DNA from: Metallibacterium scheffleri
GTDB taxonomy: Bacteria; Pseudomonadota; Gammaproteobacteria; Xanthomonadales; Rhodanobacteraceae
NCBI RefSeq assembly: GCF_002077135.1
Contig: NZ_LDOS01000002.1
Coordinates: forward strand, 248,001 to 312,000
Direction of reading: 5' to 3'
DNA: 64,000 bases
Numbering within the stretch: position 1 is the stretch's first letter; each line of letters begins with the position of its first letter. A program made the position numbers and the translations under genes. This document shows, one piece after another, positions 1 through 64,000 of the stretch. The notes beneath the pieces were generated by a model. The model saw only the letters and a program-made list of their open reading frames with translations, had not been told where the DNA came from and searched no databases.

Positions 1-1
1 G

Positions 2-235
2 GTGCTGGACGAAAAGGGCGTGCTGCGCCATGGCCAGAGCGTGCACACCACGCAGGGCGTCGGCGAGATCCTCTCCGGCACCTTCGCGCCGACGCTGGGC
101 AAGGCGGTGGCGTTCGCACGCATTCCGGCCGGCGATCCGGGCGCGGTCAGTGTCGGTATCCGCGGCCGTCAGCTGGCCGCGCGCGTGGTCAGGTACCCTT
201 TCGTGCGCAATGGGCAGGCCTGCGCCGGCATTTGA
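2..235 (+). CDS. gcvT: Aminomethyltransferase (glycine cleavage T protein), C-terminal fragment
   Basis: The window opens inside this gene; only the last 77 codons are present. The translation matches the C-terminal barrel domain of GcvT, including a [21 protein letters not shown] stretch (first 20 residues suffice to recognise it) and the terminal VRYPFVRNG. GcvT transfers the methylene group from the aminomethyl-lipoyl arm of GcvH to tetrahydrofolate and releases ammonia. gcvH starts 66 nt downstream on the same strand, followed by gcvPA, so this is the usual glycine cleavage cluster. The assignment rests on family resemblance plus context; the start lies outside the window. Confidence 0.9.
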
Positions 236-301
236 CGTTCGTGCCGCTGTCTGCTTGCTAGAATTGTCCACGCTTCCAATCCTCCAACCGGAACTTTTCC
301 C

Positions 302-700
302 ATGAGCGAGATCCCCGGCGACCTCAAGTTTCTCAAGTCCCACGAGTGGGCGCGTCTCGAAGACGACGGCCTCGTGCGCGTCGGCATTTCCGAGCACGCG
401 CAAAGCCAACTGGGTGATCTGGTCTACGTCGAGCTGCCTGGCGTCGGTGACGCGGTGACGGTCGGCAACGCCTGCGCCGTGGTCGAGTCAGTCAAGGCGG
501 CTTCGGATGTGTACACGCCGGTCTCCGGCACCGTGGTCGAAGTCAACGAAGCGCTGAGCGACAAACCCGAGACGATCAACGAGGACGCCTACGGCGAGGG
601 CTGGATCTTCGCGGTCAAGCCGAGCAACTCAGAGGACATGGAGGCGCTGCTCGATCCCGATGCCTACGCCGAGTTGCTCGACGAAGAAGACGCGCACTGA
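302..700 (+). CDS. gcvH: Glycine cleavage system H protein
   Basis: A 132-residue lipoyl-domain protein of normal GcvH length. The lipoylation site is Lys65 in the ESVKAASD motif, and the C-terminal part carries the usual [11 protein letters not shown] segment. H protein shuttles the aminomethyl group from the P protein to the T protein and is reoxidised by dihydrolipoyl dehydrogenase. The ATG at 302 is the only sensible start: the hammerhead lipoyl fold begins at once and the 66-nt gap to gcvT leaves room for a leader. A second, divergent GcvH-like protein lies at 53272-53718 in a quite different context. Confidence 0.97.
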
Positions 701-762
701 GCGCAGCGAATCGATCTCCGCGCCCGGTTTCGGCCGGGCGCTTTGCGTTCACGGAAACCACC

Positions 763-2127
763 ATGCCTTTCATCCCGCACTCCGAATCCGACGTTCGCGC
801 CATGCTTGCGGCCATCGGTGTAGCCCAGATCGAGGATTTGTTCGACGAGATCCCCGCTGCGCTCAAGGCGCGGGCGCTGCAGCACGTGCCTGCGGGCTTG
901 CCCGAGATGGATGTGGCGCGGCTCATGCGCGGCTACGCCGCGCAGGATGCTGGCGTGCTCAACTTTGCCGGTGCCGGTGCCTATGAGCACCACATTCCGG
1001 CGGCGGTATGGCAGATCGTCACCCGTGGCGAGTTTTATTCGGCCTACACGCCGTATCAGGCCGAAGCCAGCCAGGGCACGCTGCAGCTGATCTACGAATA
1101 CCAGACCATGATGACGCGGCTGACCGGCATGGATGTCAGCAATGCCTCGCTGTATGACGGCGCCACCGCGTTGGCCGAGGCGGTATTGATGGCCGAGCGC
1201 TGCATGAAAAAGGGCGCGCGGCGTGTACTGGTTCCGCGCAGCGTGCATCCGGCGTATCGCAAGACGCTGCGCACCATCGTCGATTTGCAGCACATCGAGG
1301 TGGTCGAGTTTGATTTCTGCCACGCCGGTGCCACCGCCGGCGGCATCGCGGCCGACTGGCTGGCGCGGCAGGATTTCGGCGCATTCACCGCGCTGGTGGT
1401 GCCGCAGGTCAATTACTTCGGCGTGCTGGAGGATGTGGATGCATTGACCGACTGGGCGCATGCGCAGGGCGCGCTGGTGATCGGCGTGATCAATCCGCTG
1501 GCGTTGGCGGTACTCAAGGCGCCCGGACAGTGGGGCGCCAAGGGTGCCGACATCGTGATTGGCGAAGGCCAGCCGATGGGTGTTCCGCTGAGCTCGGGCG
1601 GGCCGTATTTCGGCATACTCGCCTGCAAGCAGGAATTCGTGCGGCAGATGCCTGGGCGCGTCGTCGGGCGCACCACCGACCTCGATGGTCGCGCAGGTTT
1701 CACCCTCACCCTGCAGGCGCGCGAGCAGCACATCCGTCGCGCCAAGGCCACTTCCAACATCTGCACCAATCAGGGTTTGCTGGTGACCGCCGCGACCATC
1801 CACATGGCGCTGCTCGGTCCCGAAGGGCTGCGCCGCGTGGCGGTGCATTGCATGCGCAACGCACGCGCGCTGCGCGAGCGGCTGGCAGCGCTGCCGGGCG
1901 TGCACGTGCCGTTCGAGCGCGCGGGATTTCACGAATTCACGCTTGCGTTGCCGTTGTCGGCCGGCACGGTGATCGAGCGCCTCGCCGATGCGCGAATTCT
2001 TGCCGGAGTCGCGCTCGACGAGGACTTTCCAGAGCTGGGTAATGCGCTGCTGGTGTGCGCTACAGAGACCAAGACCGAGGCTGATCTCGATCGCTATGCC
2101 GAGGCGCTGGGCCGGGCGTTGCGCTGA
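763..2127 (+). CDS. gcvPA: Glycine dehydrogenase (decarboxylating) subunit 1
   Basis: The 454-residue product matches the N-terminal half of the glycine decarboxylase P protein, the form seen in organisms where P is split into GcvPA and GcvPB. It starts MPFIPHSE and contains the typical [14 protein letters not shown] and [14 protein letters not shown] segments. With GcvPB it decarboxylates glycine using PLP; the PLP lysine sits in GcvPB. The gene follows gcvH by 62 nt. The expected partner gcvPB is not next to it: the next gene is an unrelated MetJ/H1 fusion, so gcvPB must be elsewhere. Confidence 0.95.
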
Positions 2128-2335
2128 AATCGGCGCGTGCGCGGGCAAAAAATCCCGCGACCACGCGCTTCCCCGACAAATTTTTTTTGTTGCGAAGTTC
2201 GCTGGCATTCAGCGCCATTTGCGCTGCGCGACGTGTGTCGCGACGAATGCGCGCGCTGCCGCGATGCGCGCATGCGCGGCGGCGCGATGCCAGCAATAGC
2301 AAGGCTTGCAGCGCAATATTGAATAAAAAAGTTAT

Positions 2336-2359
2336 GGATGTCTAGATGTCCATACGTCC
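2336..2359. promoter_or_regulatory. Three tandem met boxes (MetJ operator)
   Basis: Three directly abutting 8-bp units, GGATGTCT (2336-2343), AGATGTCC (2344-2351) and ATACGTCC (2352-2359), each match the MetJ half-palindrome consensus AGACGTCT at six of eight positions. MetJ dimers bind such tandem arrays cooperatively with S-adenosylmethionine as corepressor. The array lies in the 373-nt gap (2128-2500) after gcvPA, 141 nt before the MetJ-like gene at 2501 and in a locally AT-rich stretch, so autoregulation is the simplest reading. I see no other gene in this gap. Confidence 0.75.
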
Positions 2360-2500
2360 ATTACAGTCAATTATTCATTGTCGCATGGGCTTGATGGCGC
2401 GCCACTCTGCCGCGTGCGTTGTGCAGTGAATGCAGCGAAATCGATTGACAGTGGAAAAGTGACGCAATAGTTTCTGCGCCGGAAGATCAGTGAACAAAGA

Positions 2501-3070
2501 ATGGCGACGTCAAAATTCATCAAGCCGTATATCGAGCACGGTGCAAAAGCCGAAGCGGTACGCAAGATCACCGTGTCGGTTCCGCTGCATGTGCTCAAGG
2601 TGCTCTCCGATGAACGCACGCGTCGCCAGATCTGCAATCTCAGGCACGCCACTATTAGTGATCTTCTGTGCGAGGCGTTCCTGCATGCTTTTACTGGGCA
2701 ACCACTGCCAACTGACGAGGAGCTGAGACGAATTATGGCTATCAAGAAAACTGCTGCGAAGAAACCCGCCGCCAAGAAACCTGCGGCGAAAAAGTCCACT
2801 GCCAAGAAGGCCACGACCAAGAAGGTCGCCAAGGCCAAGGTCGCGACGGCCCGCAAGACGGCCGCCAAGAAGTCCGTGAAGAAGGCTGCCGCCAAGAAGC
2901 CGGCCGCCAAGAAGAAGGCTGCCGCCAAGAAGCCGGCTGCCAAGAAGAAGGCTGCCGCCAAGAAGCCGGCCGCCAAGAAAGCCGCGGCGAAAAAGCCTGC
3001 CGCGAAAAAGCCCGCCAGGAAGGCTGTAAAGAAAGCTGCTCCCATGAAGGTCGCAGCGCTCGCCCTCTGA
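2501..3070 (+). CDS. metJ: MetJ-type repressor fused to a histone H1-like Lys/Ala/Pro tail
   Basis: A 189-residue protein in two parts. Residues about 8-78 match MetJ closely: [21 protein letters not shown] (the DNA-contacting beta strand), [16 protein letters not shown] and [16 protein letters not shown], with the Glu and Arg positions used for S-adenosylmethionine binding kept. From about residue 82 the MetJ C-terminal helix is replaced by about 105 residues of AAKKPAAKK-type repeats, like bacterial H1/AlgP-type proteins. It should repress methionine genes, with the basic tail adding nonspecific DNA binding. Met boxes upstream suggest autoregulation. An internal ATG at 2735 could make the tail alone. 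The Shine-Dalgarno before 2501 is weak (GGAAG about 15 nt away). Confidence 0.85.
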
Positions 3071-3153
3071 GACGAGTGTCGTTTCGCAAGCTGGTAACTT
3101 TTCACCCTCTCCGCGACTGCCCAGCGCGGAGAGGGGCCTCGGATTCGAGGCCA

Positions 3154-3183
3154 CGCCCCGCATCGCGGGGCGTTTCATTTTGT
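3154..3183 (+). terminator. Rho-independent terminator after the MetJ/H1 gene
   Basis: CGCCCCGC and GCGGGGCG form a perfect 8-bp GC stem with an ATC loop, followed by TTTCATTTTG. It lies 84 nt after the stop of the MetJ/H1 gene and before the TonB-like gene. This fits termination of the upstream transcript, although the U run is interrupted. Confidence 0.7.
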
Positions 3184-3307
3184 GTCGGCGGCATTTTCGC
3201 ATTGCTCGCCGCGTGTGATCGGGCTAACGTGACGCCTGCGCTTGCGGCGTTCCAAACCGCATAGGGGGAAGCTGGCCGGGGCGCGCCCATCCACTTGAGG
3301 CTTGCCC

Positions 3308-4336
3308 ATGGCTATTGAGTCCGTAATTCCTCGTGCCCGTGCCAACGCCCGCCTCGGGGCGGCGGCGGTCGTGTTGTTGAGTGCGGCGCTGACCGCATGC
3401 TCCGGTTCCAATCAATCCGCGCCGCAGCCCGCGAAAGCGCCTGTTGCTCCGGCCAAAGCCGCATCAACCGGCGCCAGGCCAGCCAGCGCCGCCCCCAATA
3501 CCGCCGATCGGCTGGCCGCGATGAGTGTCGATCAACTCATGGACCAGGCGCAGAAAGCCCTGAAGGAAGATCGCCTGGTTGCACCGGCCGGCGACAACGC
3601 ATTCGAGTATTACCTGGCGGTGCTGCACAAGAGCCCCAACAACCGCGCTGCGCAGGATGCGTTGCGCGAAACGTTCCCGTATGGCGCACAGACCGTTGAT
3701 CAGACCATCAACCAGGGGAATTTCCCCGAGGCACAGCGTGAAATCGATCTGCTGGCCAAGGCCGACCCGACCAATTACACGCTGACCATCCTGCGCTCGA
3801 AACTGGATGCCGCACGCAAGGTGGCGGCCCAGCAGCAACAGGCGCAGAAGTCTGCCGCGCTGGCGCAAGCCGCAAGCGCGGTGGCGGAGCGAAAACAGCA
3901 GCAGGAACAGATCGACGCTGCCGCCGCAGCGCTCAAGCAGCAGCAGGAACAGGCCGCCGCTGCGGTGCAAAAGCAGCGGGAGCAGCAGGCACAGCAAGCA
4001 GCCGCAGTGGCAGCCACGCGCACAGCGACTGTCCCCAAGGCGGCAGCGTCAGCCGAGAATCGCGATGCTCAGGTGGTGCGCATGGTGCCGGCCAAGTATC
4101 CGCTGGAAGCCGCGCGCAATGGCGAGCAGGGCTGGGTGGATGTCGCGTTCACCGTCAATCCGGATGGTTCGGTGAGCGATGTCCACGTCACCAATGCCGA
4201 GCCGCGTCGGGTTTTCGATCGCGCCGCGATCGATGCCGTATCACGCTGGCGCTTCAAGCCGGCATTGATCAACGGCGCGCCGACCGCGGTCGTGGTCAAA
4301 CGCCGTATCGAATTCAAGCTGTCCGGCAACGGCTGA
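3308..4336 (+). CDS. TonB C-terminal domain lipoprotein (energy-transducer-like)
   Basis: The N-terminus has basic residues, a hydrophobic stretch and a lipobox-like L-T-A-C (Cys31 counted from this ATG), so it looks like a lipoprotein. A proline/alanine linker, a coiled Gln/Ala-rich segment (about residues 170-250) and a C-terminal TonB-type domain (about 255-342, with YPLEAARNGEQGWVDVAFTV and AVSRWRFKPA) follow. Classical TonB is held by an N-terminal membrane helix and couples to ExbB/ExbD; a lipid-anchored version is less usual and its role is unknown. A TTG two codons upstream is an alternative start. No exbBD or receptor gene is adjacent. Confidence 0.8.
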   Translation: MAIESVIPRARANARLGAAAVVLLSAALTACSGSNQSAPQPAKAPVAPAKAASTGARPASAAPNTADRLAAMSVDQLMDQAQKALKEDRLVAPAGDNAFEYYLAVLHKSPNNRAAQDALRETFPYGAQTVDQTINQGNFPEAQREIDLLAKADPTNYTLTILRSKLDAARKVAAQQQQAQKSAALAQAASAVAERKQQQEQIDAAAAALKQQQEQAAAAVQKQREQQAQQAAAVAATRTATVPKAAASAENRDAQVVRMVPAKYPLEAARNGEQGWVDVAFTVNPDGSVSDVHVTNAEPRRVFDRAAIDAVSRWRFKPALINGAPTAVVVKRRIEFKLSGNG

Positions 4337-4387
4337 TCATGGGCCGACGCGGGCGGCGACTTGCGGGCCGACCGCGCAGGTGCATGG

Positions 4388-5002
4388 CTATTGGTCGAGT
4401 AGAACGCGCCGCAAAAGTGCGAGCACGCGCATTTGCGGTGGCAGATCGGCGTTGCTGTCGAGTACGCCGAGCGCGGCATACGCGCCGCCATGCGCAGCTG
4501 GTGGCAGACTCTTCAGCAAGCCCGCGGTATCGGCCAGCAACAGCAGCGCGTAGTCTGCCGGGGATTGACTCGCGCTGGCAGCGCGCAGCAGATCGGCGGC
4601 GCTTTCATCACGCGCCTGTTGCGAGCGCAACGGGTAGCGGTGGCCGGCGCGTGGCAGCCATTTGATGCGTGGCACGCGGTGCAGCAGGTCGCGCCGGGCC
4701 AGCCCATCGAGCAGACGGACGCGCAGTTGCGGCAACTTGCGTCGTGCCAGCCGCAGCGCGTGTTGCGGCGGCAACGCGTTCATGCCCAAGGCGTGTTGCA
4801 AGTCTGCCAACAGCGGATGCGCCAGTGGCAGTGCACTGTCTTGATACCAGTGTGTACCGTCGGTTTGCAGACGTCCGGCCAATGTCAGGTCGGCCAGCAA
4901 CGCGGCGGCGAACAACGTTTGTGCGGTCAGAATCCCTTGCGTCCGTACCGAGCCGTGGCGCGGATCCAGCAGCAGCAGAACGAGGCGCTCGGTAAGCAGC
5001 AT
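4388..5002 (-). CDS. GPP34 (Golgi phosphoprotein 3-like) family protein
   Basis: A 204-residue helical protein beginning MLLTERLVLLLLDPRHGS, with LTAQTLFAAALLADLTLAGRL close behind. This is the signature opening of the GPP34/Vps74 family, whose eukaryotic members bind phosphatidylinositol 4-phosphate and Golgi glycosyltransferases. The role of bacterial members is not established. The ATG at 5002 is chosen because family homology begins there and it lies 5 nt after the stop of the upstream serine hydrolase, indicating co-transcription. No signal peptide is seen, so a cytoplasmic or peripheral membrane location is likely. Confidence 0.75.
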   Translation of the reverse strand: MLLTERLVLLLLDPRHGSVRTQGILTAQTLFAAALLADLTLAGRLQTDGTHWYQDSALPLAHPLLADLQHALGMNALPPQHALRLARRKLPQLRVRLLDGLARRDLLHRVPRIKWLPRAGHRYPLRSQQARDESAADLLRAASASQSPADYALLLLADTAGLLKSLPPAAHGGAYAALGVLDSNADLPPQMRVLALLRRVLLDQ

Positions 5003-5007
5003 GGAGC

Positions 5008-6270
5008 CTAGCGTGGGTGGCGACGTCTGCGCACAGGATGCGCCCGTTCGCGCGGGCGATCCAGCCCGGCCCAGTCGACGTAGGGCAGGCCCAGCAGTTT
5101 GTCGAAGAACATCGGCATCAGTTGCGCCGGCACGGCGTCGTCGCAGTTCCACAGGATTACCATGCCGACGTGCAGGTCGGGAAAGAAGCCGATCATCGCG
5201 CGATAGCCCTGCACGGCGCCGGCGTGAAAGATCAGCCGGTGCCCGGCGTAGTCATACACGCGCCAGGCCAGCGCATATTGCGCGTTGCGCAAGCGCGCGC
5301 GGCGCCATGGCGTGGCCCAGCGTTCGCTCGGTGTTTCCACCAGCGGCGTATGCAGCACGTGCAGCAGCGCGGGCGAAAGCACCTTGGGGTCGCCGCCCAT
5401 TTGCGCGATCAGCCATTTCTCCAGATCATCGAGACTGGCATTGACGCCTGCGGCGGGTGCCAGGCGGTAGTAGGCCTCGCGCGGCTGGAACGGTGTCCAG
5501 CGCCCGTGATCCAGCCAGTGCGGCCGCGCCCAGCTCTTGCTCGCCTCCAGCGCATCGCGGCCATAGGTCGCGGTGTGCATGCCCAGCGGCAGGAACAGGC
5601 GCTTCTCGACCTGGTGGTAGTAGAAGTCGCCGGTCTCGGCGTAGACCACATCGCCAATCAAGCTGAAGGCCACATTCTGGTAGCTGTAGCAATCGCCCGG
5701 AGGGCAGATCGGTTCGACTTCATCGAGCTTGCGTACCAGCTCGGGATAGCGGCCGTTGTTCTCCATGATGTTGTCGTAGGCGTTGTGCGGCAGGCCCAGA
5801 CGCTGGCTGAGGATGTCGGCGATGGTGGCCTGGCGCGCGTACTCGGCGTTCTTGAGCATGAAGAACGGCAGTGCCTGCTCGATGCGCGTGTTCCAGCCGA
5901 AGGTCCCATCCTGCACCAGCAGCCCGGTCAGCGCGCTGGCGAATGCCTTGGACAGCGACGCGATGCGGAACACCGTGTACGGCGTGACCTTGGCGCCAGT
6001 GGCGGTGTCGGCATAGCCCAGGGTGCGCTGCCAGCGCACCTTGTCATCGACGATGACCGCGGTGGCGATGCCGGCGGCGTCGTTGCGTGCCATGACCTGA
6101 TCGAGCCAGCCGTTATAGGCCTTGATGCTGGCCGCGACGCGGCCCTTGGGCAGCGTCCCACCGACCGCAATCGCGGCGTCGGGGCGCGCCGCCTGCGCGG
6201 CAATCGATAGGACGATGAATACCATCGCGGCCAGTGCCTGAGGCACGCGGCGCCAATGCAACTTCGACAT
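5008..6270 (-). CDS. Serine hydrolase, class C beta-lactamase/PBP-like family
   Basis: The 420-residue protein has an N-terminal signal peptide (cleavage near AAQAA, residue 28) and the serine beta-lactamase triad: S105-L-S-K108 (SxxK), Y197-Q-N199 (YxN) and an HAG box in FHAGAVQG in place of KTG. Family members include D-aminopeptidases, esterases, peptidoglycan carboxypeptidases and AmpC. The long insertion with PICPPGDCY could hold a disulfide. The C-terminal tail is strongly basic (PRERAHPVRRRRHPR). It is periplasmic by prediction; the substrate cannot be told from sequence. The GPP34 gene follows 5 nt after its stop. Confidence 0.88.
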   Translation of the reverse strand: MSKLHWRRVPQALAAMVFIVLSIAAQAARPDAAIAVGGTLPKGRVAASIKAYNGWLDQVMARNDAAGIATAVIVDDKVRWQRTLGYADTATGAKVTPYTVFRIASLSKAFASALTGLLVQDGTFGWNTRIEQALPFFMLKNAEYARQATIADILSQRLGLPHNAYDNIMENNGRYPELVRKLDEVEPICPPGDCYSYQNVAFSLIGDVVYAETGDFYYHQVEKRLFLPLGMHTATYGRDALEASKSWARPHWLDHGRWTPFQPREAYYRLAPAAGVNASLDDLEKWLIAQMGGDPKVLSPALLHVLHTPLVETPSERWATPWRRARLRNAQYALAWRVYDYAGHRLIFHAGAVQGYRAMIGFFPDLHVGMVILWNCDDAVPAQLMPMFFDKLLGLPYVDWAGLDRPRERAHPVRRRRHPR

Positions 6271-6331
6271 GAACTGCTATGCTCATCAAGCCCTGCGCAG
6301 CGCTCCGCGCCGCCACAAGGAGGACTGACCG

Positions 6332-6919
6332 ATGTTCACGATCATTGTGCTGATCGTCGTTGCCGTGATTGTCCTGTATGTCGTCGGGCTCTACAACGCC
6401 TTGGTGACCGCACGCAACGGCTACAAGAACAGCTTCGCGCAGATCGATGTACAACTCACGCGCCGTCACGATCTGATCCCCAATCTGGTCGAAACCGCCA
6501 AGGGCTACATTGCCCACGAGCGCGGCACGCTGGAGGCGGTGACCGAGGCGCGCACCGCGGCGGTGAATGGTTTGGCTGCGGCCAAGGCCGCGCCCGGCAA
6601 CCCGCAGGCGATGCAACAACTCGGTGGCGCCGAAACGCAACTGACGCAGTCGCTCGGGCGCCTGTTCGCGGTGGCCGAGGCTTACCCGGACCTGAAGGCC
6701 AACCAGAACATGATGCAGCTTTCCGAGGAACTCAGCTCCACCGAAAACCGCGTGGCCTTCGCGCGGCAGGCTTACAACGATTCGGTGATGGGCTACAACA
6801 ATCGCTGCCAGATGTTTCCGTCCAGCATCATTGCCAACAGCTTCGGTTTTGCCGCGGCCGAACCGCTGGCCATGGACGATCCGGCCAAGCGCGAGGCACC
6901 CAAGGTTTCGTTCACCTGA
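6332..6919 (+). CDS. lemA: LemA family protein
   Basis: A 195-residue protein with a single N-terminal membrane segment (about residues 2-22) and the conserved LemA core: YNALVTARNGYKNSFAQIDV, then RRHDLIPNLVETAKGY and the terminal NNRCQMFPSSIIANSFGF. LemA proteins are helical-bundle membrane proteins commonly encoded beside membrane metalloproteases; their biochemical role is poorly known. Here the M48 protease gene starts 14 nt after the stop, the common LemA-protease pair. The ATG at 6332 has AAGGAGGACTG upstream, a good ribosome binding site. Confidence 0.93.
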   Translation: MFTIIVLIVVAVIVLYVVGLYNALVTARNGYKNSFAQIDVQLTRRHDLIPNLVETAKGYIAHERGTLEAVTEARTAAVNGLAAAKAAPGNPQAMQQLGGAETQLTQSLGRLFAVAEAYPDLKANQNMMQLSEELSSTENRVAFARQAYNDSVMGYNNRCQMFPSSIIANSFGFAAAEPLAMDDPAKREAPKVSFT

Positions 6920-6933
6920 ACTGAGCGCGCGCC

Positions 6934-8937
6934 GTGGATTTCTTTGCCCATCAGGCTGATGCGCGGCGCCACTCGCGGCGCATGGTGGTGTTGTTCGCGC
7001 TGGCGGTACTGACCATCGTTGCGGCGGTCGACGCGCTGATTTTCGTGGTGTTCGGCCTGGCATCCAGCAAGCCGGATGGCGGCGTGCAAGTGCCGCTGCA
7101 GACACTGCTCCTGGTCAGCATCGCCGTGATCGCCGTCATCACATTGGCGTCGATGTATCGCAGCGCATCGTTGCGCAGTGGTGGCGGTGCGGTGGCGCGC
7201 GGGTTGCACGCCACACCGGTGCCGCCGGATACCAACAATCCGGCCTGGCGGCGACTGCGCAACGTGATCGAGGAGGTCGCGATCGCCGCGGGCGTGCCGG
7301 TGCCGGAGGTCTACGTGCTCGAACAGGAGCCTGGCATCAATGCCTTCGCCGCCGGCTACGGCCCGAGCGATGCCGCGATCTGCGTTACCCAGGGCAGTCT
7401 GGAAACGCTCAACCGGGATGAACTGCAGGGTGTGATCGCGCACGAATACAGTCACGTGCTCAACGGCGACATGCGCCTCAACATCCGCCTGATGGGCGTG
7501 GTGTTCGGTATCGTCGTGCTCAGCGTGATCGGACGTCAGTTGCTCAACGCCGCGTTCTGGACTGGCGGCTCCATTGGCGGCGGCCGCGGTCGCCGCGACA
7601 ACGGCAACGCGCTGTGGGCGATCGGGCTGGGACTGCTGGTGATCGGCGGCATCGGCGTGTTTTTCGCGCGCTTGATCAAGGCTTCGGTGGCACGTTCGCG
7701 TGAAACACTGGCCGATGCCTCGGCGGTGCAGTTCACACGCCAGACCACGGGCATAGCCGGCGCGCTGAAAAAAATTGGCGCGCTGGAAGCCGGCTCACAG
7801 CTCACCCAGGTGCATGGCGAGGAGGTCTCGCACATGCTGTTCGGCGAAGGCCACAACTGGAGCGCGCTGTTCGCCACGCATCCGCCGCTGGAGCAGCGCA
7901 TCCGCGCGCTGGAACCGGGTTTCGACGTGGCCGAGTTCGAGCAGATCGCCAAGCGCTGGCAAAGCCTGGTGCGCAGCCCGCACGGTGACGATCCACGCGC
8001 CAGCGCTACCGGCTTGATGCCGCGCGAAATCCTGATGGCGACGGTCACGGGTGCGGCGGTGATGTCCAGCGGTGTGCAGGCATTGCCGCACGCTGATACG
8101 CGCAGCCCCATCGCCGCTGCCGCGGTGGCCGCGCAGGTGGGTCAGGCCGACCACGCGGACTTTGCCGCCGCCGCGCAAGTGCGCAACGACGTGCCTGCCG
8201 AACTGACCGCCGCAGCGCGTTCACCGCAGCAGGCACTGGCCCTGGTGCTGGCCTTGGCGCTGGCTATGGAAGGCGCGGCACGCGCGCAACAGGCGCAATT
8301 GATCGCGCAGGCCTTCGCCGCGCCGGTGGCCGAACAAGTCGGTGCGCTGGCGCCGAGCGTGGCACAGCTGCATCCGCTGGCGCGCCTGCCGCTGGCGGCC
8401 ATGGCGTTCCCGGCGCTGCGCCGCCAGCCACGCGCCGAGATCGAGAATCTGGTGGCGACGCTGAGTCGGATGGCACACGCCGATGGCGAGGTGGCGCTGG
8501 ACGAATACTGCCTGGCCACCCTGGTGCGCGTGCAGGCGCTGGATGCGCTGGACCCGGCGCGCGGCTTCGTCGCTGGCAGTTGCAAGCTGATCGATTGCAA
8601 GGGGCAGGCGCTGCTGGTGCTGGCGCTGCTGGCCGAATTCGGCCACGACGATGCCGAAAGCGCCGCACGCGCGTTCCAACTGGGCGTGCAGGAAATGCTG
8701 CCGGATCTTGATGCGCGTTATGCGCCGCCGGGTGACTGGCAGGCGCAGCTCGATACCGCGTTGGCGCAGCTCGACCGGCTCGCGCCGGCTGGCAAGGAAC
8801 TGCTGGTGCGCGCGCTCACCCGCGCACTACGCGAGGATGGCCAGGTGCGCGTGGCCGAGGCCGAATTGCTACGGGTCGTGTGCGCGGCACTGCATTGTCC
8901 GCTGCCGCTGGTGTTGGGCGATACGCCGCGCGCCTAG
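6934..8937 (+). CDS. M48 family membrane metallopeptidase (HtpX-like), extended
   Basis: The 667-residue protein has two N-terminal membrane helices, the zinc motif H170-E-Y-S-H174 in VIAHEYSHVLNGD, and the third zinc ligand in R-E257-TLAD, all as in M48 peptidases. Further membrane helices lie near residues 190-250. HtpX is about 290 residues, so about 300 extra C-terminal residues are present; this Ala-rich helical region resembles no motif I recognise. It probably degrades damaged membrane proteins. It starts with GTG 14 nt after lemA. Its stop codon overlaps the stop of the convergent GMC oxidoreductase by a few bases. Confidence 0.9.
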   Translation: MDFFAHQADARRHSRRMVVLFALAVLTIVAAVDALIFVVFGLASSKPDGGVQVPLQTLLLVSIAVIAVITLASMYRSASLRSGGGAVARGLHATPVPPDTNNPAWRRLRNVIEEVAIAAGVPVPEVYVLEQEPGINAFAAGYGPSDAAICVTQGSLETLNRDELQGVIAHEYSHVLNGDMRLNIRLMGVVFGIVVLSVIGRQLLNAAFWTGGSIGGGRGRRDNGNALWAIGLGLLVIGGIGVFFARLIKASVARSRETLADASAVQFTRQTTGIAGALKKIGALEAGSQLTQVHGEEVSHMLFGEGHNWSALFATHPPLEQRIRALEPGFDVAEFEQIAKRWQSLVRSPHGDDPRASATGLMPREILMATVTGAAVMSSGVQALPHADTRSPIAAAAVAAQVGQADHADFAAAAQVRNDVPAELTAAARSPQQALALVLALALAMEGAARAQQAQLIAQAFAAPVAEQVGALAPSVAQLHPLARLPLAAMAFPALRRQPRAEIENLVATLSRMAHADGEVALDEYCLATLVRVQALDALDPARGFVAGSCKLIDCKGQALLVLALLAEFGHDDAESAARAFQLGVQEMLPDLDARYAPPGDWQAQLDTALAQLDRLAPAGKELLVRALTRALREDGQVRVAEAELLRVVCAALHCPLPLVLGDTPRA

Positions 8938-10526
8938 AACCGTGGCGGACGTCCCCGCAGCAGATCGGCGGCGCGCTCGGCGAGCATGAGCGTCGGTGCG
9001 TTGGTGTTGCCGCTGGGCAGTTCGGGTATCACCGAGGCATCGACCACGCGCAGCGCTTCGATGCCGCGCACGCGCAGCGCCGCATCGACCACGGCTGCGT
9101 CGTCCTGGCCCATGCGACAGGTACCGACCGGGTGGTAGATCGTTTCGGCCTTGCGCCGGATGAATTCGGTCAGCGCAGCGCTGTCCCGCGCATCCGCGCC
9201 GGGGTAAATCTCGCGACCGCGAACGGCGGCGAATGGTGTCTGGGCGAAAATCTCGCGGGCCATGCGCACGCCTTCCAGCAGCATGCGCAGATCATGGCCC
9301 TCGCTGTCCGACAGGTAATTGGCGTGGATGCGGATGGGTGCGGATGGATTGGCGGAGGCCAGCGCCAGCCAGCCGCGGCTGCGCGGGTGCAGAGCGCATG
9401 CATGCAGGGTATAGCCGCGTCCGCGCAGCCGCGTGCGACCGTGGTTGTCAAGCAGCGCCGGCACGAAATGGAATTGCAGATCGCATTCGGTGGTGGTGGC
9501 GTAGCGGCTGCGCGCGAAGCCGCCGGCCTCGGCGAGGTTGGAGGTGCCGATGCCGTGCCGGGTGAACAGGAAGCGCAGCGCCACGGCCAGGTCGTTGACG
9601 CGGTCGTAGCTGTCGCGACTGCTGCATTCCACCAGGGTGCAGATGTCCAGATGATCCTGCAGGTTAGTGCCGACACCGGGCAGATCCTGCAGCACGGCGA
9701 TGCCGTGCGCGCGCAGCGCGGCAGCCGGGCCGATGCCGGACAGCAGCAGCAGTTGCGGCGAGTTGAGTGCGCCGCCGCAGAGTGTCACTGCGCCACCGTC
9801 GATGCGCGAGCGCCGGCCGTGGCGCAGCACTTCGATGCCCACGGCGCGCGGGCCATTGAGCAGCACGCGCGTGGCCAACGCGCGGGTGAGCACATGCAGA
9901 TTCGGCCGCCCGCGCGCAGGATCGAGATAGGCACTGGCCGCCGAGCAGCGCGCACCGTTGCGCTGGGTGACCTGGTACAGCCCGAAGCCTTCCTGCGTGG
10001 CGCCGTTGAAATCGGTGTTGTGCGACAGGCCCGCGCTGACCGCGGCCGCGATCAGGCATTGGCTGAGCGGACTGACGTGGCGCAGATCGCTGACACCCAG
10101 CGGGCCGCCGACGCCGTGCCAGGCATCGGCGCCGCGGCTGTTGTCCTCGGCGCGCTTGAAATAGGGCAACACGGCGGGCCAGTCCCAGCCGGGGTCGCCG
10201 CTGAGCCTGGCCCAGCGCGCGTAGTCGAGCGGACGCCCGCGCACGTAGCACATCGCGTTGATTGAGCTGGAGCCGCCCAACACCTTGCCGCGTGGCCACC
10301 ACAGGCGACGCCCCTGCAATTGCGCCTCGGGCTCGGTGCTGTAGTTCCAGTTGTAGCGTGTGAGCTTGACCAGTTTGGCCAGCCCCGCCGGCATATGGAT
10401 GTAGGGATGCCAGTCACGCACGCCGGCCTCGATCAGCAGCACGCGTTGCGTCGGATCGGCGCTGAGCCGGTTGGCCAGCACGCAGCCCGCCGAGCCGGCG
10501 CCGACGATGATGTGGTCGTAGGTCAT
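8934..10526 (-). CDS. GMC family FAD oxidoreductase (choline dehydrogenase-like)
   Basis: This 530-residue enzyme opens with the FAD-binding dinucleotide motif IIVGAGSAGCVLANRLS (GxGxxG) and shows the GMC signature GKVLGGSSSINAMCYVRG. The active-site region HPVGTCRMG and the terminal NTNAPTLMLAERAADLL are also kept. GMC enzymes oxidise alcohols, often choline or aliphatic alcohols; no betaine genes are adjacent, so the substrate is open. No signal peptide is seen. The length fits BetA and alcohol dehydrogenase AlkJ. It is convergent with the M48 gene. Confidence 0.9.
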   Translation of the reverse strand: MTYDHIIVGAGSAGCVLANRLSADPTQRVLLIEAGVRDWHPYIHMPAGLAKLVKLTRYNWNYSTEPEAQLQGRRLWWPRGKVLGGSSSINAMCYVRGRPLDYARWARLSGDPGWDWPAVLPYFKRAEDNSRGADAWHGVGGPLGVSDLRHVSPLSQCLIAAAVSAGLSHNTDFNGATQEGFGLYQVTQRNGARCSAASAYLDPARGRPNLHVLTRALATRVLLNGPRAVGIEVLRHGRRSRIDGGAVTLCGGALNSPQLLLLSGIGPAAALRAHGIAVLQDLPGVGTNLQDHLDICTLVECSSRDSYDRVNDLAVALRFLFTRHGIGTSNLAEAGGFARSRYATTTECDLQFHFVPALLDNHGRTRLRGRGYTLHACALHPRSRGWLALASANPSAPIRIHANYLSDSEGHDLRMLLEGVRMAREIFAQTPFAAVRGREIYPGADARDSAALTEFIRRKAETIYHPVGTCRMGQDDAAVVDAALRVRGIEALRVVDASVIPELPSGNTNAPTLMLAERAADLLRGRPPRF

Positions 10527-10727
10527 GCGCGCAGGCTAGCGCAGGGCGCGATTGGATGAACGACTGTATGCCCGGTTGCCTGCGATGAGCGGCGTGCCGC
10601 ACGCCCGGACCCGCAACGCGAGGCGCGCCATTGGCAGCGCAGGTTCAGCCGGCACTGATCTGCCGCTGGGCGCGCTCCGGCGCTCGCGCCCCGACAAGCG
10701 GTGCGCACGTATGGCGCTCGCGCCGGA

Positions 10728-11156
10728 TCAGCCCGCGATATAGCGCTGCAGGTGTTCGATTTCCACGGCCTGGTCGTCGATCACGGCCTTGACCAGATCA
10801 CCGATCGAGATCACCCCGACCACCGCGCCGCGTTCGACCACGGGCAGATGGCGCACGCGGCCGTCGGTGCACAGGCGCATGCAGGCTTCGACCGATTCTT
10901 CTGGCGAAATCGTCAATGCCGGCGTGCTCATGATCTCGCGCACGGGCGTGTCGCTCGACGCGCGACCTTGCAGCGCGACCTTGCGCGCGTAATCACGTTC
11001 GGAAACCACGCCCAGCAGCTCGGTGCCGCGCATCACCAGCAGCGCACCAATGCGCAGCTCAGCCATGCGCTGCAGGGCGGAAAGCACGCTTTGTTCCGGC
11101 GCGATCGCATGCACGCTGCTGCCCTTGCTTTCGAGTAGATGCTTGACCTGACGCAT
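10728..11156 (-). CDS. CBS domain protein
   Basis: A 142-residue protein made of two CBS domains (about residues 8-60 and 75-130), with the typical HLPVVERGAVVGVISIGDLV second repeat. CBS pairs bind adenine nucleotides or S-adenosylmethionine and usually regulate a partner; no partner is fused or adjacent here. GGAGGAGTC directly precedes the ATG. The gene stands alone: the 201-nt gap to the GMC gene on one side and the 89-nt divergent gap to arsR on the other show nothing else. Confidence 0.88.
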   Translation of the reverse strand: MRQVKHLLESKGSSVHAIAPEQSVLSALQRMAELRIGALLVMRGTELLGVVSERDYARKVALQGRASSDTPVREIMSTPALTISPEESVEACMRLCTDGRVRHLPVVERGAVVGVISIGDLVKAVIDDQAVEIEHLQRYIAG

Positions 11157-11211
11157 GACTCCTCCAAGCGTGTGCGGGCGTACAAGTCTAGCGCGCGCAA
11201 CCCAACCAGGC

Positions 11212-11239
11212 TTGACGAGGAGAATAATTTTACTAAACT
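11212..11239 (+). promoter_or_regulatory. Candidate promoter of the ars operon
   Basis: A TTGACG hexamer and a TAAACT hexamer about 16 nt apart lie directly before arsR in an AT-rich pocket. The -10 element ends only about 7 nt before the ATG and the GAGGAG is more than 20 nt upstream, so if this promoter is used the arsR message would be nearly leaderless. An ArsR operator presumably overlaps, but I see no clear palindrome. Confidence 0.35.
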
Positions 11240-11245
11240 AGAAAT

Positions 11246-11623
11246 ATGGAATTGAATGAAAGCATCGTCGCGCTCAAGGCACTGGCCCAGGACACGCGTC
11301 TGGCGTTGTACCGCCTGCTGGTGCAGGCCGGTCCCGAGGGCTTGCCGGTGGGCGAGCTCGCTGCGCGCTTGCACGTGCCGGACTCCACGCTCAGTGCACA
11401 TCTGCGTGTGCTGCGCACGGCGGGACTGGTGCGCGATGAACGACGCGGCCGCGTGATCCAGTGCCGCGCCGATTTCGCGCGCATGGATGCGCTGCTGGCC
11501 TATCTCACCGAGAACTGCTGTGCCGGCAGCGGCGCTTGCGCGCCCGTGCCCGGCTGCAAGACCCCTCCATCACCAGGAGCCCAGGCCCATGCAACGCTTA
11601 CACGTGCACGTCAACGTCGCTGA
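11246..11623 (+). CDS. arsR: ArsR/SmtB family transcriptional regulator
   Basis: The first 90 of 125 residues form the ArsR winged helix: LKALAQDTRLALYRLLV, then VGELAARLHVPDSTLSAHLRVLRTAGLV and RRGRVI. The C-terminus holds CCAGSGACAPVPGC, several cysteines that could bind As(III), rather than the classic CVC motif in the recognition helix. It should repress the ars operon until arsenite binds. Its last 35 nt overlap the arsI start, so translation is coupled. The downstream genes arsI, arsC and arsB support an arsenic rather than a cadmium or zinc role. Confidence 0.88.
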   Translation: MELNESIVALKALAQDTRLALYRLLVQAGPEGLPVGELAARLHVPDSTLSAHLRVLRTAGLVRDERRGRVIQCRADFARMDALLAYLTENCCAGSGACAPVPGCKTPPSPGAQAHATLTRARQRR

Positions 11624-12110
11624 CCTCGAGGCCAGCATCCGTTATTACCACACGCTGTTCGGCTGTGCACCCAGTGTGCGCGAACCCGATTACGCCAAGT
11701 GGATGCTGGACGATCCGCGCATCAATTTCGCCATCTCGCAGCGCGGCCACGCGCCGGGTCTCGATCACTTGGGCATCCAGGTGGAGCAGGCGGAGGAGCT
11801 CGCGCAGATCGGCGCACGTCTGGCTGCCGCCGATGCGGTGGCGCTGGCCGAGCAGGGCACGACCTGCTGCTATGCACGTTCGGACAAGTACTGGAGCGAG
11901 GATCCGCAGGGTCTGCGCTGGGAAAGCTTCCGCAGCCTGGGCGCGGCGACGTCGTATTACGCGCCCGCACCTGCCCAGACCGGCGATGCCGGTTGCGGGC
12001 CCGCGGTGACGCAGACCGCCGCGCCGTGCTGCGTTCCGGCGACGACGCAGGCCAGCGCACCCTGCTGCGGCCCGGCCAAGGGCGCGGGCGCTGACGGGTG
12101 CTGCGCATGA
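11589..12110 (+). CDS. arsI: ArsI/CadI-type vicinal oxygen chelate protein (C-As lyase family)
   Basis: A 173-residue glyoxalase-fold protein with MQRLHVHVNVADLEASI at the start and the paired cysteines C93-C94 in TTCCYARSDKYWSEDPQG, the hallmark of ArsI, which breaks the C-As bond of methylarsenite using Fe(II) and oxygen. His and Glu positions of the metal site are present. Unusually, about 45 residues follow the core (from about 128) with repeated CGP/CC pairs in PCC.P contexts, a possible extra As-binding tail. The family also includes cadmium-inducible CadI. The start lies inside the arsR end; the stop overlaps the arsC ATG (ATGA). Confidence 0.85.
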   Translation: MQRLHVHVNVADLEASIRYYHTLFGCAPSVREPDYAKWMLDDPRINFAISQRGHAPGLDHLGIQVEQAEELAQIGARLAAADAVALAEQGTTCCYARSDKYWSEDPQGLRWESFRSLGAATSYYAPAPAQTGDAGCGPAVTQTAAPCCVPATTQASAPCCGPAKGAGADGCCA

Positions 12111-12613
12111 GCGGGCGCATCTACAACGTGCTGTTCCTGTGTACCGGCAACTCGGCGCGCAGCATCCTGGGCGAGGCGCTGCTGAACACGATGGGCGCGT
12201 CGCGATTCCATGCCTACAGCGCCGGCAGCCATCCGGCGGGGCAAGTGCAGCCGCTGGCCCGGGAACTGGCCATCGAGATGGGCTACGACCCGGCGCGGCT
12301 GCGCAGCAAGTCCTGGGACGAGTTCGCCGCGGCGGACGCGCCGCGCATGGATTTCATCCTGACCGTGTGCGACAGCGCCGCCGGCGAGGCCTGCCCGCTA
12401 TGGCCAGGGCATCCGGCCACGGCACACTGGGGCGTGCCCGATCCCGCGGCGGTGCAGGGCGACGCGGCCACGCGCCGCGCCGCGTTCCGCGCGACACTGC
12501 TGGCCTTGCGCCAGCGCATCGAGCTGCTGATCGCCTTGCCGGACGAGAAACTCGATGCACTCGCGGCCCGCGCCAGTCTTGCCGCCATCGCGGCACAGGC
12601 CGGCGCAGCATGA
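12107..12613 (+). CDS. arsC: Arsenate reductase, low-molecular-weight phosphatase type
   Basis: The 168-residue protein has the P-loop C12-TGNSAR in [12 protein letters not shown], cysteines in [15 protein letters not shown] for the disulfide cascade, and the catalytic Asp in WGVPDP. This is the LMW-PTP-like class, which reduces As(V) to As(III), usually with thioredoxin. The chosen ATG overlaps the arsI stop; a GTG three codons upstream is possible. Its product arsenite is the substrate for the pump encoded next. Confidence 0.93.
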
Positions 12614-12677
12614 GCACGTCCCGCGCGGGCTGGCGCTCGCCGCCGGCGGCGGCGGCGAGCGTTGCCGGAACCGACCG

Positions 12678-13985
12678 ATGCTGAGCGCACTGATCATCTT
12701 CATCCTCACCCTGGTGATGGTGATCTGGCAACCCCGGGGTCTGGGCATCGGCTGGAGCGCGCTGGGCGGCGCGGCGCTGGCGCTGGTGACGGGTGTGATC
12801 CAGCTCAGCGACATTCCGGTGGTGTGGCACATCATCTGGGACGCCACCTTCACTTTCGTCGGGCTGATCATCATCTCGCTCATTCTGGATGAAGCCGGGT
12901 TCTTTCACTGGGCCGCGCTGCACGTGGCACGCTGGGGTGGCGGGCACGGACGATTGCTGTTTCCGCTGATCGTGCTGCTGGGCGCGGTGATCTCGGCGTT
13001 CTTCGCCAACGATGGCGCGGCACTCATCCTCACCCCCATCGTGCTATCCATGCTGCTGGCGCTGGGCTTCGGGCCCGCCGCAGCAATGGCTTTTGTCATG
13101 GCCTGCGGCTTCGTGGCGGACACCACCTCCCTGCCGCTGGTGATTTCCAACCTGGTGAACATCGTCAGCGCGGGGTATTTCCAGATTCCCTTCGACCGCT
13201 ATGCCGCGGTGATGGTTCCGGTCGATCTGGTGGCGCTGGCCGCCACGCTGCTGGTGCTGTATGCCTACTTCCGCCGCGACATTCCGCTGCGGTACGACCT
13301 GAGCAAACTCGACACCCCAGCCAGTGCGATCAAGGATCCGCTGGTGTTTCGCTGGACCTTTCCCACGCTGGCGGCGCTGCTCATCGCCTACTTCGTCACC
13401 GCCGCGTATGCGGTGCCGGTGTCGGTGGTGACCGGGCTGGCCGCGCTGCTGATGCTGGCGCTGGCCGGGCGCTGGTGGCGCGGCGGGCAAGGCGCGCGGA
13501 TCAACGTACGCGGTGTCATCCGGCATGCGCCATGGCAGATCGTGCTGTTCTCGCTGGGCATGTACCTCGTGGTCTACGGTCTGCGCAACGCCGGACTCAC
13601 GGCGTATCTGGCGCAGGTGCTGGAGGCCATCGGCCAGCATGGCGTGCTGGCTGCTGCGCTGGGTACGGGTCTCATCAGTGCCGGACTTTCGGCGGTGATG
13701 AACAACATGCCCACGGTACTGATCGGCGCACTCGGCATCCACCACGCGCAGGGTCTGAGCGCGCCGGTGCGCGAGGCCATGATTTACGCCAACGTCATCG
13801 GCTGCGATCTCGGCCCCAAGTTCACGCCGATCGGCAGTCTGGCCACGCTGCTGTGGCTGCATGTGCTGGAGCGCAAGGGCACCCGCATCACCTGGGGTTA
13901 TTACTTTCGCGTCGGTCTGGTGCTGACCACGCCCGTGCTGCTGCTTACGCTGCTGGCGCTGGCGGCACGCCTGATGCCGGGCTGA
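12678..13985 (+). CDS. arsB: Arsenite efflux membrane protein ArsB
   Basis: A 435-residue inner-membrane protein of about 11-12 helices. It matches Ars[29 protein letters not shown], then [46 protein letters not shown] and [23 protein letters not shown]. ArsB exports arsenite driven by proton motive force. The ATG at 12678 is chosen because homology begins there, 64 nt after arsC. The gene ends 6 nt before the convergent mtgA. The order arsR-arsI-arsC-arsB is a complete resistance set for arsenate, arsenite and methylated arsenicals. Confidence 0.95.
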
Positions 13986-13991
13986 ATCCGG

Positions 13992-14702
13992 CTACCTGGG
14001 CAGGTACATGGGCCCGCCCAGCTGGCGCATCTGCTGCTCGATCCACGCCGCGCGGCGCAGCACGTAGGGCGAGGGCCTGTTGGCGTGGAAAATATGCGGG
14101 TTGGGCAAGGTTGCGGCCAGCAGCGCGGCTTCGCGCGGCGTGAGACGCGCTGGCGGTTTGCCAAAATTGACGTGGCTGGCGGCGTCCACGCCGAACACGC
14201 CGTTGCCCAGCTCGGCGATGTTCATGTAGATGGTGAGGATGCGCTGCTTGGGCAGATTGAGTGTGAGCAGCACGGTGAAGTAGGCCTCGATGGCCTTGCG
14301 CACGTAACTGCGTCCGTCCCACAGGAACAGGTTCTTGGCGGTTTGCTGGGTGATGGTGCTGGCCCCGCGTAGGCGCGCGCCGTGGTCGGCGGCAACGATA
14401 GCGTCCTTGATCTCACCGAAGTCGAAGCCCCAGTTGCTGGGGAAGGTCTGGTCCTCGCCTGCCACCATGGCCAGGGGTGCCCACGGGGACACCTCGCGCC
14501 ATGGCACCCAGTGGTAGTCGATGTGGTAGCGGCGGTCGCCATGCAGGCGCGCGTCGATCCAGCGCTCGATCATGACCGCGCTGGTCACGGGCGGAACCCA
14601 GCGCAGGCTCAATACCAGCAGCTCAGTGACGATGAACCACGCCAGCACAGCGCGCAGCAGGTAGTGCCAGAAGCGGCGGCGGGATTTGACGGATTTGGAC
14701 AT
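13992..14702 (-). CDS. mtgA: Monofunctional biosynthetic peptidoglycan transglycosylase
   Basis: A 236-residue inner-membrane protein with one N-terminal helix (about residues 12-34) and a GT51 domain: the catalytic Glu in AGEDQTFPSNWGFDFGEI, GASTITQQTAKNLFLW, and RKAIEAYFTVLLTL. It polymerises lipid II into glycan strands. The first motif has Asn where ED-x2-F-x2-H-x-G is usual in the family. Length is normal for MtgA. Convergent with arsB (6-nt gap) and divergent from hslO. Confidence 0.94.
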   Translation of the reverse strand: MSKSVKSRRRFWHYLLRAVLAWFIVTELLVLSLRWVPPVTSAVMIERWIDARLHGDRRYHIDYHWVPWREVSPWAPLAMVAGEDQTFPSNWGFDFGEIKDAIVAADHGARLRGASTITQQTAKNLFLWDGRSYVRKAIEAYFTVLLTLNLPKQRILTIYMNIAELGNGVFGVDAASHVNFGKPPARLTPREAALLAATLPNPHIFHANRPSPYVLRRAAWIEQQMRQLGGPMYLPR

Positions 14703-14800
14703 GGCGTGCCGCGGGCTGGATGCGTGCAGTATAAATTGCGCGCCGGCTTGATCATGCGGCGCTCGCCCCTATCTCTGAGCTTTGTCGGCGGAATCGCATC

Positions 14801-15688
14801 GTGCCAGTCGAAGACAGCCTGCAACCCTTTCTGCTTGAGCGCGCCGGCGTGCGTGGCGCGGTGGTGCGGCTCGGGCCGGCGTGGCGCGAAGTGGCCGCGC
14901 GCCAGGACTATCCGGCGCCGCTGCGTGCCATTCTGGGCGAGGCGCTGGCCGCCAGCGCGCTGCTGACCGCGCACGTCAAGCTGCAGGGCGCGCTGTCGCT
15001 GGAGTACAAGAGCGCCGGAGCGCTGCGCCTGCTGTTCACCGAGTGCACCGATGGCGGACGTGTGCGTGGCCTGGCGCGGATGGCCGACGCCGCCGTGGCA
15101 CCCGTGAGGGCACTGGATCTGGGTGCGCAGCCCGATGCGTTATTGGCGATCACGCTCGGCAGCAGCGAGCACGGACAGCGCTATCAGGGTCTGGTCGGCG
15201 TGCAGCGCGCGAGTCTGGCGCAAAACCTCGAGGATTACTTCGCGCAGTCCGAGCAGTTGCCCACGCGCATCGTGCTCGCAGCGGATCGTGAACTGGCCGC
15301 GGGCCTGCTGCTGCAGCAACTGCCGGGCAGCCGTGTTGACGATGCCGATGCCTGGCCGCGTGTCGGCCATCTCACCGCGACGCTTGCTGGGGCCGAGCTG
15401 CTGGCGCTGCCCGCGCCACACCTGCTGCAGCGCTTGTATCACGAAGAGCAGCCGCGCCTGTTCGCGGCGCGTGCGCTGGGTTTCGGCTGCTCGTGTTCGC
15501 GCGCGCGCGTCGAGTCCATGCTGCGCTCCCTGGGGCGCGCCGAAGTCGAGGCCGCACTGGTTGCGCGCGACGGCGAAATCGAGGTGATCTGCGAGTTCTG
15601 CGCGGCGCGCTACACGCTGGATGCGGTCGATGCCGGGCGCGTGCTGGCCACGGCGCCTAGCGCGCCGGTTTCATCCACACCACATTAG
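14801..15688 (+). CDS. hslO: Hsp33 redox-regulated chaperone
   Basis: This 295-residue protein carries the Hsp33 zinc/redox switch C230-S-C232 and C264-E-F-C267 near the C-terminus, after the substrate-binding domain with LEYKSAGALRLLFTEC. Under oxidative stress the zinc is lost, disulfides form and the protein becomes a holdase. It starts with GTG 98 nt from mtgA. The last 32 nt overlap the end of the convergent GGDEF/EAL gene. Confidence 0.96.
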   Translation: MPVEDSLQPFLLERAGVRGAVVRLGPAWREVAARQDYPAPLRAILGEALAASALLTAHVKLQGALSLEYKSAGALRLLFTECTDGGRVRGLARMADAAVAPVRALDLGAQPDALLAITLGSSEHGQRYQGLVGVQRASLAQNLEDYFAQSEQLPTRIVLAADRELAAGLLLQQLPGSRVDDADAWPRVGHLTATLAGAELLALPAPHLLQRLYHEEQPRLFAARALGFGCSCSRARVESMLRSLGRAEVEAALVARDGEIEVICEFCAARYTLDAVDAGRVLATAPSAPVSSTPH

Positions 15689-18413
15689 CCGGCGGCGCGC
15701 TGATCCAGGTGCTCAACGGCTGTGGGCGTCCGTACAGATAACCCTGGCCGTAAGGGCAGCCAAGCTTGAGCAGCAAATCGTTTTGCACGCTGTCTTCGAT
15801 GCCCTCGGCGATCACGCTCATGCCCAGCGTGCTGGCCAGCGCCTGGATGGTGCGGATGACCGCGTAGCCGTTGCCCGCCTCGCCGTCGTCCAGTGCGATC
15901 ACGAACGAGCGATCGATTTTCAGCGCCTGCAACGGATACTGGTGCAGATAGCTCAGTGACGAATAGCCGGTGCCGAAATCATCCAGCGACACGGCGATGC
16001 CCTGCTCGCGCAGTTCGGCCAGGGTGCGCTTGAACTCGTCCGGATTGTCCAGCAGCACGCGCTCGGTGACCTCGATGCGCAGGCGCTCCGGGGCGATGTC
16101 ATGACGCCCGAGCAGCGCCAGCAGGCGTGCGGTCAGTCCGGAGCTGCGGAAGTGCCGCGCCGACAGATTGATGCTGACGAAGCCGCTGTCGCCGAGCAGT
16201 TGCCGTGCCTCGGCGGCGACGCGCTCGAACACCATCCAATCCATCGCCTCGGCCGAGCCGTTGTCCTCGGCCACTGCCAGAAACTGCCCCGGCTCCAGCA
16301 CGCCGCGCTGCGGATGCAGCCAGCGCACCAGCGCTTCGTAGCCAACCGTGGCGCCGTCGCTGAGGCGCGTGATCGGCTGGTAGTAGGGCACGAACTCGCC
16401 GCGCGCCAGCGCACGCCGCAGATCCACTTCCAGGTCGAGCAGCAGCACCGCATCGCGACGCAGCAGATCATCGAACACCGCCCAGCGCTGGCGGCCCTCG
16501 GCCTTGGCGCGGTACATCGCCGAGTCGGCGTCGCGCAACAGTTCCTCGGGACGTACATAGTGCGGTTCGGCCATGGCGATGCCGATCGACACCGAGGTGA
16601 ACATTTCCTTCTGGCCGAGCTGGAACGGCGCCTGCATGCTGGCGATGATGCGATCGGCCAGGCGCGTGACCTCATCGAGGCCGTGCACGTTCTCGATCAG
16701 CACCGCGAATTCGTCGCCACCCAGACGCGCGACCACGTCTTGCGATTTCAGGCTGCCGCGGATGCGGCTGCCGGCCTGGAACAACAAATCATCGCCGACC
16801 AGATGCCCGACCGAATCGTTGATCACCTTGAAGCGGTCGAGATCGAGGAACAGCACCGCGAAGCGCCGTTGGTTGTCCAGCTTGTGGCGTTCCAGCGCGT
16901 GCTCCAGGCGCTGCACCAGCAGGTTGCGGTTGGGCAGTCCGGTGAGCGAGTCGTGCAGGGTCTCGAACTTGAGCCGGCGCTCGGCGCGCTCACGCTCGGC
17001 CACCTGCTCGCGCAAGTCGCGGTTGGCCAATGCCAGCGCGCGCGTGCGCTCGGCGACGCGGCGCTCCAGATCGGCGTAGGCGGCCTTGAGCGTATCGGCG
17101 CTGCGGCGCCGGTCCAGCGCATTGGCGATGTGGTAGCTGACGAAGGTCAGCAAGTCCTGGTCGCGCGCGGTGTAGCGGTGTTCGGGCATGTAGCTCTGCA
17201 CCACCAGCGCGCCCACGGTGCGCTCGCCCAGCACCAACGGCACGCCCAGCCAGCACACTGAATCAGAGCCGCTTTGCACGACCTCGCCGGCTTCGCGCAA
17301 GGCCTGCATGTCACTTTCATTGACCAACACCGCAGTGCCGCGCGTGATCACATACTCGGTCAGGCCGCGACCAATGCGACGTGGTCGCCGCACCGCGTCG
17401 CGTTCGTCCACCGAATACGGGAACTGCAGTTCGCGTCCATCATCGGACAGCAGCGCGATGTAGAAATTGCGCGCGTACAACAGCCCGCCGATGACGCGGT
17501 GCACGGCGGCGTAGAACGCTTCGAGACTGTCGCTGGTGCCGGCCAGTTCGGCGATGCGGAACAGGGACGCCTGCAGACGTTCGCCACGCTGGCGTTCCAG
17601 TACCTGCTGCTGCAGCACGCGGTTGGCCTCGCGCAGCGCCTCGGTGCGTTCGTGCACGCGCCTTTCCAGATCGACATGGGCTTCGCGTCGCTCCAGCGCG
17701 GACTGGATGTGTTGGGCCACGTAGCTCAGCAGCGTCTGGTCCTCGGCGCTGTAGCGCGCGTCGTCGCGGTAGCTCTGCACGGCGATGGCGCCGATGACCT
17801 CATCACCGCGGCGCATCGGCACGCCCAGCCAGTCAACGCACATCGGTCCGGCGGCCTGCAACGGCCCCTGCACCTGACGCGCGATTTCATCCAGCGGACC
17901 GCGCAATGCCTGACCGCCGCGGATCAGGTGCCAGGTAGGGGTGTAGCGCATTTCCTCGAGCGGGTACTGGTGCTCCGGATGCGGTGGATCCGGATCGGCG
18001 ATATCCGCGTAATACGCGAAACGCACGGTGTCCATGCGCGCATCGTGCAACACGAAGTAGCAGTTCTCGGCATACATCAGCGTGCGCACGATGTCGTGCA
18101 TCGTGTGCATGACCTCGGGCAGGCTGCGCGCGGTACCGGCCTGCTCGGCGATGGTGTACAGCGCCCGCTGCAAGCGTTCGGCGCTTTGCAGGCGCACGAG
18201 GTTGGCGGCGAGCTGGTCGTATTGCGCGAGCTGCGTCTGGCGCTCGGCGATCAGCGCTTCGGACCAATCGTGCAGCGCCACGCTGGTGTCCGCATCGAGG
18301 TTGCCGATCATCTGGCGCAGTGCAGCCGCCACGCGCTGCACTTCGTGCGCGCGGGAGGCGCGCAGCAATTGTTCGATCAGTGCGGGCAAACCATGGGCAG
18401 GAGCAGTCGACAC
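15657..18413 (-). CDS. GAF-GAF-GGDEF-EAL cyclic di-GMP protein
   Basis: The 918-residue protein has two GAF domains (about 60-230 and 260-430), each followed by a short coiled coil, then a GGDEF domain (about 470-640, intact RLGGDEFAVLIE) and an EAL domain (about 660-905). The EAL part has EALVRWLHP, EVTERVLL, DDFGTGYSSLSYLHQ and AEGIED, so catalytic residues for both c-di-GMP synthesis and breakdown appear intact. The two GAF domains resemble each other (FPYSVDERD / FAYYADIAD, SYRDDARYS / SYMPEHRYT), suggesting internal duplication. No membrane segment is seen. It starts with GTG after GGGGA. The ligand sensed is unknown. Confidence 0.93.
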   Translation of the reverse strand: MSTAPAHGLPALIEQLLRASRAHEVQRVAAALRQMIGNLDADTSVALHDWSEALIAERQTQLAQYDQLAANLVRLQSAERLQRALYTIAEQAGTARSLPEVMHTMHDIVRTLMYAENCYFVLHDARMDTVRFAYYADIADPDPPHPEHQYPLEEMRYTPTWHLIRGGQALRGPLDEIARQVQGPLQAAGPMCVDWLGVPMRRGDEVIGAIAVQSYRDDARYSAEDQTLLSYVAQHIQSALERREAHVDLERRVHERTEALREANRVLQQQVLERQRGERLQASLFRIAELAGTSDSLEAFYAAVHRVIGGLLYARNFYIALLSDDGRELQFPYSVDERDAVRRPRRIGRGLTEYVITRGTAVLVNESDMQALREAGEVVQSGSDSVCWLGVPLVLGERTVGALVVQSYMPEHRYTARDQDLLTFVSYHIANALDRRRSADTLKAAYADLERRVAERTRALALANRDLREQVAERERAERRLKFETLHDSLTGLPNRNLLVQRLEHALERHKLDNQRRFAVLFLDLDRFKVINDSVGHLVGDDLLFQAGSRIRGSLKSQDVVARLGGDEFAVLIENVHGLDEVTRLADRIIASMQAPFQLGQKEMFTSVSIGIAMAEPHYVRPEELLRDADSAMYRAKAEGRQRWAVFDDLLRRDAVLLLDLEVDLRRALARGEFVPYYQPITRLSDGATVGYEALVRWLHPQRGVLEPGQFLAVAEDNGSAEAMDWMVFERVAAEARQLLGDSGFVSINLSARHFRSSGLTARLLALLGRHDIAPERLRIEVTERVLLDNPDEFKRTLAELREQGIAVSLDDFGTGYSSLSYLHQYPLQALKIDRSFVIALDDGEAGNGYAVIRTIQALASTLGMSVIAEGIEDSVQNDLLLKLGCPYGQGYLYGRPQPLSTWISAPPANVVWMKPAR

Positions 18414-18503
18414 GCGGTCCCCGGAATCGCTGCCGCGAGGCAGAGGTTGCGAGGCTAGGCGCCTGCCGCGGGTGAATCAAGTGCTGGCGCGTGACAGCAT
18501 CCT

Positions 18504-18558
18504 CGGGCAGTGCGTGCCCGATATGCACGGCTGGCGCAGAGGCTCCGCCAACCGTGCA
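18504..18558 (-). terminator. Two adjacent hairpins downstream of the ComEA-like gene
   Basis: Read leftward after the stop at 18577, the first hairpin pairs 18546-18558 with 18524-18536 (12 of 13 bp, 9-nt loop). A second pairs 18515-18520 with 18504-18509 (6 bp, CGGGCA/TGCCCG). Neither is followed by a T run, so these may be a protective 3' structure or a factor-assisted end rather than a classical terminator. The GGDEF/EAL start is at 18413. Confidence 0.4.
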
Positions 18559-18576
18559 TCATCTGCTGTGGCCTGC

Positions 18577-18894
18577 TCAGTGCTTGGCTGCGGCCGGTTT
18601 GGCCGCTGCGGCCGGCGCGGCGCCGCTGTCGTTGAGACGGATGAACGCGCGATTGCGCTCCACGGTGCGTGCACCGATGCCCTTGACCTCGGTGAGGTCC
18701 TCGGCGCGCTTGAAGCCGCCATGCTGGGTGCGCCAGGCGACGATGGCTTGCGCCTTGGCCAGACCGATGCCGTCGAGCGAATCGGCCAGGGTGGCCGCAT
18801 CGGCACGGTTGACATTGACCGGCTTGCCGGCCTGGGCGGCGCCGGCCAGCCCGAAGGCGAGCAGTGCGGCGAGGGCGAGGATGGTCTTGCGCAT
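18577..18894 (-). CDS. ComEA-like helix-hairpin-helix DNA-binding protein
   Basis: A 105-residue protein with a signal peptide (MRKTILALAALLAFGLAGAAQA) and a double helix-hairpin-helix domain: VNVNRADAATLADSLDGIGLAKAQAIVAWR then VKGIGARTVERNR. A short Ala/Pro/Lys tail ends it. Periplasmic HhH proteins of this kind bind DNA without sequence preference; ComEA does so in natural transformation. No other competence gene is near. The ATG at 18894 has GGGAG upstream and puts the signal peptide at the very N-terminus. Confidence 0.85.
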   Translation of the reverse strand: MRKTILALAALLAFGLAGAAQAGKPVNVNRADAATLADSLDGIGLAKAQAIVAWRTQHGGFKRAEDLTEVKGIGARTVERNRAFIRLNDSGAAPAAAAKPAAAKH

Positions 18895-19092
18895 GATGCA
18901 TTCTCCCGATCGGTGATTTGGTTGCGGCACCAGCGAGGGCGCCGTGAGGCCACGCTAGTCAAGGCGCCATCCCGATGCAGCCGGCGCGTCGGGATGCGCG
19001 TTGTGCGTGGCGTAGGCGCGCGCGCGTCGGCTCGCGCCTACGCGGTGTCGGCGCGGAGTAAAATTCGGCTTTTGTCATCAGGAGCATGGGTC

Positions 19093-20562
<1,470 letters not shown>

Positions 20563-20575
20563 GCCGTGAGCCGGT

Positions 20576-21356
20576 TCAGGCCGGGGGCGTGATCCAAAAT
20601 GCCGGGTCGGTGAGCTGCGCGCGCGCGGGCGCATGGCGCAGCGCCGGCAGGCGCACGCGCGGTGCCGGCGTGTTGCGGTCGGGCACCTGATCCAGCAGGT
20701 GCCGGATCAGGCTCAGCCGGCCCTGCTTCTGCTCGTTGTAATTCACCACGAACCACGGCGCAGCGGCGCGGTGCGTGCGCGCCAGCATCACATCGCGCAG
20801 GCGCCCGAACTCGGCGTATTTCGCACGACTGGCGATGTCCACCGGCGAGAGTTTCCAGCGTTTGAGCGGATCATCGGCGCGTTCGCGAAAGCGTGTTTCC
20901 TGCTCGGCCTGGTCCACCGCCAGCCAATACTTGAGCAGGATGATGCCATCGCGCACCAGCAAGTCCTCGAACACCGGGCAGTCGTCCAGGAACTGCCGAT
21001 ACTGCGCCTTGCCGCAAAAAACCCAGCGCCGGCTCGACCACCGCGCGGGTGTACCAACTGCGATCGAACAGCACGATCTCGCCGGCCTGCGGCAGGTGCG
21101 ACACGTAGCGCTGGAAATACCACTGGCCCAACTCAGCCTCGCTGGGCTTGCCCAGCGCGACGATACGGTAATTGCGCGTCTCCAGTTTTTCGGTGAGCGC
21201 CTTGATGGTGCCGCCCTTGCCGGCCGCATCGCGGCCCTCGAACACCACGCACAGCCGTTTGCCGCGCAGCTTCACCCAACGCTGCAATTCGATCAGTTCG
21301 AGCTGGAGTTTTTCCAGCGTGTGCGCATAGTCCTTGCGCTTGCTCGATTTGGGCAT
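20576..21356 (-). pseudogene. ppk2: Polyphosphate kinase 2 family gene, frameshifted
   Basis: Two reading frames together encode one PPK2 of about 260 residues. The first (from ATG at 21356) gives [18 protein letters not shown], Walker [20 protein letters not shown] and [17 protein letters not shown]. After a run of six T on the coding strand (21016-21021) the frame must shift by one base to give [11 protein letters not shown], the Walker-B-following [11 protein letters not shown]-like region and KRWKLSPVDIASR. With five T the two parts join perfectly as LGFCGK. Either a sequencing or assembly error or a recent disabling mutation. The intact enzyme phosphorylates nucleotides using polyphosphate. 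Confidence 0.85.
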
Positions 21357-21559
21357 GGCGGTTTTCCGGCAGTGGTGGCGGCATCGATGGTGCCAGCAAT
21401 CGCGGCGCCAGGCGCTCCGCGACCGCCCCGCGTGCTGGCGCGGGGCCGGGCAGACTGGCACACTACGACTCGCGCAGACCACCTCGGCATCCAGCGTCTG
21501 GTGTTCGCGTGGTCAGCGCGCGCAGTTTTGATCTGCATGACTCCTCGAGGAGCACTTCC

Positions 21560-22126
21560 ATGCCGCGATCAGATTCTCGTTGCCTGTTGCGGATGACCAG
21601 CGTGTTGGCCATTTCGGCCGCCATGGCTGGTGCGCATGCCGCCCCAGCCACGCCCGCTCCAGAGAATTACGCGGTCGTCGATTTCGCAGGGCTGGGTCAT
21701 TACTGGCACTACACCCTGCCGCCCGGCAAGTTGCCTTCGCGCAACGTGCTCGAGAGGCACCCCAGCGGCTGCGCGGCCATCAGCGTGCGCATCGAGCCGG
21801 ACGGCACGCCACACCAGATGCACGTGCTGAAGTCCGAGTGGACGCCGATGCTGCCGGTCAACAAGAAGTTGCTGGATGCAAACCTGATCGATCAACTCAG
21901 CCGCGCGCGCTTCACCCCCGGCCCGCAAAACCCCGAGCGCCTGCCGGTCTACAGTTACGTGGTGATGTCTTTCATCACCTATCCGGCGAACAGCATGCAT
22001 CCGGCGGCATCCACACAGAAGCGGGTCGATGGGGTCAGCAAGAAGTTGGCCGCACTGTGCCACGTGCCCGACTTCGTCGAGCGTGTGGCGCGCGCCACGG
22101 ATACGCCGCTTCCCGGGGGGGACTGA
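21560..22126 (+). CDS. Exported TonB C-terminal-like hypothetical protein
   Basis: A 188-residue protein with a signal peptide (cleavage near GAHAA, about residue 28) and a strong ribosome binding site, GAGGAG at 21547-21552. The segment GCAAISVRIEPDGTPHQMHVLKS and the following helix DANLIDQLSRARFTPG resemble the TonB C-terminal fold, but there is no proline-rich linker or membrane anchor. It is probably periplasmic; function unknown. It stands alone between the ppk2 remnant and the LysR gene. Confidence 0.65.
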   Translation: MPRSDSRCLLRMTSVLAISAAMAGAHAAPATPAPENYAVVDFAGLGHYWHYTLPPGKLPSRNVLERHPSGCAAISVRIEPDGTPHQMHVLKSEWTPMLPVNKKLLDANLIDQLSRARFTPGPQNPERLPVYSYVVMSFITYPANSMHPAASTQKRVDGVSKKLAALCHVPDFVERVARATDTPLPGGD

Positions 22127-22204
22127 GGATCAGTCCGCAAAACCTGGCACCCTGCCGCCCGTGTTTCCGACACGCGGGTGAACGGGCGTATCAAAGCGAG
22201 CGTC

Positions 22205-23098
22205 TTAACGATGGCGCAATGTTTCCACCAGTAGAGAGAACGCCGGCGATGGCTGCCGCCGGCTCGGGTAGTAGAGGTGGTAACCGGGGAAGGGCGGGCA
22301 CCAGTCCGCGAGCAAGCGCTTCAAGCGGCCCTTGGTGACGTGTGTCAGCACCCGGTCCTCAGGCAGGTAGGCCAAGCCGAAGCCGTCCAGTGCCGCGGCG
22401 AGGATCTGGCGCACGTCGTTGAACGCCAGTCGTCCCTCCACGCGCACGTTCAGCGCGCGGCCGTGCTTCTCGAACTCCCACGGGTACAGGCCGCCGTGGG
22501 TGAGGAAACGGATGTTGATGCAGTCGTGCCCGGTGAGGTCGCGCGGCGTCTTCACCGGGGGACGCTTGGCCAGATAGTGCGGCGCGCCGACCACCGCCAT
22601 GCGCATCGGTGGCCCGATCGGCACGGCGATCATGTCCCGCGCCACCTGCTCGCCGAGGCGGATGCCGGCATCGAAGCGGCCCGCCACGATGTCGGTCAGG
22701 GTGGAGTCGCTGATCACCTCGACGTGGATATCCGGATACGCCGGCAAAAGCTTGCGCAACGCGGGCCAGAGGATGGTGGTGGCGGCATGCTCGCCGGTAT
22801 TGATGCGGATGGTGCCGCCGGGCTTGTCGCGCAGGTCGCCGAGGCCGGCGATGGCCGCGTCGATGTCCTCGAAACTCGGCGTCAGCGCGTGACAAAGGCG
22901 CTCGCCCGCCTCGGTCGGCGCCACGTTGCGGGTGGTGCGGGTGAGCAGGCGCAGGCCCAGCCGCGCTTCCAGAGCGCGGATGGTGTGGCTGAGCGCGGAC
23001 TGCGACACGCCCAGCTGCGCCGCGGCGCGGGTGAAGCTGCGCTCGCGCGCCACGGCGAGGAAGGCGAGCAGGTCGTTGTAGTTGTTCTCGCGCGCCAT
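22205..23098 (-). CDS. LysR family transcriptional regulator
   Basis: 297 residues with an N-terminal winged HTH (FLAVARERSFTRAAAQLGVSQSALSHTIRALEARLG) and a type 2 periplasmic-binding-like effector domain (from about residue 90). It is divergent from the aldo/keto reductase at 23216 with 117 nt between, so it probably controls the two reductases. The ATG at 23098 is preferred because the usual LysR N-terminus begins there; 18 more codons upstream are open. The 23111-23130 stretch holds a TGAATTCA palindrome in AT-rich surroundings that could be its site. Confidence 0.9.
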   Translation of the reverse strand: MARENNYNDLLAFLAVARERSFTRAAAQLGVSQSALSHTIRALEARLGLRLLTRTTRNVAPTEAGERLCHALTPSFEDIDAAIAGLGDLRDKPGGTIRINTGEHAATTILWPALRKLLPAYPDIHVEVISDSTLTDIVAGRFDAGIRLGEQVARDMIAVPIGPPMRMAVVGAPHYLAKRPPVKTPRDLTGHDCINIRFLTHGGLYPWEFEKHGRALNVRVEGRLAFNDVRQILAAALDGFGLAYLPEDRVLTHVTKGRLKRLLADWCPPFPGYHLYYPSRRQPSPAFSLLVETLRHR

Positions 23099-23119
23099 GA
23101 GCCCATCGTCGATTGATGA

Positions 23120-25231
<2,112 letters not shown>

Positions 25232-25392
25232 ACGCGCCACATGGGGCAGCCGGCCCGGCCATCGGGCCATGCCAGATACGGCTGGAAATTCGCGGGAATT
25301 GAATGCGCTGGACGATCACGCGGCGAACCGTGTTGCCTGTCGGTATCGGTCCGCGCACGGGTGCTGCGTCGGCGCCGGTGGCGAGGGCCGGA

Positions 25393-26040
25393 TCAGCCGC
25401 CCAGACTGCGCCGCGCGCTGGCGCTGACCGCCGCCCAGTCGCCGGCGTCCAGCCAGTCCTTCTTCACCATCCACGAGCCGCCGACGCAGGGCACGTTGGG
25501 CAGGGCCAGATAATCCTTGGCGTCGTGCTCGCCGATGCCGCCGGTGGGGCAGAAGCTCAGCTCGGCGAAGGGGCCGTGCAGGGCCTTCAGTGCGGCAATG
25601 CCGCCGATCGCGGCGGCGGGGAAGAACTTGAGCGTGCGGAAGCCGCGTGCATGCAGCGCCATGATCTCGCTGGCGCTGGCCGCGCCGGGGATCACCGGTA
25701 GCGGCGCGCGTTGCAGCGCGTCGGCCAGCGCCGGCGGCGTGCCGGGGGTGACGATGAACTCGGCGCCGTGCGCGATCGCGGCGTCCAGTTGCGCGGCATC
25801 CAGCACGGTGCCGGCGCCCACGGTCAGCGCCAGGCCGGCGTCGCGGATGGCGCGGATCGCGGCCAGCGCAGCCGGCGTGCGCAGGGTTACTTCGATGGCG
25901 CTCAGTCCGCCGGCGGCCAGCGCCCTGGCGCAGGCCAAACCTTGTTCGGCGGAAGCCAGGCTGAGCACCGGCATGATGCGCGCGCGGCGCAGCAGGTTCA
26001 GCGCGTCGTGTTGCCGGGTGGCGAGGTCGGGCGTGTTCAT
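25393..26040 (-). CDS. eda: KDPG (KHG/KDPG) aldolase
   Basis: A 215-residue class I aldolase. Visible motifs are the catalytic Glu in [19 protein letters not shown], and the Schiff-base Lys in [11 protein letters not shown], followed by [19 protein letters not shown]. It splits 2-keto-3-deoxy-6-phosphogluconate into pyruvate and glyceraldehyde 3-phosphate, the last Entner-Doudoroff step. The ATG overlaps the edd stop (ATGA). It is the last gene of the leftward operon from 32580. Confidence 0.96.
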
Positions 26041-27920
26041 GCGTGGGCTCCTGCTGCGGATGCGGGCGGCGCGCGCAGCGCGTCGGCGGCTTCGCTGCAA
26101 TCCTCGGGATCGAGGCTGATCGACAGTGCGCCGTGCTCGGCATCGAGCACCTGCGCGCGGGTGTGGCCGAACAGACGCCGGCCGACGTCGCAGCCGCTGC
26201 GTGGCATCGGCGCCGGCATGCGCGCGGCCAGCGTGGCGGCGTCGACCTCCAGCGCCAGCACGCCGGTTTCGGCGTCGAGGGTGATCAGGTCGCCGTCCTG
26301 CACCTTGGCCAGCAGGCCGCCGCGCGCGGCCTCGGGGGTGAGGTGGATGGCCGACAGGGTCTTGCCGGAAGCGCCGGACAGGCGCCCGTCGGTGACCAGC
26401 GCCACGTGCCGGCCCCGATTCTGCAGATGGCCCAGCAGCGGGGTCAGGCTGTGCAGTTCGGGCATGCCATTGGCGTGCGGGCCCTGGAAGCGCAGCACGG
26501 CGACGAAATCCGACGGCAGCTCGCCCGCGGCATGGCGACGCGCCAGCGTGTGCTGGTCGTGCAGCACCACTGCGGGCGCGCGGATGCGGCGCTGCTCGGG
26601 TTTCAGCGCGGCGATCTTGACCAGTGCGCGGCCAAGGTTGCCCTGCACCAGGCGCAGGCCGCCGTGCGGCTCGAAGGCGTCCTGCACGCCGCGCAGGACG
26701 TCGCGGTCGCTGCTGCTGGCTGGCGCATCGACCCAGTGCAGGCGGCCGCCGGCATCCACCCGCAGTTTGCGCGCGTGCTCGCGCAGGCTGGCGCCGAACA
26801 CGGTGCGCGCATCGGCATGCAGCAGGCCGGCGTCGAGCAGCTCGCGCAGCACCAGGCCGATGCCGCCGGCGTCCTCGAAGCGGTTTACGTCGCCATCGCC
26901 ATTGGGGTACATGCGCACCAGCAGCGGGGTGATCGCGGACAGTTCGTGGATGTCGGTCCAGTCGATGCTGATGCCGGCCGCGCGCGCCACCGCCACCCAG
27001 TGGATGCTGTGGTTGGTGGAGCCGCCGGTGGCCAGCAGCACGACCAGCGCGTTGACGATGGCGCGTTCGTCCACCAGTTCGCCCAGCGGCCGGTAGTCGT
27101 GGCCGAGCGTGCTGATCTCGATTGCGCGCAGCGTGGCGGCGCGGGTCAGCGCTTCGCGCAGCGGCGTGCCGGGATTGACGAACGCCGCGCCGGGCAGCAT
27201 CAGGCCCATGGCTTCCAGCAACAGCTGGTTGGAGTTGGCGGTGCCGTAGAAGGTGCAAGTGCCGGGCGCGTGATACGACTCGGCTTCGGCCTGCAGCAGT
27301 TCGTCGCGCGTGGCCTGGCCGGCGGCGTAGCGCTCGCGCACCTTGGCCTTGGCCTGGTTGGAGATGCCCGAGGGCATCGGCCCGGCCGGCACGAAGATCG
27401 CCGGCAGATGGCCGAAGCTGAGCGCGCCGATCAGCATGCCGGGCACGATCTTGTCGCACACGCCGAGGTACACGCTGCTATCAAACATGGCGTGGCTGAG
27501 CGCGATGGCCGTGGCTTGCGCGATCACGTCGCGGCTGAACAGGCTCAACTCCATGCCCGCCTGGCCCTGGGTGATGCCGTCGCACATCGCCGGCACGCCG
27601 CCGGCGACTTGCGCGGTGGCGCCGGCGGCCAGCGCGGTGGCGCGGATCAGCGCCGGGTAGCCCTCGAAGGGCTGGTGCGCCGAGAGCATGTCGTTGTAGG
27701 CGGTGACGATGCCGAGGTTGGGCACTGCTGTGCTGCGCAGCCGTGCCTTGGCTTCGGCGTCGCTGGCGGCGAAGCCATGCGCGAGATTGCCGCAGCTCAA
27801 ATGCCGGCGCGCCGGATCGCGCGGCACCGCGGCGATGGCGGCGAGATAGCGCGCGCGCAGCGGCGCGCTGCGCAGGCGGATACGTTCGGTGATTGCGTGC
27901 AGACGCGGGTGGATGCTCAT
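26037..27920 (-). CDS. edd: 6-phosphogluconate dehydratase
   Basis: A 627-residue IlvD/Edd-family iron-sulfur dehydratase with [33 protein letters not shown], the cluster Cys in [11 protein letters not shown] and [13 protein letters not shown]. It converts 6-phosphogluconate to KDPG. The ATG at 27920 is where family homology starts ([14 protein letters not shown]). A 94-nt gap separates it from pgl upstream and a 4-nt overlap links it to eda, so the Entner-Doudoroff pair is translationally coupled. Confidence 0.96.
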
Positions 27921-28014
27921 GTCGACTCCGAGGTGGCGCGCGCGTCGCGCAGCTCGTCGCGCGCGCGGAAGAAAGGATCCGCGCCGCCGGGCAGGTGATC
28001 GTGCCGGGCGCGCA

Positions 28015-28773
28015 TCAGGGTGCCCAATAGACTTCCAGCATCGCGCCGGGCGTGTCGCAGGCGGCGCAGATCGGCGCCTTGTGTGCATCGCCCACCGTCA
28101 GCGCGTGCTGGAAAGCGTCGAGCTTGCCCTGGCCGCGTAGCAACAGTACGCGCTTGCGTGCCCGCGCCAGACCGGCCGGGGTCAGGCTGACGCGTTGCGG
28201 GTACTGCCCGGCCACCGCGCAGCCACTGGCATCGATGGCTGCGTAAGCTTGCGTCGTGGTCAGCGCGGCGGCGAGGTCGCGCGAACCGGGAAACAGCGAT
28301 GCGGTATGCGTGTCGTCGCCCATGCCCAGGATCACGGCGCTGGGCGGAATGCCGAAACCCTGCAGCCAAGTCGAGGCATCGCGCGCCGCGGCAGCGGCAT
28401 CCAGCGTGGCGTCGGTCAGCAGCGGATGGAAGCTGGCGGCCTGCGCGCCCTGATCCAGCAGGGTGCGGCGCGTGAGCACGTCGTTGCGCCCGGCGGCAGC
28501 GTCGGTCACGCGCTCATCGACCAGACCGATGCTGATCTGCGCCCACGGCAGCGGTTGTCTGGCCAGCGCACCCAGCACCGGCGCCGGCGTGCTGCCGCCG
28601 GAGACCAGCAGCAGCGCGCGGCCGTGACTGGCCAGTGCCAGTTGCAGCGCGGCGCCGATCGCGCCGGCCGCGGCCGCGGCCCAGGCTGCGGCGTCCGCGT
28701 AGGGCAGGAAGATGCAGCGCGCGGCATGTTCGGGGGGCATGCCGGACGTGGCAGGAGTGGGGCGCGTGCTCAT
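28015..28773 (-). CDS. pgl: 6-phosphogluconolactonase
   Basis: A 252-residue protein of the NagB-like (DevB) lactonase family with LLLVSGGSTPAPVLGAL, the GLVDERVTD signature, and VILGMGDDTHTASLFPGS. It hydrolyses 6-phosphogluconolactone made by zwf. The ATG overlaps the glk stop by 4 nt; about the first 18 residues are non-conserved. It lies between glk and edd in pathway-related order. Confidence 0.95.
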   Translation of the reverse strand: MSTRPTPATSGMPPEHAARCIFLPYADAAAWAAAAAGAIGAALQLALASHGRALLLVSGGSTPAPVLGALARQPLPWAQISIGLVDERVTDAAAGRNDVLTRRTLLDQGAQAASFHPLLTDATLDAAAAARDASTWLQGFGIPPSAVILGMGDDTHTASLFPGSRDLAAALTTTQAYAAIDASGCAVAGQYPQRVSLTPAGLARARKRVLLLRGQGKLDAFQHALTVGDAHKAPICAACDTPGAMLEVYWAP

Positions 28774-29777
28774 GCACAGTCCCCCGCGGTGGCGCCGCAG
28801 TGGTGGACCTCGGCGTGCATGCTGGCGATGGCCAATGCGCCCAGCAGGCCGGGCTGCGCGTGCATGATCGCGGCGCTGGGGATGCGCTCCAGCGTGGCGC
28901 CGAAACGGCCTTTGCCGGTAAAGCGCGCGCGAAAATCGCCGCCGCGCAAACGCGGCAGCAATTGCGGAATCAGCCCGCCGGCCAGCAGCACGCCATCCCA
29001 GGCACCGTACGCCAGCACCAGATCCCCGGCCACGCCGCCGAGGATCAGCGCGAAGCGCTCCAGCGCCGCCAGCGCCAGCGCGTTGCCGCGCAGCGCGTCG
29101 GAGGTGACCGCTTCGGGCGTCAGTGCCGGCGCCGGTTCGCTGCGGACTTCACCCAGCGCGCGGTACAAGTTCAACAGCCCGCTGCCGCAGATCAGGCGCT
29201 CGTTGGACACGCGCCCGAAGCGCGCGGCGAGCACGCGCAGCAGTTCGATTTCCAGCGCGTCCTGCGGGGCGAAGCCGATGTGGCCGCCTTCGGTTTCCAT
29301 CACCAGCCAGCGCCCGCCGCGACGCAACACGGCGGTGGCGCCGAGACCGGTGCCCGGCCCCAGCACGGCGAAACAACCATCGGTGGCGGCCGCAAGATCG
29401 GGCAGGCTGGGGCCGATCGCCACCATGTCGTCGGCGGTCAGCGCGGGCAGGCTGGCACCCATCGCGGCGAAATCATTGACCAGCTTGATGCGCGGGATCT
29501 CCAGCAGCGCGCGCAGCGCGGTGCAGTCGATCTGCCAAGGATGATTGGTGATCTGCGCGCGGCCTTGCTCGACGCGCCCGGCCACGGCAAACACCGCGAC
29601 CTCGGGCTTGGCGCCGTGCGCACGCAGATAGCTGCGCGCGGCGGCTTCCAGCGATGGATGCTCGGCCACGCGCAGGCTGACCAGGCTGGCATGGTCCACG
29701 CCGTGCTCGGCATCGGCCAGTACCAGACGCAGGTTGGTGCCGCCGACATCGGCGAGCAGCACGTTGGCCGCGCTCAT
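28770..29777 (-). CDS. glk: Glucokinase
   Basis: A 335-residue ROK-unrelated bacterial glucokinase (Glk family): phosphate loop LADVGGTNLRL, catalytic Asp in KLVNDFAAMG, LGPGTGLGATAVL, and ETEGGHIGFAP. It makes glucose 6-phosphate, feeding zwf. The ATG at 29777 overlaps the zwf stop (4 nt) and its stop overlaps the pgl ATG, so the three genes are coupled. Together with the beta-glucosidase it turns imported glucosides into pathway substrate. Confidence 0.95.
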   Translation of the reverse strand: MSAANVLLADVGGTNLRLVLADAEHGVDHASLVSLRVAEHPSLEAAARSYLRAHGAKPEVAVFAVAGRVEQGRAQITNHPWQIDCTALRALLEIPRIKLVNDFAAMGASLPALTADDMVAIGPSLPDLAAATDGCFAVLGPGTGLGATAVLRRGGRWLVMETEGGHIGFAPQDALEIELLRVLAARFGRVSNERLICGSGLLNLYRALGEVRSEPAPALTPEAVTSDALRGNALALAALERFALILGGVAGDLVLAYGAWDGVLLAGGLIPQLLPRLRGGDFRARFTGKGRFGATLERIPSAAIMHAQPGLLGALAIASMHAEVHHCGATAGDCA

Positions 29778-31219
29778 GCCGAGCCCTTGGCGTGCGCGAC
29801 GCCGGATATCGCCGAGGGCAGGAACGGCATCGCCGTCTGTGGACCCCACGAACCGGCCGGGTAGGGCTGCAGCGCGCAGTCGGCGCCGCGCCAGGCATCG
29901 GCGATGCTGTCGATCCACTTCCATGCGGCTTCGACTTCATCATCGCGCACGAACAGCGCGTGACGGCCATTGAGTGCATCCAGGAACAGGCGCTCGTAGG
30001 CGATGCGGCGGCGGCGCGTCGGCGCCACGGACAGATTCAGCGGCAGCGACTGCAGCTCCATCGCGCCCCATTCCGGTCCGGCCAGGCTACTCATCAGTTG
30101 CAGTTCGATGTTTTCCTCGGGCTGCAGACGCACCAGCAGGCGGTTGGGCGCGGCTTGCTGGCGATTGGGTTTCTCGAACAACCAGTGCGAGACCGGCTTG
30201 AAGGTGACCACGATCTGCGTGGAGCGTGTGGCCAGGCGCTTGCCGTGCACCAGATTGAACGGCACCCCGGCCCAGCGCCAGTTGTCGATGTGCGCGCGCA
30301 GGGCAACGAAGGTTTCCACCGATTGCCCTTCGAGCTGGTTGAAGCCGCCCACTGGTTGCGCGCCGACCACACCGGCCTGGTACACGCCGCGTACCGATTC
30401 ACCCGGTGCCATCGCGGTAGTGAACGGACGCAGCGCGCGCAGCACCATGAGTTTTTGATCGCGCACGGTGTCGGCGTCCATCGCGGCCGGTGGTTCCATG
30501 GCGATCAGGCAGAGCATCTGCAGCATGTGGTTCTGCACCATGTCGCGCAGCGCGCCGTAACGCGAGTAATACTGCTCGCGCCCGTCCACGCCGGCGGTCT
30601 CGGCCACCAGCAGGTCGACGCGCTCGATCCAGCGCCGGCTCCATACGGCTTCCAGCAGGGTGTTGCCGAAACGCAGCGCCAGCAGGTTCTGCACCGTGGC
30701 CTTGCCGAGGTAGTGGTCGAGGCGGAATACGCGCGCTTCGGGCACGCAGGTGGCGATGGCGGCATTGATGGCGCGCGCGCTGGCCAGATCGCTGCCGATG
30801 GGTTTTTCCAGCATCAGGCGCGAGGGTTCTTCGAGCAGGCCAGCCAGCTTCAGACCTTGCGCGATGGGCACGAACAAATCCGGCGGCACCGCCAGATAGC
30901 TGAGCACGCCGCCGCGCGGGTCGACCTTCAGCGTCGCGGCCAGCGTCTCCGGCTGGCTCAGATCGACCGAGGTATACGTGGTGCGCGCGAGCAGTTCGCG
31001 CAGCGCGTCCGCATCGCATGCATCGCCGGCGCGCCGGGCGATGCGCTCGCTCAGCCATTGATGGAACGCCGCATCCGATTCGAAGCGGGTCTTGCCGACG
31101 GCGTGGATGCGGAAGTTGGCGGGCAGCAGCCGGTCGCGCAGCAGATTGGCGAGTGCCGGCACGACCTGGCCGGCGGCCAGGTCTCCGGTGGCGCCGAACA
31201 GTACAAGTTGCTCGTGCAT
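29774..31219 (-). CDS. zwf: Glucose-6-phosphate 1-dehydrogenase
   Basis: A 481-residue enzyme with the coenzyme motif GATGDLAAG near the N-terminus and the active-site RLDHYLGKATVQNLLALRF. G6PDH oxidises glucose 6-phosphate to 6-phosphogluconolactone with NADP or NAD. The ATG shares one base with the upstream beta-glucosidase stop (TGATG) and the gene overlaps glk by 4 nt, showing tight coupling through the operon. Length is normal for the family. Confidence 0.96.
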   Translation of the reverse strand: MHEQLVLFGATGDLAAGQVVPALANLLRDRLLPANFRIHAVGKTRFESDAAFHQWLSERIARRAGDACDADALRELLARTTYTSVDLSQPETLAATLKVDPRGGVLSYLAVPPDLFVPIAQGLKLAGLLEEPSRLMLEKPIGSDLASARAINAAIATCVPEARVFRLDHYLGKATVQNLLALRFGNTLLEAVWSRRWIERVDLLVAETAGVDGREQYYSRYGALRDMVQNHMLQMLCLIAMEPPAAMDADTVRDQKLMVLRALRPFTTAMAPGESVRGVYQAGVVGAQPVGGFNQLEGQSVETFVALRAHIDNWRWAGVPFNLVHGKRLATRSTQIVVTFKPVSHWLFEKPNRQQAAPNRLLVRLQPEENIELQLMSSLAGPEWGAMELQSLPLNLSVAPTRRRRIAYERLFLDALNGRHALFVRDDEVEAAWKWIDSIADAWRGADCALQPYPAGSWGPQTAMPFLPSAISGVAHAKGSA

Positions 31220-32580
31220 CAGGGGTCCTCGTGCAGCGCGGCTCCATTGCTGGCGACCACGCGACTGTAATAGCGAGCGCTATCCTTTGGGGTGCGCTGC
31301 TGGGTGGCGTAATTGATGTGCACCAGCCCGAAGCGTTTGGCAAAACCCAGCGACCACTCGAAGTTGTCCAGCAGCGACCACGCCATGTAGCCGCGAACAT
31401 CCGAGCCGGCCGCGATTGCCGCATGCATCGCGCCGATATGCTTGCGAAGATAATCCACGCGCAACGCATCGGCCACCCGGCCATTTTCCGCGACCGGGGG
31501 ATCGTAGAACGCCGCGCCGTTCTCGGTGATGTAGACCGGCGGATTGGCGTAGCGTTCCCGGATCCACGCCAGCGTATCGGTGAGCCCCTGCGGGAACACT
31601 TCCCAACTGGTTTCGGTGTACGTGGCTTGCGGCTGGATCACGCGCCCGGCACGCACCGGCCAGGCTTCGGGCGCGTCGCGGGTGACGCTGCGCGTGTAGT
31701 AGTTCAAGCCGATGAAATCGAGCTTCTGCTTGATCAGCTCGTGATCGGCGGCGGGCCATTCCGGCCACGCGGCGCCGAAGATCTCGCGCATCTCCTCCGG
31801 ATAGCGGCCGAGAAACACCGGATCGAGGTACTGGCCATTCATGTAGGCGTGCGCGCGGCGCGTGGCAGCCTGATCGGCAGCGCTGTCGCTGGCGGCGTAC
31901 TTGGGCTCCAGATTCACCACCAGGCCGATCTGGTGCTTGCCGACGCTGCGGTAGCGCTGCACCGCGGCGCCGTGCGCGCGCAGCAAGTGGTGCGTGGCGA
32001 TGGGCGCCTCGTACAGGCTGCGGTGGCCGGGCGCCAGCGCGCCATGCAGATAGCCGCCGTCGGTGACCACCCAGGGTTCGTTGAGCGTGGCCCAGTGGCG
32101 CACGCGGCCGTCCAGCGCCTTGAACATCACGTCGGCGTAATCGGCGAACCAGTGCGCGATGTCCGGGTTGAGCCAGCCGCCACGGTCGTCCAGTGCCGCC
32201 GGCAGATCCCAGTGGAACAGCGTGGTCAGCGGGGTGATGCCGTGCGCCAGCAGTTCATCGACCAGGCGCGAGTAGAAATCGAGGCCCTTGGTGTTGACCG
32301 TGCCGCGCCCCTCGGGCAGCACGCGCGCCCAGGCCACGCTGAAGCGATACGCGCGCAGGCCGAGGTCGGCCATCATGCGCACGTCCTCGCGCCAGCGCCG
32401 ATAGTGATCGCAGGCCACATCGCCGGTGTCGCCGCCGATGGTCAGACCCGGGGTATGCACGAAACGCTCCCAGATGCTGGGGCCGGCGCCGTCGGCCAGC
32501 GGCGAGCCTTCGATCTGATAGGCCGAAGTCGCGGTGCCCCAGAGAAAATGCTCCGGGAAAGTCGTGTCGTGCTGGGTCAT
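31219..32580 (-). CDS. bglB: Family 1 glycoside hydrolase (beta-glucosidase)
   Basis: A 453-residue GH1 enzyme. The acid/base Glu is in ATLNEPW and the nucleophile Glu in VYITENGAAF; the N-terminal FLWGTATSAYQIEG and GVHYYT-like GLNYYTRS segments fit. No signal peptide, so it acts in the cytoplasm on imported cellobiose-like glucosides. It is the first gene of the Entner-Doudoroff operon. The ATG at 32580 is where GH1 homology begins; the LacI-type palindrome lies 32 nt upstream. Confidence 0.94.
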   Translation of the reverse strand: MTQHDTTFPEHFLWGTATSAYQIEGSPLADGAGPSIWERFVHTPGLTIGGDTGDVACDHYRRWREDVRMMADLGLRAYRFSVAWARVLPEGRGTVNTKGLDFYSRLVDELLAHGITPLTTLFHWDLPAALDDRGGWLNPDIAHWFADYADVMFKALDGRVRHWATLNEPWVVTDGGYLHGALAPGHRSLYEAPIATHHLLRAHGAAVQRYRSVGKHQIGLVVNLEPKYAASDSAADQAATRRAHAYMNGQYLDPVFLGRYPEEMREIFGAAWPEWPAADHELIKQKLDFIGLNYYTRSVTRDAPEAWPVRAGRVIQPQATYTETSWEVFPQGLTDTLAWIRERYANPPVYITENGAAFYDPPVAENGRVADALRVDYLRKHIGAMHAAIAAGSDVRGYMAWSLLDNFEWSLGFAKRFGLVHINYATQQRTPKDSARYYSRVVASNGAALHEDP

Positions 32581-32611
32581 GGAGTGGCGTCCGGAGCGTG
32601 GCGGATGATGA

Positions 32612-32625
32612 TGTAAACGGTTACA
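32612..32625. promoter_or_regulatory. LacI-family-type operator between bglB and the MalK-like gene
   Basis: TGTAAACGGTTACA is a 14-bp near-perfect palindrome (six of seven pairs) with a central CG, the layout typical of LacI-family operators. It sits in the 103-nt divergent gap, 32 nt from bglB and 59 nt from the ATPase gene, so one regulator could control both sides. HexR sites, the other Entner-Doudoroff operators, have TGTAA and TTACA spaced by five rather than four bases. No LacI gene is in the window. Confidence 0.7.
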
Positions 32626-32683
32626 TTGCAGAATAACTGAACGTGCCGTGGCTGGGTAGCGCGCGGTCCGCGGAGAACTGTTG

Positions 32684-33796
32684 ATGGGCGGTGTGAAGCT
32701 CGAAAATGTGCGCAAGGTCTATCCCAACGGCCGCGCCGCGGTCGCTGGTGCCAGCTTCGAGGTGCAGCCGGGCGAACTGATCGTATTCGTCGGGCCCTCG
32801 GGCTGCGGCAAAACCACCTTGCTGCGCATGATCGCCGGGCTGGAAGAAATCAGCTCCGGCACGCTCAGCATCGCCGGGCGCGTGGTCAACGACCTGCCGC
32901 CCAAGGATCGCGACATCGCCATGGTGTTCCAGAACTATGCGTTGTATCCGCACATGAGCGTGGCCGAGAACATGGGTTTCGGCCTCAGGCTGCGCGGCTT
33001 GGCGCGCAGCGCGATCGAAACCAAGGTGAGTGATGCGGCGACCATGCTGGGTCTTGACCACGTGCTGAAAATGAAGCCTGGACAGCTCTCCGGCGGCCAG
33101 CAGCAGCGCGTGGCGGTGGGGCGCGCGCTGGTGCGTGAGCCCAAGGTTTTTCTGCTCGATGAGCCGTTGTCCAATCTCGATGCCAAGATGCGCCTGAGCA
33201 TGCGCGTGGAGATCGCGCGCCTGCACCGGCGTCTGGGCACGACGATGATCTATGTCACCCACGACCAGATCGAGGCGATGACGCTGGGCCAGCGCATCGT
33301 GGTACTGAAGGACGGCGTGATCCAGCAGATCGACACGCCGATGCGGCTGTATCGCGAACCGGTCAACCTGTTCGTGGCCGAGTTCCTCGGCAGTCCGGCG
33401 ATGAACACGCTGCGCGGGATTTATCGCGCGGCCGCCTCCGGCAGCATCGAGCTGTCCGCCGACACGCGCATCGCACTGGGTCTGGCGCCGGCGACGCAGG
33501 CGCGTCTGACGGCGTACGACGGGCGCAAGATGGTGCTGGGCTTGCGCCCGGAGCAACTGCGCCTGGCCGATGCGGCCACGCCGCGCGACTGGCCACGCTG
33601 CACTGCGCAGGTGGATGTGGTCGAACCCGTCGGTAGCGAAGTGTTCGTGGAGATGCGCTGGGGTGCCTGCGCGCTCACCGCGCGCCTGGCGCCCGACTGC
33701 CTGCCCGCGGTGGGCGATCATCTCGAGCTGGGCTTCGATCCGGCCGCGCTGCATTTTTTCGATGCCGAGAGCGAAGCGCGCATCGACAGCGCGTGA
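32684..33796 (+). CDS. Sugar ABC transporter ATP-binding protein, MalK/UgpC type
   Basis: A 370-residue ATPase: Walker A GPSGCGKTT, Q-loop FQNYALYPHMSV, signature LSGGQQQRVAVGRAL, Walker B FLLDEPLSNLD, switch His in YVTHDQ, then an OB-fold (TOBE) regulatory domain from about residue 240. This is the MalK/UgpC/MsmK type that energises sugar importers. No permease or binding-protein gene is nearby, so it probably serves transporters encoded elsewhere. GGAG lies 8 nt before the ATG; a TTG directly before it is less likely. Likely co-regulated with bglB. Confidence 0.92.
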   Translation: MGGVKLENVRKVYPNGRAAVAGASFEVQPGELIVFVGPSGCGKTTLLRMIAGLEEISSGTLSIAGRVVNDLPPKDRDIAMVFQNYALYPHMSVAENMGFGLRLRGLARSAIETKVSDAATMLGLDHVLKMKPGQLSGGQQQRVAVGRALVREPKVFLLDEPLSNLDAKMRLSMRVEIARLHRRLGTTMIYVTHDQIEAMTLGQRIVVLKDGVIQQIDTPMRLYREPVNLFVAEFLGSPAMNTLRGIYRAAASGSIELSADTRIALGLAPATQARLTAYDGRKMVLGLRPEQLRLADAATPRDWPRCTAQVDVVEPVGSEVFVEMRWGACALTARLAPDCLPAVGDHLELGFDPAALHFFDAESEARIDSA

Positions 33797-34193
33797 CGGA
33801 GCCTGGGCCATGGCCCCGGGATTCCGGGCTCGCCCGGGACACGTGCATAGCGCAGCGCCGGTTACCGGGCTGCATCGTCCCGGACGACGCGCAGTGCCGA
33901 TCGGGGATCCAGGGCTGACGCGACGTTGCGTCGATGCTCCTGCCGGCGCGGTCGCGCCGCCAATCGGCGCCGGTAATTAATCAGGCACCGTCTTGCAGCG
34001 GTTGCGACGACTTGCTATGGATGGTCTGGCGACGGTCGAAGCCTCGTGCATCGTCGTCAGCGCGGGCCGGCGCCTGCTGCCGCGCAACATCGCGATATGC
34101 TTCGATGCCTACCTAGGCGTCGCAGGCCCGCGCGCGAGTTGCTATTGCCGGACGATACGATCCGGGCGTGCGTCGTCGCATGGAGATCTCGTC
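33797..34193. other. 397-nt gap without a recognisable gene
   Basis: The gap between the MalK-like gene and the MgtC-like gene starts with GC-rich inverted segments (CCCGGG repeats near 33815-33840) that could help end the upstream transcript, but there is no T run. The rest includes short open frames without family resemblance or ribosome binding sites. I see no riboswitch or magnesium leader that I can name. Confidence 0.4.
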
Positions 34194-35435
34194 GTGGACA
34201 TTACCGCCTTGATGGGCCTGATCGCCGCGCTGGGCAGCGGGCTGCTGCTCGGCATCGAGCGCGAACGCCACAAGGGCCGCGGTCCGCGGCGCCAACCGTT
34301 GGGATTGCGCAGCTTTCTGTTGGCAGCGCTGGCTGGCGCGGTCGCCATCCGGCTGGGCGATGCGGCGCTGGCGGTGACGCTGCTGGCCGCCGCGGCGTTC
34401 GCGCTGGCCGGCTACCTGCGCGCGCGCGACGACGATCCCGGCCTGACCACCGAGTTGGCGCTGCTGCTGACAGTCCTGCTCGGCGCGCTGGCGATGCATG
34501 CGCCGGCAGGGGCGGCGGCGCTGGCGGTGCTGACCACGCTGGCGCTGGCTGCGAAGACGCGGCTGCATCATTTCGCGCGGCGCGCGCTCAGCGCCGAAGA
34601 ATTGCACGCGGGCTTGCTGCTGGCGGCCGCCGTGCTGGTGATCCTGCCGCTGTTGCCGGACCGCCCGCTCGCGTTGCTGGCCGGACTGAATCTGCGCACG
34701 CTGTGGGTATTGGCGTTGCTGGTGATGGCGATCGAGAGTCTCGGCCACGTCGCGCTGCGCCTGCTGGGTCCGGCGCGCGGACTGGCGCTCAGCGGCCTGA
34801 TCGGCGGGTTTGTCTCCAGCACCGCCACCATCGGCGCGATGGGCCAGCGCGCGCGGCAGCAGCCGGCGCTGTTCGCGGCCTGCCTCGGCGGCGCGCTGCT
34901 GTCGAACATCGCCACCGTGCTGCAGCTGGCGCTGCTGGTCGGCGCGCTGGCGCCGGAACTGCTGCTGCATCTGTCGGCGCCGCTGCTGGCGGCCAGCGTG
35001 GCGGCGCTGCTGGCGGCGGCGATCGCATTGCGTCGTGGCGCGGCGCGCATGGAACGCGTGGCATTGCCGTTGCGGCGGCGGCCCTTCGATCCGCGCCATG
35101 CGCTGGGTTTCGCGCTGCTGGTCAGCGCGGCGCTGCTCGGGGCGGACGCGGCGCGGCGCGCGCTCGGGGCGACCGGCGCGCTGCTGGCGGCGACCGCGGC
35201 CGGATTGGCCGATGCGCATGCCGCCGCGGTCTCGGTCGCGCAGTTGACGGTGGATGGACATCTGTCGTCCGGGCTGGCACCGGTCGCGGTGCTGGCGGCT
35301 TTCAGCAGCAACGCGCTCAGCAAGTGCGCCGCGGCATGGATCGCCGGCGGGCCGCGGTTCGCGGCGCCGCTGGCCGCCGCGCAGGCGGCGATCATCGGTG
35401 CGGCGTGGGCGACGTGGCGGATCGTCGGCGCTTGA
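34194..35435 (+). CDS. MgtC/SapB family membrane protein with DUF4010
   Basis: A 413-residue Ala/Leu-rich membrane protein. The N-terminal part has the MgtC/SapB pattern GLIAALGSGLLLGIERERHKG, then several helices; the C-terminal two-thirds fits DUF4010, with LSGLIGGFVSSTATIGAMGQRAR and AAFSSNALSKCAAAWIAGG. About 12 membrane segments. MgtC domains occur in proteins linked to magnesium homeostasis, but the DUF4010 type is uncharacterised. GTG start chosen for GGAG 8 nt upstream. Confidence 0.82.
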   Translation: MDITALMGLIAALGSGLLLGIERERHKGRGPRRQPLGLRSFLLAALAGAVAIRLGDAALAVTLLAAAAFALAGYLRARDDDPGLTTELALLLTVLLGALAMHAPAGAAALAVLTTLALAAKTRLHHFARRALSAEELHAGLLLAAAVLVILPLLPDRPLALLAGLNLRTLWVLALLVMAIESLGHVALRLLGPARGLALSGLIGGFVSSTATIGAMGQRARQQPALFAACLGGALLSNIATVLQLALLVGALAPELLLHLSAPLLAASVAALLAAAIALRRGAARMERVALPLRRRPFDPRHALGFALLVSAALLGADAARRALGATGALLAATAAGLADAHAAAVSVAQLTVDGHLSSGLAPVAVLAAFSSNALSKCAAAWIAGGPRFAAPLAAAQAAIIGAAWATWRIVGA

Positions 35436-35456
35436 GTTGACGGCGGGCCGCGCGGC

Positions 35457-36000
35457 TCAACCGGCCGCGCCGCGGCTGCTGTCGCGGTCCACCAGTTCCA
35501 CCCCCGCATGCGCCAGCGCGTCCAGCGCGCGCAGCTCGGCGACCGCCTCGCGGCGCTGGAACAGCAGCAGGTCGAGCGGATACCACAGCATCACCCAGCC
35601 GAGGATCTGCACGCCCTCGCCCAGCCAGTCGAGCAGCGGCAGCCGGCGCAGCTCCTGGCCGACCAGGGTGGTCGAGGCCAGGATCAGCATGCCGACCAGC
35701 AGCGCCCGCCACGCCAGGCGCATGCGCGCGCAGCAGCCGCGCGGCCTGGTCGCGCTCGTAGGTGAAGTGGTTGTGCACCGCCGCGTCGATGGTGTCGGCC
35801 GCGTCGCGCAGCTCGGGCGGCAGGTGCACGCGCAGGCGCAGGGCGCCGCGCGGCTCGAGTTCCTGCGCGTAGGAGAGCAGATAGCGATGCGCGTGCGGAT
35901 CCAGCGCGCGTTCGCGGAACGGCGCCGGGTCGAGCACGTCGAACAGTTGCGCGAGGCTGTGCAGCTCGAGCTCGATGGTGGGGACAGCAGCATTCGCCAT
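35457..36000 (-). pseudogene. Unknown membrane-associated protein, frameshifted
   Basis: Two frames read as one protein. From the ATG at 36000 the first gives MANAAVPTIELELHSLAQLF, then LDPHAHRYLLSYAQEL and FTYERDQAARLLR. After a (GC)4 run at 35724-35731 the second frame continues RMRLAWRALLVGMLILASTTL with two hydrophobic helices (LVGMLILASTTLVG and VQILGWVMLWYPLDLLLF) and a plausible tail. The length would be about 180 residues. Neither half alone looks complete. I do not recognise the family. Either a real two-base slip or an assembly error. Confidence 0.6.
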
Positions 36001-36233
36001 GCAGCCGATTCTGCCGGGCGCCGCGGTCGTGCGCGAGCGCCGCAGGCTGGGCCTTGCAGATCAAACGCTTTCCCGCAGTGTCAGCGCCGTGGGCTGGGCT
36101 GACAGACCCGGCGCTCTCCCTCGGTACCGGACTGGGATATGCAGCCCAGCCTGCCCGCATGCCACCCTGCGGCCAGATCCCGTGCGAGCGGGCCATCCAT
36201 GGCCTGCACGGGACGCGCTCGTCCCGACCGCGC

Positions 36234-37247
36234 TCAGCGCGCTGCCATCAGCGCCAGCGTCATGTCCAGCATGCGGTTGGAGAAGCCCCACTCGTTGTCG
36301 TACCAACTGAGCACCTTGACCAGGGTGCCGCCCATCACGCGCGTCTGGGTGGCGTCGTAGATGCTCGACAGCGGGTTGTGGTTGAAGTCCACCGACACCA
36401 GCGGCTTGCTGTTGATGCCGAGGATGCCCTTCAGCGCACCCGCGCTGGCTTCCCTGATCGCGGTGTCGATCTCGTCCTTGCTGGTGGCGCGCGCGGCGAC
36501 GAAGGTCAGATCGACCACCGACACGTTGATGGTCGGCACGCGCATGGCGAAGCCGTCGAGCTTGCCGTTGAGCTCCGGCAGTACCAGGCCGACCGCGGCG
36601 GCGGCGCCGGTCTTGGTCGGGATCTGGCTCATGGTGGCGCTGCGCGCGCGACGCAAATCCTTGTGAAAGACGTCGGTCAGCACCTGATCGTTGGTATACG
36701 AGTGGATGGTGGTCATCAGCCCGTGCACGATGCCGACCCTGGCGTGCAGCACCTTGGCCAGCGGCGCCAGGCAGTTGGTGGTGCAACTGGCGTTGGAGAT
36801 CACCTGATGACCGGCCTTGAGCTGGTCGTGGTTGACGCCCATGACGAAGGTGCCGTCCACATCGCTGCCGCCCGGTGCGGAGATGATCACCTTCTTGGCG
36901 CCGCCGGCCAGATGCGCACCGGCCTTGGCCTTGCTGGTGAACAGCCCGGTGCATTCCAGCACCACGTCCACGCCCAACGCGCCCCAGGGCAGTTTGGTCG
37001 GATCACGCTCGGCGCACACCTTGATGCGGTCGCCTTTGACGACCAGATCGCCGCCGTCCACCGAGACCTCATGTGGGAAGCGCCCGTGCGCGGTGTCGTA
37101 CTGGGTCAGATGGGCGTTGGTTTCGGCATCGCCGAGGTCGTTGATGGCGACGATCCGAATCGCGTCGGTGCGATTGGCCTCGTACAGCGCGCGCAGGATG
37201 TTGCGGCCGATGCGGCCGTAGCCGTTGATGGCGACCTTGATGGGCAT
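36234..37247 (-). CDS. gapA: Type I glyceraldehyde-3-phosphate dehydrogenase
   Basis: A 337-residue enzyme: NAD-binding [17 protein letters not shown], catalytic Cys155 in [37 protein letters not shown], and [13 protein letters not shown]. It oxidises the glyceraldehyde 3-phosphate released by Eda, so it follows naturally from the Entner-Doudoroff operon 10 kb away. Single-gene unit; the 233-nt gap downstream shows nothing clear. Divergent from the S1/P1 nuclease. Confidence 0.97.
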
Positions 37248-37364
37248 GACGAGCGTCCTCAGGCGGGTTGCGGAAACGCGATCTTATCGGCAACGTGACC
37301 TTCGGGCGATGTGCCGCCCCGCGTCGCGCTACCACACTGGCACGCATTGATCCGGAGACTTCGC

Positions 37365-38198
37365 ATGCGCTCGATCCATCGCGGCATCCTGCTGTGCCTC
37401 GGCCTGCTGGCCACCACGCCGGCCTTCGCTTGGGGTCCGCTCGGGCATCGCATCGTGGCCGATCTGGCCGACGCGCAATTGGCGCCGGGCGCACGCGCGC
37501 AGGTCGATGCGCTGCTGGCCAGCGAGCACATGCAAAGCATGGCCGACATCGCCAACTGGGCCGACACGCTGCGCGACGATCCGGCGCAGGCCGCGCTGGG
37601 CAAGGCCACCGCGCCGCTGCACTACGTCAACATGCACGGCTCCTGCGATTACAAACCCGCGCTCGACTGCCCGGACGGTCAGTGCGTGGTCGGCGCCATC
37701 AACCATTACGCCGCGATCCTGGGCAACCGCAGACTGCCTGTGGCCGCGCGCGCGCAGGCGCTGAACTTTGTCGTGCATTTCGTCGGCGACGTCAACCAGC
37801 CGCTGCACGCCGGCTACCAGCAGGACCGTGGCGCCAACGACTATCAGGTGCAGTTTGATGGACAGGGCAGCAACCTGCATCGCATGTGGGATTCGGGCCT
37901 GCTGTCCACGCGCCATCTGGATGCGCTCGATTACACCGCGCTGCTGCAGAAGCAGGGACCGGTGACGCTGCCGGCGCCGATCGCGCCGCTGGACAATCCG
38001 CCCGCGCAGTGGGCCGAGGAATCCTGCAAGGTGGTGATGAACGAGGGCGTGTATCCGCAAGGCCACGTCATCGGCCAGAGTTACATCGAGCGCGAGCGCC
38101 CGATCGCCGAGCGGCAACTGCGCATCGCCGGCAAGCGCCTGGCCGATCTGCTCAATCGCGTGCTGGGCGATTCGCGCACGGTTTCGACGCCGCGGTAA
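37365..38198 (+). CDS. S1/P1 family zinc nuclease, secreted
   Basis: A 277-residue protein with a signal peptide cleaved at AFA|W23, so the mature protein starts with Trp, whose N-terminal amine binds zinc in this family. Other ligands appear in WGPLGHRIVADLA, the Asp in MADIANWADTL, HYVN, NFVVHFVGDVNQPLHAGY (HxxxD) and NLHRMWDSGLL. It degrades single-stranded DNA/RNA and 3' nucleotides outside the cytoplasm. The ATG at 37365 is preferred because GGAG precedes it and the signal peptide begins there. Confidence 0.92.
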   Translation: MRSIHRGILLCLGLLATTPAFAWGPLGHRIVADLADAQLAPGARAQVDALLASEHMQSMADIANWADTLRDDPAQAALGKATAPLHYVNMHGSCDYKPALDCPDGQCVVGAINHYAAILGNRRLPVAARAQALNFVVHFVGDVNQPLHAGYQQDRGANDYQVQFDGQGSNLHRMWDSGLLSTRHLDALDYTALLQKQGPVTLPAPIAPLDNPPAQWAEESCKVVMNEGVYPQGHVIGQSYIERERPIAERQLRIAGKRLADLLNRVLGDSRTVSTPR

Positions 38199-38606
38199 TC
38201 AACGGTCCAGCAGCGCGAACACGCCCCAGGGGTTCTGCGTGATCGCCACGCTGACGATGAAGCCGAAAGTCGTCAGCGCGGCCACGTAAGCCGCGGCGCG
38301 CACCCGCGGCGTGCGCCCGCGCTTGAGCGCGATCGAGCCCAGCGCGATGTACACCAGCAACAGCGCGACCTTCACCGTCAACCACGCGTCCAGCAGTGGG
38401 TACTGATGCACGATCACGGTCAGCAGGATCGCCGCTCCCAGCAGCACGGTGTCGTTGAGATACGAGAAATAACGCACGGAGGCGTGATTGGCGATGCGCC
38501 AATCGGCCATGCGCGCCAGCCCGCGCAGCGTGAACAGCGTGCCCGAGATGACCACCGCGCCCACGTGCGCGGCCAGGATTTGCGGAAACCAGTTCACCAA
38601 TGCCAT
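38199..38606 (-). CDS. SirB2 family membrane protein
   Basis: A 135-residue protein with four predicted membrane helices: about 8-28, 42-62, 70-88 and 102-122. It fits the SirB2 family, including LAAHVGAVVISGTLFTLRG and YFSYLNDTVLLGAAILLTVIVHQYP. SirB2 is named for an invasion gene regulator but its function is unknown. Here it follows nnrS by 71 nt in an nsrR-nnrS-sirB2 unit, so it may be part of the NO response. The convergent nuclease gene ends 1 nt before its stop. Confidence 0.8.
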   Translation of the reverse strand: MALVNWFPQILAAHVGAVVISGTLFTLRGLARMADWRIANHASVRYFSYLNDTVLLGAAILLTVIVHQYPLLDAWLTVKVALLLVYIALGSIALKRGRTPRVRAAAYVAALTTFGFIVSVAITQNPWGVFALLDR

Positions 38607-38677
38607 GTCGTATCTCGTCGCGTTGGCGCGATCGCGCACCGGATAAGTTCTTTCGCCCCACACGCGCATTTTGCCGT

Positions 38678-39964
38678 TCAGCCCGGACGACCATCGCGCC
38701 GCGGCGTCAGATAAATCCACGCCGCACGCAGCGCCCACGGCAGAAACGCAGCCACCCAGGCGGCGGCGGTCAGTGTGTAGGCCAGCGCGCCGTAGCCCGC
38801 CAGCGAGTCGATCACGCGCGCGATCGCCACCGCCTGCAGCGCGAAGAAGGTGAACCACGGAATCGCGCCCATGCGCAGCGGTCGACCGGAATGGCCATGT
38901 GTCACGCGCGTCACCATCGCCACCAGCATCGAGCCGAAGAAGCCCACGGTCAGCGCGTGCAATGCGGCCATGTCCCAGGCGCCATAGTTGCCTTCACCGT
39001 ACATGCCGCCCACCGCGAACAGCGCGAAGCCCAGCGGCAGCCAGGCAAAGGCCATGTAGAGGACGCTCAGCAGTCCCGGTCGGCGCGCCTTCCAGGGTTG
39101 CCAGGCGATCCAGTGCCCGAGAAACAACAGCGCCAGCAGGGCATCGCTCAGCGCACGCAGGCGCGGCTGATCCAGCGCGCCCAACAGCAGATGGGCCAGC
39201 AGCAGCAGCCATGCCGCGGGCAGCGACCACGCGGGCCGTACCACGCGATAACCCGCGATCACGCTGCTGGAGAAGAACGGCAGCATGCGATGGGTGACGG
39301 TGAAGAACACTGGCATCAGGAAGGCGAAGGTGCCGATACGGATCGCCGCGATCGCCAGCGCGGGCGGTGCGCCCAGCAGAAAGGCCAGGAACAGCGCCAG
39401 GCCGAGCGCCCCCAGGGTCAGCGCGGCGAGGATCGACCACGCCCAGTGGTCGCGCGAGCGCGCCGTGCGCAGCACGCCGAGCAGGCGCGTGATGCCATAC
39501 AGCCAGCCTGCAAGCAGCAGCGCGAAACCGGCGAGCAGCAGCGGACGCAGGTCCAGCAGCCCGATCACAGCCAGCACGTAGCCGCCGAACACGCCAATGA
39601 ATACCGGCACGTAGGCGCCACGGCGCAGTTCCGGCTGACCGCTCCAGCGTGGAAACACCGTCAGCGTGAAGCCGAAGATGAAAGGCCCGAGCATGCCGTA
39701 CTGCGCCAGCATCGCGTGCGCCCAGATCGTCGGGATCGGCGCCTGCGGCCAGTGCGCCCAGCTCCAGGTTCCGGCGGCCAGTGCCAGTGTCCACCACAGC
39801 ATGCTCAGCAGCACCGCCGTGGCGCCGGCAAAGAACATCATGCGATGCGGCGCGGCGGCCAGTATCTGCGCCATGGATGGCGAGATGCCGCGCGGGTTCG
39901 CTCGCCCGTGTTCGAGGCTTGCGGCGATCGGTCGTGGCTTGCGCCCGGCTTCGGGTCGATTCAT
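38678..39964 (-). CDS. nnrS: NnrS family membrane protein
   Basis: A 428-residue protein with about 12 membrane helices. It carries NnrS landmarks: MAQILAAAPHRMMFFAGATAVL, WAHAMLAQYGMLGPFIFGFTLTVFPRW, FFTVTHRMLPFFSS and HALTVGFFGSMLVAMVTRVTHGHSGRPL. NnrS binds haem and copper and protects iron pools from nitrosative stress in denitrifiers and pathogens. It follows nsrR by 57 nt, so it should be NsrR-controlled. Confidence 0.93.
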   Translation of the reverse strand: MNRPEAGRKPRPIAASLEHGRANPRGISPSMAQILAAAPHRMMFFAGATAVLLSMLWWTLALAAGTWSWAHWPQAPIPTIWAHAMLAQYGMLGPFIFGFTLTVFPRWSGQPELRRGAYVPVFIGVFGGYVLAVIGLLDLRPLLLAGFALLLAGWLYGITRLLGVLRTARSRDHWAWSILAALTLGALGLALFLAFLLGAPPALAIAAIRIGTFAFLMPVFFTVTHRMLPFFSSSVIAGYRVVRPAWSLPAAWLLLLAHLLLGALDQPRLRALSDALLALLFLGHWIAWQPWKARRPGLLSVLYMAFAWLPLGFALFAVGGMYGEGNYGAWDMAALHALTVGFFGSMLVAMVTRVTHGHSGRPLRMGAIPWFTFFALQAVAIARVIDSLAGYGALAYTLTAAAWVAAFLPWALRAAWIYLTPRRDGRPG

Positions 39965-40021
39965 GGTGCGGATTCCAAGTGTGGGCTCGACGGTGTTGCG
40001 CGGCGTCGATACGCATGCGGC

Positions 40022-40450
40022 TCAAGCGGCCGGCTGCAATCCAAAGTCCTCGGGATGCAGCAGCAGATCATCCAGGGTGTGGCGATCGAGCACCGCCACG
40101 AAGGCGGCGAGGGCTTCGCGCAATACGCCGCGCAAGCGGCATGCGGGTGCGATCAGGCAGTGGTTGTCCGCGGAAAAGCACTCCACCAGCGCGAAGTCGG
40201 GCTCGGTCAAGCGCAGCACGGCGCCGATGCCGATGCGGTCCGGGCGCTTGGCCAATGTGAATCCGCCGGCGCGGCCGCGCACGGCTTTCAGATACCCCGC
40301 GCGCGTCAGCACATTGACCACTTTCATCAGGTGATTGCGCGAGATGTCATAGATCTGCGCGGTTTCCTCGATGGTGATCAGACGCTCGCGTTGCGCTGCG
40401 GCGTACATCAACACGCGCAGGGCGTAATCCGAGAAGTTGGTCAGTCGCAT
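40022..40450 (-). CDS. nsrR: NO-sensing Rrf2 family repressor NsrR
   Basis: A 142-residue Rrf2 protein: MRLTNFSDYALRVLMYAA start, the winged helix with TAQIYDISRNHLMKVVNVL, and three cluster cysteines C91, C98 and C104 in ECFSADNHCLIAPACRL. The cysteine pattern, plus GYLKAVRGRAGGF, fits NsrR rather than IscR. NO attacks the Fe-S cluster and releases repression. It heads the nsrR-nnrS-sirB2 unit; an NsrR-like palindrome upstream suggests autoregulation. Confidence 0.93.
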   Translation of the reverse strand: MRLTNFSDYALRVLMYAAAQRERLITIEETAQIYDISRNHLMKVVNVLTRAGYLKAVRGRAGGFTLAKRPDRIGIGAVLRLTEPDFALVECFSADNHCLIAPACRLRGVLREALAAFVAVLDRHTLDDLLLHPEDFGLQPAA

Positions 40451-40503
40451 GATGGCTCCTTGTATCCGCCCGGCATGGTTTGCGTGGCCTCGAAGTGCGC
40501 TAT

Positions 40504-40526
40504 ATGATGCACGCATATTACATGTT
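40504..40526. promoter_or_regulatory. Candidate NsrR operator before nsrR and the DUF488 gene
   Basis: A 23-bp stretch laid out as 11-1-11: left half ATGATGCACGC and right half (reverse complement) AACATGTAATA, matching the AAGATGYATTT half-site at about seven and eight positions. It lies in the divergent gap 54 nt before nsrR and 78 nt before the DUF488 gene. It is weaker than the site at 46188. Confidence 0.5.
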
Positions 40527-40604
40527 TGCGCGCGACCGCAAGCGCGGTCCATGCCGGTTGCGCGTGTTGCGTGTATGCATTGCATCGCACTGATGGAGCG
40601 CGCC

Positions 40605-40970
40605 ATGACGCGGATTTCGATCCAGCGGGTATATGCCGCCGCGGCACCTGGAGAGGGTGTGCGCATTTTGGTGGATCGCTTGTGGCCGCGCGGCTTGAGC
40701 AAGGACAAGGCCGCCGTGCGGCACTGGTTGCGCGAGGTGGCGCCCAGCGACGCCTTGCGCCACTGGTTCGCGCACGATCCGGCGCGCTGGGATGAATTCC
40801 AGCAGCGTTATTTCGCCGAACTCGACGCCCAGCCCGAGGTCGTGCGCGAATTGCGCAGCGTGCTGGCCGGGCATCCGCATGTCACCTTGTTGTATGCCGC
40901 CAAGGACGAGGCCCACAACAACGCGGTGGCGCTGCTGAGCTATCTGCGCCGCCATGGAACTGCGGCTTGA
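40605..40970 (+). CDS. DUF488 family protein
   Basis: A 121-residue protein with the DUF488 signature VDRLWPRGLSKDKAAVRHWLREVAPSDALRHWF and the central DPARWDEFQQRYFAEL. Function is not established. It is divergent from nsrR across a candidate NsrR site, and its end overlaps the alkA start by 17 nt, so the two are co-transcribed. GGAG lies 5 nt before the ATG; an ATG four codons upstream is possible. Confidence 0.85.
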   Translation: MTRISIQRVYAAAAPGEGVRILVDRLWPRGLSKDKAAVRHWLREVAPSDALRHWFAHDPARWDEFQQRYFAELDAQPEVVRELRSVLAGHPHVTLLYAAKDEAHNNAVALLSYLRRHGTAA

Positions 40971-41889
40971 GGCGCGCGCGCCGTTCCGCCTGGACTTGAC
41001 CGTCTGGGCGCTGCGGCGCCAGCCCGGCAATCGCATCGACACATGGCAGAGCGGCGTCTATCGGCGCAGCTTCGGCAGCCATACGGGCGCGGTGTTTGCC
41101 GAAGTGCAGCAGCGCGGCAGCACGCAGCAGCCCATGCTGCAGGTGCGGCTGCATGGCGTTGCCGTGGATGATCCGGCCCGGCGCGAGGACATTGTCGTCG
41201 TGCTGCGGCGCATGCTGGGACTGGATGTCGATTTGTCGGGCTTTTATGCGCAGGCTGCTGGCGATCCCGATCTGGGGCCGCTGGTGCTGCGCTATCGCGG
41301 GCTCAAGCCGCCGCGCTTCGCCACGCTGTTCGAGGCGCTGGCCAATGCGGTGGCTTGCCAGCAGGTGAGTCTGGCTTCGGGCATCGCCTTGCTGGGCCAT
41401 CTCAGCGCGCAGTTCGGGCCGGCGCATCCCTTGGCGCCGGAGTTGCATGCTTTCCCGCGTCCGCAGGATCTGTGCGATGCCGATTCCCACGCGTTGCGCG
41501 CCCTGGGCTTCAGCCAGCAGAAGACCGGCTATCTGACCGGCCTGGCGCGAGATCTCGCCAGAGGCAAGCTGACAGCCGCCGCGCTCGAAGTGGCCGATGA
41601 TGCGGGCGCAATGCGTATGCTCAGCACGCTGCGCGGTATCAAGCGCTGGAGCGCGCAGTATGTGGCTCTGCGCGGTCTGGGCCGGCTGGGTGTGTTTCCC
41701 GTGGACGATGTGGGGGCGCACAAGCATCTGGCGGCGTGGCTGGGATTGCCACGACTCGACGCTGAAGCCACCGCAGCTCTGGTGCGGCGTTGGCAGCCCT
41801 ATGCGGGGCTGGTGTATTTCCACGTGCTGCTCAGGCGCCTGGAAGAAGCCGGCCATCTGCGGATCGACACGCCAGCGGGGTCGGAGTAG
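40954..41889 (+). CDS. alkA: DNA-3-methyladenine glycosylase, AlkA type
   Basis: A 311-residue protein: an N-terminal AlkA-like domain, then the HhH-GPD core with LANAVACQQVSLASGIALLGHL, LRALGFSQQKTGYLTGLAR, and LRGIKRWSAQYVALRGLGRLGVFPVDDVG, the last holding the hairpin Lys region and catalytic Asp. It removes alkylated or deaminated bases. Coupled to the DUF488 gene by overlap. Placement beside nsrR would suit repair of NO-derived base damage, but that is inference. Confidence 0.88.
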   Translation: MELRLEARAPFRLDLTVWALRRQPGNRIDTWQSGVYRRSFGSHTGAVFAEVQQRGSTQQPMLQVRLHGVAVDDPARREDIVVVLRRMLGLDVDLSGFYAQAAGDPDLGPLVLRYRGLKPPRFATLFEALANAVACQQVSLASGIALLGHLSAQFGPAHPLAPELHAFPRPQDLCDADSHALRALGFSQQKTGYLTGLARDLARGKLTAAALEVADDAGAMRMLSTLRGIKRWSAQYVALRGLGRLGVFPVDDVGAHKHLAAWLGLPRLDAEATAALVRRWQPYAGLVYFHVLLRRLEEAGHLRIDTPAGSE

Positions 41890-41959
41890 ATCGGTTCGGG
41901 AGCGGCTCATGCACCCGATTGAGATGCTTGTGACGCAGCATCGCGACGTCGTACATGGC

Positions 41960-42126
41960 TTGTTGGTCGTGCTGCGCGACATTCCCTGCAATCCACCTGC
42001 GAGCACCACATGGCGGCGATCCGTGGCGTGGTGCGCCTCGCTTATTCGCCGAAGCGGCGGGTGATCGGCATTTCCAAGCTGGCGCGGCTGGTCGAGGCCT
42101 GTGGCTGGTGCCTGCAGATCCAGCAG
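41960..42126 (+). pseudogene. folE: Decayed fragment of a GTP cyclohydrolase I gene
   Basis: About 165 nt match the middle of the intact folE at 43236-43400 at roughly four-fifths of positions by eye. Translated with one frame correction (a base is missing near 41985) it reads DIP.QSTCEHHMAAIRGVV, R.LAYSPKRRVIGISKLARL and VEACG. Everything before and after is gone. It is an old, truncated second copy. The neighbouring leftward ORF runs antisense into it. Confidence 0.85.
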
Positions 42127-42764
42127 TGCAGGGAAGCCAGCTTGACCTTCTTCAACCCCAGCGCCTGTGCCACGTCGTACATTGCTTGATTGGTGATGCG
42201 GTGCCCGTTCTCGTCATAAGAGAGACCGTGCACGGCTTGCAAGTCGGCCATCACCATGTCGTGAATATCATGCGAAAGCAGATGGTCGAACAGCCAGCCG
42301 GCCCAGAACACACCGTGCGGGTCGGTTCCCTCGCTGACCAGTCGCTTGGCTAGCGTCGCACCCTTGAGATCGGCCGGTGCCGTGGGCAGATTGATGCCCA
42401 TCGCCGTGGCGTGCTTGAGCCCGTCGGTGACGTAGAAATCCATCGCGGCGATCCAGTCATTGACCTTCTTGGAGCCGTACTGCTTGGTCAACTTGCCGAC
42501 CTCAGCATGCACGGTCTTTTCGCCCAGCATCGACACCAGTGCTTGCTGGAAGCTGAAATGTTCGACGCCGCCACCGGCATCGACCAGCGCCGCGGTGACC
42601 TCAAGGTTCGGTTTACCGTCGTAGACCGGGCCGCCGAACCAGTTCATGCCCTGCATGTTCGGGGTCGCGGCTAACGCCGCGCTACCGTAGAACGCGGTGG
42701 CGAGGCCGGTCAGGGAGACCGCAAGCGCCGTCAGGACCGCAAATAGTTTCGCTTTCTTGAACAT
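42042..42764 (-). CDS. Exported hypothetical protein with a chimeric C-terminus
   Basis: A 240-residue protein with a signal peptide (about 35 residues, ending ATAFYGSAALAA). Mature segments include MNWFGGPVYDGKPNLEVTAA, HFSFQQALVSMLGEK and HDIHDMVMADLQAVHGLSYD with many His and Asp. I do not recognise the family. The last 28 or so residues (CWICRHQPQASTSRA onward) are read antisense through the decayed folE fragment, so the natural C-terminus was probably near LKKVKLASLH and has been lost or extended. AGGAGAACG precedes the ATG. Confidence 0.65.
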   Translation of the reverse strand: MFKKAKLFAVLTALAVSLTGLATAFYGSAALAATPNMQGMNWFGGPVYDGKPNLEVTAALVDAGGGVEHFSFQQALVSMLGEKTVHAEVGKLTKQYGSKKVNDWIAAMDFYVTDGLKHATAMGINLPTAPADLKGATLAKRLVSEGTDPHGVFWAGWLFDHLLSHDIHDMVMADLQAVHGLSYDENGHRITNQAMYDVAQALGLKKVKLASLHCWICRHQPQASTSRASLEMPITRRFGE

Positions 42765-42969
42765 GATCGTTCTCCTATGGGTGGATGAGCGGACGCGGCA
42801 AGTGCAGCGAGCGGACGGCTCCGATGTCTTGCCGGCGCCTATGTGATGCAGCAGCGGCGCGCAGGTTCCGGCGCATGGCGCCGATGGCTTCCACGGGCGT
42901 ACCGATGACGGGAACCTCGTGCGCGGTCGCTGCATCGGATCGGTGTCATTCACTACCGAATCCGCAGCC

Positions 42970-43599
42970 ATGCTCGAATCCGATCTGGTCATGTCTTCCG
43001 CTGTTTCCGTGGCGCCTGCGGGTATTCCCGAAGTACGGCGTCCGTCGCGGGCCGAGGCGGAAGCTGCGGTGCGCACGCTGATCCGCTGGGCCGGCGATGA
43101 GCCATCACGCGAGGGTCTGCGGGCGACGCCGGCCCGCGTGGTACGCGCCTACGAGGAATGGTTTTCTGGCTACCGGCAGGATCCCGCCAGCTTGCTCAAG
43201 CGCACGTTCGAGGAGGTCGGCGGCTACGATGACCTGGTCATGTTGCGCGACATCCCGCTGCAGTCGACGTGCGAGCATCACATGGCGGCCATTCGCGGAG
43301 TGGTGCACATCGCCTACCTGCCGAACCGTCGGGTGGTCGGTATTTCCAAGCTGGCGCGGCTGGTCGAGGCTTGCGGGCGGCGTCTGCAGATCCAGGAGCG
43401 GCTGACCGCCGAGATCGCCGATACGCTGGCCCATGTACTGCAACCGCATGGCGTGGCGGTGATCATCCAAGCAAGTCACGACTGCATGTCCTCACGTGGC
43501 GTACGCCTGCATGGGGTCGCGATGCTGACCCGGCGTCTGCTCGGTCAGTTCGCGCAGGAACCACAGCGGCGGGAAATCCTGTCGCTGCTCGCCGGTTGA
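42970..43599 (+). CDS. folE: GTP cyclohydrolase I
   Basis: The 209-residue product carries the zinc site residues in STCEHHMAAIRG (Cys, His) and SHDCMSSRGV (Cys), the active-site GISKLARLVEACGRRLQIQERLT, and PLQSTCEHH. It makes dihydroneopterin triphosphate for folate or other pterins. The start is unsure: 42970, 42991 (ATG) and 42919 (GTG with GGGAA) are all possible, and about 40 N-terminal residues are non-conserved. It sits just before an ECF sigma gene, in a region with a second, decayed folE. Confidence 0.9.
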   Translation: MLESDLVMSSAVSVAPAGIPEVRRPSRAEAEAAVRTLIRWAGDEPSREGLRATPARVVRAYEEWFSGYRQDPASLLKRTFEEVGGYDDLVMLRDIPLQSTCEHHMAAIRGVVHIAYLPNRRVVGISKLARLVEACGRRLQIQERLTAEIADTLAHVLQPHGVAVIIQASHDCMSSRGVRLHGVAMLTRRLLGQFAQEPQRREILSLLAG

Positions 43600-43652
43600 A
43601 GCGGGAACCTCAGGACGGCGGCTGCATCTCATCGGGTGTACAAGGAATCACC

Positions 43653-44342
43653 ATGTCAGTCCATGCCCATGCAACACCCATCGATTACGCCGCGCTGGAC
43701 GATCGCGCGCTGGTGGCATTGGTCCGGGGCGGCCAGCGCGAAGCCTTCCGGCACATCATGCAGCGTTGCAACCAGCGCTTGTTCCGCATCGCGCGCAGCG
43801 TGGTAGGAGAGGATGCGGAAGCGGAGGATGTGCTGCAGGAGTCGTACCTGCGCGCCTATCACAAGCTGGATTCGTTCCGCGGTGATTCGACTCTGCTGAC
43901 CTGGCTGACCAGCATCGTGCTGAACGAGGCGCGCGGCCGGCTGCGCAAGCGCCACAGCATGGTTGGGCTGGAGCAGATCGACGCGGCGCCCGACGACACC
44001 CACCAGATCATCCAGTTCCCGTCCAGGTTTGGCAACGAGGATCCGGCCGTGTCGGCCGCCCGTGCGCAGATCCGTCATCTGCTCGAACACGCCATCGATG
44101 GATTGCCGGAGACGCTCCGCACGGTCTACGTGATGCGCGAACTCGAAGAATGCACGGTGGAAGAAACAGCCATCCAGTTGCGGATCAAACCGGAAACAAT
44201 CAAGACCCGTCTGCATCGCGCGCGCCGTTTGCTACGCGCTTCGTTGCAGGCAACGCTGGCGGACACACTGAGCGAGGCATTCCCGTTCATGGGCCGGCGC
44301 TGCGCCCGTCTGACCGAGGCGGTGATGGCGCGGTTGCCGTAA
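43653..44342 (+). CDS. ECF-type RNA polymerase sigma factor
   Basis: A 229-residue sigma-70 family protein. Region 2 spans about residues 28-95 (QRLFRIARSVVGEDAEAEDVLQESYLRAYHKLDSFRGDSTLLTWL) and region 4 about 145-195 (LPETLRTVYVMRELEECTVEETAIQLRIKPETIKTRLHRARRLL). The about 40-residue spacer is long for an ECF factor. AAGGAATCACC precedes the ATG, 53 nt after folE. No anti-sigma gene follows; the 237-nt gap to the Rieske/FAD gene shows nothing clear. Confidence 0.9.
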   Translation: MSVHAHATPIDYAALDDRALVALVRGGQREAFRHIMQRCNQRLFRIARSVVGEDAEAEDVLQESYLRAYHKLDSFRGDSTLLTWLTSIVLNEARGRLRKRHSMVGLEQIDAAPDDTHQIIQFPSRFGNEDPAVSAARAQIRHLLEHAIDGLPETLRTVYVMRELEECTVEETAIQLRIKPETIKTRLHRARRLLRASLQATLADTLSEAFPFMGRRCARLTEAVMARLP

Positions 44343-44579
44343 CCTCTGCACCTCATAAGCACGCACGTCCAGAAGTGCAGACTCGACAAGTTGCCGCAAT
44401 CTGGCCACCTCGCGCATCAACAGTGCGATGCCGCCCCAATGGAGCGGGCCGTGAGCCTCCGATGCCGGTTACGTTGGGTAACGCCATGCGACTTTCGGTC
44501 GCCGTGATGCGTGGCGTTATCGGCACTGCCCAGATTGTCCACGATAGAGCCCCATTCATCGGCATCCGGAGGTAACACC

Positions 44580-46106
44580 ATGAACGAAACCCAGCATCTC
44601 GACGGCCCTGATCTGCGCCGGGGCGTGGCACGGGACCAGTTGACCGAAGGCCAGCCGCTATTGGGTCACGTCGATGGCGAAGCAGTGATTCTGGTGCGGT
44701 GTGGGACCCGGGTCGACGCGGTTTCGGCCACCTGCACGCATTACGCAGGCCCACTCGCCGAGGGCGTGGTGGATGGCGAACGCGTGTACTGTCCTTGGCA
44801 TCACGCCTGTTTTTCGCTACGCAGCGGCATGGTGCTGGGTGCCCCGGGCCTGAATCCGCTGCGCTGCTACACGGTGGAAGAACGCGACGGTCGGGTGTTC
44901 GTAACCGTGCCACGAACGCCGCCGCGGCCCGCGCCGCCACCGCGCAATCCGGCCAGCGTGCTGATCGTCGGTGCTGGCGCCGCCGGCGAAGCCGCCGCCA
45001 CGGAGCTGCGCCGCGCCGGTCATGCCGGATCCATCACCCTGCTGGCGGCTGAGCCGGATACGCCGGTCGACCGGCCCAATCTGTCCAAGGATTATCTGGC
45101 CGGCAAGACGCCGCCGGAGTGGCTGCCGCTGCGCGGCGCCGAGTATTGGCAAGAACAGGACATCCGGTTGCTGCCCGGTGCACGCGCCACGGCACTGGAT
45201 ACGGCGGCGCGTCGCGTCATGTGCAGCGACGGGCGCCAGTTCGAATACGCCGCGCTGTTGCTGGCCACCGGCGCGCAACCGATTCGGCTGTTGATTCCCG
45301 GCGCGGACGCCTCTCACGTTCATGTGCTGCGCAGTCTGGCCGATACGCAGGCCATCCTGACTGCCATCGAGCGCGGCGCGCGACGCGTGGTGGTGATCGG
45401 CGCCAGTTTCATCGGATTGGAGGTGGCGGCCGCGCTACGCGCACGCGCCATCGAGGTGCGCGTGGTCGCGCCCGAGACGCGTCCGCTGCAGCGCGTGTTC
45501 GGTGCGCGCCTGGCCGATTACCTGCGCGGCGTGCACGAGGCGCTGGGCACGGTGTTCCATCTCGGCCGCAAGCCCGCCGCGATCCATGCCCATGCGGTGG
45601 AACTCGACGATGGTGCGCTGCTGCCCGCCGACCTGGTGGTGATGGGCGTGGGCGTGCGCCCCGATGTCGCGCTGGCCGAGCAGGCCGGTTTGCGCATCGA
45701 CAATGGCATCGTGGTCGATCGTTACCTCGCCACCAGCGTCGCCGATGTCTGGGCTGCGGGCGATGTGGCCAACTGGCCCGACGCGCGCGGTGGCCAGCGT
45801 CAGCGCATCGAACACTGGGCGCTGGCACAGGCGCAGGGCAAAGCCGCCGCGCGCAATCTGCTGGGCTTTGTCGAGCCTTTTCTCGAGGTGCCGTTTTTCT
45901 GGAGCCAGCATGGCGATTTGACCCTCAGCTACGTGGGCCATGCCACGCACTGGGATGCGCAGGAAGAAGAGGGCGATCCGGCTTCCGGCAATTATCTGTG
46001 CCGTTATTTGCTGGACGGCAGCGTGCGGGCCGTGGTCAGCATCGGCCGCGACCGGGACAGCCTGCGCGCCCAGATCGCGATGCGGCACGCCGTCAGCGCA
46101 AGCTGA
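44580..46106 (+). CDS. Rieske domain-FAD/NAD(P) oxidoreductase (AIF-like)
   Basis: A 508-residue two-part protein. Residues about 10-105 form a Rieske domain with C52-x-H54 (CTHYAG) and C71-x2-H74 (CPWHH). Residues 125-508 form a pyridine nucleotide-disulfide reductase fold with VLIVGAGAAGEAAATELRR, the NAD motif VVVIGASFIGLEVAAAL and the FAD Asp in VWAAGDVANW. This matches the AIFL/ferredoxin-reductase family. GGAGGTAACACC precedes the ATG. It probably passes electrons from NAD(P)H to a ferredoxin or haem partner; the ferredoxin at 49198 is a candidate. Confidence 0.9.
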   Translation: MNETQHLDGPDLRRGVARDQLTEGQPLLGHVDGEAVILVRCGTRVDAVSATCTHYAGPLAEGVVDGERVYCPWHHACFSLRSGMVLGAPGLNPLRCYTVEERDGRVFVTVPRTPPRPAPPPRNPASVLIVGAGAAGEAAATELRRAGHAGSITLLAAEPDTPVDRPNLSKDYLAGKTPPEWLPLRGAEYWQEQDIRLLPGARATALDTAARRVMCSDGRQFEYAALLLATGAQPIRLLIPGADASHVHVLRSLADTQAILTAIERGARRVVVIGASFIGLEVAAALRARAIEVRVVAPETRPLQRVFGARLADYLRGVHEALGTVFHLGRKPAAIHAHAVELDDGALLPADLVVMGVGVRPDVALAEQAGLRIDNGIVVDRYLATSVADVWAAGDVANWPDARGGQRQRIEHWALAQAQGKAAARNLLGFVEPFLEVPFFWSQHGDLTLSYVGHATHWDAQEEEGDPASGNYLCRYLLDGSVRAVVSIGRDRDSLRAQIAMRHAVSAS

Positions 46107-46173
46107 ATCCGCAGCGCGCCGGGCGCGGCGCCTGCTTCTGTCACGGCGGTTCGTGTTATCGCTGCATGACGGT

Positions 46174-46203
46174 TTGGACTGTGCTTAAAGAGGCATTGAC
46201 AAT
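46174..46203 (+). promoter_or_regulatory. Candidate promoter of the DUF2249 operon
   Basis: TTGGAC (46174-46179) and GACAAT (46198-46203), 18 nt apart, form a plausible sigma-70 promoter. The -10 element lies within the NsrR-type palindrome at 46188-46210, so a bound repressor would block it. Transcription would begin near 46210, which excludes the ATG at 46202 and favours the ATG at 46310. Confidence 0.45.
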
Positions 46204-46210
46204 GCATGTT
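46188..46210. promoter_or_regulatory. Strong NsrR-type operator
   Basis: A 23-bp 11-1-11 palindrome: left half AAGAGGCATTG, centre A, right half CAATGCATGTT (reverse complement AACATGCATTG). The halves agree with each other at nine of eleven positions, and with the NsrR consensus half AAGATGCATTT at nine of eleven each. It precedes the run of genes from 46310. A true NsrR gene lies 6 kb away, so control by NO is a direct prediction. Confidence 0.75.
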
Positions 46211-46309
46211 ACGAAGCCTAATCTTGCCTTGCTGCGGCACGTGTCATCTCGCTTGCGCGCGCAAGTACGGCAGCCCTTATCACGCATTCCCCAACACTTG
46301 GATGAAGCC

Positions 46310-46570
46310 ATGTCTCAAGCCACCCCGACTTCTGTTGCACCCGAGATCGATGTGCGTCCGTTGATCCCCGCGCAACGCCACGCCAGGATCTTTGAATTGG
46401 TTGCCGCGCTCACCCCGGGCGGTGCTTTCGTGCTGGTCAACGATCACGACCCCAAGCCGCTGTATTACCAGCTCGAGGCCGAGTATCCGCGGCAGTTTTC
46501 GTGGACGTATGTGGAAAACGGCCCGCGGGTGTGGCGCGTCGAGATTCGCAAGCTCGCGCGCGCCGCCTGA
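46310..46570 (+). CDS. DUF2249 domain protein
   Basis: An 86-residue single DUF2249 domain: EIDVRPLIPAQRHARIFELV, then LTPGGAFVLVNDHDPKPLYYQL, and FSWTYVENGPRVWRVEIRK. These small proteins, related in fold to TusA-like SirA proteins, are often encoded with denitrification and hemerythrin genes; function is unknown. An upstream in-frame ATG at 46202 lies inside the NsrR-type operator, so 46310 is preferred. A protein with two such domains is at 48014. Confidence 0.85.
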   Translation: MSQATPTSVAPEIDVRPLIPAQRHARIFELVAALTPGGAFVLVNDHDPKPLYYQLEAEYPRQFSWTYVENGPRVWRVEIRKLARAA

Positions 46571-46640
46571 GCCGCGCGTTGCATGAAAGTGCGGCCGAGC
46601 CGAAAACCGGCCCGGCCACATCGATCCGAGGAAACCTGTC

Positions 46641-48011
46641 GTGGTTGGCGTTTCACTCTCGCGTTGGACGATGACCTACTTTGCCGCAGCCCTGGTCGCG
46701 CTACTGACGGCGGAGGTCCTGATGAGCGTGGGCTGGGGCTACCCGAACGCCGTGCTGGCCGCTCCCTCCACGCTGGTGCTGGTGCACCTGGTCACGCTGG
46801 GATGGCTGAGCCTGTTGCTGTGCGGTGCGCTGTTCCAGTTCGTGCCGGTGCTGGTGGCCAAGCCGCTGCGCCATCCACAACTGCCATTGATCACCTTGCT
46901 GCTGCTGGTGGCGGGCATATCGACGCTGCTGCTGGGTTTTCTGGGATTGCGCGGCACCCTGAGCACGCGCTGGGCGCTGTTTCCCATCGCCAGCACGCTA
47001 CTCGCCGCGGGCTTCGGACTGGTGCTGTGGAATCTCGGCCGTACCCTTGCCTCGGCGCGTCCGCTGACGCTGCCGGCGCGTTTCGTGGTCGTGGGCCTGC
47101 TCGGTCTGGTCGCCACGGTCGCGCTGGGCATCACTTTCGCCTTGGTGCTGGGCGCCGATGTCACCGCGCCGTTCGCGGTGCGCCTGTTCGCCTATGGTCT
47201 GCCGCTGCACATCATTGCCGGTCTGGGTGGTTGGCTCAGCCTGACCGCCATGGGCGTGAGCTATCGCCTGCTGGCGATGTTCATGCTCGCGCCCGAGTCG
47301 GATCGGCGCAGTACGCGGGCGGTGTTGCTGTTCGGCGCGGGCGCGCTGGGCGTGAGCGTGCTCGGCGGCACGGTCGTGATCGGATTCGATCACGGCATCG
47401 CGGCGGTACTTGCCGTCGCGGCGCTGCCGGGACTGTTGGCAATCGCCCTGTATGTGCATGACCTCGTGCACCTGTATCGCGTGCGCAAGCGCCGCGTGAT
47501 CGAGCTCAACAGCCGGATGGCCGCGGCGGCCGTGGCCTCGCTGGCAATCGCCGCCGTGCTGCTGATCGTATTGGTGGGCACGGAATCGCTGACGCGGAAC
47601 GTCGCTGCGCTGGTGTTTCTGATTCTGTTCGGATGGCTGTCAGGGCTCGGTCTGGCCAAGCTTTACAAGATCATCCCGTTCCTGACCTGGCTGGAGTGCT
47701 ATGGCCCGGCGCTGGGCAGGGCGCCCACGCCGCGCGTGCAGGATCTGGTCGCCGAACAGCGCGCGCGCAAGTGGTTCGCGTTGTATTTCGCGGCGGTCTG
47801 GATCGGCACCGGCGCGCTGCTGGACCATGCGGCGGGACTGTTTCGCGTGGCGGCGGCGCTGCAATTGATCGCGACCGCAGGCATCACCGTGCAACTGATC
47901 CGCGCGCGCCGTCTGATCGATGTGCCCGCGCCGGTGCGCTTTCCCGCCGGCAGCCGCCGCCCGGCGCTTTTGTTCGCCGCGCTTGATGCGCGCCCCACCA
48001 CAGGAGGTTGA
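46641..48011 (+). CDS. Multi-pass membrane protein, haem-copper oxidase subunit I/NnrS-like
   Basis: A 456-residue membrane protein with about 12 helices. Histidines fall within helices in LVLVHLVTLGWLSLLL and LPLHIIAGLGGWLSLT, and also in LYVHDLVHLYR, a pattern like haem-copper oxidase or NnrS proteins but without a clear six-His set. It ends in a basic soluble tail. GTG start with GAGGAAA upstream. Between two DUF2249 genes and under the NsrR-type site, it is probably an NO-response membrane component; haem binding is inference. Confidence 0.7.
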   Translation: MVGVSLSRWTMTYFAAALVALLTAEVLMSVGWGYPNAVLAAPSTLVLVHLVTLGWLSLLLCGALFQFVPVLVAKPLRHPQLPLITLLLLVAGISTLLLGFLGLRGTLSTRWALFPIASTLLAAGFGLVLWNLGRTLASARPLTLPARFVVVGLLGLVATVALGITFALVLGADVTAPFAVRLFAYGLPLHIIAGLGGWLSLTAMGVSYRLLAMFMLAPESDRRSTRAVLLFGAGALGVSVLGGTVVIGFDHGIAAVLAVAALPGLLAIALYVHDLVHLYRVRKRRVIELNSRMAAAAVASLAIAAVLLIVLVGTESLTRNVAALVFLILFGWLSGLGLAKLYKIIPFLTWLECYGPALGRAPTPRVQDLVAEQRARKWFALYFAAVWIGTGALLDHAAGLFRVAAALQLIATAGITVQLIRARRLIDVPAPVRFPAGSRRPALLFAALDARPTTGG

Positions 48012-48013
48012 TG

Positions 48014-48544
48014 ATGACTGACTTCGTCGATTTGGACGTACGCCCGATCTTGAAGCGCGGCGGCGAGCCGTTCGAGCACATCATGGCGGCCGTTGTTGCG
48101 TTGAGGCCCGATCAGGGCCTGCGCCTGCTGGCCACATTCAAGCCAACGCCACTGTTGAGCGTGCTGGGCTCCAGAGGCTACACGCACAGCGCGCGCGAGA
48201 TCGGCGATGGCGACTGGGAGGTGCTGTTCACGCCCGCGCCAACCGCTGTGGATGCGTCGGCGCCCGCTGCGGACGATGACAACGCGGCGCAGGTCTGGCC
48301 CGCGCCGGCGATCACGCTCGACCACCGTGATCTCGATCCGCCCGAGCCGATGGTGCGCATCCTGGCCGCGCTGGAATCGATGCGGCGCGGTGAAGTGCTG
48401 GCGGCACTACTGTGCCGTGAGCCGATATTCCTGCTGCCGGAGCTGGTCCAGCGCGGCCATGCCTGGCGCGGCGGATTCGAGTCGGACGGGAGCACGTATC
48501 GCATCCTGGTGCGCGTTGGCGGCGAGGCGCGGAGCACGTCATGA
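48014..48544 (+). CDS. Tandem DUF2249 domain protein
   Basis: A 176-residue protein with two DUF2249 domains: about 3-75 (DLDVRPILKRGGEPFEHIM ... DGDWEVLFTP) and about 100-172 (LDHRDLDPPEPMVRILAAL ... STYRILVRVG). GGAGG at 48003-48007 supports the second of two adjacent ATGs. It follows the membrane protein directly and overlaps the DUF59 gene by 4 nt. Function unknown; the duplication relative to the gene at 46310 is notable. Confidence 0.82.
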   Translation: MTDFVDLDVRPILKRGGEPFEHIMAAVVALRPDQGLRLLATFKPTPLLSVLGSRGYTHSAREIGDGDWEVLFTPAPTAVDASAPAADDDNAAQVWPAPAITLDHRDLDPPEPMVRILAALESMRRGEVLAALLCREPIFLLPELVQRGHAWRGGFESDGSTYRILVRVGGEARSTS

Positions 48545-48876
48545 GCAGTACCGACATCGTGCCCGTGGCCGAACGCATCCGCACGGCGCTGCGTGTCGTG
48601 ATCGATCCCGAGCTGGGCTACAACATCGTCGATCTCGGGCTGATCTATGACATCGCCGTCGACGTGGCGGGTGCTGCGCGCGTGCTGATGACCACCACCA
48701 CGCGTGGCTGCCCGGCCACCAGTTATTTGCAGGAAGGCGCACGCCACAGCGCGACGCAGGTGGCGGGTGTCACCTCGGTCGAGGTCGTGATGACGCACGA
48801 GCCGCCCTGGTCGCCGCAAAACATGAGTTCCGCGGCCAAGCAGCACTTTGGCATCCCCGAGGAGGGCGCAGCATGA
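48541..48876 (+). CDS. DUF59/MIP18-type metal-sulfur cluster assembly factor
   Basis: A 111-residue protein with VIDPELGYNIVDLGLIYDI and the conserved cysteine in TTRGCPATSYLQEG, the PaaD/SufT/MIP18 pattern. Such proteins help deliver Fe-S clusters. It overlaps the preceding gene (ATGA) and the following one (ATGA). With a ferredoxin and lipoyl synthase downstream, its client may be one of these Fe-S proteins; NO damage to clusters would explain co-expression. Confidence 0.87.
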   Translation: MSSTDIVPVAERIRTALRVVIDPELGYNIVDLGLIYDIAVDVAGAARVLMTTTTRGCPATSYLQEGARHSATQVAGVTSVEVVMTHEPPWSPQNMSSAAKQHFGIPEEGAA

Positions 48877-49109
48877 GCCATACGACGCCGGCAACGAATG
48901 CCCAGCGCATGCGCGCAGCGCCATGCGGGTCCGCGGGGGTGGTCGGCATTCTCTTGGCCAGTCTGGAGGCGCTGGCCGCGGCCGGGCAGGTCGACGCCGC
49001 CTGCCGTTTCGCCGGGCAGGCCTGTGTGAGCTTGCGTCACGACGATGCGCACGGCGAGCGTCAATTCAACGCGCTGCTGCATCGCCTGGCGCCGCGCGTG
49101 CCGTGGTGA
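48873..49109 (+). CDS. Small hypothetical protein
   Basis: A 78-residue protein coupled to the DUF59 gene by an ATGA overlap. It contains two cysteines in the helical stretch [17 protein letters not shown] and ends [12 protein letters not shown] do not recognise the family; a conserved position in the operon is the main reason to call it real. Confidence 0.6.
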
Positions 49110-49197
49110 GCACACATGCACCAGGCCGCGATGCGCAGCGCGTGCGGCATGTCACGTGCTGGCCCGGCCATGCCGCGCCAGGTTCCAGGAGTCTGCC

Positions 49198-49521
49198 ATG
49201 ACCCACGTCGTCACCGACAACTGCATCAAGTGCAAATACACCGATTGCGTGGAGGTGTGCCCGGTCGACTGTTTCCACGAGGGCCCCAACTTTCTGGTGA
49301 TCGATCCCATCGAGTGCATCGACTGCACGCTGTGCGTGGCCGAGTGTCCGGCGCAGGCCATTTTTCCCGAGCAGGATGTGCCCGGAGGCCAGGAGCACTT
49401 CGCGCAGATCAATGCCGAACTGGCACCGCGCTGGCCGGTGATCGACAAGAAGATCGCCGCGCCGCCTGATGCGGAGCAATGGAACGGCGTGGCCGACAAG
49501 CTGCCCCATCTGGAGCGCTGA
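49198..49521 (+). CDS. fdxA: 7Fe ferredoxin FdxA
   Basis: A 107-residue protein, the exact family length. The N-terminus has [21 protein letters not shown] and [17 protein letters not shown], giving the [3Fe-4S] and [4Fe-4S] ligands, then a C-terminal extension. It is a low-potential electron carrier. Preceded by CCAGGAGTCTGCC. It lies 4 nt before the zinc-finger gene and two genes before lipA, which needs reduced ferredoxin. Confidence 0.95.
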
Positions 49522-49525
49522 AGTC

Positions 49526-49894
49526 ATGACCACACAAAAACTCGATGGCGCCATCGATCCGGTCAGCGGGCGGCCGGTTGGCGCGAGCGAGCGCATCCGC
49601 GAAATCTCCTGGACCGATCTGCCCCTGGGCTGCCCCATGCCGGACCGCAGCCTGTGGGATGTGCATCCGCGCGTCTATCTGCCGATTCATCTCAGCGGCC
49701 GCGAGCGCTGTCCCTACTGCAGCACGCTTTATGTCCTGCGCGACCCGCAGCCCGGTGATGCGGTGCCGGCATTCGCCAACGCACAGATCGAGCAGTGCTA
49801 CCAGCGCGCCCTGGCGCGCAGCATGCGCCACGCAAGCACGCCCTTGCCCGTCACGCTCACCGCGCCCTCCGCCCATTCCGGTCGACTCTCATGA
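49526..49894 (+). CDS. CHCC zinc-finger domain protein
   Basis: A 122-residue protein with a zinc-finger of the NDUFS6-like CHCC type: the conserved [17 protein letters not shown] gives His and the CxxC pair, with Cys in LPLGCPMPD a possible fourth ligand. Function of the bacterial members is unclear. It is coupled to lipA by an ATGA overlap and to fdxA by a 4-nt gap. Confidence 0.8.
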
Positions 49895-50877
49895 ATCAGT
49901 CCGATCCCGTCCCCGCGCCACGCGATGGCAGCAAATATGTCACCGCCGAGGGCACCCGTGCGGTCAAGGGCGGATTGCGCCCGCATGCGCGCAGCAGCGT
50001 GCCCGACGTCGATCGCAAGCCGCCATGGTTGCGCATCGCGCTGCCCAGCGGCGCGGGCTACGACAAGGTACGTGGCATCGTTCACGGCCACGGCCTGCAC
50101 ACGGTGTGCGCCGAGTCGAAGTGCCCCAATATCGCCGAGTGTTGGGGTCGCGGCACCGCGACCCTGATGCTGATGGGCGCGGTCTGCACCCGCGCCTGCA
50201 GATTCTGTTCCGTGAGTACCGGCAACCCGCACGGCTGGCTGGATGCCATGGAACCGCCGCGTGTGGCCGAGGCCGTTGCGCTGATGGGACTGAAATACGT
50301 GGTGCTGACTTCGGTCGATCGCGACGATCTGGCCGATGGCGGCGCGGCGCATTACGCGGCCTGCATCCGCGCGATCCATGCGCGCACGCCGGCGGTCGCG
50401 GTGGAGGCGCTGACGCCCGACTTTGCCGGCGACCTCGCCGCGGTGGCGAACGTGCTGGATGCTGGGCTGGTCACCTACGCGCAGAACATCGAAACCGTCG
50501 TGCGCCTGACCCGGCAGGTGCGCGATCCGCGCGCCGGCTACGCGCAAACGCTGCGTGTGCTCGAGTTCGCCAAGCGGCACGCGCCCGACACGCTGACCAA
50601 GTCCAGCCTGATGCTGGGGTTGGGCGAAACCGATGTCGAAATCGAGCAGACCCTCGATGACTTGCGCGCCGCGCAGGTCGCGATTGTCACCCTGGGGCAA
50701 TACCTGCGTCCGTCGCCAAACCACCTGCCGGTGGCGCGCTTCGTGGCGCCCGAAGAATTCCACCACTATCGCGACCTAGCGCTGGCCAAAGGCTTTGTCG
50801 AAGCCGTCGCCGGACCACAGGTACGCTCGAGCTATCGCGCCGAGCGCGTGCTGGAGCACAACAATGTGGGTCTGTAA
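49891..50877 (+). CDS. lipA: Lipoyl synthase
   Basis: A 328-residue radical SAM enzyme with both clusters: C73-x4-C78-x5-C84 (auxiliary) and C99-x3-C103-x2-C106 (radical SAM), and the C-terminal RSSYRAE serine ligand motif. It inserts two sulfurs into octanoyl-lysine on carrier proteins. The usual partner lipB is absent, and the gene lies within a putatively NO-controlled run with a ferredoxin and a DUF59 protein. A GcvH-like lipoyl acceptor is 2.4 kb downstream. It may be a second, dedicated LipA. Confidence 0.93.
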
Positions 50878-50943
50878 GTCGAAGAAGCCGTCCGGGTTCC
50901 GACGTTGCCACGCGCGACACGCCTGCCGCGCAGGAGATCCATC

Positions 50944-51165
50944 ATGTCGCCGATCGATCAAACCTCACACCCGCGCCATCCCGCGATCCAGCAGGCACAT
51001 GGGATGCATCCGGCGCCCGCAGTGGCGACACCGCCGCGTGCAGTGAAGGGCGCGCGGAATGTCCGCGAGCGCCTGCTTGATGACACACTGGCGGATAGTT
51101 TCCCGGCCAGCGATCCACCGTCGTGGACGCTTGGCCGACGCGCTTCAGCGCGGCGGTCGCCCTGA
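50944..51165 (+). CDS. Small protein with a DSFPASDPPSW motif
   Basis: A 73-residue protein. The C-terminal part RERLLDDTLADSFPASDPPSWTLG is a motif I know from many small uncharacterised proteobacterial proteins; the rest is disordered, His/Pro-rich. AGGAGATCC precedes the ATG. It stands 66 nt after lipA and 31 nt before the AhpD-like gene. Function unknown. Confidence 0.7.
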   Translation: MSPIDQTSHPRHPAIQQAHGMHPAPAVATPPRAVKGARNVRERLLDDTLADSFPASDPPSWTLGRRASARRSP

Positions 51166-51196
51166 TCGATTCCCGTATTTTTCGAAGGAGAGCATC

Positions 51197-51541
51197 ATGG
51201 AACACTCAATCTACCCGCAAGCCAGCGCGGAGCTGGCACGCAAGCGCCGCGAGCTGGCACCAGCCACGCTGGATGCCTTCAAGGCCTTCAGCGCCCAGGT
51301 TTTTGCCGACGGCGCATTGCCGGGCGTGACCAAGCAATTGATCGCGGTCGCGGTGGCGCACGTCACGCAGTGCCCTTATTGCATCCGTGGCCACACCGAG
51401 GCCGCGCTCGAGCACGGCGCCAGCGAGCAGGAAATCATGGAGGCCATCTGGGTCGCCGCGGAGATGCGCGCGGGCGGGGCCTATGCGCACTCGGCGCTGG
51501 CCCTAGACGCCATGCAACAGGCGCATGCGGCGTCACGCTGA
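51197..51541 (+). CDS. Carboxymuconolactone decarboxylase/AhpD-like protein
   Basis: A 114-residue all-helical protein with the redox CxxC motif in TQCPYCIRGHTEAAL, typical of the CMD/AhpD family, whose members act as peroxidase reductants or hydroperoxidases. AAGGAG lies 7 nt before the ATG. Next to a CysK-like gene and a second AhpD-like gene (52572), so a thiol-based redox role is likely; the exact reaction is unknown. Confidence 0.85.
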   Translation: MEHSIYPQASAELARKRRELAPATLDAFKAFSAQVFADGALPGVTKQLIAVAVAHVTQCPYCIRGHTEAALEHGASEQEIMEAIWVAAEMRAGGAYAHSALALDAMQQAHAASR

Positions 51542-51559
51542 TGCCCGGAGAAAACACCC

Positions 51560-52510
51560 GTGAATACACGCTTTGCAGGCGTCTCCGCCAGCATCCTCGA
51601 TGCGATCGGCGACACGCCGTTGCTCGAGATCGAGGGTATCTACGCCAAGCTCGAATTCCTCAATCCCTCCGGCTCGATCAAGGCGCGCATCGCCAAATAC
51701 ATGATCGTGCGCGCCGAACGCGAGGGTCTGCTCAAGCCCGGTGGCACCATCGTCGAGGCCACCAGCGGCAACACCGGCAATGCCCTGGCGATGGTCGCCG
51801 CGGTCAAGGGCTACCGCATGCTGGTGGTGATGCCGGAAGGCCTGTCCAGCGAGCGCGTGGCGATCTCGCGCGCCTATGGCGCCGAGGTGCTGTTTTGCGG
51901 GCGCTTCCACGTCAACGATGCGCTGGCCAAGGCGCGGGAGCTGGGCCGGCAGCCGGGTCATTTCTGCCCGCGTCAGTTTGATTCGGAATGGAATGTCGAA
52001 GAGAACCGCCTGGTGTTGGGCCCCGAGATCCTGGCGCAACTGCCGGCTGGCCGCGTGCCGGACGCGCTGGTGGCCGGCGTCGGCACCGGTGGCACCCTGA
52101 TCGGCGTCGGCCAGGCATTTCGTGCGATCAATCCCGCAGTGCGCCTGTTCGCCATGGAACCCTCGGAATCGTGCACGCTGTTGTGCGGCGAAATCGCCCT
52201 GCACCAGATCGAAGGCATCTCGGATGGCTTCGTACCGGGTATCTTCCAGCGACATGCCAGTCTGGTCGACGAGGTGCTCAGCGTCTCCAGCGGCGAGGCC
52301 ATCGAATCGATGCGTCATCTCGCGCGCCGCCATGGCCTGTTCTGCGGCCCCAGCTCGGGCGCACACCTGCTGGCCGCGCGCCGCGTGCGCGAACGCCATC
52401 CCGAGTTGCGCACCGTGGTCACGCTGTTCTGCGACGAGGGCGAGAAGTACTTGCAGGAACACTTCATGCGCGGCGACAGCGTCACCGTCAACGCCGGACA
52501 CTTCGCGTGA
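51560..52510 (+). CDS. CysK-like PLP-dependent enzyme (cysteine synthase family)
   Basis: A 316-residue fold-type II PLP enzyme with the Schiff-base Lys41 in NPSGSIKARIA, phosphate loop TSGNTGNA, and GVGTGGTLIGVG. It fits cysteine synthase or cystathionine beta-synthase relatives. It starts with GTG after GGAG and is 18 nt from the AhpD-like gene. Which sulfur nucleophile it uses cannot be told; the linkage to lipoyl and redox genes suggests a sulfur-supply role. Confidence 0.87.
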   Translation: MNTRFAGVSASILDAIGDTPLLEIEGIYAKLEFLNPSGSIKARIAKYMIVRAEREGLLKPGGTIVEATSGNTGNALAMVAAVKGYRMLVVMPEGLSSERVAISRAYGAEVLFCGRFHVNDALAKARELGRQPGHFCPRQFDSEWNVEENRLVLGPEILAQLPAGRVPDALVAGVGTGGTLIGVGQAFRAINPAVRLFAMEPSESCTLLCGEIALHQIEGISDGFVPGIFQRHASLVDEVLSVSSGEAIESMRHLARRHGLFCGPSSGAHLLAARRVRERHPELRTVVTLFCDEGEKYLQEHFMRGDSVTVNAGHFA

Positions 52511-52571
52511 GCCCGCCGCGTGCCGAGCAGGAGCGTTGCGTTGCAGCGATATTGTTGCCCAGGAGGCGTTC

Positions 52572-53033
52572 GTGAATACCCGTATCGACTATCGCAAAGC
52601 TTCGCCCGATGCCTACCAGGCCATGCGGGGCCTGGAAGCTGCCGTACACCGCGCGCGGCTGGAGCATGCGCTGCTTGAATTGGTGAAGATGCGCGTCTCG
52701 CAGATCAATGGCTGTGCCTACTGTCTGGACATGCACAGCAAGGATGCCCGCGCCGCCGGTGAAACCGAACAGCGCTTGTACCTGTTGCCGGCGTGGCGCG
52801 AGGCGCCGCTTTATTCAGCGCGTGAACGGGCGGCCCTGGCATGGGCCGAGGCAGTGACGCAGGTTTCGATGAACGAGCTATCCGACACGCTGTACGCCGA
52901 TGTGCGGGAGCATTTCAATGAGAAGGAGATGGTCGATCTGACCTTGGCCATCATCGCCATCAACGGCTGGAACCGCCTGGCGATTGCATTTCGTGCGGAT
53001 GTGGGAGGTCATGTCGCCCAGCCGGTCGGGTAG
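52572..53033 (+). CDS. Carboxymuconolactone decarboxylase/AhpD-like protein (second)
   Basis: A 153-residue helical protein with the CxxC motif in INGCAYCLDMHSKDA, characteristic of the AhpD-like alkylhydroperoxidase family, and the C-terminal IAINGWNRLAIAFR. AGGAGG precedes the GTG start. It is the last gene of the long rightward run. Like its neighbour it probably detoxifies peroxides or reactive species; it is not closely similar to the protein at 51197. Confidence 0.87.
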   Translation: MNTRIDYRKASPDAYQAMRGLEAAVHRARLEHALLELVKMRVSQINGCAYCLDMHSKDARAAGETEQRLYLLPAWREAPLYSARERAALAWAEAVTQVSMNELSDTLYADVREHFNEKEMVDLTLAIIAINGWNRLAIAFRADVGGHVAQPVG

Positions 53034-53114
53034 CACTGTCCAGCAAGACACACGCCCCCAGCGGTCAAGGAACGTTGCAATATCGCCCGCCACCACCGTG
53101 ATGGCGACCTACGG

Positions 53115-53225
53115 ATGCCACTCGGCAACAGTGCATCAATCTATCTAGAGCGAGAGCTTGAGAGACTGGTCGCATCAGCGGCAGAGAGCATCAAGATCGA
53201 ATTGATTGCCGCTGATCGAGTTTGA
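53115..53225 (+). CDS. Possible 36-residue ORF or gene remnant
   Basis: A short AT-richer stretch reads MPLGNSASIYLERELERLV followed by an amphipathic ELIAADRV end, unlike the GC-rich surroundings in codon use. No ribosome binding site is obvious and the translation matches nothing I know. It may be the tail of a lost gene. It occupies the 238-nt gap between the AhpD-like gene and the GcvH-like gene. Confidence 0.2.
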   Translation: MPLGNSASIYLERELERLVASAAESIKIELIAADRV

Positions 53226-53271
53226 ATCCAGGCCGGTATGGGTGCAGTCGAGCACAGCATGCGGGCGACCC

Positions 53272-53718
53272 TCAATCCGAGCAGCGCATGCATTGCACGT
53301 CATAGCGTTGGATCCAGGCTTCGAGCGCGACAACGGCCTGCGCACCGGTGGTGACATGGTCCAGCGCATGCGCCGCGTCATCAGGCTTGATGCGCGCGAT
53401 CCATGCATCGCCGTAGGGATCGATATTGATCAGATGCGGCTTTTCCAGCAGCGCTTCGTTGCGCGCCACGATCACCCCGGCGCAAGGGCTCGGCACTCCG
53501 CCCACCCACTTGCTGCTTTCCAGCGTGGCGACATGGCGCCCGGCATCCACGTGGACGTCCAGTTTCTTGATGCGCGCATAGTGCAGGCGGCCCGCGATGG
53601 CCTGGGCAGGATCGGTGACCCCGAGGGTGAGGGTGCCATCGTGTTCAGGACGCACCCAGACATAGTCGAGGTCGTAAAACAGGTTCGCAGGTATTTCGCA
53701 GCCATGAAATTCGTTCAT
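53272..53718 (-). CDS. GcvH-like lipoyl-domain protein
   Basis: A 148-residue H-protein relative with the lipoyl Lys70 in TLESSKWVGGVPSP instead of [25 protein letters not shown]-like LINIDPYGDAWI, and a C-terminal extension ending CMRCSD. It is too divergent from gcvH at 302 to be a spare glycine cleavage subunit. GcvH-like lipoate-binding proteins act in other pathways, for example LbpA in sulfur oxidation. With lipA nearby, a lipoyl-dependent role tied to denitrification is possible. The ATG at 53718 is the first start that gives the N-terminal fold. Confidence 0.82.
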   Translation of the reverse strand: MNEFHGCEIPANLFYDLDYVWVRPEHDGTLTLGVTDPAQAIAGRLHYARIKKLDVHVDAGRHVATLESSKWVGGVPSPCAGVIVARNEALLEKPHLINIDPYGDAWIARIKPDDAAHALDHVTTGAQAVVALEAWIQRYDVQCMRCSD

Positions 53719-53806
53719 ATCGATTGCTCCGCACTACAACACATTGCTCACGATGGTGCGCGTCAATATCCGACATCCATCAGCTTGCGCACCGATCTGT
53801 GGCGAC

Positions 53807-54250
53807 CTATTGCAAGCTCAGGAGAAGTTCGTTCGCAGCGCGGCCTTGATCCGGCATGATCGCGGCGAGATGGGGATAAAGCTCGGATTCTTCCTTGCTG
53901 TCATGTTGCTTGAGCAGGGCGCGTACCGTTCTCAGCAATGCAGCGAATTCTTCATCGTCGTGCGCAGCGATGGCTTCAGCCATCTCCTGGATGAACACGC
54001 GCAGATCCTGGTGCCCCTTGCGCAATATCGCGGTCAGCGCAGGCTCGGCATTGCCCGGTTGCGTCTCAAAAGCCGGAAACAGCAGCGTCTCTTCCACCAC
54101 CATGTGGCCGTCCACGAGGCCATGGCGGAATCGTTGCAATAGATCCGCGGCTTCACGCCAGTGACCCTCGTGCACCGCCTTGGCACCAGTCTCCAGCAGC
54201 ACGTCCAGGCGCTCATGATCATGGCGCATGATCTGTTCTATGCTTTCCAC
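53807..54250 (-). CDS. Hemerythrin domain protein
   Basis: A 147-residue four-helix protein with the hemerythrin iron ligands H12, H49, E53, H80, H116, E120 and H127 (HDHERLD, HMVVEET, HQDLR, HDSKEESELYPH). Such proteins bind a di-iron site; relatives include the NO-response DnrN/YtfE/RIC repair proteins, though the N-terminal domain of those is absent here. GTG start with GGAGTATTCC upstream. Divergent from the thioredoxin-like gene with 100 nt between. Confidence 0.88.
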   Translation of the reverse strand: MESIEQIMRHDHERLDVLLETGAKAVHEGHWREAADLLQRFRHGLVDGHMVVEETLLFPAFETQPGNAEPALTAILRKGHQDLRVFIQEMAEAIAAHDDEEFAALLRTVRALLKQHDSKEESELYPHLAAIMPDQGRAANELLLSLQ

Positions 54251-54350
54251 GGAATACTCCTTGGCTGGTCGGGTGGGTGAAAGGTTGGGTGGCGGCGCGA
54301 GCAGTCGGGCCAGCAGTGGTGCGGATGAACTTGACCGTCGCGCGGGAGCG

Positions 54351-54599
54351 GTGAAAGTGAAAGTACAACTTCTGGTATCCAAGTGGTGTCCTACTTGCCC
54401 GCAAGCGGAAAAGATCTGGACCGAAGCCGCACAGCGGGTGCCCATGGAGTTCGAAATCCTGGATGTCGCGGAACGCAAAGGCCGTGAAGTGGCGAGCCGA
54501 CTGCGCATCAGGACCGTCCCTGCGGTGGTCATCGATGACGTCCTCAAGATGGTAGGCGCACAACCGCTTGCGGATGTACTGAAAGTGCTGGGCGTCTGA
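54351..54599 (+). CDS. Small thioredoxin/glutaredoxin-like protein
   Basis: An 82-residue thioredoxin-fold protein with the CPTC active site in LLVSKWCPTCPQAEKIW and the cis-Pro in RTVPAVVIDD. Probably a thiol reductant or disulfide exchange partner. GTG at 54351 and GTG at 54357 are both possible, GGAG favouring the second. Divergent from hemerythrin. Confidence 0.8.
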   Translation: MKVKVQLLVSKWCPTCPQAEKIWTEAAQRVPMEFEILDVAERKGREVASRLRIRTVPAVVIDDVLKMVGAQPLADVLKVLGV

Positions 54600-54674
54600 G
54601 GTCCGCATGCGTTGGCGTGCGCAGCCTTTGCCAGCGCGAGCTGCCGGCAAGGCGGGGCAGAGGCATGCGTTGCA

Positions 54675-55265
54675 TCAGCGGGTGGCCCGCTCCTCGCGCA
54701 CGATGGCCGCGACGAAGGCCGGATCGGCGCGACCGTTGGCCGGATCGGTCGCGATGATGCGTCCCGCGCGATCCAGCAGCGCGACGACCACGTTGTGCTG
54801 GAAGCCGCCGCCCGGCAACGGGCGCCAGCTCACGCCCAGTACGCCGCCGAGCATGCCGATGTCACCGCTGAGCGCACGACTGAGCTGAAACTCCGGCGCG
54901 CTGACGTGGTGTTCTGCAGCGGTTTTCTTGAGTGCCGCGAGATCATCATGCGCCGGATCGAATGTGACCAGCAGCACCGGGATCGGCTGGCCGCCTGCGT
55001 TCACGACCTGATCTTCGACCTGCTTCAGGGTCTCGATTTCCACGGGGCAAGCCATCTGGCACGAGGCATAGAACATTCCCAGCAGACGCGGCTTGCCGGC
55101 GAGACTGGCGAAGGTGAAGGTGCGCCCGTCCTGGTTCACCAGCGTCAGCGGTGGAATGCGATAAACCGAGGTCGCCGGCAATGACGCTGGCGCGGATGCC
55201 GCAGCGGTAACCAGGGTGCAGGTGCCAAGCAAAGCACCACACAGTAGGACGAACATGTTTCTCAT
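54675..55265 (-). CDS. sco: SCO1/SenC family copper chaperone
   Basis: A 196-residue protein with a signal peptide (about 24 residues) and the SCO copper site C69-x3-C73 (ASCQMACP) plus the distal His in GFQHNVVVAL. SCO proteins deliver copper to CuA or related sites in the periplasm. Its ATG overlaps the nirV-like stop, and nirK is upstream, so it likely loads copper into NirK. A close relative at the window's right end is in the second nirK-nirV-sco module. Confidence 0.92.
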   Translation of the reverse strand: MRNMFVLLCGALLGTCTLVTAAASAPASLPATSVYRIPPLTLVNQDGRTFTFASLAGKPRLLGMFYASCQMACPVEIETLKQVEDQVVNAGGQPIPVLLVTFDPAHDDLAALKKTAAEHHVSAPEFQLSRALSGDIGMLGGVLGVSWRPLPGGGFQHNVVVALLDRAGRIIATDPANGRADPAFVAAIVREERATR

Positions 55266-56065
55266 GGGGTATCTCCAGGTTTGCGAACACAGCGAAAACC
55301 CACGAACGGCGACGAGTCCGCGGGAGCGAGCATGGACAGCGCGGCCACGCGTTCGGCCAGCGCGTAGTCGGATGGATCGCGGAATGCCAGCGCGGCGCCA
55401 CCGCACAAGCGCAGGACCGAACCGGAGCCGGCACTGCCGACATCGCCGTTGACTTCGGGAAACATGGCGCCATAGTCGCTCACCCATTCCCAGATCAGCC
55501 GGTTGAGATCGCGCAGGCCGTAAACGTTGGCCGGGCGCTGGCCGATCAAGCCGGGGCGTTGCCCCGTCGCGCGCATGAGCGCGGCCAGGATGGCGTTGCG
55601 GCGGGTCATGTCCGCGCGCGCGTCACGACTGCTGCTGCTGGCTGCGGCGGCATATTCCCACTGATACCAACTGGGCAGTTCGGCATGCAGGCTGTCGCAG
55701 TAGGCGCGCGCGGCGAACCAGCTCACGCCGGTGACCGGGTGACGCGCGGCTTGCGCATCACCCGGGTCGGCGGGCGTCAGCCAGCCGGCGAGGTAGTTGG
55801 GTCCGGCAAACAGCGGTGCAATGTGGCCGCGCTGCCACTCGGGGTGTTGGCGCACGAAGGCGGCGAACTGTGCCTCGGTAACGGGCTCGTCCATCATCGC
55901 GAAGGGTGCGATCCGTACGGTCACTGCCTGCGTACCATCGAGCAGGCTGCTGAGCAACGGGCCGCCGGGCACGATCACGAAGCGCGGAGCCGCGGCATCC
56001 GCCGGCGCAGGCCGCGGCAGCAGCGCAGCCAGCACCATCAGCAATCCTGTGAACGTGCGCAACAT
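55262..56065 (-). CDS. nirV: NirV-like formylglycine-generating-enzyme-family protein
   Basis: A 267-residue exported protein (signal peptide ending near PAPADA) of the SUMF1/FGE-sulfatase family: PVTEAQFAAFVRQHPEW, VTGVSWFAARAYCDSL, LPSWYQWEYAAA, DLNRLIWEWVSDY and the terminal GFRCVR. NirV proteins of this family sit beside nirK in several denitrifiers; their role is not established. It overlaps sco by 4 nt and follows nirK by 51 nt. A paralogue is at 63011. Confidence 0.87.
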   Translation of the reverse strand: MLRTFTGLLMVLAALLPRPAPADAAAPRFVIVPGGPLLSSLLDGTQAVTVRIAPFAMMDEPVTEAQFAAFVRQHPEWQRGHIAPLFAGPNYLAGWLTPADPGDAQAARHPVTGVSWFAARAYCDSLHAELPSWYQWEYAAAASSSSRDARADMTRRNAILAALMRATGQRPGLIGQRPANVYGLRDLNRLIWEWVSDYGAMFPEVNGDVGSAGSGSVLRLCGGAALAFRDPSDYALAERVAALSMLAPADSSPFVGFRCVRKPGDTP

Positions 56066-56116
56066 GATCGCCGGCTCGGTGTGCGCACGGGGTGGCCGCG
56101 CGCAGTGGCCATGCGC

Positions 56117-57214
56117 TCAGTGTGTGCTCGATGCCGCAGCCGGCATGGCGCCAGCGGGTGGAAACGGCCTGTTCCACAGCGCGCGGTAGAGCGTCGGTTG
56201 CTCGGGTCCGGAGACCACCAGTTGGCCCAGCGCGCCCTTGTTGAACATGCGCACGGCGGCGTGGTCGACCAGCATGAACGTGCCGGGCACGACCAGCCTG
56301 GTGTCGGCGATCACCGCGCCACCGGGCGGTACCGAGATGGTCTGCACATTGTGGTCTTCGTTGGAGCCGCCCCACGGCCACACGGTGTTCCAGATGCCGC
56401 CGATCATGTGGAAGCTGGAGGTGAGATTGGGTCCGCCGTTGGCGAAGAAGAAACGCACGGTCTGGCCTTCCTCGGCATGCAGGGCGTGGTCGCCGGTGAG
56501 CGAACCGACGGCGCCGTTGAACACCACGTAGGTGGGCTGCTCGTCCAGCAGCTTGGTCATGTCCAGCGCTTGCAGGCCAGGCTGCATGTAGGCGCCTTGG
56601 GTGTAGAACTCGCCCTGCATCACGTAGAACTCCTTGTCGACCTTGGGCAATCCGTCGGCGGGCTCGACCATGATCGCGCCATACATGCCGTTGGCGATGT
56701 GCACCGCAGCCGGCGCCATGGCGCAGTGATAGACAAAGAACCCGGCGTGCAGCGCCTTGAACTCGAAGGCGCCCTCGTGGCCCGGAATCACGATCGAATT
56801 GGCCGCGCCGCCGCCGGTGCCCATTACCGCGTGCAGGTCGATGTTGTGCGGCATGTGATCGCTGTGCGCGTTCTTCAGGCGGATCTCGACGGTGTCGCCC
56901 ACGCGCACACGGATCATCGGCCCGGGCACGGTGCCGTTGAAGGTGTAGAAGTCGTACTTCACGCCATCAGCCAGCGTGCCGACCACTTCCCTGGCTTCCA
57001 GGTTGACGATCACTTTCGCCGGGTAATGGCGCGTGATCGGTGCTGGCACCTCGGGAGGCGGCAGCAATTTCTCGACGATGGGCTTGCCTTCGGGCGCGCC
57101 GCACAGGGCGGGCGTGCAGGTCCAGCCTGCCGGTAACGGCGAGGCATGGGCCGTGCTGGCGAGCGCGGCACAGCAAAGTGCCAGCGTGATGGCGCTTGCG
57201 AGGATGCGTTTCAT
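56117..57214 (-). CDS. nirK: Copper nitrite reductase NirK (two-domain)
   Basis: A 365-residue periplasmic enzyme with a signal peptide (ending STAHA, about 24). Type 1 copper ligands are H123, C164, H172 and M177 (HNIDLH, YHCAMAPAAVHIANGM); type 2 ligands H128 and H163, with the third His in FMLVDHAAV; the catalytic Asp126 and the His in SSFHMIG are present. It reduces nitrite to NO. An FNR-type box is centred 67 nt upstream. The gene heads nirK-nirV-sco. Confidence 0.95.
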   Translation of the reverse strand: MKRILASAITLALCCAALASTAHASPLPAGWTCTPALCGAPEGKPIVEKLLPPPEVPAPITRHYPAKVIVNLEAREVVGTLADGVKYDFYTFNGTVPGPMIRVRVGDTVEIRLKNAHSDHMPHNIDLHAVMGTGGGAANSIVIPGHEGAFEFKALHAGFFVYHCAMAPAAVHIANGMYGAIMVEPADGLPKVDKEFYVMQGEFYTQGAYMQPGLQALDMTKLLDEQPTYVVFNGAVGSLTGDHALHAEEGQTVRFFFANGGPNLTSSFHMIGGIWNTVWPWGGSNEDHNVQTISVPPGGAVIADTRLVVPGTFMLVDHAAVRMFNKGALGQLVVSGPEQPTLYRALWNRPFPPAGAMPAAASSTH

Positions 57215-57274
57215 ACAGTGCTCCGTGGGTTGGATCTCACGCTTGTGAGTTTGATCGGAGCCTTCGCGCGGCCG

Positions 57275-57288
57275 CTGATCTGGATCAG
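57275..57288. promoter_or_regulatory. FNR/DNR-type box upstream of nirK
   Basis: CTGATCTGGATCAG matches the FNR consensus TTGAT-N4-ATCAA at all but the outermost base on each side and is a near-perfect palindrome. Its centre is about 67 nt before the nirK start at 57214. The same layout occurs before norB and the second nirK. Confidence 0.72.
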
Positions 57289-57432
57289 GCGCCGCCGCGG
57301 CGCGCTGTCGCAGTGATGGCGCGTAGATCAGCAGTGAGAGATGACAACCCAGCGCATCCGGGCGCCGGCGCAGCGGTTTGCACGGGCGGTGGTGACGCGG
57401 CAGATGGGCTCCGCCTGCGCTGCTGCAACCGC

Positions 57433-58089
57433 TCAGCCAGGTGAAGCTGGTGATGGGGATGCGATCAGTGGCGGTCTGCTGATTGTTGCACTGGGTCGCG
57501 CCGCCATGCGGCGGAACCATGGCCCGATGCGCGGCAGCGTGGTGTCGAAGGGCTGTTGCACGGCGTTGCCGAAATCCAGCCACACGTACAACCAGATGTC
57601 GGCGGCGCTGAAACGTTCGCCGCACAGCCAGGGGCCGTCTGCCATCAGACCATCCAGCCAGGCGATGCGGTCCTGCGCAACACGCTTCAGTCCGGCGGCG
57701 GCTTCGGGTGCCACCGGAATGCGGTTCCGGAACCGCGCCAGGCCCTCGGCATAGTGATAGGCGTTGTGGATGAACTCGGTGATGTTGAGCTCGACACGCC
57801 GCCACCACTGCCGGGTTTCGGCGCGCTCTGCTGGATTGCGGCCGATCAGCGCCGGCCACGGGTGCAGCTCCTCGATGTACTCGGCGATGGCCACGGCTTC
57901 GGCCAGCACGCGGCCATCATCGAGTCGCAGTGCCGGGGTTTGGCCAGCCGGGTTGAGTGTCAGGAATGGGGGTGCGCGGTTCTCGCCAGCGAAGACATCG
58001 ACGTGTGCTGCGGGCAATTGCAGCCCTTTCTCGATCAGGAACATGCGCAAGCAGCGCGGGGCGGGGCTGTCGGCGTCGTAGAGCAGCAT
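57433..58089 (-). CDS. Glutathione S-transferase-like protein
   Basis: A 218-residue protein with a thioredoxin-fold N-domain (MLLYDADSPAPRCLRMFLIEKG, LNPAGQTPALRLDDGRVLAEAVAIAEYIEE) and a helical C-domain (SAADIWLYVWLDFGNAV). It lacks a clear catalytic Ser or Cys of the N-terminal type, so the reaction is unknown. It lies between norB and nirK on the same strand, separated from norB by a strong terminator, so it probably has its own promoter. Confidence 0.8.
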   Translation of the reverse strand: MLLYDADSPAPRCLRMFLIEKGLQLPAAHVDVFAGENRAPPFLTLNPAGQTPALRLDDGRVLAEAVAIAEYIEELHPWPALIGRNPAERAETRQWWRRVELNITEFIHNAYHYAEGLARFRNRIPVAPEAAAGLKRVAQDRIAWLDGLMADGPWLCGERFSAADIWLYVWLDFGNAVQQPFDTTLPRIGPWFRRMAARPSATISRPPLIASPSPASPG

Positions 58090-58100
58090 GGTGGCTCCGG

Positions 58101-58133
58101 AAAAGGGCGAGGGCCGTGAGGGCGGCCCTCGCC
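58101..58133 (-). terminator. Rho-independent terminator after norB
   Basis: An 11-bp perfect stem pairs 58106-58116 (GGCGAGGGCCG) with 58123-58133 (CGGCCCTCGCC), 6-nt loop. Read leftward from norB, it is followed by CTTTTCC. It lies between the norB stop (58152) and the GST start (58089) and should separate the two genes. Confidence 0.75.
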
Positions 58134-58151
58134 AGGAGGCATCGCGATCAA

Positions 58152-60479
58152 TCAGCGATCCCGACCCACCAGTGCGATTGCGGCGGTCGCCATGCCGGCA
58201 CGTGCGAACTGGCGTTGCATCCACAATTTGCGCATGAAGTCCCAGGCCATGAGCACGGCGCCGGCGGCGAACACGATGTCGCCGGGCATGCGCATCCACT
58301 GCCAGAACAGCGTGGTGTCGTAGAACTTCATGCTGCGTGCGTAGGCGTAGCCGTGGGTGTACACCGCCTCGAGTTGCGGCCAGCCGATCGGGTAGAAGTT
58401 CAGCACGATCCACAGCACCATGCCGATGTTGTACAGCCAGAACGCCCACACGCCGAGGCGGTCGCTCCATGCGCGATCACCGTTCAAGTAGCGCAACGCC
58501 ATGTACACCAGGCCGATGGCCAGCAGGCCGAAGGCGCCGAACATGGCGGTGTGCGCGTGGTTGAGGGTGAGGAAGGTACCGTGCTCGTAGTAGTTGACCA
58601 GCGGCGCGTTCAGCGTGCCGCCGCCGAACACGCCGGCGCCGACGAAGTTCCAGAACGCCGAACCGAGGATGTACAGGTAGGCCAGACGGTACGGGAAGTC
58701 CTTCTGTTCGGCGATATGGCGGCGCTGGTCGATGGCCTCCATCACCAGCAGGAACAGCGGCAGCACTTCGAGGAACGAGAACATGCTGCCCACGCCGATC
58801 CACAGGCTGGGTTCGCCCACCCAGTACATGTGATGGCCGGTGCCGAGGATGCCGCTGAGCAGGATCAGGATCCACTCGAACAGCACGGCGCGCTCGACCA
58901 GTTGGCGCGAGACCAGCCCCAGGCTCATCAGGAAGTAGCCGGTGACCGCGGCGGTGAAGGTCTCGAACGCCCACTCCACCCACAGGTGCACCACCCACCA
59001 GCGCCAGAAATCGGTGATGGTGAAGGACGGGTTGGGCGAGGCCAGCGGGATCATGCCGAACACGTAGATCACCGCCACCGCCAGCGTGCTGTACCACAGC
59101 AAGTGCTCGATGCGGAACAGGCTGTAGAACGATCCACCCTGCCGGAACAGCGCCTTCAGCGTGGGCCAGAAGGCGCGCAGCAGCACCAGGCTCCACACCG
59201 CCAGGCCGACGAAGAACAGGATCTGCCAGAAGCGGCCCAGTTCCAGGTAGGACAGGCCCTGGTTGCCGAACCAGAACCAGTGCTTGCCGATCAGCCCCAT
59301 GATGCCGAGGTAGTCGCCGATCAGCGCACCGGCGACGATCACCACGAGCACCCAGAAGATCAGGTTGACCAGATGGCGCTGCCCGGCCGGTTCGCCACGC
59401 CCGATCAGCGGCGCCAGGAACAACCCGGCACCGATCCAGCTCACGCCGATCCACACGATCGCCGCCTGCAAATGCACGCTGCGCAAGAAGTCGAATGGCA
59501 GCCAGCGGTCGACGTCGATGCCGTAGAAGCTGGCACGCTCGCTGTAGTAGTGCGCCATGATCGTGCCGGCCAGGATCTGCACCAGCAGCACCCCGGCCAC
59601 CACCAGGAAATACTTCCACAGCGCCTTCTGGCTGGGCGTGGGTTCGGCAAAGCCCTGCAATGTCGGCTCGTAGGTCTCGCCGGGTGACTTCGGCTCGATC
59701 CACAGTCGGAAGATCACCAGCACCGCGCCGATGGCGAAGAACACCAGGGTGAACGAGGCCCAGGTCCAGATGAAAGTGGCCTTGGTGGGGCTGTTGCCGA
59801 CCAGCGGCTCGGCCGGCCAGTTCACCGTCCACGAGTAGTCCTTGCCGGGCCGCAGCGCCACCGTGGTCAGCGACGAATACAGCAGGAAATCGGCGGTATG
59901 CGCGGCGCTGGTGTCATCCAGCGCGTGAGCGCGCGTGTAGCCTTTGGCGAAGTTGTCGGTCAGCAGTGATTGCGCGATGCGCGTGCGCAGCGTGGCGATG
60001 GCGTCGGCCACCGCCTGCGGCAGCACCACCACCGGCCGGCTCAGGTCGATGGCCTTCAGCTCGACCCGCATGCTGCGCGTGATACCGGACTGCTGGTCGG
60101 CGCCGAGCGCCGCGTAGGGCTTGCCGTAGCGTTCCTGCGCCAGGTTCTCCTGCACCTGCCGGCCCAGTTGCACCAGGTATTCGGCGGTGTAGTCCTCGCC
60201 GAAGTACGAGCCCATGCCATACAGGCTGCCGTAGTCCATCAGGTCGGCCTTCTGGAAGCCCGACTTGCCGGCGACGATGCTGTCGTAGCTCATCACCGTG
60301 ACGCCGCTCGCGGTGACCATCTTCTGCGGCAGCGGCGCGGCCTGCTCGTAAGTTTCCACGGTGGCCACCACCATCGCCGCCCAGCAGACGACGGTGACGA
60401 TGACCATGATCCAGATCAGCACCTTGCTGGTGCGGTCCTGCGGTCCGGCTTGTGCTGCCGGTAGTGCATTGGCGGACAT
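58152..60479 (-). CDS. norZ: Quinol-dependent nitric oxide reductase (qNOR)
   Basis: A 775-residue protein of the qNOR type. It has one N-terminal helix (about 14-36), a periplasmic domain (about 40-210) and about 12 further helices, including LLVQILAGTIMAHYYSERAS, FLRSVHLQAAIVWIGVSWIGAG, and GTGHHMYWVGEP near residue 548 with the haem-iron/FeB His pair. It reduces NO to nitrous oxide using quinol, with no separate NorC. AGGAG lies 7 nt before the ATG; an FNR-type box is centred 69 nt upstream. Confidence 0.94.
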   Translation of the reverse strand: MSANALPAAQAGPQDRTSKVLIWIMVIVTVVCWAAMVVATVETYEQAAPLPQKMVTASGVTVMSYDSIVAGKSGFQKADLMDYGSLYGMGSYFGEDYTAEYLVQLGRQVQENLAQERYGKPYAALGADQQSGITRSMRVELKAIDLSRPVVVLPQAVADAIATLRTRIAQSLLTDNFAKGYTRAHALDDTSAAHTADFLLYSSLTTVALRPGKDYSWTVNWPAEPLVGNSPTKATFIWTWASFTLVFFAIGAVLVIFRLWIEPKSPGETYEPTLQGFAEPTPSQKALWKYFLVVAGVLLVQILAGTIMAHYYSERASFYGIDVDRWLPFDFLRSVHLQAAIVWIGVSWIGAGLFLAPLIGRGEPAGQRHLVNLIFWVLVVIVAGALIGDYLGIMGLIGKHWFWFGNQGLSYLELGRFWQILFFVGLAVWSLVLLRAFWPTLKALFRQGGSFYSLFRIEHLLWYSTLAVAVIYVFGMIPLASPNPSFTITDFWRWWVVHLWVEWAFETFTAAVTGYFLMSLGLVSRQLVERAVLFEWILILLSGILGTGHHMYWVGEPSLWIGVGSMFSFLEVLPLFLLVMEAIDQRRHIAEQKDFPYRLAYLYILGSAFWNFVGAGVFGGGTLNAPLVNYYEHGTFLTLNHAHTAMFGAFGLLAIGLVYMALRYLNGDRAWSDRLGVWAFWLYNIGMVLWIVLNFYPIGWPQLEAVYTHGYAYARSMKFYDTTLFWQWMRMPGDIVFAAGAVLMAWDFMRKLWMQRQFARAGMATAAIALVGRDR

Positions 60480-60541
60480 GACGCGCTCCTGATTCGCGTG
60501 TAAGGCGAATGGAATGCTAGGCGGCATGTCGAGGCGAGTTC

Positions 60542-60555
60542 CTGATCTGGATCAG
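60542..60555. promoter_or_regulatory. FNR/DNR-type box upstream of norZ
   Basis: CTGATCTGGATCAG, identical to the box before nirK, is centred about 69 nt before the norZ start at 60479 and 25 nt after the stop of the FNR-type gene on the same strand. Activation of norZ at low oxygen is expected. Confidence 0.72.
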
Positions 60556-60579
60556 GAATACCGCGGCACAACGCCGCAG

Positions 60580-61335
60580 TCAGCGTTCCAGCACGTTGCG
60601 CGCCAGCGCATTCAGCCGTGCGGCATCGACGATCTCCACATCGCGCCCGTCGATGGCGATCAGCCCGAGATCGCGAAACCGGGTCAGCATGCGGCTGACG
60701 GTTTCCGCGGCCAGGCGCAGGTAGTCCGCGATTTCACTGCGCGACATGGCCAGATGCAGACGCCGCGCCGGAAAGCCCTGCGTGGCGTAGCGTTCGGCCA
60801 GATCGATGAGAAATGCCGCCACGCGCTCGTCGGCCGCATGATCGCCCGCCAGGCGCGAGGTCATGCCCAGCTCCTTGGACAGCAGGCGGAACAACTGCTG
60901 CTGCAGGCCGGGCATTTTCGTGGCCAGCGCGCTGATCGCACTGAACGAGAAGCGGCAGAAATAGGTCGGCTCCAGTGCCACCGCATCGCAGGGATAGTGC
61001 TCGGGATAAATGGCATTGAGTCCGACCACCTCGCCGGGAATGTAAAAGCCCAGCACCTGCTCGTTGCCCTCGGCATCGATCGCGACGGTCTTCACCGTGC
61101 CGGCGCGCACCGCGTAGATCGCGCGAAACGGATCGTGGCGGCGGAACACGGGTTCGCCCACGCGGTATGGCCCCACGTGTTCGACCAGAACATGCAGATC
61201 GCGCAGCGCGGCCTTGTCGTAGCCGGCGCGCGTACAGGCGCCGGAAAACGCGCAGGTGCTGCAAAAACGCACTTCATCGCCATCGTCGGCGATGGGGCTG
61301 TCGCGATCAGTGAGGCGGTGTGAGTGCAGCGTCAT
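60580..61335 (-). CDS. fnr: FNR-type Crp/Fnr family regulator
   Basis: A 251-residue regulator with four candidate [4Fe-4S] cysteines: C25, C28, C34 (CSTCAFSGAC) and C127 (TYFCRF), matching FNR positions. The HTH has MSRSEIADYLRLAAETVSRMLTRFRDLGLI, with the E-x2-S-R that reads TTGAT. It therefore looks oxygen-sensing rather than haem-based DNR. The ATG at 61335 gives the FNR length. It lies between the two nirK modules, next to boxes for both norZ and the second nirK. Confidence 0.93.
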   Translation of the reverse strand: MTLHSHRLTDRDSPIADDGDEVRFCSTCAFSGACTRAGYDKAALRDLHVLVEHVGPYRVGEPVFRRHDPFRAIYAVRAGTVKTVAIDAEGNEQVLGFYIPGEVVGLNAIYPEHYPCDAVALEPTYFCRFSFSAISALATKMPGLQQQLFRLLSKELGMTSRLAGDHAADERVAAFLIDLAERYATQGFPARRLHLAMSRSEIADYLRLAAETVSRMLTRFRDLGLIAIDGRDVEIVDAARLNALARNVLER

Positions 61336-61423
61336 GGCAGCCTGGCTTCGCGATTGCAGCGGGTGCCAGTCTAGCAAGCGCGGTGCTGGATCCAGGCCCG
61401 AACCGCGGCGGATTGCCACGGAG

Positions 61424-61437
61424 TTGATCTGGGTCAA
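61424..61437. promoter_or_regulatory. FNR/DNR-type box upstream of the nirK-cytochrome c gene
   Basis: TTGATCTGGGTCAA matches TTGAT-N4-ATCAA with one mismatch. Its centre is about 69 nt before the ATG at 61500, and about 95 nt before the divergent fnr start, so it could also regulate fnr. Confidence 0.75.
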
Positions 61438-61499
61438 GAGCTCCCCCGGCGCAAGTTATTACGATCTTCTCACGCTACTTTCGCGATCAGGAGAGGATC

Positions 61500-62948
61500 A
61501 TGCGGCAGCCATTGCTCTCAACCATCGTTCTTGCCCTCGGCCTCGTCCTTCTTGGCGCGCATGCGGCACCCGCGGGCGCCGCGTCCGTCAAAGATCCCGC
61601 CGATCTCGGCCCGCCGCGCGGCGCGCCGATCGAGGAGGCCATGCTCGCGCCGCCCGCGGTGCCGCCGCCGATCCATCGCGACTATCCGGCGCGGGTGATC
61701 GTGCGCCTGGAAACCCGCGAGGTCGTCAAGGAGATCGCCGACGGCGTGCGCTACGACTTCTGGACCTTCAACGGCACCGTGCCGGGGCCGATGATCCGCG
61801 TGCGCCAGGGCGACACCGTCGAGCTGCACCTGAAGAACGCGGCGGATTCGCACATGGCGCACAACATCGACCTGCACGCGGTGATGGGTCCGGGCGGCGG
61901 CGCGGCGGTCAGCATGACGCCGCCGGGGCACGAGAGCGTGTTCACCTTCAAGGCCATGCGCGCGGGCCTGTACATCTATCACTGCGCCACGCCGCCGGTA
62001 CCGATGCACATCGCCAACGGCATGTACGGCTTGATCCTGGTCGAGCCGCCGCAGGGGCTGCCGAAGGCGGATCGCGAGTACTACGTGGTGCAGGGCGACT
62101 TCTACACGACGGGTGCCTATCACGCGCCCGGCCTGCAGACGTTCGACATGCAGAAGCTGCTGCTGGAGCAGCCGACTTATGTGTTGTTCAACGGTCGCGA
62201 GGGTTCGCTGACCGGCGCCAACGCGCTGACCGCGAAGGTGGGCGACACGGTGCGCCTGTTCGTCGGTGACGGTGGCCCCAACCTGGTGTCGAGCTTCCAC
62301 GTCATCGGCCAGATCTTCGACAACGTCAACGTCGAGGGCGGCACGCTGATCAACCACAACGTGCAGACCACGCTGATCCCGGCCGGCGGCGCGGTCACGG
62401 TCGAGATGAAGACGCTGGTGCCGGGCACCTTCCTGCTGGTCGACCACTCGATCACGCGCGCGTTCATGCAGGGCGCGCTGGGCCAGTTGGTCGTCACGGG
62501 TCCGGCCGCGCCGGCGATCTACGACAAGGTCTCCAGCGGCCCGGCTGCGCCGTCGCCGGCCGCCACGCCGATGGCTCATGCGGCCGCTCCCGCCGCGGCG
62601 GTCAACGACGCCATGGCCGACGGCAAGCGCGTGTTCGGACAGATCTGCGCCGCTTGCCATCAGGGCAACGGCATGGGCCTGCCGGGTGCGTTCCCGCCGC
62701 TGGCGATGTCGGATTACCTCAACGCTAATCCGAAGGGTGCCATCGGCATCGTGCTCAATGGGCTCAGCGGCAAGATCACCGTCAACAACACCGGCTACGA
62801 GTCGGTGATGCCGGCCTTCGGCACGCAGCTCAGCGATGACGAGATCGCGCACGTGCTGACCTACGTGCTGAACAACTTCAACAACAAGGGCGGCACCATC
62901 GCGCCCGCCGAGGTCAAGGCCGTGCGTGCGGGCGACAAGCCGCGGTGA
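61500..62948 (+). CDS. nirK2: NirK nitrite reductase with C-terminal cytochrome c domain
   Basis: A 482-residue three-domain enzyme with a signal peptide (ending APAGAA). The copper region has type 1 ligands H121, C162, H170 and M175, type 2 ligands H126 and H161 and the His in LLVDHSI, and Asp124. After an Ala/Pro linker (about 345-370) comes a cytochrome c domain with C383-AAC-H387 and a Met in SVMPAF. Electrons can pass within the molecule, as in Ralstonia-type three-domain NirK. AGGAGAGGATC precedes the ATG. nirV-like and sco genes follow. Confidence 0.94.
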
Positions 62949-63010
62949 GGACCGGGCCGGTGGCGCCACAGCAGCGGCGCCACCGGCCCATGCGGAATCC
63001 GGGAATGATC

Positions 63011-63787
63011 ATGCGCACCCGTATTGGCCTGCTGCTGGCCTTGCTGGCGACGGCGCCCGCCATCGCTGCGGCCGACTACGTCGCCATCCCCGGCGGCGTT
63101 TTCGTCAGCGCGCTGGCCCTCGATGGCGCCGCGGCGCGCATCATCATCAAGCCGTTCGCGATGCGCGTCGAGCCGGTGACCAACGCCGAGTTCCTGGACT
63201 TCGTGCGCATGCATCCCGAGTGGCAGCGCGGCCAGGTGTCGCCATTGTTTGCCGGGCCGCAGTATCTGGCTGCATGGCAAGGTCCGCTGACACCCGGCCC
63301 CGAGGTGCGGCCCGAGCAGCCGGTCACCAGCGTCAGTTGGTTTGCCGCGCGCGCCTTTTGCGCCAGCGAGCAGGCGCGGCTGCCGAGCTGGTACGAGTGG
63401 GAGTTCGTCGCCGCCGCCGACGTCACGCGCCGCGATGCGCGCCAGAATCCGGCGCGCAATCAGGACATCCTCGACGCGATCCAGGCGGCCACCGGGCACC
63501 GGCCCGGTCGCATCGGCCAGCATCCCGCCGACGTCTGGGGCGTGCGCGATCTCAACCGCCTGCTGTGGGAATGGACCGGTGACTACGCCGCGATGTTTCC
63601 CAACGCCGATGCGCGCGTCCCCGGCGCCGGCCCCTCGCTGGCGCTGTGCGGCGGCTCGGCGCTGGCCTTCACCGACAAGAACCAGTTCGCGCTGATGATG
63701 CGCGTCGCCGCCCTGACCGCACTCAAACCCGCCGACGCCGCCCCACGCGTCGGCTTCCGCTGTGTTCGTGACCTGCCTGGAGAATGA
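63011..63787 (+). CDS. nirV2: NirV-like formylglycine-generating-enzyme-family protein (second)
   Basis: A 258-residue exported protein, a paralogue of the one at 55262: PVTNAEFLDFVRMHPEW, VTSVSWFAARAFC, LPSWYEWEFVAAAD, DLNRLLWEWTGDY and GFRCVRDL. The ATG at 63011 follows GGGAA; an ATG two codons upstream is possible. It follows nirK2 by 62 nt and precedes sco2 by 2 nt. Role as for its paralogue: not established. Confidence 0.87.
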   Translation: MRTRIGLLLALLATAPAIAAADYVAIPGGVFVSALALDGAAARIIIKPFAMRVEPVTNAEFLDFVRMHPEWQRGQVSPLFAGPQYLAAWQGPLTPGPEVRPEQPVTSVSWFAARAFCASEQARLPSWYEWEFVAAADVTRRDARQNPARNQDILDAIQAATGHRPGRIGQHPADVWGVRDLNRLLWEWTGDYAAMFPNADARVPGAGPSLALCGGSALAFTDKNQFALMMRVAALTALKPADAAPRVGFRCVRDLPGE

Positions 63788-63789
63788 CC

Positions 63790-64000
63790 ATGCGTATCCC
63801 CCGTCTGCTGCTGCGCTTCGCCAGTCTTGCGCTGTTCGCGCCGCTGACGCTCACGGCTTCATCCGGCGCCGCGCCGCTGCCCGACAACTCGGTGTACCGG
63901 ATCCCGGCGTTGACGCTGCGCGATCAGCAGGGCGATGTTTTCAGCTTCGCCTCGCTGCGTGGCGAACCGCGTCTGGTGAGCATGTTCTACGGCTCCTGCA
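63790..64000 (+). CDS. sco2: SCO1/SenC family copper chaperone, 5' part
   Basis: Only the first 70 codons are in the window. The start MRIPRLLLRFASLALFAPL is a signal peptide; SVYRIPALTLRDQQGDVFSF and MFYGSC lead into the CxxxC copper site and match the SCO at 54675 closely. It is the third gene of the second nirK-nirV-sco module. The rest lies beyond the window. Confidence 0.9.
   Translation, partial: MRIPRLLLRFASLALFAPLTLTASSGAAPLPDNSVYRIPALTLRDQQGDVFSFASLRGEPRLVSMFYGSC

Follow-up and report, generated by a model that had tools for sequence, protein, structure and literature searches.

Two inverted nirK-nirV-sco modules around norZ and fnr hold a haem-free and a cytochrome-tethered copper nitrite reductase of different lineages

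The locus studied here raises the question of why one nitrite-to-N2O gene island would hold two complete nirK-nirV-sco modules, and whether each copper nitrite reductase (NirK) has accessory proteins of its own. Within the window (the whole 64,000-nucleotide stretch of Metallibacterium scheffleri DNA that was analysed), the coordinates confirm the gene order and strands that an earlier note had read from the sequence: a left module on the minus strand (sco1-nirV1-nirK1, 54675-57214) and a right module on the plus strand (nirK2-nirV2-sco2, 61500-64377) lie inverted around norZ, fnr and a glutathione S-transferase (GST) gene (Table 1). The end of sco2 lies outside the window, and its part past position 64000 was taken from the genome contig; for GST, norZ and fnr, the analyst chose which start codon to use. 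In both modules, the nirV stop and the sco start overlap (ATGA), and nirK1 and nirV1 are separated by 51 bp in the window. The copies are also visible as inverted repeats in the DNA, with arms of 404, 246, 170 and 56 nt that are 71-91% complementary. The strong divergence that the note had described is borne out by identities of 62% between the NirK proteins (343 aligned positions), 58% between the NirV proteins (239) and 54% between the SCO proteins (172), and its single haem-bearing NirK corresponds to a Pfam cytochrome c domain in NirK2 and none in NirK1. A search for RNA elements at the locus (region L005) returned none above the gathering score.

Table 1. Coordinates of the features discussed, numbered from the first letter of the window.
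Feature	Position	Strand	Evidence and remarks
nnrS	38678-39964	-	PF05940, 200.5 bits; empty-site marker, norZ neighbour in G127 and G132
sco1 (SCO1/SenC copper chaperone)	54675-55265	-	PF02630, 57.5 bits; last gene of left module
nirV1 (FGE-sulfatase fold, without FGE cysteine pair)	55262-56065	-	PF03781, 102.9 bits
nirK1 (two-domain copper nitrite reductase, haem-free), 365 aa	56117-57214	-	TIGR02376, 333.7 bits
FNR-type site 5' of nirK1	57275-57288		YTGATNNNNATCAR matched perfectly
Glutathione S-transferase gene, 3' of norZ	57433-58089	-	Pfam GST_N/GST_C
norZ (single-chain, quinol-type NO reductase), 775 aa	58152-60479	-	PF00115, 189.7 bits; PF22085, 131.5 bits
FNR-type site 5' of norZ	60542-60555		perfect match
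fnr (Crp/Fnr regulator)	60580-61335	-	Pfam Crp, HTH_Crp_2, cNMP_binding
FNR-type site between fnr and nirK2	61424-61437		one mismatch
nirK2 (three-domain NirK, C-terminal cytochrome c), 482 aa	61500-62948	+	TIGR02376, 355 bits
nirV2 (FGE-sulfatase fold)	about 62990-63787	+	PF03781, 88.6 bits
sco2 (SCO1/SenC chaperone)	63784-64377 (63784-64000 in window)	+	PF02630, 54.1 bits

The nirK-nirV-sco module is ordinary; an inverted pair of such modules is uncommon. Among the fetched regions, a choice of 60 among the matches, nirV and sco follow 48 of the 59 family nirK genes with enough downstream sequence (six nirK with less than 2.5 kb downstream were left out). The available part of PMC10356946 describes nirV directly 3' of nirK as common, and that of PMC4770552 places nirK-nirV operons mainly in Proteobacteria and Bacteroidetes. 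The present modules are alike in having nirV straight after nirK, but differ in having sco as a third member and in standing as two inverted copies around fnr-norZ. Extra nirK copies are reported for Rhodanobacter strain FW510-R12 (PMC8809349), and genomes with multi-copy nirK are on record (PMC4770552). The Rhodanobacter strain, from a related genus, likewise has two nirK in one genome; unlike these cases, as far as the available parts of the two sources describe them, both copies here sit in full modules at one locus, belong to different lineages and include a haem-free form.

The proposal that the island leads from nitrite to N2O agrees with its gene content: nirK and norZ are present, and profile searches of the organism's own genome gave no match to the narG, napA and clade I nosZ models. 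The nosZ search was made with TIGR04244 (clade I) after PF18764 had been silent everywhere, controls included; coverage of clade II nosZ is limited to a model whose controls gave no signal. NorZ combines the NorB catalytic (COX1) domain and an N-terminal NorB cytochrome c-like domain in one chain, and no norC lies beside norZ, whose neighbours are fnr and GST; by domain make-up it is a quinol-type NO reductase, with quinol as its predicted electron source. The Crp/Fnr protein carries a CxxCxxxxxC motif near its N terminus, as read from the translation, and scores 181 bits against PRK11161, for which the cut-off is 228. Nine FNR-like sites were observed over 20 kb, where 0.95 would be expected. 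In 37 of 63 upstream stretches, nirK is preceded by a site that deviates from the consensus by one mismatch at most, compared with 9.4% in control windows, and the site 5' of nirK1 is perfect in all three NirK1 genomes. From these consensus matches we infer that the Crp/Fnr regulator may control the island.

Both NirK proteins score above the TIGR02376 cut-off of 296.3 bits. All nine copper and catalytic residues (the type 1 ligands His, Cys, His and Met, the three type 2 His, and the catalytic Asp and His) are kept in NirK1 and NirK2 of genomes G000, G134 and G130 when aligned with Ralstonia NirK, and both enzymes are predicted to reduce nitrite to NO. The C-terminal cytochrome c of NirK2 (PF13442/PF00034) has a CxxCH motif and a Met ligand, which occur in 74/74 and 73/74 of the aligned haem-domain rows, respectively. 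NirK2 aligns over its full length, cytochrome c included, with the three-domain haem-copper enzyme of Ralstonia pickettii (RpNiR; PDB 2yqb, 3ziy and others) at 605 bits, and shares its copper, catalytic and haem ligands. Unlike RpNiR, its linker is shorter and lacks Tyr323.

A 2026 paper states that this linker tyrosine is conserved in all cytochrome c-extended CuNiRs and that it forms a gate excluding nitrite until the haem is reduced; present understanding of the tethered NirK is built on two characterised enzymes, from Ralstonia and Pseudoalteromonas (PMC13324648). At the Tyr323 column (Ralstonia numbering) NirK2 has Ala, and its linker contains no Tyr, Phe or Trp. The difference extends to the whole clade: the gate tyrosine is found at the aligned column in none of the 28 haem rows of the NirK2 clade versus 43 of the 46 other haem rows, and the clade's linkers are 30-41 residues long versus mostly 48-49 elsewhere. 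Six clade members have Phe at the gate site or one place before it, and four fit a loose gate pattern through Phe ('FAS/FAG'); none has Tyr by aligned column.

NirK2 is, judged by these features, a tethered NirK set apart from the gated RpNiR type. Because the linker tyrosine is missing in its clade, an ungated tethered nitrite reductase is predicted. This absence is read from sequence, and a different residue might occupy the type 2 copper channel instead. We propose only tentatively, at somewhat less than even odds, that NirK2 belongs to an undescribed class that is tethered but gateless, which would make tethering and gating separable, with NirK1 as the haem-free sister of the class. If true, a gateless-tethered and an untethered NirK side by side in one genome would amount to a natural experiment on the purpose of the tether, and a clade with the tether but without the gate makes the gating model testable using a natural variant.

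NirK1 consists of two cupredoxin domains with no extra domain, like the AniA-kind two-domain CuNiRs (Neisseria, PDB 1kbv) and Weeksellaceae NirK. Its score to 1kbv, 361.9 bits, is below the 393.5 bits to the core of the Ralstonia enzyme, and unlike the AniA kind it is phylogenetically nearest to tethered proteobacterial NirK. A haem-domain pseudogene was considered and rejected, as nirK1 reads through without interruption in G000, G134 and G130 and less than 100 bp separate nirK1 from nirV1. The three NirK1 proteins have in common six substitutions at sites where the 127 other rows show at least 90% conservation; four of these lie beyond the catalytic His240, within Ralstonia positions 246-264. 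Together with a long branch (0.55-0.6) and an N-terminal Cys-x5-Cys present in 3/3 sequences, these changes would fit a NirK1 that has shifted in function and ceased to be a main nitrite reductase. Such a change is highly improbable in view of the nine retained copper and catalytic residues, the perfect FNR-type site 5' of all three genes and dN/dS values of 0.08 and 0.16. In every gene pair used, dN/dS was below 1; the G130 'SCO2' comparison was excluded because its partner was that genome's sco1-type gene.

The earlier note had also called for phylogenies to separate an old duplication from separate acquisition, and these disfavour a recent local duplication, for NirV not decisively. After removal of 13 named loci that duplicated unnamed ones, a first NirK tree (131 rows reduced to 110 by removing 19 Bacteroidota loci as well as fragments shorter than 250 aa) placed NirK1 weakly (81/34). 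The second tree (98 rows), differently sampled with more proteobacterial rows, 15 outgroup loci kept and L217 and L234 left out, recovered NirK1 as sister to the NirK2 clade with support of 99/95. This sister position, the two-domain outgroup rows (e.g. Chloroflexota) and the shorter clade linkers would also suit a NirK1 that is the ancestral two-domain form; the NirK2 clade would then have acquired its cytochrome c in a separate fusion, which would explain its different, gateless linker. We consider this unlikely, since the haem domain of NirK2 can be aligned over its entire length with the Ralstonia one, its haem ligands are nearly invariant across the haem rows, and one fusion followed by later loss avoids repeated capture of the same cytochrome.

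In AU tests, a recent duplication received p values of 0.055 (first set) and 0.012 (98-row tree) for NirK, 0.012 and 0.035 for SCO, and 0.079 for NirV; grouping NirK1 with loci L113-L118 gave p 0.188. In all three families the left-module genes fall outside supported clades that combine the right copies with other genera. A 61-row SCO tree is less favourable to an old split: of its starred groups that contain sco2 and reach past the two-species pair, the smallest includes sco1 too. An inverted duplication within the genus, with fast divergence and loss of the haem domain from the left copy, would account for the adjacent and inverted position of the copies, the restriction of NirK1 to one genus and its long branch, and it survives the NirV test and the first NirK test. 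Set against the 98-row NirK tree, both SCO tests and the position of the left genes outside those clades, it is quite unlikely.

The NirK1 lineage was found in 3 of the 13 genomes of this one genus, and among 233 family genomes in G000, G130 and G134 only (E 1e-100). An empty site is seen in G127 and G132, in which norZ adjoins nnrS and the left module is absent, while in G130 that module occupies the norZ-nnrS interval; these three and G136 are fragmented assemblies, in which genes that seem absent or mosaic could be artefacts of assembly. Synteny showed no counterpart of the locus GST in the relative G130. A search for a donor of the left module in 369 class and 398 phylum genomes (7 matching at E 1e-100 and 10 at E 1e-105, respectively) yielded a best match outside the family of 58% identity. 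The right module represents a lineage common to other genera of the family; the left one would be an old sister lineage that, in some members of a single genus, occupies the norZ-nnrS interval. It is most simply explained as the gain of a whole module; differential loss explains the empty site equally well.

The earlier note's suggestion that every NirK comes with a NirV and an SCO of its own holds as a description of the layout, with two complete modules, but not as an obligate rule. A strict partnership, in which NirV1 and SCO1 mature NirK1 only and NirV2 and SCO2 mature NirK2 only, would be in keeping with the completeness and ATGA coupling of both modules, with the separate placement of the left genes in all three trees and with the two NirV found in 9 of the 17 family genomes with two NirK (E 1e-100). 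The other 8 have a single NirV (one of them is G136, whose contig is cut in nirK), and G187 and G205 encode NirK but lack NirV. G130 retains both NirK and both NirV without sco2 behind nirV2. Its fourth SCO-family match (contig C49, 50.9 bits) is unlikely to be a relocated sco2, as none of its frames matches SCO1 or SCO2 at E 1e-3. Exchange is also apparent: on a 13-kb contig of the metagenome-assembled genome G136, a NirK of another lineage stands with genus-type NirV and SCO, and loci L101, L103 and L104 combine a NirK of the NirK2 kind with distant NirV and SCO. According to the available part of PMC4770552, NirV occurs in about 61% of the NirK genomes surveyed and is not mandatory. A strict partnership is therefore very doubtful: nirV and sco move together with nirK as a unit, but loss, sharing and exchange all occur, a pattern that speaks for NirV having a general role and not one tied to a particular partner.

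We favour, with a probability of roughly two in three (0.67), a nitrite-to-N2O unit that is switched on under anaerobic conditions and whose two nitrite reductases are non-redundant; in this reading, the left module represents an old sister lineage, most simply gained whole, and the accessory genes are linked yet exchangeable. At low oxygen, the FNR-type regulator would switch on norZ and both nirK modules. The SCO protein of each module would deliver copper in the periplasm, and NirV may help assembly in a non-obligate manner. NirK2 would receive electrons via its fused cytochrome c and, without the gate tyrosine, would bind nitrite even with the haem oxidised; NirK1, which lost or never had the haem, would need a separate electron donor. 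NorZ would then convert NO to N2O.

Both SCO proteins exceed the PF02630 cut-off and show CxxxC and a His in their translations. At the G179 locus, two SCO pieces are listed; the SCO tree kept pieces of at least 120 aa. NirV is so named here by its position after nirK and its FGE-type domain, and its activity is described as unknown in the available part of PMC10356946. A formylglycine-generating role was rejected: the FGE-sulfatase domain is present, whereas the cysteine pair is absent, with no Cys at the places aligned to the FGE active-site cysteines in NirV1 (PDB alignment) or around them in a 29-row NirV alignment. The AlphaFold2 model of NirV2 (mean pLDDT 83.6) has as its best Foldseek match SUMF2, the human FGE paralogue (PDB 1y4j; E 3.3e-9, TM 0.48, rmsd 9.5). 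SUMF2 itself is not known to have the catalytic FGE cysteines. Unlike SUMF2, NirV carries a cysteine of its own, invariant in 29/29 rows.

Domain scans bore out the gene names assigned in the earlier note and, together with the coordinates, upheld its layout of two unequal nirK-nirV-sco modules with cytochrome c in NirK2 alone. The window is part of one of the five contigs of the 3.76-Mb genome (G000), and 20 kb of contig sequence spanning its right end cover the whole island. NirK1 carries two cupredoxin domains and no further domain, and NirK2 joins the same core to a C-terminal cytochrome c. Left and right copies are 62% (NirK), 58% (NirV) and 54% (SCO) identical. The stop of nirV and the start of sco overlap as ATGA in each module; this motif is also found at the nirV stop in 34/52 nirV genes of the fetched family loci. 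A Cys-x5-Cys pair follows the signal peptide of NirK1 in all three genomes (window 57098-57118, minus strand); NirK2 has no pair there.

Features of the island and of nnrS, in window numbering
Feature	Position	Strand	Remark
nnrS	38678-39964	minus	PF05940; neighbour of norZ in G127 and G132 (loci L257, L258)
sco1	54675-55265	minus	
nirV1	55262-56065	minus	
nirK1	56117-57214	minus	
GST	57433-58089	minus	
norZ	58152-60479	minus	
fnr	60580-61335	minus	
nirK2	61500-62948	plus	
nirV2	~62990-63787	plus	
sco2	63784-64377	plus	
putative pyruvate kinase, then fructose-bisphosphate aldolase	after sco2		named by eye

The module itself is ordinary, and the inverted pair is not. NirK matches (E 1e-40 or better) occur in 129 of 233 family genomes and NirV matches (1e-20) in 110. 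Sixty stretches were fetched from family relatives, and a pattern scan of genome contigs from the best 80 of 450 relatives gave 79 named loci; some close loci among these best 80 are labelled Rhodanobacter or Lysobacteraceae MAGs, others Proteobacteria only. The module was tallied for 59 nirK genes with at least 2.5 kb downstream, in L005 (this genome) and L175-L234, with 6 more nirK left out. It is considered ordinary because nirV and sco follow on the same strand in 48 of the 59 (nirV only in 1, neither in 10), and because the order recurs in loci from Polaromonas and Rhodoferax and in three of four Bacteroidota loci (L121-L123; L119 has nirV only). In one family locus (L182, genome G179), two SCO pieces follow nirV and could reflect either a frameshift or an extra sco copy. 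The NirK1 lineage, whose members share 89-96% identity, was found only in G000, G130 and G134, among 13 searched genomes of the genus. The nirK-nirV part of the module is already known. What is new is that two unequal lineages sit as a pair at one locus, that the accessory genes are apparently exchangeable and, most notably, that a clade of tethered NirK lacks the linker tyrosine gate.

PMC6038957 describes how Tyr323 of Ralstonia NirK, in the linker between core and cytochrome, obstructs the substrate channel, and PMC13324648 (2026) calls the linker tyrosine conserved in all cytochrome c-extended CuNiRs. In our alignment, tyrosine occupies this column in 43/74 haem-bearing NirK rows: 0/28 in the NirK2 clade versus 43/46 elsewhere, where it is missing in G138, G139 and a far-off row, L168. 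Since the NirK2-clade rows are kin, the 28 absences trace back to a small number of events. Linkers in the clade span 30-41 residues versus mostly 48-49 elsewhere, and 26/28 are tyrosine-free; those of L103 and L104 have a tyrosine five places past the aligned column. Six members have phenylalanine at the gate site or one place before, and the NirK2 linker itself lacks Tyr, Phe and Trp. From its sequence, NirK2 should thus bind nitrite before haem reduction. No report of a gateless tethered NirK was found in the titles and abstract openings of a limited literature search. Locus L120 encodes, from 7857 onwards, a second haem-free NirK, which falls within the gateless clade and has nirV and sco behind it; it seems to have lost its cytochrome domain independently.

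The earlier note also proposed that each NirK has its own NirV and SCO. This holds as layout, both modules being complete, and is not borne out as a rule. For instance, G130 has no sco2, with ~70 bp from the end of nirV2 to the pyruvate kinase start. Besides sco1, this genome gave two strong matches to the SCO family at other places; a fourth match is weaker and shows no blastp resemblance to SCO1 or SCO2. In G136, whose locus is a 13-kb MAG contig and possibly a chimera, one NirK groups with other genera (constraint to the genus rejected, p 5e-5), and NirV and SCO do not track it (p 5e-4 and 8e-5). Similarly, the NirK of L101, L103 and L104 lie beside NirK2, and their NirV and SCO lie elsewhere (p <1e-7). 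The trees conflict strongly over these three loci and L180 (G136), where NirK is swapped relative to nirV-sco. Two NirK (E 1e-100) occur in 17 family genomes, of which 9 encode two NirV and 8 a single NirV. NirK is present in G187 and G205, where FGE-domain hits are weak at best (<=45 bits), and PMC4770552 reports NirV in ~61% of its NirK genomes and as not mandatory. Together, these data are evidence that nirV and sco may be exchangeable relative to NirK.

The NirV2 structural model (mean pLDDT 83.6) matches FGE-fold proteins, the best being the human FGE paralogue 1y4j (E 3.3e-9, TM 0.48). The FGE cysteine pair is absent from the aligned stretch in 29/29 NirV, which makes a catalytic FGE role unlikely; another cysteine is invariant in all 29. 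PMC10356946 gives the activity of NirV as unknown, and we infer a role in assembly.

The phylogenetic check proposed in the earlier note spoke against recent local duplication, though not decisively for NirV. The three NirK1 form one fully supported group on a long branch, sister to the NirK2 clade weakly in the first tree (81/34, 110 rows) and strongly in the differently sampled second (99/95, 98 rows). Supported clades unite right copies with other genera to the exclusion of the left ones in the NirV trees and, for SCO, in the first tree; in the smaller SCO tree, no starred branch separates sco1 below a 24-row group that also includes it. A single clade of the genus's left and right copies was rejected for NirK (AU p 0.012; 0.055 in the first set) and SCO (0.012 and 0.035), and not for NirV (0.079).

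Both NirK are apparently maintained: in G000, G130 and G134 alike, each copy retains all nine residues that bind copper or take part in catalysis in the Ralstonia enzyme, and dN/dS stays under 1 in each gene pair used. The three NirK1 share six substitutions at sites where 127 other rows are at least 90% conserved; four fall within Ralstonia positions 246-264, C-terminal of the catalytic His240. Consensus FNR-type sites lie 61 bp upstream of nirK1 and upstream of norZ, and one with a single mismatch lies between fnr and nirK2 (two mismatches at G130 nirK2). Nine such sites were observed in the 20 kb versus 0.95 expected, and sites with at most one mismatch precede 37/63 nirK in the fetched family loci versus 9.4% of control windows.

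Since narG, napA and clade I nosZ have no match in G000, the genome looks set for reduction of nitrite to N2O, although the clade II nosZ model matched no control genome. The clade I model exceeded its cut-off in 8/16 genomes tested, none in this genus, two members of which gave weak partial matches.

In G127, a gene homologous to window 38398-39859, namely nnrS, lies ~0.7 kb after norZ, and the G132 contig stops 130 bp into the same gene. The norZ-nnrS interval of G130 holds nirK1-nirV1-sco1 plus a gene that looks porin-like by eye; G000 has ~14 kb extra between sco1 and nnrS. By gene order, the norZ-nnrS junction of G127 and G132 is thus the apparent empty site of the left module. Its simplest reading is gain of the module, the other being loss in these two relatives. 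REP-like repeats (about AGCGCAGCGAAGG) occur in this gap, with 3 hits in G127 and 1 in G132 (L258 3998-4354, L257 3960), and have no match in the window, L005, L175 or L176. Further along, G130 encodes an NsrR-like Rrf2 regulator (L176 535-1458; NsrR model 113.5 bits, below the cut-off of 182).

Synonymous divergence between G000 and G134 is 0.235-0.295 for the left three genes versus 0.03-0.11 for the right three (norZ 0.06). The recent past of the two modules therefore differs, perhaps because the right half has recombined. At the DNA level (L005 1-15500 versus L175), norZ, nirK2, sco2 and most of the pyruvate kinase gene are 96-99% identical, and fnr and nirV2 91-93%. Identity is 87-96% across the left module and drops to 71-89% over much of the flanking DNA. 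This patchwork resembles the outcome of recombination or of local constraint. The left neighbourhood (window 48008-54599) encodes a DUF2249-TusA protein, an FeS assembly protein, a ferredoxin, a lipoyl synthase-like radical SAM protein, two CMD proteins, a PLP enzyme, and GcvH-like, hemerythrin and thioredoxin-like proteins.
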